Of a stretch of 21,464 nt of DNA, positions 1-21,464 are shown piece by piece. The notes below the pieces were generated by a model. It saw only the letters and a program-made list of their open reading frames with translations. It did no database searches and had not been told where the DNA came from. The stretch comes from a virus. The stretch covers positions 1 to 21,464 of IMG/VR virus record IMGVR_UViG_3300030085_001981. One strand, 5' to 3'. Position 1 is the first letter of the stretch. Each line of letters begins with the position of its first letter. A program made the translations under genes and the position numbers.

Positions 1-488
1 CTAAGACGTGGAGAGAAGTTCAAGAGGAACCAGAACCTGATGTAGGATCTAGTTTTGAAGAGTATTGGGTTGGTGCAGAATCATGGCCTCAGTTTCAAGA
101 AAGTGATGGGGAAACTAGAGGTCCTGCTGTATATGTTCCTGAAGGATTTACTGTAACGATTAGTGTTGGTGGAACCATGTTGTCAGGACTTAGATCTATG
201 ACACCAATAGCACCACCAACACCAAATCCAAGTAATAGTGAGTGTAATAACTTGGATGCAGCAATTACTGCTGCCGAGAGTGATATGAATTCAACAATCA
301 GTACAAACACCCCGAAGATCGACTATCTACTGAAAGGATCTAAGACTCTAAGGAACCTCAGAGCAGAGGATCAAACTGAGGCATGGTCCTACCTACAGGG
401 AATAGGTTATCAGAACGCCAAATCTAAAGAAAACAACGAGAATGCCGACGAAATAGGAGATTTCAACTGGGCAGAGCTTGACGACTGA
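1..488 (+). CDS. C-terminal part of an unrecognised phage protein
   Basis: The reading frame is open from base 3 to the TGA ending at 488, with no stop between it and the left window edge. The visible 161 residues are therefore the C-terminal end of a longer protein. An internal ATG at 177 is unlikely to be the start, because good coding sequence (acidic, with aromatic residues) continues upstream of it. The visible part runs from an acidic segment, through a probable beta segment near EGFTVTISVGG and a Pro-rich linker, to a polar, acidic tail ending in AELDD. No catalytic motif or membrane segment is visible. I do not recognise the family; a virion or hypothetical phage protein is possible but unsupported. 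A promoter for the next genes overlaps its last codons. Confidence 0.75.
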   Translation, partial: KTWREVQEEPEPDVGSSFEEYWVGAESWPQFQESDGETRGPAVYVPEGFTVTISVGGTMLSGLRSMTPIAPPTPNPSNSECNNLDAAITAAESDMNSTISTNTPKIDYLLKGSKTLRNLRAEDQTEAWSYLQGIGYQNAKSKENNENADEIGDFNWAELDD

Positions 489-506
489 CTTGGATGGGGT
501 TATAGT
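478..506 (+). promoter_or_regulatory. sigma70-like promoter for the 531-1751 genes
   Basis: TTGACG (478-483) and TATAGT (501-506) are separated by exactly 17 bases, and each hexamer matches the consensus at five of six positions. Transcription would start near 513, about 18 bases before the ATG at 531. The -35 box lies in the last codons of the upstream gene. It resembles host-type promoters used for early cyanophage genes. Start-site data are needed to prove it. Confidence 0.55.
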
Positions 507-530
507 ACGTGGGTAACGCAATCAAACCCC

Positions 531-701
531 ATGTACACTGACCGCGAGACCCTCCGTGCCTTCGAGATGCTCATGGAAGACACCGCAGAGTATTTCTGTG
601 ATGAGAACTTCCCTACCAGTGGAGAACTGTATTGGACCATGGTCGAATGTTTCGCTTCTGCAAAACTCGCAGAACTTCGTGGTGAACTGGAGGTGCAATG
701 A
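531..701 (+). CDS. Small hypothetical protein (56 aa)
   Basis: ATG at 531 opens a 56-residue acidic, helical-looking protein beginning MYTDRETLRAFEML, with several Glu, Met and aromatic residues. It is the first gene after a sigma70-like promoter, and its stop overlaps the next start (ATGA at 698-701), which suggests translational coupling. Codons favour C-ending and CGN arginine forms, unlike the AT-rich genes further right. Its DRETL motif recurs in the 47-residue protein at 19011-19154, and the underlying 15-base DNA word is identical. I do not recognise a function. Start and frame are supported by the overlap rather than by a strong ribosome-binding site. Confidence 0.6.
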   Translation: MYTDRETLRAFEMLMEDTAEYFCDENFPTSGELYWTMVECFASAKLAELRGELEVQ

Positions 702-859
702 AATATATTGTTCAGTATGACAAACCCAAGAAGAAAGGCACTGCAACTCAACGTGCAACTTTCTTCGATATTCGTGACGCAATGATGTGGGAAAGACACA
801 TCAGAAACGAAACCAACTGTAAAAACGTAGAACTGGTCCCCATTTTCACAGATGTTTGA
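698..859 (+). CDS. Small basic hypothetical protein (53 aa)
   Basis: The ATG at 698 overlaps the stop of the preceding gene, and its own stop (857-859) overlaps the start of the aminotransferase at 852, so three genes are chained by overlaps. The 53-residue product starts MKYIVQYDKPKKKGTATQRA. A short beta strand, a Lys-rich segment and a helix (DIRDAMMWERHI) suggest a compact alpha/beta fold, possibly nucleic-acid binding (inference from charge only). It ends with a beta-like VELVPIFTDV segment. No known family motif is seen. Confidence in coding is good because of the frame overlaps and the plausible composition. Confidence 0.7.
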   Translation: MKYIVQYDKPKKKGTATQRATFFDIRDAMMWERHIRNETNCKNVELVPIFTDV

Positions 860-1751
860 AAGAGTTCCCTGGTACATTCACAAAGACAAAAACACCAAGA
901 TCAATCTATCAAACAACATTTGTTACGATCAGATTCACGCTCTTAAGGTAAGTGAGTTGATCCGAGAAAATGGTAATGGTTTTAGTCAATACGCCAATGA
1001 ACCAAAGATTTACGAGGATCTGAGTGAATTCTATGGTGTTCCTAAAACAAACATTGCCATTGGTATGGGTCTGGGAGAACTTGTTCCTCGGATCTTTAAC
1101 ATTTTTAGGGACAAAACTTTTTCCATTGTCACACCCACATGGATGATGGCAACAGGATTTTGTGAAGTCAACTGCATCAAATACTATCAAGGTATTGATC
1201 TTCGTGCAGATGTTCTTTATATTGCAAATCCTAACGGTCAGGATGGAAAAATCATAGAACGAGATATACTAGAGTCACTATGTGATGCTTTTGAGTATGT
1301 CATCATCGATGAAGCCTACGCAGACTTTTGCGTTCCCACCTGTTCGGTTCTCGACCTGGCTCTTACCAGAAACAACGTTCTCGTATGCAAAACTTTTAGC
1401 AAGTCTCTTGCTTTACCTGGTCTTCGCTTCGGTTATTGTTTTGGTAATCATCATGTTATTTGGAGACTTCAGCAAATACGTCCTTCGGGTGTAGTAAATA
1501 CCATTGTAGAGAGGATTGGACCTGAACTTCTCTCCCTCATTGATGAACATGTAGTGCGTATGGTTGATACCAGGGACTACATTGAATCTAAATATGAGTG
1601 TTCTCCTTCAAATGCCAACTTTGTATTGTTGAAGAACAAAGAATCTTTCTTAGATAGATTCCAATACAAAACAATCAATGGACTACATCGTATGTCTTTG
1701 ATGGATCTAGACACATTCAAATCTTATGAATCGCTATCAAACGTTCGATAA
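852..1751 (+). CDS. HisC-like PLP-dependent aminotransferase
   Basis: This 299-residue protein is a fold-type I, class I/II aminotransferase most like histidinol-phosphate aminotransferase. Visible marks are N126 in IANPNG (PLP ring contact), D153 and Y156 in IIDEAYADF (pyridine nitrogen and O3 contacts), the Schiff-base lysine K184 in FSKSLALPG, R192 in GLRFGY (PLP phosphate), and a C-terminal arginine R280 in GLHRMSL where HisC binds the substrate carboxylate. It is shorter than typical HisC (about 350 residues), and the N-terminal substrate segment reads INLSNN rather than the usual SNENP. The fold and cofactor chemistry look intact, but the substrate is uncertain. Its 3' end overlaps the radical SAM gene by 26 bases, so the two are probably co-translated and may share a pathway. 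Histidine synthesis seems unlikely, since no other his gene is in the window. Confidence 0.88.
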   Translation: MFERVPWYIHKDKNTKINLSNNICYDQIHALKVSELIRENGNGFSQYANEPKIYEDLSEFYGVPKTNIAIGMGLGELVPRIFNIFRDKTFSIVTPTWMMATGFCEVNCIKYYQGIDLRADVLYIANPNGQDGKIIERDILESLCDAFEYVIIDEAYADFCVPTCSVLDLALTRNNVLVCKTFSKSLALPGLRFGYCFGNHHVIWRLQQIRPSGVVNTIVERIGPELLSLIDEHVVRMVDTRDYIESKYECSPSNANFVLLKNKESFLDRFQYKTINGLHRMSLMDLDTFKSYESLSNVR

Positions 1752-2466
1752 AGTAGAGAACGCCGACTTAGTTAATTCAACATTGCGAAGCATCGAGTTG
1801 TGTATCACAACTGTATGTAATCGTTCGTGTTCGTTTTGCCCTCATGATTGGGGATTCAAAACTGAAGACACTAGGGAAAAATTTGTAAGTTTAGAAACTG
1901 TAGATAGGTTCATAGAATTTATATCCGAATATAAAAATCAAATTACTTTATGTGGTATGGGCGAACCAACCATACATCCACATATCAAAGAAATCCTGAA
2001 CAAGTTTCAAGAAGTCAATAACAAAGTAATTCTAGTAACTAATGGATATAAACTTCACGATGTTGTAGATCATTTGGGTCATATTCGCCCTAGAGTGAGT
2101 CTATATGAACCGATGGAACTCCCCGATATTGATATGGATGTTATCAATTACTATGAAGAAGGTGAGAATGAAAACTTCAACATGAGAGGTTATGCTGAAG
2201 GAATTGAGAAACCTTGTTATCTACCATCATACAAAATGGTTGTGGACACCACAGGTGGTATATTACCCTGTGACAATAATTGGCAAGAGATCGAATACCT
2301 TGCCAACATCTTTGATGATACGTTAGGATCAGCGTGGACTAAAAAGATGAATCCCTTCCGTATCAACTGTTCAAAAGACAGAACCCTTAACAACTATTGC
2401 CGAAACTGTGATGTCGGTGGTACTCTATATGGGTCGGAAGAAATGAAACTCCTTACCAATCAATGA
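1726..2466 (+). CDS. Radical SAM protein with SPASM-like C-terminus
   Basis: The cluster motif C-x3-C-x2-C (C31, C35, C38 in CNRSCSFC) binds the 4Fe-4S cluster that cleaves S-adenosylmethionine. GMGEP (78-81 region) stands in for the GGEP SAM-binding motif, and LVTNGY follows as the next strand. The C-terminal third has further cysteines (C164, C182 in ILPCDNNW, C215, C225 and C228 in YCRNC), resembling a SPASM or twitch domain holding auxiliary clusters. Such proteins include peptide-modifying enzymes (PqqE, anSME type) and small-molecule enzymes (MoaA type). At 246 residues it is compact, with part of the barrel apparently missing. It overlaps the aminotransferase upstream by 26 bases and the 57-residue protein downstream by 4 bases. 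The substrate is unknown. Confidence 0.88.
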   Translation: MNRYQTFDKVENADLVNSTLRSIELCITTVCNRSCSFCPHDWGFKTEDTREKFVSLETVDRFIEFISEYKNQITLCGMGEPTIHPHIKEILNKFQEVNNKVILVTNGYKLHDVVDHLGHIRPRVSLYEPMELPDIDMDVINYYEEGENENFNMRGYAEGIEKPCYLPSYKMVVDTTGGILPCDNNWQEIEYLANIFDDTLGSAWTKKMNPFRINCSKDRTLNNYCRNCDVGGTLYGSEEMKLLTNQ

Positions 2467-2636
2467 GACCAGAAACACGAAAGTCGATGGAAATGTTGTT
2501 CCATGCAAAGTGGAATCTACCCAAAGCAGCACAACATGCTAATCTCACCAATAAAGAGATGAAAATCACTTTCAATGAATACTGTGCTTTTCATCCACCA
2601 ACTTATAAGGATGAGGGACTGTCGCCTATTGGTTAA
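2463..2636 (+). CDS. Small hypothetical protein (57 aa), HTH-like
   Basis: The start codon shares ATGA with the stop of the radical SAM gene, implying coupling. The product is 57 residues. It has a basic amphipathic helix, then a segment KAAQHANLTNKEMKITFNEY that reads like a helix-turn-helix, and a short tail HPPTYKDEGLSPIG. A DNA-binding role is inferred only from this pattern. Its last 22 bases lie inside the tRNA-Ile gene, so the C-terminal residues DEGLSPIG are encoded by tRNA sequence. It could alternatively be a substrate or accessory peptide for the radical SAM protein, but no leader/core peptide signature is visible. Confidence 0.7.
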   Translation: MRPETRKSMEMLFHAKWNLPKAAQHANLTNKEMKITFNEYCAFHPPTYKDEGLSPIG

Positions 2637-2686
2637 GGCCCACTGCTTATAACGGTGTGAATCGGGTTCAATTCCCGACAGTCCTA
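2615..2686 (+). tRNA. tRNA-Ile(UAU)
   Basis: A full cloverleaf can be drawn. The acceptor stem is GGGACTG with CAGTCCT (one G-U closing pair). The D stem is GCC/GGC with a TATTGGTTAA loop. The anticodon stem is CACTG/CGGTG with loop CTTATAA, the variable loop is 4 bases, and the T arm is TCGGG-TTCAATT-CCCGA. The anticodon is TAT, reading AUA. The CCA end is not encoded, as is usual in cyanobacterial tRNAs. Most bacteria read AUA with a lysidine-modified CAU tRNA, so a UAU anticodon is uncommon. The first 22 bases overlap the preceding small CDS. Confidence 0.85.
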
Positions 2687-2690
2687 CCTT

Positions 2691-2775
2691 GCGAGTATGG
2701 CGGAATCGGTAGACGCACCAGACTTAAAATCTGTTGAGAATTAATCTCGTGGGAGTTCAAGTCTCCCTACTCGCA
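2691..2775 (+). tRNA. tRNA-Leu(UAA)
   Basis: This is a class II tRNA with acceptor GCGAGTA/TACTCGC, D stem GCG/CGC, anticodon loop CTTAAAA (anticodon TAA), a long variable arm with hairpin GAGA-ATTAA-TCTC, and T arm GGGAG-TTCAAGT-CTCCC. One outer pair of the anticodon stem (C-T) is mismatched. CCA is not encoded. It lies 4 bases after tRNA-Ile, and a radical SAM start codon follows after a single base, so tRNA 3' processing must precede or compete with translation of that gene. Confidence 0.95.
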
Positions 2776-2776
2776 T

Positions 2777-3547
2777 ATGAAAAATGTTATTATTCCACAA
2801 CTAGATTATCACATCATACACAATTGCAATTTAAGTTGTGAAGGATGTTCTGATTTTACCAATCATAATCTACCAGGAAAAATATCTATAGAAGAGGCAA
2901 GAAAAGAATATAAATTTTGGAATAAAAGAGTATTTCCCAAAGAATTTGCAATTCTAGGAGGAGAACCAACATTACATAAGGACCTTATAGAACATCTTTA
3001 TCTTGCTAGAGAGATGTGGTCATATAGTAGAATAACTCTTGTCACAAATGGATTCTTTTTGCATAGACATAAGAATCTGGGTAAAGTATTATCCGAAACT
3101 AATATCCAGATAGGATTTTCTTTACATGATGATTCGGAAGAATATATGAATAAAGTCCAAGATAATATAGATCTATGTAAGTCTTGGGAAAAAGATTATG
3201 GAATTGTTGCTCTGATCAATCATTGTTATAAGAAGTGGAATCTAATCTATAAAGGATTTGGTAATGATATAATGCCTTATGAGGATAATGATCCAGAAGC
3301 AAGTTGGAATAATTGTTTTATGGATGGAAAATGTTTTCAGTTACATGATGGTAAACTGTGGAAATGTCCACCACTAACATACTTGCCATTACTGGCAAAA
3401 AATTATAAAATATCAGACAAGTGGGATCCCTATCTAAAGTATAAAGCTTTAGATTCAGATTGCAGTGACAAACAACTCAGTGAATTTTTGAGTAGAAAGT
3501 CAGAATCAGTTTGTGCCATGTGCCCCTCCTCAAAACACTATAAATAA
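2777..3547 (+). CDS. Second radical SAM protein
   Basis: C17, C21 and C24 in HNCNLSCEGC form the C-x3-C-x2-C cluster site. GGEPT (61-65) and LVTNGF are the following SAM-domain strands. C-terminal cysteines C180, C186, C197 (LWKCPP), C246 and C249 (VCAMCP) suggest at least one auxiliary iron-sulphur cluster in a twitch/SPASM-like domain. It is 256 residues. The ATG is one base after tRNA-Leu, with no room for a normal ribosome-binding site apart from tRNA sequence. It is visibly more AT-rich than its neighbours and arginine is almost always AGA, suggesting separate or recent acquisition. It differs enough from the radical SAM protein at 1726-2466 not to look like a simple duplicate. The substrate is unknown. 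Confidence 0.87.
   Translation: MKNVIIPQLDYHIIHNCNLSCEGCSDFTNHNLPGKISIEEARKEYKFWNKRVFPKEFAILGGEPTLHKDLIEHLYLAREMWSYSRITLVTNGFFLHRHKNLGKVLSETNIQIGFSLHDDSEEYMNKVQDNIDLCKSWEKDYGIVALINHCYKKWNLIYKGFGNDIMPYEDNDPEASWNNCFMDGKCFQLHDGKLWKCPPLTYLPLLAKNYKISDKWDPYLKYKALDSDCSDKQLSEFLSRKSESVCAMCPSSKHYK
3539..3546 (+). promoter_or_regulatory. T4-type late promoter upstream of cpeT
   Basis: The sequence TATAAATA is an exact T4-type late promoter octamer (recognised in T4 by the gp55 sigma with gp33 and the clamp). It overlaps the TAA stop of the radical SAM gene and sits 17 bases before the chosen cpeT ATG at 3564, so the 5' leader would be only about 10-12 bases. This predicts late expression of cpeT. Confidence 0.55.
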
Positions 3548-3563
3548 AAGAAAATTTCTGATC

Positions 3564-4031
3564 ATGTTTGAAGAATTTTGTAGTTATTTTGAAGGTTACT
3601 TCAACAATCAAAAACAGGCATTCAATCATCCGAGAGAGTTTGCAATGATTGAACTGCAACATACTAAAGTATCTGATAATCTATTTCAAGTAACTCAGGG
3701 TTATGTAATGGATAGTGGCAATCCCTACCGAGAGGTGGAGATTGAGGTTATTGATCAACCAGAGAACGATAGGATTCTTCTTAAAACATATAAAGATGGT
3801 AAACATGTCCCTGGATGTGATTGTACCTTCCAAAGAGATGGTGACACTTTTGTAGGTGACATCACTGGTAAGAAATGTTTCGTCGAACGTGGAATCAAAA
3901 CAACTTACATGCAATCGTCTGCCATTCTTGGTGATGGTTTCTATCATGTAATTGATAAAGGATTCGATGTCGATAATGATGAACAACTGTGGGGATCTCG
4001 TCATGGTCATTTTGAATTTGACCGCAAATAA
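3564..4031 (+). CDS. cpeT: CpeT-like phycobiliprotein chromophore lyase homologue
   Basis: The 155-residue product matches the CpcT/CpeT family pattern. It has an N-terminal helix with FNNQKQA, an antiparallel beta-barrel with VTQGYV and NPYREVEIEV, then PGCDCTFQRDGDTFVG, a conserved C plus ERG around KKCFVERG, a Y in TTYMQSSA, and the end motif LWGSRHGHFEFDRK. Host CpeT helps attach phycoerythrobilin to phycoerythrin. Marine cyanophages carry a shorter version, studied from phage P-HM1, that binds bilin and may act as a chaperone. The ATG at 3564 is preferred over 3513 because family similarity starts at MFEEFCSYFEG and a late promoter lies just upstream; the 3513 start would fall inside the previous gene. 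A tRNA gene begins one base after the stop. Confidence 0.9.
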   Translation: MFEEFCSYFEGYFNNQKQAFNHPREFAMIELQHTKVSDNLFQVTQGYVMDSGNPYREVEIEVIDQPENDRILLKTYKDGKHVPGCDCTFQRDGDTFVGDITGKKCFVERGIKTTYMQSSAILGDGFYHVIDKGFDVDNDEQLWGSRHGHFEFDRK

Positions 4032-4032
4032 T

Positions 4033-4105
4033 GCCTCCGTAGCTCAGCTGGTAGAGCAGGGCTTTTGTAAAGCTCAGGTCGCAGGTTCAAGTCCTGTCAG
4101 AGGCT
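4033..4105 (+). tRNA. tRNA-Thr(UGU)
   Basis: The acceptor GCCTCCG pairs with CAGAGGC at six of seven positions (one C-A mismatch). The D arm is GCTC-AGCTGGTAGA-GC, the anticodon stem GGGCT/AGCTC has loop TTTGTAA (anticodon TGT, reading ACA), and the T arm is GCAGG-TTCAAGT-CCTGT. CCA is not encoded. It is flanked by cpeT (one base upstream) and an oxygenase start codon one base after the discriminator. The acceptor mismatch makes activity slightly less certain. Confidence 0.93.
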
Positions 4106-4106
4106 T

Positions 4107-4727
4107 ATGAATATACAGTATTTTCACGAACCATTTCCGTATATTATCGTTGATGATATGTACACGGAGAAAGAGTTGGATGATCTATGGTTAGAAATGG
4201 ATTATCTCAACGATGATAGAAGACTAACGCCTTCGAGTATCGATAAAGGTGCTGCATGGAAAGAAGGAGACAATGGAGAGAAGATTGAATTAAAGTTCAA
4301 CCTTTGTCAATATCTTGATCAATTTTTTGATGAAAGAGAATATTCGTCGATTTTAGACATCACCGAAAAATTATTTGTAAATGACCGAGAGATCATGACC
4401 AATCATGGACACTGGCATTTTGGTTGTGAAAATATAGATCGACATTCAACCCAGTTAGTTTATTATGAAAATGGAAACGAATACAAAGGTCATAGAGATC
4501 ATGCAGTCACAACTGCACTAACTTGGTTCTACAGACAACCAAAGAAATTTACTGGAGGAAATCTTCACTTTCCCGACTACGATATAAGTGTAGAACTATT
4601 AAATAATAGAGTATTAATTTTTCCTTCAGTTATTCAACATGCTGTTACTCCTGTTATAATGGATGAACAGTATCGTGGAAAAAAGTATGGAAGATACTGT
4701 ATTAGTCAATTTCTAAGAGTCTCATGA
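4107..4727 (+). CDS. 2OG-Fe(II) oxygenase, prolyl-hydroxylase-like (1)
   Basis: This 206-residue protein shows the double-stranded beta-helix metal triad H129-x-D131 (KGHRDH) and H178 (IQHAVTPV), with R196 (KYGRYCISQF) placed to bind the 2-oxoglutarate C5 carboxylate. GGNLHF and NRVLIFPS are typical intermediate strands of the prolyl 4-hydroxylase-like superfamily. These enzymes hydroxylate protein side chains or small molecules using O2 and 2-oxoglutarate. The start follows tRNA-Thr by one base, and its stop overlaps the next gene (ATGA). It resembles families common in cyanophages, whose targets are mostly unknown. Fold and cofactor assignment are firm; the substrate is not. Confidence 0.85.
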   Translation: MNIQYFHEPFPYIIVDDMYTEKELDDLWLEMDYLNDDRRLTPSSIDKGAAWKEGDNGEKIELKFNLCQYLDQFFDEREYSSILDITEKLFVNDREIMTNHGHWHFGCENIDRHSTQLVYYENGNEYKGHRDHAVTTALTWFYRQPKKFTGGNLHFPDYDISVELLNNRVLIFPSVIQHAVTPVIMDEQYRGKKYGRYCISQFLRVS

Positions 4728-4936
4728 ATATAAGAATCTGGCATAATGGAGCGATGGACCAGTGGCGTTGGACTCTAACAGATCGAAATCTGAATATGGA
4801 GTCAGGGCAAAGACCAGATCTAAGAGAAGCTTTAAACGATATTGCAACTACTATCGAATATCTAATAGATAAAAATGCTGAGTTGCCTCTCTACCTAAAT
4901 CATGATAGTATAGGTATTGGTGATACTCACCAGTGA
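4724..4936 (+). CDS. Small hypothetical protein (70 aa)
   Basis: The product is 70 residues, begins MNIRIWHNGAMDQWRWTLTD and ends in a helix rich in Leu, Ile and acidic residues. The start overlaps the oxygenase stop by four bases, so translation is probably coupled. The first half looks like two Trp-rich beta strands and the second like a helix (LREALNDIATTIEYLIDKN). No motif points to a function. It is the last gene before a strong terminator and so closes this transcription unit. Confidence 0.75.
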   Translation: MNIRIWHNGAMDQWRWTLTDRNLNMESGQRPDLREALNDIATTIEYLIDKNAELPLYLNHDSIGIGDTHQ

Positions 4937-4956
4937 TAACCCTTCCGTGTGACTAT

Positions 4957-4986
4957 AAAAACCTCCCCTACAAGGGAGGTTTTTTT
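4957..4986 (+). terminator. Rho-independent terminator
   Basis: A perfect stem ACCTCCC/GGGAGGT (4961-4967 with 4974-4980) has a 6-base CTACAA loop. It is extended by four A-T pairs at the base and followed by a run of seven T (4980-4986). It separates the accessory block from the late structural block and stands just upstream of a late promoter. Confidence 0.92.
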
Positions 4987-4990
4987 GGTG

Positions 4991-4998
4991 TCTAAATA
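4991..4998 (+). promoter_or_regulatory. Late promoter (TCTAAATA) for the giant fibre gene
   Basis: TCTAAATA is a variant of the T4-like late octamer. It lies between a strong terminator and the ATG at 5035, leaving a leader of roughly 30 bases that contains a TAGGA ribosome-binding-like sequence around 5022-5026. Position and context support it more than the sequence alone. Confidence 0.5.
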
Positions 4999-5034
4999 TA
5001 AAAAGAATAGATTTGTCACTGTAGGAATCCCGAG

Positions 5035-8000
5035 ATGCCCCTAAGTAGATTAGAGAATTTCCTAAAGAATGCTGAAGGTAATATCCTGTATGTAAACCCT
5101 TCCGATTTTGATGCAACGGACAGTTACGAGAATAGAGGTAACTCGCTTACAAGACCTTTCAGAACGATTCAGAGAGCACTGATCGAATCTGCAAGATTTT
5201 CATATAGACAAGGGCGAAATAACGATAAGATTGATAGTACGACCATCCTGGTATATCCAGGCACGCACTATATCGATAACAGACCTGGGCACTCTGTAGA
5301 AGATAGTGGTGGCAGTGCTTTATTCAAAAAATATGTAAACGGTCAGTGGCAAACTCCTGGTGCAGGACTCTCCGAGTTCAATGAAAATACCAACTTTGAC
5401 ATCTTTGACGAAGAGAACGAATTATACAAATATAACAGTGTAAATGGTGGTGTTGTTCTGCCTAGAGGTACATCTATTGTAGGTCTTGACCTCAGAAAGA
5501 CTAAGATTCGCCCATTATATGTACCAGATCCTAATAATCCTGATGTAAAACCCACATCCATCTTCAGGATGACGGGTACTTGTTACTTTACTGCATTCTC
5601 CTTCTTTGATGCAGATCCAGCAAGACAAGCATATACAGACTCTACTGCTAAGAAAGTAAATCCTAAGTTCTCTCACCACAAACTATCTTGTTTTGAATAT
5701 GCTGATGGTGTTAATGATGTAATCTTAGATGGTGTACAGACAGGTATTACTGACCTGGAAATGTACTACTATAAAGTTACATTTGCATATGGAGACTCTG
5801 GTGGTAGAGCACTTGCTGATTATCCATCTACAGGCGCTCTAGACTTTGAACCATCCATCGATGAATTTAGAATTGTCGGTGATTTGAAGGCAGATCCGCT
5901 GGGTATTACTAGTATCAGATCTGGTGATGGTGTCATTCCAACTCAAGTAATCACAGTTGATACCAATAAACCACACGGACTATTCAAAGATACTCCAGTT
6001 CTAGTTGCTGGTATTAGTACCAACGTTGATGTATATAATGGTTCATTTGTTGTCGCTGATGTTTTATCAGACACTCGATTTACATATGAGTCAACATCAG
6101 TACCAACAGATCTTCTGCCCAATCAGGGTGCATATGGAAATGCATCTATTGTTGTAGAATCTGATAGTACATCTTCTGCATCTCCATATGTATTCTCCTG
6201 CTCATTAAGATCTGTATTTGGTGTTAATGGTCTACACGCAGATGGTAGCAAAGCTACTGGATTTAAGTCTGCTCTGACTGCACAGTTTACCGGCATCTCC
6301 CTCCAGAAGGACGACAATGCGTTTGTTCTTTTTGATGAAGCAACAGGTATCTACAACGATAATGACACCGTAGACGACGACCAGAAACCCTTACACACTA
6401 ATTCTAGAGCGATCTACAAACCAGAGTGGGAAAACTTCCACATGAGATGCTCGAATGATTCTATCATTCAGTGTGTTTCTATCTTCGCTATCGGTTTCGC
6501 AAAACACTTCGTTGCTGAGTCTGGTGGTGACCAATCTATCACCAACTCAAACTCCAACTTTGGTGCAATCTCTCTGGAATCTGCTGGTTTCCAGGCAAAC
6601 TCTTTTGATAGAGATGATGTAGGTTATATCACACACATTATTCCACCAAGAGAACCAGAAGCAAGAATTGCTAACATCACTTGGTTGCCTCTTGACGCAC
6701 AGAAGATTGTATCTACTGGTGCGACTTCTAAACTATGGTTAGCAAACTTCAAATCTGCTGACGTTCCACCACCATCAGAGATCGATTCCTATAAAATTGG
6801 TGGTAAGAGACAAGATCAACTTGTTCTACAAACTATCACTGGAACTGCTGTTAGTTCTTTCTATTCTCCAATTCAGATGACAGTTCCTTCGGGAATTTCA
6901 ACTGAGGCGTTCAAGACATATACAGTAGGTCGTGCTTCTGGTATTAACAGCATCTCTTCCAACATTATTACATTTACAGATTCTCACCAACTATTCAATG
7001 GTGAGAAGATTAGAATCTATTCTAATACTGGTGAAATGCCAGCAAACTTAGAAGCAAATAGAATTTATTATGCACAGACAACTGGACTAAATGCAAACCA
7101 GATTAAAATTTCTTCCAGTGTTAATGATGCAGAAGGTGGAACTAATATCACTGGAATTTCAAATGGCGGTGGTGAACTTCAAGTTCTAAGTACAGTTGCT
7201 GATAAAGTAACTGGTGAACCTGGACACCCAATTCAATTTGATGATTTTGAAAATCAGTGGTATGTAAACAGTTCTGGATCTACTTTCGTTAATGAAATTT
7301 ATACTGCTGTTACTGGTATTGGAACAATCGTTCTAGGTGAAGTAACAGGTGCTACATTTATTACTAGACAGATCGATAACAGAGGTATCGATGAAAGAAT
7401 CTATAAGATGCGTTATGTAGTTCCAAAAGAATATAAGAACGCACGTCCACCTTCTGATGGATTTATTCTTCAAGAGTCTAAGAATGTTGGTGTCGGTTCT
7501 GTTACTTTCTTTGAAACTCAGGTTAGTGATCCAACAGAACTAAGAAACCCAAGAATTATTACAAAGGCAACGTACAGTTCAGTAACTCAACGTGCTACAA
7601 TCAAAAGTGAGAAAAACCACAATTTAGTTGTTGGTGATGAAGTTGTTATTACCAATGTTCTAAGTACAAATAATCAAGCAGGAACTGCAACTTCCGCATA
7701 TAACGGAACTTATGAGGTTCACAGCATTCCTAATGAAAGAACTTTTGAAGTCTCTGTACTTACTGGAGATCCTGGAGAATTCTTAAACCTAGTAAACCAA
7801 AGAAATACTCAACAACAAGTTGAAGCACTACCAACCTTTAGAAGAAGTAGACTAAAAGATACATTATTCATTTATAGAAGTAGAGAAATTAAACCACATG
7901 TTCCTGGTGCTGATGGTCAGGATGGTATCTATGCTATTACTGCAATCTGTGGTAGTGTTTCGCCAAATGAAAATATTGGTTATGGTATTAGTTACAAGAA

Positions 8001-11000
8001 GTTTAATCAAGATATTAGAACTCTATATCCACAACAAGATAGAGATAACTATAACTCTGATCCTCGTTCTGCAATTTCTCATGCACAGAAATCTCCACTT
8101 GGTAGAGTTCTTACAAATGATAGAAGAAACTCCATTACAAAAGAATCCAAAGAGATCTTCCTTGAGAATAATAACTTAATATTCCAAGTAAATAACTGTG
8201 CTCTAACTGGAACAGGTAATACTACAGCGACACTGACTCTTGATAGAGACCATGGACTCAATCAGATTAAAGAACTGTCCGTCCTAACTCCTGGTGCAGG
8301 ATATAACAATTCTGCTGGTATTACAACTACAATATATGCTGCAGATCTTACTACTCAGAGTGGTTTTGGTGAAGGTGGAGTCATTAGAGCAAATGTTTCT
8401 GTAGGAAACACTATTGAATCTGTAAAAATTGTCGAAGGTGGTAGTGCATATGCCATCGGCAATACGATGACAGTATCTTCTGAACCTGCTGGTGCTCCAA
8501 CAGAATCAGCAGTTGTTGTAGTTCAGGATATTTACAATGTAATCGGTCATAGTTTAGAACTATCTGGTTTTGCCGAATCAAGATTAGACGGTGTATATAA
8601 GATTGTTGATGTACCTGATGCAAAAACAGTTGTCGTAAGACATGATAATCTTGCGGGTGTACCAATTCAATATAAACAAAGAGATGATGCAAGAAAACCA
8701 GTAGTACATTATGCTGGTAGTGGTTTGCTTGTTGAGAATCTTGCCTATAATGAAGTGGGTGGAATCGCAACCGTTACTACAAGACAAGCACATGCTTTCT
8801 TACCTGGTAATACATTTAAGATCTTCGATAGTGGAGATGATTTCTTTAGTGGCAAATTCCAAGTTCTTGAGAATATAGGAATTCACACCTTCTCATTCAC
8901 TGCTGGTGTTTCTACTGTCGCTCGCAGTTTTGCTACTGATACTACCATTCAAAGATTTGGTTTATCTTCACAGGGTAAACCAGTTGGTGCTGGTGAAGAA
9001 AACTTGGGTGGTAGATCAACACCAATCTATACTGGTATTAGCACTGCTCTGAGTGCAAACTGTGCTAAGACTGATATATTGATTCAAGTAAGTGATTCCA
9101 ATGGATTTGGTTTAGGTGATTATGTTCAACTTGGTGAAGAAATTCTAAGAATTACTACCAATCCAAGTGGTAATACTTTATCTGTAATTAGAGGTCAGTT
9201 CTCTACACCTGCACAAGATGGTGTAGCTGGTCAGATGATCAATAAGATCAATATTCTACCAATGGAGTTACGTAGACACTCCATTCTTCGTGCATCTGGT
9301 CATACATTTGAATACCTAGGTTTCGGACCAGGTAACTACTCAACTGGTATGCCTCAGGTTCAGGATAGAGTTCTGACTGATGATGAAGTATATCTTGCAC
9401 AGGCAAGAGAACAAGATGGTGGCACAGTTGTCTACACTGGTATGAACGACCGTGGTGAATTCTTTACTGGTGCTACTAAAGTTAATGGTGCAACTGGTGA
9501 AGAAGAAGTCTTCGAGGCACCAATCGTTTCTTACTTCGGTGATGAAGCAAAGAGTGAGGTTTCTAATGCCAACAACGGCATCTTTGATGACTTGGTTGTC
9601 AAGAATGCGATCACTGTTGAAGGTGGTGTAAACCAGAATAGAACTTCACAGTTCTACGGACCTGTTGCTTTTGGTGCAAAAGTAACTGTTTCTTCTGAAG
9701 AAGGTCTAGAAACAAGTGTTCTCAAGATTAAGGGTGAATCAGCACAACCAAAAGAAATTACTGTAGGTATTCAAACACCAACGGTAGGAAAGAGAGTTGG
9801 TGACATCTCCCTCAAGGCACAACCAGAGGCAGGAGAATACTTAGGTCACATCTTTACTGGTGGTGACTGGAGAAGATTCGGTGTTATTTCTAAGGAGAAA
9901 AATCTAAACTCCTATAGAATGGACAAACTTGGTATTGGTCAGACAGGTCAAGGTTCTATCTTTGATGGTACTGATGCGGTAGAAGTTAATGGTACTGTGA
10001 AGATCCAGAACCTCTACGTTGGTGGTGCTGTTACCTTCGCTGCAAACCAGACATTTGCGGGTGTATCTTACGAAACCATTGAAGTTAGAGATGAGATTAC
10101 ATTCCCAATCACATATGCTGGTGATGATAACTATGTCATCAAGACAGAAAATGCTAATGCTATTGCACAGTTTGCTAACCTTGAGATTACTGGTGCTGCA
10201 GTAACATTTGGAAATGAGACTGGTGTTTACTTTGAAGAGAGAATTCACTCTAAACACGCTGGTGTTTCTACATTCAATGGAACAGTACAGGTAGGAGAAC
10301 TGAGATCTGATAATTTAGTTACTGGTCAGACAGGCATCTTTACTTCTGTAGAATGTCAATACTTACAAGTTGGTACATATGCAAGTATCAAGGCGGGATA
10401 TGCTACTGACTTCTATGTCGAAAATGATCTCTCCACTGACATCTTATATGGTGCCACTGGTATTATCACCACATTATCTGGTGATGAAGCAACTTACGAT
10501 ACAGTTAATGCAACTGATGTATTCACTAATGGACTTCGTGCTTCTAAATTAGACGCACCATCTGCATCAATTAACGCTGGTATTGTTACCACTCTGATTG
10601 TTCCAAAACAAGGTGCGCCTGTATTCGATGGAGATAGTGCTGCAGCAAGTGGATGGGCAGGATTACATCAGGCATATATTGGAGTTGGTATTGTTACCAC
10701 GTTAATTATTCCTGATACAACATTCCCCAACGGTGCAGGTCAACTAAACAATTCACCTGTTGATGGTTGGTTAGGTGCTCCAACCGCATATGTCAATACT
10801 GGTATTATTACCAACCTTACTTCGACAACTGCTAATGTAGATAAGGTAAATGCAACTGTCGTCAACGCACTGAAAGTTAGAGGTAATGATGATGATGACA
10901 ACCCAACAGGTAATGGATACCTTTGGATGCTAAATGGACAATTCAGTTCTAAGTTATGGTTAAGTGGTACTGCTGATGATGAAGGTCTTAGATCAAATGT

Positions 11001-11802
11001 TGGTGTTATTACTTACTTCGGACCTAGCGCGAAGAGTGTACTGGGTGCTGCCGATCTCGGCAGTATGCAGATATATGCTGGACCTACAGGTAAAATTCGT
11101 GGTCAACAGTTACAATCAACAGTTGCAACTGGAACTCCACCACTTACAGTAACATCAACAACTAAGGTCGCTAATCTAAACGCAGATACGCTCGATGGTC
11201 ATGATTCTGGCGACTTCATTGAAGACGCAGTAAATGTATGGCATAATGATAGAAGTGGTAATAAGAGATTATACTTCGGAACTGGATCTAATTCATTCCA
11301 ATTCCAATCACCTAGTAGTAAGTACGTCTTTAATAATTCTTCTGGTTCTTCCATGTTAAGCATGGATGGTACTGAAGTTACTGTAAGTGGAAATCTCAAC
11401 ATCAACTCTTTGAGTGGAGGCGACAATTTTGCTGAGTTAAATAAAGTACGTCTAGGTGCATATTGCGAATCATTTAAGGATCTTGGTAGTGTAAGTGGAA
11501 ATAACATTTCACTTGACTGTTCCGAATCTAGTGTATTCAAAGTTACACTCTCTGGAAACGCCACCTTCAAGTTCACAAATGTTCCAAATGATCCTCAAGG
11601 TAACAGTGCCTTTGCAATTACTTTGATTGCCAAAAATGGTACAAATAGTCCTTCGATTGGATTCCAAAATACTCAATATTCTGGAGGCGCTCAACCAACT
11701 AAGACTCCTACCAATGGAAAATCTGATGTTTGGACATTCCTAACATATGATGGAGGATCCAACTGGTTAGGTAACCTTGCAATTTACAATTATAGTGTTT
11801 GA
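5035..11802 (+). CDS. Giant fibre-like virion structural protein (2255 aa)
   Basis: This is the largest gene of the window. The N-terminus (ILYVNPSDFDATDSYENRG, then RPFRTIQRALIESA) resembles the entry strand of parallel beta-helix fibre and tailspike proteins. The long middle is a succession of beta-rich Gly/Asn/Thr segments. Residues about 1848-1930 contain near-repeats around TGI(V/I)TTLI. Near residue 2045 the segment LNADTLDGHDSGDF matches the LNA-x-LDG-x-x-SxDF motif found in many tail fibres. The last ~110 residues form a Ser/Asn/Gly-rich beta domain, as in other cyanophage fibre C-termini. It is probably a tail fibre, baseplate or whisker-type component; the host-recognition role is inferred. 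A terminator and late promoter precede it. The ATG at 5035 is favoured because the frame is clean from there and TAGGA lies upstream. Confidence 0.85.
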   Translation: MPLSRLENFLKNAEGNILYVNPSDFDATDSYENRGNSLTRPFRTIQRALIESARFSYRQGRNNDKIDSTTILVYPGTHYIDNRPGHSVEDSGGSALFKKYVNGQWQTPGAGLSEFNENTNFDIFDEENELYKYNSVNGGVVLPRGTSIVGLDLRKTKIRPLYVPDPNNPDVKPTSIFRMTGTCYFTAFSFFDADPARQAYTDSTAKKVNPKFSHHKLSCFEYADGVNDVILDGVQTGITDLEMYYYKVTFAYGDSGGRALADYPSTGALDFEPSIDEFRIVGDLKADPLGITSIRSGDGVIPTQVITVDTNKPHGLFKDTPVLVAGISTNVDVYNGSFVVADVLSDTRFTYESTSVPTDLLPNQGAYGNASIVVESDSTSSASPYVFSCSLRSVFGVNGLHADGSKATGFKSALTAQFTGISLQKDDNAFVLFDEATGIYNDNDTVDDDQKPLHTNSRAIYKPEWENFHMRCSNDSIIQCVSIFAIGFAKHFVAESGGDQSITNSNSNFGAISLESAGFQANSFDRDDVGYITHIIPPREPEARIANITWLPLDAQKIVSTGATSKLWLANFKSADVPPPSEIDSYKIGGKRQDQLVLQTITGTAVSSFYSPIQMTVPSGISTEAFKTYTVGRASGINSISSNIITFTDSHQLFNGEKIRIYSNTGEMPANLEANRIYYAQTTGLNANQIKISSSVNDAEGGTNITGISNGGGELQVLSTVADKVTGEPGHPIQFDDFENQWYVNSSGSTFVNEIYTAVTGIGTIVLGEVTGATFITRQIDNRGIDERIYKMRYVVPKEYKNARPPSDGFILQESKNVGVGSVTFFETQVSDPTELRNPRIITKATYSSVTQRATIKSEKNHNLVVGDEVVITNVLSTNNQAGTATSAYNGTYEVHSIPNERTFEVSVLTGDPGEFLNLVNQRNTQQQVEALPTFRRSRLKDTLFIYRSREIKPHVPGADGQDGIYAITAICGSVSPNENIGYGISYKKFNQDIRTLYPQQDRDNYNSDPRSAISHAQKSPLGRVLTNDRRNSITKESKEIFLENNNLIFQVNNCALTGTGNTTATLTLDRDHGLNQIKELSVLTPGAGYNNSAGITTTIYAADLTTQSGFGEGGVIRANVSVGNTIESVKIVEGGSAYAIGNTMTVSSEPAGAPTESAVVVVQDIYNVIGHSLELSGFAESRLDGVYKIVDVPDAKTVVVRHDNLAGVPIQYKQRDDARKPVVHYAGSGLLVENLAYNEVGGIATVTTRQAHAFLPGNTFKIFDSGDDFFSGKFQVLENIGIHTFSFTAGVSTVARSFATDTTIQRFGLSSQGKPVGAGEENLGGRSTPIYTGISTALSANCAKTDILIQVSDSNGFGLGDYVQLGEEILRITTNPSGNTLSVIRGQFSTPAQDGVAGQMINKINILPMELRRHSILRASGHTFEYLGFGPGNYSTGMPQVQDRVLTDDEVYLAQAREQDGGTVVYTGMNDRGEFFTGATKVNGATGEEEVFEAPIVSYFGDEAKSEVSNANNGIFDDLVVKNAITVEGGVNQNRTSQFYGPVAFGAKVTVSSEEGLETSVLKIKGESAQPKEITVGIQTPTVGKRVGDISLKAQPEAGEYLGHIFTGGDWRRFGVISKEKNLNSYRMDKLGIGQTGQGSIFDGTDAVEVNGTVKIQNLYVGGAVTFAANQTFAGVSYETIEVRDEITFPITYAGDDNYVIKTENANAIAQFANLEITGAAVTFGNETGVYFEERIHSKHAGVSTFNGTVQVGELRSDNLVTGQTGIFTSVECQYLQVGTYASIKAGYATDFYVENDLSTDILYGATGIITTLSGDEATYDTVNATDVFTNGLRASKLDAPSASINAGIVTTLIVPKQGAPVFDGDSAAASGWAGLHQAYIGVGIVTTLIIPDTTFPNGAGQLNNSPVDGWLGAPTAYVNTGIITNLTSTTANVDKVNATVVNALKVRGNDDDDNPTGNGYLWMLNGQFSSKLWLSGTADDEGLRSNVGVITYFGPSAKSVLGAADLGSMQIYAGPTGKIRGQQLQSTVATGTPPLTVTSTTKVANLNADTLDGHDSGDFIEDAVNVWHNDRSGNKRLYFGTGSNSFQFQSPSSKYVFNNSSGSSMLSMDGTEVTVSGNLNINSLSGGDNFAELNKVRLGAYCESFKDLGSVSGNNISLDCSESSVFKVTLSGNATFKFTNVPNDPQGNSAFAITLIAKNGTNSPSIGFQNTQYSGGAQPTKTPTNGKSDVWTFLTYDGGSNWLGNLAIYNYSV
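10579..10818 (+). repeat. Imperfect 36-38 residue repeats inside the fibre gene
   Basis: GGTATTGTTACCAC begins at 10579 and again at 10687, and GGTATTATTACCAA begins at 10801. These spacings are 108 and 114 bases, or 36 and 38 residues. Each repeat encodes G-I-(V/I)-T-(T/N)-L, and the first two are followed by an (I/V)(I/V)P segment. A related copy (GGTATTATCACCAC) precedes them near 10459. The pattern fits successive beta units of a fibre shaft. Confidence 0.6.
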
Positions 11803-11807
11803 TTTTT

Positions 11808-12398
11808 ATGGAAAGTAAGTATGTAGATTTTATCGGGATGTATTCAAATGTACTTCCCGATGGATTTTGTCAACACGTTATTGACCAATTTGAACACAAG
11901 AGAACTTCTTCTCATTGGGTCAAGAATAGACAAGATTGGGAAGGAAAAAGTAAAACAGTAAAACATGATGAATTCTTATTTGCAACTAATCTAAGTTTTG
12001 CTCCATGGAATGACATGGACATGTTAGATACAATAGGTGAGGGTTTGCAATGTTGTTTTAATGATTATGCTGACACATATGATGTACTGAGGGATATACC
12101 TATTCACAGTGATGCTTATAAAATTCAAAAGACTGAACCTGGTGGGGGATACCATGTATTCCACGCTGAAGCAATGAATAGAGATAGTTGCGACAGAATA
12201 TTAGTTTGGATTTTATATCTAAATGATATTGATGAGGCAGGTGAAACTGAATTCTTATATCAAAAGTTAAGAGTACCACCTAAACAGAATAGTTTGGTCA
12301 TATTTCCTGCTAATTTTGCATATGTTCATAGGGGAAATGTTGTTCACGGCGAAAGAAGTAAATATATAGTAACAGGTTGGTTCTATCATTCAAGTTAA
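11808..12398 (+). CDS. 2OG-Fe(II) oxygenase, prolyl-hydroxylase-like (2)
   Basis: The product is 196 residues from the ATG at 11808. A TTG at 11799 is in frame but overlaps the fibre stop, and the ATG is preferred. H119-x-E121 (FHAE) and H174 (AYVHRGN) fit the iron triad, with Glu replacing the more usual Asp. AGETEF and NSLVIFPANF are the family strands, and R183 or K185 (ERSKYIVTGW) could bind 2-oxoglutarate. The layout is that of the P4H-like/PKHD group. The gene sits 5 bases after the giant fibre gene and 6 bases before the collagen-like gene, so it should be co-expressed with both; either is a candidate substrate. The HxE variant is compatible with activity but not proof of it. Confidence 0.8.
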   Translation: MESKYVDFIGMYSNVLPDGFCQHVIDQFEHKRTSSHWVKNRQDWEGKSKTVKHDEFLFATNLSFAPWNDMDMLDTIGEGLQCCFNDYADTYDVLRDIPIHSDAYKIQKTEPGGGYHVFHAEAMNRDSCDRILVWILYLNDIDEAGETEFLYQKLRVPPKQNSLVIFPANFAYVHRGNVVHGERSKYIVTGWFYHSS

Positions 12399-12404
12399 TA
12401 AGTC

Positions 12405-13505
12405 ATGCCAGGTCCAATAACTAGAAAAATTTTATTCTCGGGAATGCTCGGTGCTGGTTCGGTTACGTTTAACCAACCAGGTTCATTTGTAGTTCCTCCA
12501 AGATTATACAAAGCGAAATTAGAAGGTAAGGGTAATCCTGGAAACCCAGGTAATCCTGGAAGTGCTGGTGAGAAAGGTACAAAAGGTAGTGCTAACGATG
12601 GAAATCCTGGAAAAGGTGGAGGAGGTGGCGGCGGAGGCGGCGGCACCAACAATGAAGAAGAGTCTAACCCAGGTAATGCTGGTGGAAAAGGGCAAGGTGG
12701 TGGAAGTGATTCGGGCGAAGGCGGTGGCGGCGGAGGTAAGAAAACTTTCCCGAGAGAATATCCAAATTCAGGATCATATAGGGCAGGAGCAGGTGAAGCG
12801 GGTAAATCTGGACAAAAAGGAAATAAAGGCACTGGAAATCCTGGCACCCCTGGTACTTCTGGATCATCAGGTGAAAATGGTCAAGCAGGTGAAACTGTAA
12901 AATTCTTTAACTATCAATTCCCTGGAGGAAATGCTGGAGAAGCGGGAGTAGGAAACCCAGGCAATCCTGGATCAGCAGGTCAAGGAGGATCAGCAGGTTC
13001 TGGTGGAAATGGTGGTGGAGGGGGATCTGGTGGCGGTCACCAATACAATGAAAAAGAATCGAATAGATGGGGTTATGGTTCAACCCTAAAAGGTCAAGGT
13101 GGGGGTGCCGGAAACCCTGGCGGTACTGGTGGTAATCAGGGTCAATCTACTGAAAGAGATCCTGACAACCGTGCGGATAGAAGAGTCAATGGCGGAAATG
13201 GTGGTCCTGGTGGTGCCGGCAATCCACATGGAGGTGGAACAGGTGGTAGTGGTGGCAATGCTGGAAGTAATAATAGAGAAAGATATAAAGGTGGCGGCGG
13301 AGGCGGCGGTGGAGGCGGCGGCGGTTCATCAGGCGGTACTGGAAACCAAGGAGGTAATGGACAAGATGGAACTATCAGCAAACAACCAACTAATGGTGGT
13401 ACAGCAAATGCGAAAGAATATAACATCGATACAACACCATTTGCAACATATAATGTAACTGTACCTGATGGTGGATTTGTCACCATCTCCTGGGATACTC
13501 AATAA
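12405..13505 (+). CDS. Collagen-like / polyglycine-rich surface protein
   Basis: The 366-residue product has a short N-terminal beta domain (GAGSVTFNQPGSFVVPPRLYKAKLEG). This is the start pattern of phage and bacterial Gly-rich domains. A region of about 285 residues follows that is extremely rich in Gly, with Asn, Ser, Pro and Lys, and then a C-terminal beta segment (YNVTVPDGGFVTISW). Residues 43-63 form seven uninterrupted Gly-X-Y triplets with Pro in the Y position (GNP three times), and two further stretches (about 125-160 and 175-195) do the same. Elsewhere pure Gly runs of up to 12 resemble the polyglycine II packing of T-even gp38-type tip adhesins. The likely role is a fibre tip or adhesin, inferred from this and from its position after the fibre gene. 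Minus-strand proline-rich frames across it are shadows of the GGN codons. Confidence 0.8.
   Translation: MPGPITRKILFSGMLGAGSVTFNQPGSFVVPPRLYKAKLEGKGNPGNPGNPGSAGEKGTKGSANDGNPGKGGGGGGGGGGTNNEEESNPGNAGGKGQGGGSDSGEGGGGGGKKTFPREYPNSGSYRAGAGEAGKSGQKGNKGTGNPGTPGTSGSSGENGQAGETVKFFNYQFPGGNAGEAGVGNPGNPGSAGQGGSAGSGGNGGGGGSGGGHQYNEKESNRWGYGSTLKGQGGGAGNPGGTGGNQGQSTERDPDNRADRRVNGGNGGPGGAGNPHGGGTGGSGGNAGSNNRERYKGGGGGGGGGGGGSSGGTGNQGGNGQDGTISKQPTNGGTANAKEYNIDTTPFATYNVTVPDGGFVTISWDTQ
12528..13374 (+). repeat. Gly-rich low-complexity region with collagen-type triplets
   Basis: The DNA is a run of GGN codons alternating between GGT/GGA-rich collagen-like parts and GGC/GGA-rich polyglycine parts (around 12616-12645, 12718-12735 and 13292-13324). 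Words such as AACCCAGG, AATCCTGG and GGTAATCCTGGAA recur. Such a stretch is prone to length change by slippage or recombination. Confidence 0.75.
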
Positions 13506-13508
13506 ATA
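13501..13508 (+). promoter_or_regulatory. Late promoter candidate (AATAAATA)
   Basis: AATAAATA differs from the T4 late octamer only in its first base. It overlaps the TAA stop of the collagen-like gene and lies 20 bases before the ATG at 13529, the same stop-codon overlap seen upstream of cpeT. Confidence 0.45.
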
Positions 13509-13528
13509 ACTAGAGATTTCATTTTATT

Positions 13529-13999
13529 ATGGATAACACTAATAATGAAAAAGATCTAGATGCTCAACTCGAAGAGGTGCATAAGAAACTTGAATTAAAT
13601 GCAATGCAGAGAGAATTAGCTCAAGCAGAGCAAAATGATTCTCGTGGAAGATGTTTATCTGTTGGAACTGCTGGCGGCGGAACTGTAGAAATATCGATTA
13701 GAGGAGATTATGCTAGTCTGTGGTATCAATTAAATGCCGTTGAAGGTGTAGAAATAATCAATCAACTTGCTGCTGCACTTGGTCTTGATATTGTTCATAG
13801 ACCTAGACAAGATTACGCTACCTGGAGAGGTTGGGATCCCGAACTTACTGGTGCTGCAGGTTGGGTAGGCATGGCACCTTGGCAGATGGATGATAAAGCA
13901 GTTGAAGAACTGCGAGAATATAAATCTAAAAACTTGTTCCCTGGAACTAACAATCCAAATATATTATTACCTCAACAAAATGAAACTAGACCTGAGTAA
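13529..13999 (+). CDS. Hypothetical protein with N-terminal coiled coil (156 aa)
   Basis: Residues about 5-35 (KDLDAQLEEVHKKLELNAMQ and onward) form a probable coiled coil. A compact domain follows with GTVEISIRGDYASLWYQL, a helix EIINQLAAALGL, and DIVHRPRQDYATWRGWDP, then a Trp/Gly-rich stretch and a polar tail. I do not recognise an enzyme motif. It lies in the late fibre cluster behind a late-promoter-like octamer and overlaps the following gene by 20 bases, so it may be a virion accessory or fibre-assembly protein. That is inference from position only. Confidence 0.75.
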   Translation: MDNTNNEKDLDAQLEEVHKKLELNAMQRELAQAEQNDSRGRCLSVGTAGGGTVEISIRGDYASLWYQLNAVEGVEIINQLAAALGLDIVHRPRQDYATWRGWDPELTGAAGWVGMAPWQMDDKAVEELREYKSKNLFPGTNNPNILLPQQNETRPE

Positions 14000-14513
14000 T
14001 TATTACGTTCTCTGTAATACTAAAGACAAAATAGTTGAAGGAACGATGAGTGAACTCCCAGAAAATTGGGGAGGAATCTTTAGTGTCCCTTCACTTTCTG
14101 ATGAAGAATTATATGATTTTGGATGGTTTGATAAACCAGGGCAAGGATGGGTTCGTATAGATAATCTAAAAGGATTTTCATGTACTCCAGAAACTTTAGA
14201 GAATAATAAAGAACGTCTAAGAAGACTTGGTAAAGAGACGAGAGAGAATATAGAACAACAAGGAATTGTCTGGGATGGTGTTCGTTTTGAACTGGATTCG
14301 GAAACTATTTTATTCAACAATTTCCAAAGATCTAGAGGTCAAAATATAATGAAGAACTCTCTTGGTTATCACAGAGTCAAAAATTATATCGAATTCGTTG
14401 ATAAAATGAATGCAGAATTAGATACTTTAATTGAAAACGATATAGAATTTTGCAGACAAATTGATAAAAGTAAAACTATTCATGATCTAATTAAGGTGAC
14501 ATATGACAACTAG
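13980..14513 (+). CDS. Possible tail-fibre-assembly-like protein (177 aa)
   Basis: The start is placed at the ATG at 13980, 20 bases inside the previous gene. An in-frame ATG at 13890 would create a much longer overlap and gives an N-terminus that looks like out-of-frame translation. The protein begins MKLDLSNYYVLCNTKDKIVE, then has Trp/Gly-rich segments (LPENWGGIF, GWFDKPGQGWVRI). A helical stretch follows, and IVWDGVRFELDSETILFNNF resembles the segment seen in phage fibre-assembly/DUF4376-type proteins. The C-terminal 70 residues are helical. Its placement after the fibre and adhesin genes supports a chaperone role, but the similarity is weak and the call is tentative. Confidence 0.65.
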   Translation: MKLDLSNYYVLCNTKDKIVEGTMSELPENWGGIFSVPSLSDEELYDFGWFDKPGQGWVRIDNLKGFSCTPETLENNKERLRRLGKETRENIEQQGIVWDGVRFELDSETILFNNFQRSRGQNIMKNSLGYHRVKNYIEFVDKMNAELDTLIENDIEFCRQIDKSKTIHDLIKVTYDN

Positions 14514-15159
14514 TGATTATTTTTGTTATGAAGAAACATTCAACGATCTCAACTTTGAAGATATAGGTTCGGGTGGAGATAGATGGTATCTACAAACTAA
14601 ATCAAATCTAACGTGGATTACTGTTCAAGATGAACTTACGAATGCCGATATTACTAAAATCAAATTTTGTGGTAATCATGCAGTTTTTGATGATGCTGTC
14701 GTAGGATCTTCAAACAAAGTAAATTCTGACATAAGAATAAGTCAAGTATCTTGGTTACCACCAAATTCATATAACGATTGGTTGTATAGAAAACTTACAG
14801 GCATAGTAAACGATGTAAACAATAGTTTTTTTGAATATGACTTGGAGTTCATAGAAACATTACAGTTCACAAAATATGTGGGCACTGTTGATTCTTATTA
14901 TGGTAAACACACAGATCCAAGAATTGGTGATGTTTTAGAACCAAAGCACAGAAAACTAAGTTTTGTTGTTCAGTTATCAGATCCAAAAGATTATGAAGGA
15001 GGAGATTTAGTATTACATTTTGGGGAACCACATATTGTACCAAAAAGAAAGGGAGATATAGTATTCTTCCCCTCACACACATTGCATGAAGTAACACCAG
15101 TAACTAAGGGAACACGTTATACATTGGTTGGTTGGGTATGTGGAGATAAAATGAAATGA
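14503..15159 (+). CDS. 2OG-Fe(II) oxygenase, PKHD-type (3)
   Basis: The product is 218 residues. H136-x-D138 (GKHTDPR) and H195 (TLHEVTPV) form the iron triad, and R205 (GTRYTLVGW) is the 2-oxoglutarate arginine. GGDLVLHFG and KGDIVFFPSHTLHEVTPV closely follow the PKHD hydroxylase pattern related to prolyl 4-hydroxylases. The N-terminal 80 residues are family-variable. The start overlaps the previous gene by 11 bases with AAGGTGA just upstream, and the stop overlaps the next oxygenase gene by 4 bases, so at least three late genes are translated as a chain. Of the four oxygenases in the window, this has the most canonical motif set. Confidence 0.9.
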   Translation: MTTSDYFCYEETFNDLNFEDIGSGGDRWYLQTKSNLTWITVQDELTNADITKIKFCGNHAVFDDAVVGSSNKVNSDIRISQVSWLPPNSYNDWLYRKLTGIVNDVNNSFFEYDLEFIETLQFTKYVGTVDSYYGKHTDPRIGDVLEPKHRKLSFVVQLSDPKDYEGGDLVLHFGEPHIVPKRKGDIVFFPSHTLHEVTPVTKGTRYTLVGWVCGDKMK

Positions 15160-15710
15160 ATATACATGTTGTTAGAGAATTTTTAGATCTGGACTTCTTA
15201 AAGTTTGTAGAACAGTATTACATTCTTAAAATTAAAACAGGCAAAGATCTAGATTACGGTGACGTACAGGCACCGAAGGCTATTAGAATGTGGGGAGATC
15301 TTGTAGGGGAAACTATACTCAAACTATCTACAAATAAGATTAGTGAGATCTATGGGAAAGAATTATACCCAACATATTCTTTTACGAGGTTATATCATCA
15401 GGGAGATGAACTTGTAAGACATGTAGATAGATCATCTTGTGAATACTCTGCAACAATATGTTTAGCATCACCACAAGGAGAATCTTTGTCTTCCATATAT
15501 TTTGAAACTGAGGATGAAATCAAAGAACTAATACTTAAACCAGGAGATCTATGCACATACAAAGGATGTGAGATACCTCATTGGAGAGAACCATTAGAAC
15601 AACCTTGGTTATTGCAACTATTTCTACATTATGTTGATGCCAATGGAGAATATAAAGACAGAAAGTATGATGGGAGAGAGTGTCTGGGACAAAACAGTAT
15701 CTGGGAGTGA
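15156..15710 (+). CDS. 2OG-Fe(II) oxygenase-like protein (4)
   Basis: The product is 184 residues. H89-x-D91 (LVRHVDRSSCEYSATICL) and H142 (PHWREPLEQPW) fit the iron triad of the double-stranded beta helix. LKPGDLCTYKG is the strand before the distal histidine, and LQLFLHYVDANG is the last strand. The 2-oxoglutarate arginine is not obvious. This is a subgroup distinct from the other three oxygenases and resembles a form found in cyanobacteria and cyanophages. It overlaps the preceding oxygenase by 4 bases. Two tandem, dissimilar oxygenases suggest either successive modifications of one target or a complex. The substrate is unknown. Confidence 0.8.
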   Translation: MNIHVVREFLDLDFLKFVEQYYILKIKTGKDLDYGDVQAPKAIRMWGDLVGETILKLSTNKISEIYGKELYPTYSFTRLYHQGDELVRHVDRSSCEYSATICLASPQGESLSSIYFETEDEIKELILKPGDLCTYKGCEIPHWREPLEQPWLLQLFLHYVDANGEYKDRKYDGRECLGQNSIWE

Positions 15711-15718
15711 TATAAATA
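15711..15718 (+). promoter_or_regulatory. T4-type late promoter (TATAAATA)
   Basis: An exact TATAAATA octamer follows immediately after the TGA of the oxygenase gene, 31 bases before the ATG at 15750. This is the clearest late promoter in the right half of the window, and it would give the small coiled-coil gene its own late transcript ending at the terminator at 15963-16000. Confidence 0.6.
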
Positions 15719-15749
15719 TCAGTGTCTGAGTTACTTATTATTCTCTATC

Positions 15750-15926
15750 ATGGCAAAAACAGAATCAACTGGCGCTGACGTTGAAGGTATGATCGCTGAT
15801 CTTACTAGTAGATTGGAAACTCTTCGTGAAGAACTTCTAGAACAAGAGAGAACATTCAACGCAAAGAAAGAAGAATTTATCAAACTGTCTGGTGCTCTAG
15901 AAGCATTACATACAGTCAAAGGATAA
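15750..15926 (+). CDS. Small coiled-coil protein (58 aa)
   Basis: This 58-residue protein (MAKTESTGADVEGMIADLTS at its start) is mostly a long amphipathic helix. Leu/Ile heptads run through DLTSRLETLREELLEQERTF and continue into the final helix, so a coiled-coil oligomer is likely. It has its own perfect late promoter and is followed by a terminator, forming a single-gene late unit. Abundant small virion or assembly proteins are often organised this way, but no family is recognised. A cleaner coding signal than most genes of this size supports it. Confidence 0.75.
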   Translation: MAKTESTGADVEGMIADLTSRLETLREELLEQERTFNAKKEEFIKLSGALEALHTVKG

Positions 15927-15962
15927 TCTTTGAAACTCCACAGAGTTATTATATACATTATC

Positions 15963-16000
15963 GAGGGGGTGTGTCAATATTGACTAACCCTCTTTTTTTC
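15963..16000 (+). terminator. Rho-independent terminator
   Basis: GAGGG (15963-15967) pairs with CCCTC (15988-15992). An internal perfect palindrome GTCAATATTGAC (15973-15984) extends the hairpin, and a run of seven T (15993-15999) follows. It ends the late unit. The -35 box of the next promoter lies inside the hairpin. Confidence 0.8.
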
Positions 16001-16008
16001 TCTATACT
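15980..16008 (+). promoter_or_regulatory. sigma70-like promoter overlapping the terminator
   Basis: TTGACT (15980-15985) and TATACT (16003-16008) are spaced by exactly 17 bases, and each matches consensus at five of six positions. The -35 lies in the 3' half of the terminator hairpin and the spacer includes its T run. The start of transcription would fall at about 16014-16017, at or next to the ATG at 16017. A weaker pair, TTGAAA (15930-15935) with TATACA (15952-15957), lies upstream of the terminator. Confidence 0.55.
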
Positions 16009-16016
16009 GTGTAGAT

Positions 16017-16328
16017 ATGGGCATTTTTCGTAACTTGTTTAGAAATAAGAAGAGAGATGATGAGTTACCACAACTCATTGATGGAAATGATTATCCAGAC
16101 TTTTGGTCACAAATTGAGAACTTTAAGGAGTTTGCTGAGTCTGTCAACCAGGGCGCAAAGGAAAAAAAGGGCATACTTTGTAGTGAAGAAGTAAGCAAAC
16201 TCAGAATTGAAGAGTGTGAGCGTTGTAATTATTACGATAAACAACAAACTAGGTGTAGGAAGTGTGGATGTTATATGAAAGTTAAGGTAAAATTTACCAA
16301 TACTAAATGCCCTATCGGAAAGTGGTAA
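16017..16328 (+). CDS. Cys-rich zinc-ribbon-like protein (103 aa)
   Basis: The N-terminal half is basic (MGIFRNLFRNKKRDDELPQL), then acidic and aromatic. The C-terminal half carries a cysteine pattern typical of a zinc-binding module: ECERCNYYD, then RCRKCGCYMKVKVKF, then KCPIGKW. The motif ending in CP-x-GKW is seen in small cyanophage and bacterial proteins of unknown function. Metal binding is likely; the partner is unknown. It ends one base before the asparagine synthetase start, so the two are almost certainly co-translated. The ATG coincides with the predicted transcription start, so the mRNA may be leaderless. Confidence 0.8.
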   Translation: MGIFRNLFRNKKRDDELPQLIDGNDYPDFWSQIENFKEFAESVNQGAKEKKGILCSEEVSKLRIEECERCNYYDKQQTRCRKCGCYMKVKVKFTNTKCPIGKW

Positions 16329-16329
16329 T

Positions 16330-17970
16330 ATGTGTGGAATCGGATTAGTTTTCTCAAAAAAAGAAAAAATCCATCACAATTTAATAAGAATTGCCGAAGA
16401 CGATTTGGGTCTTCGTGGACCTTCTCATGCAACACATTATCTTGGTGATGATGTTTACATGTATCAATCTGTTCTAGCAGTTCAGACTGATTCAGATCGA
16501 GAAGATAGAATTGCTACATTGCCACAAAATTTTGACATCACACTATACAATGGTGAGATATATGACAATCATGAGTATGATAGTGATACAGAGTTAATCA
16601 ACAAAACAGATAAACAACTGATTTTAGGTCGTTGTGATGGCATGTTTGCTGTTATTCATGCACAACGCCATGGATCTTGGTTTGATGTGAGTGCCTATAG
16701 AGATATTGTAGGTGAGAAGAGACTATTTTATTATGATAGTCCTAGAGTATTGATTCTTGCATCTACACCTTCTTTTATCTTAAAAGTGATGGAAGAATAT
16801 GATGAACCAGTAGAATTAAATGAGACAAGTCTTAAAGACTATTTTGTGACTAGACATCATGTCGCTAATAACACTGGTATCAAGGGAATATATCAACTGC
16901 CCGCAGGATCTAAGTATCATTTCAACAAATATAGTTCTGTTCAGAAGATATGGACAGCAAGAAAGTATCTCAGTAGTGAATTAACAAGAGAACTTAATAA
17001 GACAACGTTTGGTCAATACACATCATATTTGCATGAGTTATTGTCTAGAACTCTTAGGAAGATGCACTCTTCTGTAAAGAGTCATGTACCCACCTATTCT
17101 ATAGTTTCTGGTGGTATTGATTCTTCTATGGTCACATCACTGTTAGAGTCCAATGGCATACAGATAGAGAGGGGAATTACTCTCACATTTGATGAGAAAG
17201 ATTGCGTTGCATTATTTGCTGATAAACTGTTTGATTCTTTATACACAAATCAATTAGTCAGAAATATAGACAGAGAGAGTTATCATGAATCATATTTGAA
17301 GACTCTTAAGTTATGTTGTGCTCCCATCAATGCACACGACTTTCCATCAGCAAGTCTTTTATATGAAATGTTAGAACCTGGATCAATCATCTATGGTGGT
17401 GATGGTGCAGATGAACTATTTCTTGGATACAAGTATTATCAGAACTGCATAAAGTCACAGTATGCTATGCCTGTGCGAAACAATTTTAAGTTGTCCATCA
17501 TGGAAGAAGTGCAGGAAGATTATGACTATGTGTTTGATTTCTTTATGAGTAACATGTATTCAACGAAAGATGCACACATTAAAGCATGTTCATTCGTAGA
17601 TTTCTTCTATCAGTTATCAAATACTTCTCTGTATTGTTCTGATCTTATTGGTTCTAGTCATGGTGTAGAGTGTAGAACACCATTTACTAGAAAAGAAGTT
17701 GTGACTTATGCACTCAACTCTCCACCATATTTGTTAGAGAACAAAAGACCACTATCTGCAATCTTTGAAGATTGTTTCAAACGTAGACCATTTGCTAAGA
17801 TTGGATTTAGTGGGCATCCTAACGAAATGTATCGTTACTTAGAGAAAGGAATTGACAAGAGTTATGACATTTTTGGTAGTTATATCAATGGATCTCACTC
17901 AGGAAGAGATGTAGAGTGGAAATATATCAACACTGAATTTTTCCTTGACACTTTTATGTTTTCGCCCTAA
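16330..17970 (+). CDS. asnB: Glutamine-dependent asparagine synthetase homologue
   Basis: The 546-residue protein is close to the length of bacterial AsnB. The N-terminal class II glutaminase has the nucleophile C2 (MCGIGLVF), RGPS (29-32), N74-G75-E76 (LYNGEIYD) and DSDTE near 84-88. The C-terminal synthetase has the pyrophosphate loop SGGIDSS (260-266) and GGDGADELFLGY (356-367). The family reaction is aspartate + glutamine + ATP to asparagine + glutamate + AMP + pyrophosphate. By my reading, the arginine that holds glutamine in E. coli AsnB (R49, in RLSIVD) is replaced by Val in SVLAVQTD, so glutamine use may be altered. Members of this superfamily also amidate sugars or make lactams. It could thus support asparagine supply or modify a phage or host molecule. 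Confidence 0.9.
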   Translation: MCGIGLVFSKKEKIHHNLIRIAEDDLGLRGPSHATHYLGDDVYMYQSVLAVQTDSDREDRIATLPQNFDITLYNGEIYDNHEYDSDTELINKTDKQLILGRCDGMFAVIHAQRHGSWFDVSAYRDIVGEKRLFYYDSPRVLILASTPSFILKVMEEYDEPVELNETSLKDYFVTRHHVANNTGIKGIYQLPAGSKYHFNKYSSVQKIWTARKYLSSELTRELNKTTFGQYTSYLHELLSRTLRKMHSSVKSHVPTYSIVSGGIDSSMVTSLLESNGIQIERGITLTFDEKDCVALFADKLFDSLYTNQLVRNIDRESYHESYLKTLKLCCAPINAHDFPSASLLYEMLEPGSIIYGGDGADELFLGYKYYQNCIKSQYAMPVRNNFKLSIMEEVQEDYDYVFDFFMSNMYSTKDAHIKACSFVDFFYQLSNTSLYCSDLIGSSHGVECRTPFTRKEVVTYALNSPPYLLENKRPLSAIFEDCFKRRPFAKIGFSGHPNEMYRYLEKGIDKSYDIFGSYINGSHSGRDVEWKYINTEFFLDTFMFSP

Positions 17971-17973
17971 TAT
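17945..17973 (+). promoter_or_regulatory. sigma70-like promoter for the small-gene cluster
   Basis: A perfect -35 TTGACA (17945-17950) lies in the 3' end of the asparagine synthetase gene. Seventeen bases later comes TAATAT (17968-17973), which keeps the conserved T-A and final T of the -10 box. The start would be near 17980, about 20 bases before the ATG at 18000. No terminator separates it from the upstream gene. Confidence 0.45.
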
Positions 17974-17999
17974 ACATACTTGAAGTTATAAAAAAACAA

Positions 18000-18194
18000 A
18001 TGACTCCCGAAAAGTTTCAACTCCTTCGCGATTGGGTTAGATCAGAGATTCGATCGGTGATTATTGAGGAGAATAAAGGAAGCACAGCAGCATATTGGAG
18101 TGAGACGAGAGATCATAAAGATGCAGTAAGAGAATCAGATAGAGCATTCATGAAGGTTATGTCAGCATTCTGTGGTGGACCTACACTGCTGTGA
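18000..18194 (+). CDS. Small hypothetical protein (64 aa)
   Basis: The protein begins MTPEKFQLLRDWVRSEIRSV and is mainly helical and charged, ending in FCGGPTLL. It is first in a run of small genes after a promoter with a perfect TTGACA. The stop TGA overlaps the GTG start of the next frame (GTGA at 18191-18194), which suggests coupling. No known motif is seen. Coding is supported by length, composition and the junction. Confidence 0.65.
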   Translation: MTPEKFQLLRDWVRSEIRSVIIEENKGSTAAYWSETRDHKDAVRESDRAFMKVMSAFCGGPTLL

Positions 18195-18334
18195 GACCTA
18201 AATTTTCCAAAGAGTATTACAAGGTAGGATATTACCTTGGAGATGAAAAAAGGTGGGCAGTATATTTTACGATGGAATCTGCTCAGGAAGAGAGGGCAAG
18301 AGGTGATCGGGATGGAGTCCGCGACCCTGTGTGA
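18191..18334 (+). CDS. Small hypothetical protein (47 aa), GTG start
   Basis: An open frame starts at GTG 18191, which overlaps the stop of the gene before it. It encodes 47 residues with a sensible make-up: VRPKFSKEYYKVGYYLGDEK, then a Trp/Tyr beta segment RWAVYFTMES and a charged tail ending DRDGVRDPV. Aromatic-rich strands and the GTGA junction argue that it is real although it uses GTG. The only internal ATG (18272) would leave a 20-residue remnant. Function unknown. Confidence 0.55.
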   Translation: MRPKFSKEYYKVGYYLGDEKRWAVYFTMESAQEERARGDRDGVRDPV

Positions 18335-18483
18335 CAGTTGATCAAAGTGTCCACTACTCTCGCCAGGGGGTCCAGACCCATGTATATTAAATGAGTCGAG
18401 GGGAGACCTGAGACACACACCGAGAGGTAAATCAAATGTGTCTCCTTCCGCGAGACCGCCTCTCACACTCATTCCTAAGTATC
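18335..18483 (+). other. Intergenic stretch with inverted repeats
   Basis: These 149 bases show no convincing gene. They hold a short hairpin GGGT-CCAG-ACCC (18368-18379), a TATATT word (18383-18388), and an 8-base inverted repeat GAGACACA (18410-18417) / TGTGTCTC (18437-18444) around a purine-rich loop with GAGAGG. The repeat masks an in-frame ATG at 18436. It may be a regulatory leader for the gene at 18484; that is inference. Confidence 0.4.
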
Positions 18484-18903
18484 ATGGGCACTCGTTCACG
18501 CATCGGTAAACAACTCGCAGACGGATCTATCCTTTCTGTCTATTGCCACTATGATGGTTATCCTGCGTTCAATGGTCGCGTTCTCCGTGACTATTTCTCC
18601 TCCGCTGATAAGGTTGCCGACCTGATTGACGGTGGTGATATGTCCTGCACCTGGACTAATGCGGGTTGGAACAATGAAACCCTGGACGAAAATGGTCCTC
18701 TCCACTATACTTCCCGTGGTGAATCTATCGTGAACAATGCACCGATGATTCACGATTCCTTGACGGATTTCTTGGAAGATGGTGAAGAGTTTGGTTATGT
18801 CTTTACAAGTGCGGGTTGGACCTGTTATGATACTAAGACCTGGAGCGATACATACAAGCAACAGGTTGCAATTCCCGCAGGAGGTATTACCGATGGAAAG
18901 TAA
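18484..18903 (+). CDS. Phage conserved protein of the MGTRS family (139 aa)
   Basis: The product starts MGTRSRIGKQLADGSILSVY and continues CHYDGYPAFNGRVLRDYF. This start is shared by a family of small T4-like and other phage proteins of unknown function. The ATG at 18484 is chosen for that reason; an in-frame ATG at 18436 would add a Leu/Arg-rich extension and sits in an inverted repeat. Later segments include KVADLIDGGDMSCTWTNAGW and a C-terminal Trp/Tyr-rich part. It looks like a single compact alpha/beta domain. Codon use (CGT arginine, C-ending codons) differs from the AT-rich genes to its left. The stop overlaps the next start. Confidence 0.85.
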   Translation: MGTRSRIGKQLADGSILSVYCHYDGYPAFNGRVLRDYFSSADKVADLIDGGDMSCTWTNAGWNNETLDENGPLHYTSRGESIVNNAPMIHDSLTDFLEDGEEFGYVFTSAGWTCYDTKTWSDTYKQQVAIPAGGITDGK

Positions 18904-19024
18904 ATTTATTCAAGTAAAGTATTACTTTAAGGAACAACCTCACACAACTCTTTCAGTGTTCCTCAAAACACAAGAACAAGTTAAAGCATTCAAAGAAAAG
19001 CATCCAAACTATGTCTACGTCTGA
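18893..19024 (+). CDS. Small basic hypothetical protein (43 aa)
   Basis: The ATG at 18893 lies in the last codons of the previous gene. The 43-residue product has beta segment FIQVKYYFKEQ, then TTLSVFLKTQEQVKAFKEKH and a C-terminal YVYV strand. This beta-beta-alpha-beta-like pattern may form a tiny domain. It overlaps the next small gene by 14 bases. Function unknown; coding is supported by the chain of overlaps and a sensible composition. Confidence 0.6.
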   Translation: MESKFIQVKYYFKEQPHTTLSVFLKTQEQVKAFKEKHPNYVYV

Positions 19025-19154
19025 TTCTGCTAAGTACAACGACTTCGATGAACTCTATGCTGAGTTTATGGGAGAAGATGAGTGGGTTCTGCCTGAGTGT
19101 GGAGTCCGTGAAGAACTTGACCGCGAGACCCTTGCAATGCTGAGGGATTTCTGA
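19011..19154 (+). CDS. Small acidic hypothetical protein (47 aa)
   Basis: The product starts MSTSDSAKYNDFDELYAEFM and ends ELDRETLAMLRDF. It is strongly acidic and helical. The DRETL motif and its exact 15-base coding sequence are shared with the 56-residue protein at 531-701. It overlaps the previous gene by 14 bases and the next candidate start is 4 bases after its stop. An acidic DNA-mimic or adaptor peptide is possible from composition, but there is no direct evidence. Confidence 0.6.
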   Translation: MSTSDSAKYNDFDELYAEFMGEDEWVLPECGVREELDRETLAMLRDF

Positions 19155-19158
19155 TACC

Positions 19159-19272
19159 ATGAACAAGTCTGATGGGGTGAAGACTCTAAACTCCTCCCTA
19201 CCGCGACCGACGACGATCCCGACAGGGAACAAGTCACGCATAATGCAAACCCACGGTTCTAACTTATTATGA
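19159..19272 (+). CDS. Candidate very small protein (37 aa)
   Basis: The frame ATG 19159 to TGA 19272 encodes MNKSDGVKTLNSSLPRPTTI and a basic tail, 37 residues in all. Its stop shares ATGA with the ParB-like gene start, the junction type used repeatedly in this genome. Composition is Ser/Thr/Pro rich and not clearly globular. Without it, 114 bases would be untranslated. The evidence is only the tight spacing and the overlap, so this is a moderate-to-low confidence call. Confidence 0.4.
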   Translation: MNKSDGVKTLNSSLPRPTTIPTGNKSRIMQTHGSNLL

Positions 19273-20309
19273 AAAACCAAATGGATGGTTTGACCTTTCA
19301 ACAAAAGGTTGACCTAGTTACTAGTGCAAACTCCACACCAAAAGGTGAAGGACTCGTATCCTTTGAGTTCAAGGAGATTCAATGCACAAACGTTTTGCAA
19401 CGTACTGGAAACAAACTGACAAACAAGGTACGTGCTGAAGGAATTGATCAAGAAAAAGTTGCAGCATTCGTTGACCGTATCGAGAACGGTCAGTACAGGT
19501 TCATTTATGAACAACCCACGGTAAAAGATCTGGGTAACAATCTGTATGAACTGTTGACGGGTGAACACCGTTATCAGGCACACATTGCTGCAGAACGCGA
19601 GACAATCTTCGTTGCAGTTGTTAAGTTTGAGACGGAAGAAGATGAGATGATCTTCCAATCAAACGAGAACAATGAAGATGATGAGTATGTGAAAGCACCT
19701 CGTACTCAGACTGATGTTGTTCTTACTTTGTCCCAAATGGTTGACAAAGGTATGATTGACATCAACGACGATAAGTCTATCAACGCTCGTCTTATTCGTC
19801 TCCAACAGAAGAGCAATGAGTTTCCTCTTCTGCGTCAACGACTCCGTGAAAAACACGGTAAGATCACACCAGTCAAGTCCTATGAAGATAAGGACCGCAG
19901 AAAGTGGTGTGAAGATAACAAACCCAACATCAAATTCTCTTCCCGTACACAGATTATTCCTCTGGATGGTATAGTCTATCAATCCAAGACTTTCAAGGGA
20001 GGAAAGGGTAAAGGTGGACTGCAAGATCTTGACTACGATCCTCGTTGTTTCTTTGATTCTTGTGAGGTTCTCCTCAACAATTCTGATGTTCGTAAAGTCC
20101 ACAACATCTGTTCTGTGAACAAGTCTACTTCGGAAAAGATTCCGCAGATTCGACAGTACAAACAGGAGAAGATGATGCAGGAAATGCTTGACAGGATTCT
20201 CAAGATTGCTGAGGCAGTTAAAGAGGAACGCATCTTTCCTGTTCGAGATGTTATCTTCGATTTCGTTCCTCAGATCTCTGAAGTTGACAACATGGAGGAG
20301 TTCGCATGA
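19269..20309 (+). CDS. ParB-like domain protein (346 aa)
   Basis: The N-terminal 130 residues follow the ParB/Srx-like fold. They end in YELLTGEHRYQAHIAA (about 93-108), matching the G-x-x-R-x-x-A box that binds nucleotide or DNA phosphate in ParB proteins. The rest is less recognisable: a polar helical region with QSNENNEDDEYV, RLIRLQQKSNEFPLLRQRLR, and a Lys/Gly-rich turn KTFKGGKGKGG, with a helical C-terminus. Phage ParB-like proteins may be DNA-binding, nucleases or CTPases; catalytic function here is unproven. The start overlaps the preceding small frame and the end overlaps the next gene by 4 bases. No ParA partner is in the window, so plasmid-type partition is unlikely. Confidence 0.8.
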   Translation: MKNQMDGLTFQQKVDLVTSANSTPKGEGLVSFEFKEIQCTNVLQRTGNKLTNKVRAEGIDQEKVAAFVDRIENGQYRFIYEQPTVKDLGNNLYELLTGEHRYQAHIAAERETIFVAVVKFETEEDEMIFQSNENNEDDEYVKAPRTQTDVVLTLSQMVDKGMIDINDDKSINARLIRLQQKSNEFPLLRQRLREKHGKITPVKSYEDKDRRKWCEDNKPNIKFSSRTQIIPLDGIVYQSKTFKGGKGKGGLQDLDYDPRCFFDSCEVLLNNSDVRKVHNICSVNKSTSEKIPQIRQYKQEKMMQEMLDRILKIAEAVKEERIFPVRDVIFDFVPQISEVDNMEEFA

Positions 20310-20833
20310 GTAATCGATGGGAAGAATTCGCGTTGATTGCATTTCACGCGATGAAAGGTGTCTTACCTTTCTGGACTAATGCAAACTCCAATCGTCAACG
20401 TTCAATGACAAGAATCCTGTATGATCAGGTATTCTGTGCAGGTGAACCTAACAAAACTGGGTTCATCAGTGTCAAGGCAATGCAAGCAAAACGTAAGGGT
20501 GATAAGACAACAAAAGATCATTGTTTGTCTCCCCAATTTGTTGCAAGGATGGTCTACGACAATCCAGATGTTTGGTTGACTGACTTCGATAAGTTCAAGA
20601 GTCTCTTCCTTAAGTGTTGTCAGACTATTGAAGTTACTTCTAAAGAGAACAACGATCTCAGTAGACTCACTGAAAACAAGGATGGACAATTCTACATCCA
20701 TGTTGCTACACACAAGAAGTACGATCACCTTGGGATTGTACTCTTTCACCAGGAGAAAGGTGTGGTCCGTGATGTCTTTGAGGATCTAGTTCCTGAAGAA
20801 CTTATCAACTATGAGTCCTCCTACTTGGTCTGA
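20306..20833 (+). CDS. Unknown protein linked to the ParB-like gene (175 aa)
   Basis: The start shares ATGA with the ParB-like stop, so the pair is translationally coupled. The product contains an N-terminal helix and KGVLPFWTNANSN. The segment KRKGDKTTKDHCLSPQFVAR includes an Asp-His pair that could belong to a small nuclease or metal site. Later come VTSKENNDLSRLTENKDG and a C-terminal HLGIVLFHQE beta part. I do not recognise the family with certainty. An HNH-like nuclease is a possibility only; a complete HNH motif is not visible. Coupling to a ParB-like protein and a downstream helicase suggests a DNA-metabolism or host-genome-handling role. Confidence 0.75.
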   Translation: MSNRWEEFALIAFHAMKGVLPFWTNANSNRQRSMTRILYDQVFCAGEPNKTGFISVKAMQAKRKGDKTTKDHCLSPQFVARMVYDNPDVWLTDFDKFKSLFLKCCQTIEVTSKENNDLSRLTENKDGQFYIHVATHKKYDHLGIVLFHQEKGVVRDVFEDLVPEELINYESSYLV

Positions 20834-20862
20834 TAAGTAGGTCTAATCAATCAATCCCTCCG

Positions 20863-20891
20863 AATCCCTTGCCGTACTGCGGTGAGGGATT
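20863..20891 (+). terminator. Strong hairpin, weak terminator candidate
   Basis: AATCCCTTGCCG pairs with CGGTGAGGGATT around a TACTG loop. That gives 12 pairs including two G-U wobbles. It is followed by TATATTG rather than a T run, so intrinsic termination would be weak. It may also mask or stabilise the 5' region of the helicase transcript. Confidence 0.5.
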
Positions 20892-20897
20892 TATATT
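20869..20897 (+). promoter_or_regulatory. sigma70-like promoter for the helicase
   Basis: TTGCCG (20869-20874) and TATATT (20892-20897) are 17 bases apart. The -35 is inside the 5' arm of the hairpin and the -10 directly follows it. The start would be near 20904, about 19 bases before the ATG at 20923. The -35 match is only moderate. Confidence 0.4.
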
Positions 20898-20922
20898 GTA
20901 TTCATACAAACGAACGCGATCA

Positions 20923-21464
20923 ATGCAACTCCGTCCTCACCAAGTTCGTATCCTTGAGCGGATGCAAACTTATACCAAAGGACAAATTATTGTTCCTACT
21001 GGTGGTGGCAAAACGATGTGCATGATTCAAGATACTGCACACGTTCAACAGTCTAAGTGTGGTCACACCACTGTTGTTGTTGCTCCTCGTATTCTCCTTG
21101 CGGAACAACTTTGCAGTGAGTTTCTGGAGGTTATCACCTCTACATATACGCATGTGATGCACGTTCACAGTGGTGAAACTCATCACTTCTCTACCACTAA
21201 CCCTGAGAAGATTCACGTCTTCGCTAACACTGCACGGAGTATGGGTGAAGACTGCATTATCTTTACCACCTATCATTCTCTCCATCGTGTTGTTAGTGCA
21301 GACATCGAAGTAAACACCATTTACTTTGACGAAGCACACAACTCTGTGCAACGTAACTTCTTCCCTGCAACTGAACACTTTGCTGGAGAATCTGACCGTT
21401 GTTACTTCTTCACTGCAACACCAAAACACTCCCTGACTATCAAGAAACCAGGGATGAATGACAC
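20923..21464 (+). CDS. SF2 DEAH helicase, N-terminal part (cut by window end)
   Basis: The frame runs from ATG 20923 to the window edge with no stop, giving 180 residues. It begins MQLRPHQVRILERMQ, a Q-motif-like entry. Walker A PTGGGKT (25-31), VVVAPRILLAEQ (motif Ia), a TTYHSLH segment, Walker B DEAH (136-139) and TATP (motif III, 164-167) follow. This is an ATP-dependent superfamily 2 helicase of the type III restriction-subunit/UvsW-like group. T4-like phages use UvsW for branch migration and origin R-loop removal, but the entry sequence and short N-terminus differ from T4 UvsW, so I leave the gene unnamed. The C-terminal RecA domain is outside the window. A hairpin and a probable sigma70 promoter precede it. 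Confidence 0.92.
   Translation, partial: MQLRPHQVRILERMQTYTKGQIIVPTGGGKTMCMIQDTAHVQQSKCGHTTVVVAPRILLAEQLCSEFLEVITSTYTHVMHVHSGETHHFSTTNPEKIHVFANTARSMGEDCIIFTTYHSLHRVVSADIEVNTIYFDEAHNSVQRNFFPATEHFAGESDRCYFFTATPKHSLTIKKPGMND

Follow-up and report, generated by a model that had tools for sequence, protein, structure and literature searches.

A conserved phage gene cassette linking 2-oxoglutarate oxygenases to a glycine-rich candidate tail-tip adhesin

Introduction

P4H-like and other 2OG oxygenases are encoded by many marine and freshwater phages. A survey of Baltic viruses states that the viral use of prolyl 4-hydroxylase (P4H) "remains cryptic" and cites Eriksson 1999 for the P4H of Chlorella virus PBCV-1, a eukaryotic virus (PMC9301287). 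Among glycine-rich tail proteins, gp38 of phage S16 (PDB 6F45; PMC6851490) is encoded right after the tail fiber and consists of a beta core with two glycine-rich extensions of 18 and 77 residues, together with an N-terminal helical, Trp-bearing domain for attachment to gp37. In nine gp38 sequences, we counted proline 0 times at X and 9 times at Y of the G-X-Y triplets. The snow-flea antifreeze protein (2pne; PMC8409303), an unrelated animal protein, is a Gly-X-Y bundle of polyproline-II helices in which proline stands only at Y.

Here we analyze a viral gene region in which a glycine-rich protein, termed GR, is encoded together with several oxygenases. We consider it somewhat probable that this region is an adhesin-maturation cassette, in which GR would be a polyglycine-type fiber-tip adhesin that is hydroxylated by the linked oxygenases.

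Results

The window, which is the whole analyzed stretch of viral DNA with a length of 21,464 nucleotides, contains the genes listed in Table 1. As stated in the preliminary description of this DNA, GR directly follows OxyA, with 6 bases between the OxyA stop (12398) and the GR start (12405). Two further oxygenase genes had been proposed to follow GR, and these are supported by PF13640 in the case of OxyB and by an invariant motif in the case of OxyC, but OxyC gave no significant Pfam match. Radical-SAM, aminotransferase, CpeT, and asparagine-synthase genes are likewise present in the window.

Table 1. Features of the cassette region and its surroundings in the window.
Feature	Position	Strand	Basis
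Tail fiber protein, 2255 aa	5035..11802	+	phrog_529 and phrog_4527 tail fiber; C-terminus phrog_7760
OxyA, P4H-like Fe(II)/2OG oxygenase	11808..12398 (ATG 11808, stop ends 12398)	+	PF13640, phrog_61
GR, Gly-rich protein, 366 aa, putative tail-tip protein, proposed oxygenase substrate	12405..13505	+	Composition, period, conserved family A1
GR residues 11-55, first three predicted strands of the beta core, with the first GNPGNPGNP block	12435..12569	+	AlphaFold2
GR residues 150-180, predicted central beta hairpin separating the two Gly-rich excursions; motif FPGGAGG	12852..12944	+	AlphaFold2, family consensus
GR residues 325-366, predicted C-terminal beta-core strands, motif YPITVxxGGFVTISWNxQ	13377..13502	+	AlphaFold2, alignment
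X, conserved cassette protein, RARSxTVGT...PRxDFxSWRxW	13529..13999	+	25-member alignment
Y, tail-fiber-assembly-type protein, 177 aa	13980..14513	+	Family matches to PF16778/PHROG
OxyB, PKHD-type 2OG oxygenase, H136-x-D138, H195, R205	14503..15159	+	PF13640, 3dkq
OxyC, putative divergent double-stranded-beta-helix oxygenase, H89-x-D91, H142-W-R	15156..15710	+	Invariant residues
Fourth oxygenase of the window	4107-4727		Pfam search

Glycine makes up 34% of GR. The Gly-X-Pro pattern that had been noted in this protein is real: GNP is found at residues 43, 46, and 49, GNP or GTP recurs at 66, 144, 147, 183, 186, 236, and 272, and eleven G-x-P triplets were counted, nine of which are GNP. Between residues 41 and 330, Gly-Gly spacings of 3 (z = 7.6) and 6 (z = 4.9) are more frequent than in shuffled sequences, and the remaining spacings are approximately at chance level. 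Strict G-X-Y runs free of additional glycine reach at most 7 triplets in the window GR, where poly-Gly blocks interrupt them, and in some relatives they extend to as many as 39 triplets (locus L045).

The family of GR comprises 26 aligned members with the consensus ALGxxFPGGAGG and the invariant residues V353 and W363. Searches of Pfam, PHROGs, and NCBIfam gave no match for this family save one weak match to Pfam Collagen (E = 0.003) in 1 of the 26 members, which was not the window GR, and none of the Pfam glycine-rich models reached its threshold for GR, trimmed termini included. Full-length GR had no tblastn match in phage records because low-complexity masking hides the protein, and a pattern search with the single sequence gave no match in viral contigs; the GR loci in viral contigs were recovered by an alignment query.

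AlphaFold2 predicted strands with confidence in three separate parts of GR, namely in residues 11-55 (pLDDT approximately 77-97 by 10-residue block; strands 18-22, 26-29, and 36-42), 151-180 (pLDDT 87-96; strands 165-167 and 170-172), and 331-360 (pLDDT approximately 93-96; strands 337-342, 348-352, and 358-363). As these N-terminal, central, and C-terminal segments apparently belong to one beta core, the glycine-rich parts, most of which have a pLDDT below 50, would have to run out and back. In this prediction, two long glycine-rich excursions leave a beta core, an arrangement that would resemble the polyglycine sandwich of gp38 and not a triple helix. A PDB fold search with this model gave no significant match, and the matches in UniProt/BFVD were chiefly phage "glycine-rich domain-containing" tail proteins; two unnamed viral proteins were matched with E = 2.4e-7 and 1.8e-6.

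GR has in common with gp38 the proline at Y and the position directly downstream of a fiber. A fiber with a related C-terminus lies directly before the cassette in the window and in 57 of the 78 loci that hold upstream DNA, with a median gap of 31 bp, and in the other 21 loci, GR is still there although the upstream fiber has no recognized related C-terminus. The C-terminus assigned to phrog_7760 also occurs in the fiber of the second of two phage backgrounds (locus L066), and no fiber with a related C-terminus was found beside the isolate-type oxygenases. We propose that the C-terminal domain of the fiber (residues ~2088-2250) may be the attachment end for GR. Gp38 and GR have no sequence match, and G-x-P-G is 4.5-fold denser in GR, with 3.2-3.5 per 100 residues in comparison to 0.8 in T-even gp38 and approximately 0.5 in four other glycine-rich ORFs. 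Unlike gp38, GR has no N-terminal attachment domain of the helical, Trp-bearing type, as no helix was predicted and no N-terminal motif of the family is helical. The gp38 loci examined have fiber and holin genes as neighbors, whereas GR is always accompanied by oxygenases. The snow-flea antifreeze protein differs from GR in that it has no beta core and no bias of Asn to X.

The preliminary description had regarded GR as collagen-like. A collagen triple helix stabilized by 4-hydroxyproline would be in line with the period-3 glycine, the proline at Y, the P4H-like neighbor, and the long triplet runs of some relatives, but such a structure of GR is highly improbable. In the GR family, proline is found 583 times at Y and only 38 times at X of Gly-X-Y, whereas the real collagen-like fibers that adjoin some cassettes have it at X (134 versus 11 at Y in locus L004). 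The short, poly-Gly-broken runs of the window GR, the nearly absent Pfam Collagen matches, and the predicted core with its out-and-back excursions also argue against a triple-helical rod. The weight that had been given to the proline position could not be maintained, as S16 gp38 and the snow-flea antifreeze protein likewise have their prolines at Y as a rule, and hydroxylation is not known for either of them. Based on these and other glycine-rich controls, we dropped proline at Y as proof of hydroxylation; the proline position does not identify a substrate.

The cassette, which is carried by uncultured water phages, consists of GR, OxyA, X, Y, and OxyB, often with OxyC or OxyD, and contains two to four oxygenases. 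The co-occurrence of the Gly-X-Pro gene with the oxygenase was confirmed within the OxyA and X gene families: all 80 contigs fetched with OxyA have a glycine-rich GR-type ORF just downstream, and all 62 loci fetched with X alone, counted where at least 4.3 kb of upstream DNA was present, carry GR and OxyA. With GR alone as the query, OxyA was found in 12 of 14 loci, and the other two are incomplete or partial and carry other cassette oxygenases. The members are kept in two gene orders, OxyA-GR-X-Y-OxyB-OxyC and OxyD-OxyB-OxyA-(OxyC)-GR-X-Y, which belong to two phage backgrounds as defined here, T4-like and, judged from flanking PHROG hits only, non-T4-like. More distant relatives of OxyA (approximately 35-37% identical) occur beside tail fiber or tail genes in cyanophage and pelagiphage records without GR, and a tree places the cassette OxyAs on one side of a branch and these GR-less relatives on the other (SH-aLRT 98). 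An equally frequent occurrence of the oxygenases without any Gly-X-Pro protein, named beforehand as an argument against their connection, is thus seen outside the cassette clade and not within it.

The occurrence of related oxygenases beside fibers without GR in isolate cyanophages and pelagiphages indicates that enzymes of this family can occur independently of GR. This would fit a reading in which GR is a gp38-type polyglycine-II adhesin and the oxygenases have another local target, such as the adjacent fiber, X, Y, or a component of the host surface. The linkage would then reflect the exchange of a whole tail-tip module in connection with host range. Tail-tip genes are often swapped as modules, and proline at Y is expected in an unmodified polyglycine-II protein. 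We nevertheless regard this explanation as rather unlikely, since three independent searches found no exception to the linkage of GR and oxygenases, since this linkage persists where the genes are reordered, and since GR stays in the 21 loci whose upstream fiber has no recognized related C-terminus. It is in principle also conceivable that the oxygenases have nothing to do with GR and serve auxiliary metabolism or act on nucleic acids, their genes simply being located in the late region, as marine phages have many 2OG oxygenases, PHROG files these enzymes under auxiliary metabolic genes, and the radical-SAM gene and its companions are found in the same window. However, cargo of this kind would not be bound, in every case and across backgrounds and gene orders, to a single glycine-rich gene together with a single assembly protein and a single orphan family, and we regard this explanation as highly improbable.

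The orphan family is X, for which AlphaFold2 predicted a long N-terminal helix, three strands, and then a further helix. X had no match in PHROG or Pfam or among 50,697 phage records, a single-sequence query of a bacterial and archaeal genome collection found nothing, and its model gave no significant match in a PDB fold search. In the Y family, 13 of 25 members match PF16778 Phage_tail_APC (best E = 1.8e-16), which together with DUF4376 represents tail fiber assembly chaperones, and PHROG tail fiber assembly families. The PF16778 match is found in the Y of one background, whereas in the T4-like background Y has only the N-terminal half in common and no Pfam match of its own; this applies to the window copy too, which also had no PHROG match.

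OxyA matches PF13640 (E = 1.2e-10, 42.6 bits, cut-off 27) and phrog_61, and its closest solved relatives in a profile search are the Bacillus anthracis P4Hs 3itq/5hv0, with weak similarity (E = 2.3e-5). The residues H119-x-E121, H174, and K185 (numbered from the ATG) are invariant in 18 relatives, and judged from the sequence, we propose H119, E121, and H174 as metal ligands and K185, 11 residues after the distal His, as the 2OG-binding residue. As the Asp of HxD...H is replaced by Glu in OxyA and in all 18 relatives, with the 2OG-binding Lys retained, we did not class OxyA as a collagen-type prolyl 4-hydroxylase by motif, but despite its HxE it may work like a P4H. OxyB matches PF13640 with E = 3.6e-16 (60.3 bits, cut-off 27), is closest to the PKHD-type hydroxylase 3dkq (profile search, E = 4.2e-15) and PiuC among solved proteins, and has H136-x-D138, H195, and R205 invariant in 14 members. 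With 70.7 bits against the NCBIfam cut-off of 143, OxyB was rejected as a PKHD-type equivalog and represents a different equivalog of the same superfamily.

In OxyC, H89-x-D91 and H142-W-R are invariant in 12 members and lost in one locus (L005), and the matches to solved 2OG oxygenases (SptF, Tet-like) are weak (E 0.14-0.7). The PHROG label "ferrochelatase" for this family looks like a mis-annotation. In a comparison of approximately 25 GR composition features between loci with and without OxyC, proline (p = 0.066), Asn (p = 0.96), and G-x-P-G (p = 0.63) showed no significant difference, and nominal differences in Gly, Ile, Asp, and length (p 0.005-0.013) are uncorrected and blind to phylogenetic kinship, so that the target of OxyC cannot be named from them.

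Discussion

If GR is matured by the oxygenases of its cassette, it would be a virion protein that caps the distal end of the fiber encoded just upstream. Two glycine-rich stretches would leave its small beta core and return as left-handed polyglycine/polyproline-II helices, in which Pro and Asn hold fixed places of Gly-X-Y (GNP). During assembly, OxyA would hydroxylate X-Pro-Gly prolines, and OxyB, OxyC, or OxyD would hydroxylate Pro, Asn, or other residues of GR, whereas Y may assist the folding or attachment of GR, and X may be a dedicated accessory. The hydroxylation could stiffen the helices or alter the exposed receptor-facing surface. What the sequences show is the genes themselves, how conserved they are, and how they are linked; the place of GR in the virion, its polyglycine-II structure and adhesin role, its being the substrate, and the choice of hydroxylated residues are inferred.

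The case for hydroxylation of GR is based on the linkage, the order-independent membership of the cassette, the assembly family of Y, the G-x-P-G density, the conserved catalytic residues, and the P4H-like nature of OxyA. The HxE motif of OxyA and its weak similarity to P4Hs, the proline at Y in proteins not known to be hydroxylated, the lack of a significant difference in Pro or Asn content of GR with the presence of OxyC, the low pLDDT of the glycine-rich parts together with the fold search of the PDB, which gave no significant match, and the GR-less relatives of OxyA beside tail genes count against it. In more general terms, it is possible, and we suggest it tentatively, that water phages use a multi-enzyme oxygenase cassette to hydroxylate prolines, and possibly asparagines, of a polyglycine-type tail-tip adhesin, for which there was no counterpart in the phage records searched. 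A description of the cassette was not found in the open-access literature searched.

Two cautions for annotation follow from this work: not every Gly-X-Pro phage protein is a collagen, and the PHROG label "ferrochelatase" is unreliable for the OxyC family. The exceptionless tie of such oxygenases to one glycine-rich tail protein provides a concrete candidate substrate. If this assignment is true, enzymes would mature phage adhesins post-translationally, a mode of finishing host-binding parts that would be new for a virus of bacteria, and the host range could therefore be governed not by the adhesin sequence alone but also by the oxygen, iron, and 2-oxoglutarate of the infected cell.

Conservation of the cassette

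T4-like late genes make up the window, a virus record of 21.5 kb whose CpeT gene and tail fibre families point to a cyanophage. From the P4H-like (prolyl 4-hydroxylase-like) oxygenase OxyA to the divergent double-stranded-beta-helix oxygenase OxyC, six genes follow each other on the same strand with almost no gaps; they also encode the Gly-rich protein GR, the small orphan protein X, the tail-fibre-assembly-type protein Y, and the PKHD-type 2OG oxygenase OxyB.

Features of the window in and around the cassette
Feature	Position	Strand	Remark
Aminotransferase and two radical-SAM genes	852-3547		class I/II aminotransferase (PF00155) first; one radical-SAM gene with SPASM; tRNA-Ile and tRNA-Leu between the two
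CpeT-like antenna gene, tRNA-Thr, fourth 2OG oxygenase	3513-4727		oxygenase at 4107-4727, apart from cassette
Tail fibre	5035-11802	+	2255 aa; directly before cassette
OxyA	11808-12398	+	
GR	12405-13505	+	
X	13529-13999	+	
Y	13980-14513	+	
OxyB	14503-15159	+	
OxyC	15156-15710	+	
Asparagine synthase-like gene	16330-17970		PF00733, E=3.2e-19, plus glutamine amidotransferase domain; shortly 3' of cassette

The first of these regions looks like a small biosynthetic cluster. Asn makes up about 10% of the cassette Gly-rich proteins, and a tie between this content and the asparagine synthase-like gene is speculation.

When OxyA alone was used to search viral contigs, 515 relatives were obtained, and a Gly-rich G-x-P protein, mostly directly 3' of OxyA, was present in 80/80 contigs of the best 80 of these 515 (45-55% identity), which were examined. 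A search with the GR alignment gave 14 loci, 12 of them with OxyA; the other two (L097 and L100) are truncated or partial, yet carry OxyB/OxyC or OxyC-X-Y. X is not Gly-rich and is not an oxygenase; as a query it retrieved 344 relatives, and 79 loci were examined. Both GR and OxyA occurred in all 62 of these loci that extend 4.3 kb or more on the upstream side of X. The three sets have contigs in common, and near-duplicates are frequent, so these counts are not fully independent; exceptions may also occur among the OxyA relatives more distant than the best 80. At the level of genes, it is firm that oxygenases and a tail-assembly protein share a conserved cassette with an orphan Gly-rich family.

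The gene order is fibre-OxyA-GR-X-Y-OxyB-OxyC in T4-like contigs and fibre-OxyD-OxyB-OxyA-(OxyC)-GR-X-Y, with the further oxygenase OxyD, in a second set, where the flanking genes encode an endolysin and virion proteins belonging to other PHROGs. In 57/78 loci, the gene immediately 5' of the cassette encodes a fibre whose C-terminus is related (phrog_7760 type). In L115, OxyA is downstream; L096 has paired GR-type genes in tandem (5541-6446 and 6450-7289) in the same cassette. On the L128 contig, oxygenases and GR lie between two X-Y sets; this is a tandem duplication of the cassette, with parts of both copies present and the first one cut by the locus end.

Enzymes, partner proteins, and isolate phages

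OxyA, whose closest solved proteins are Bacillus P4Hs, has H119-x-E121, H174, and K185 invariant in 18 members. OxyB has H136-x-D138, H195, and R205 and is closest to solved PKHD-type hydroxylases, and OxyC has H89-x-D91 and H142-W-R, its profile matching 2OG oxygenases only weakly. The OxyC copy of L005 (10221-10814) has neither HxD nor HWR, with the rest of the cassette complete, and is probably a dead or repurposed enzyme. Y matched Phage_tail_APC in 13 of 25 members. X is predicted to consist of a long helix and a small alpha/beta domain, has no relatives in PHROGs, and gave no significant match in the fold search.

Among 50,697 phage records, X had zero matches, and GR had none in a search weakened by masking. 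OxyA relatives in these records showed about 35-37% identity among the best matches listed, and GR, X, and Y were all absent from the neighbourhoods of seven such relatives (S-CAM1, S-CAM3, S-RSM4, S-SCSM1, HTVC027P, AG-345-P14, and AG-345-O18). In a tree of 53 OxyA sequences, a branch (SH-aLRT 98) separated the 46 cassette enzymes from these seven GR-less ones; finer placement is unsure because the isolate set has long branches. Such enzymes occur without GR. Given the linkage within cassettes, it is unlikely that the cassette oxygenases are unrelated metabolic cargo.

In Pelagibacter phage Mosig (L088, 7045-10900), several neighbouring 2OG oxygenases adjoin tail fibres; their labels 'ferrochelatase' and 'DNA endonuclease V' look wrong because members retain oxygenase motifs. 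Pelagibacter phage HTVC023P has a different Gly-rich tail-region protein (gp70; L087, 10051-10977), in which G-x-P-G motifs are absent, next to oxygenase gp71.

Predicted fold and proline pattern of GR

GR contains 34% Gly, and in residues 41-330 Gly recurs at spacings 3 (z=7.6) and 6 (z=4.9), with the remaining spacings near chance. The Gly-X-Pro triplets read in the preliminary description are indeed present (nine GNP, plus GTP and GGP). Across 56 non-redundant GR proteins, Pro occupied position Y 583 times and X 38 times, prevailing at Y in 54 of the 56; Asn was found 849 times at X and 92 times at Y, and GNP was the most frequent triplet (393/1772). This Pro pattern fits collagen P4Hs, as their minimal motif is X-Pro-Gly.

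A collagen triple helix is nevertheless unlikely for GR, in which poly-Gly blocks separate the strict Gly-X-Y runs and no such run exceeds 7 triplets. True collagen-like fibres do occur near some cassettes (L004 1280-5971; L017 891-5570; L074 2-3574 and 10995-12377), with 34-148 Gly-X-Y triplets, some GPQ-rich with Pro at X and some SGY-type without Pro; that of L004 has 134 Pro at X and 11 at Y.

In the AlphaFold2 model (26 sequences), pLDDT exceeds 90 over portions of the segments 20-50, 161-180, and 331-360, each of them predicted as strand, and falls below 50 over most of the Gly-rich sequence. Because confidence is high in three separated segments, the model suggests one packed beta core, which residues ~56-150 and 181-325 may leave and re-enter. 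These two predicted out-and-back stretches mirror S16 gp38, whose polyglycine sandwich is built from two extensions of a beta-helix (PMC6851490). With the GR model, a viral-protein fold library returned mostly phage proteins labelled 'glycine-rich domain-containing', with E <1e-5 for two matches, and the PDB no significant match.

Taken together, nine T-even gp38 adhesins place Pro 9 times at Y and never at X; for snow-flea antifreeze protein the counts are 3 and 0. Neither protein is known to carry hydroxylation, so having Pro at Y is a feature of the polyglycine-II fold itself. The main alternative is that GR is the same adhesin and the oxygenases target another tail or host component, which we regard as appreciably less probable than hydroxylation of GR itself. 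G-x-P-G density per 100 residues is 3.2-3.5 in GR vs 0.8 in gp38 and ~0.5 in a set of four further Gly-rich ORFs, although the one from L082 is itself a copy of GR whose start is wrongly set; snow-flea antifreeze protein reaches ~3.8 (3 in 79). As a sign of hydroxylation, this density is supportive, not decisive.

Searches of open-access literature gave no earlier description of the cassette, and one survey states that viral use of P4H 'remains cryptic' (PMC9301287). On balance, it is more likely than not that GR is a polyglycine-II-type adhesin at the fibre tip and is hydroxylated by the oxygenases of its own cassette.
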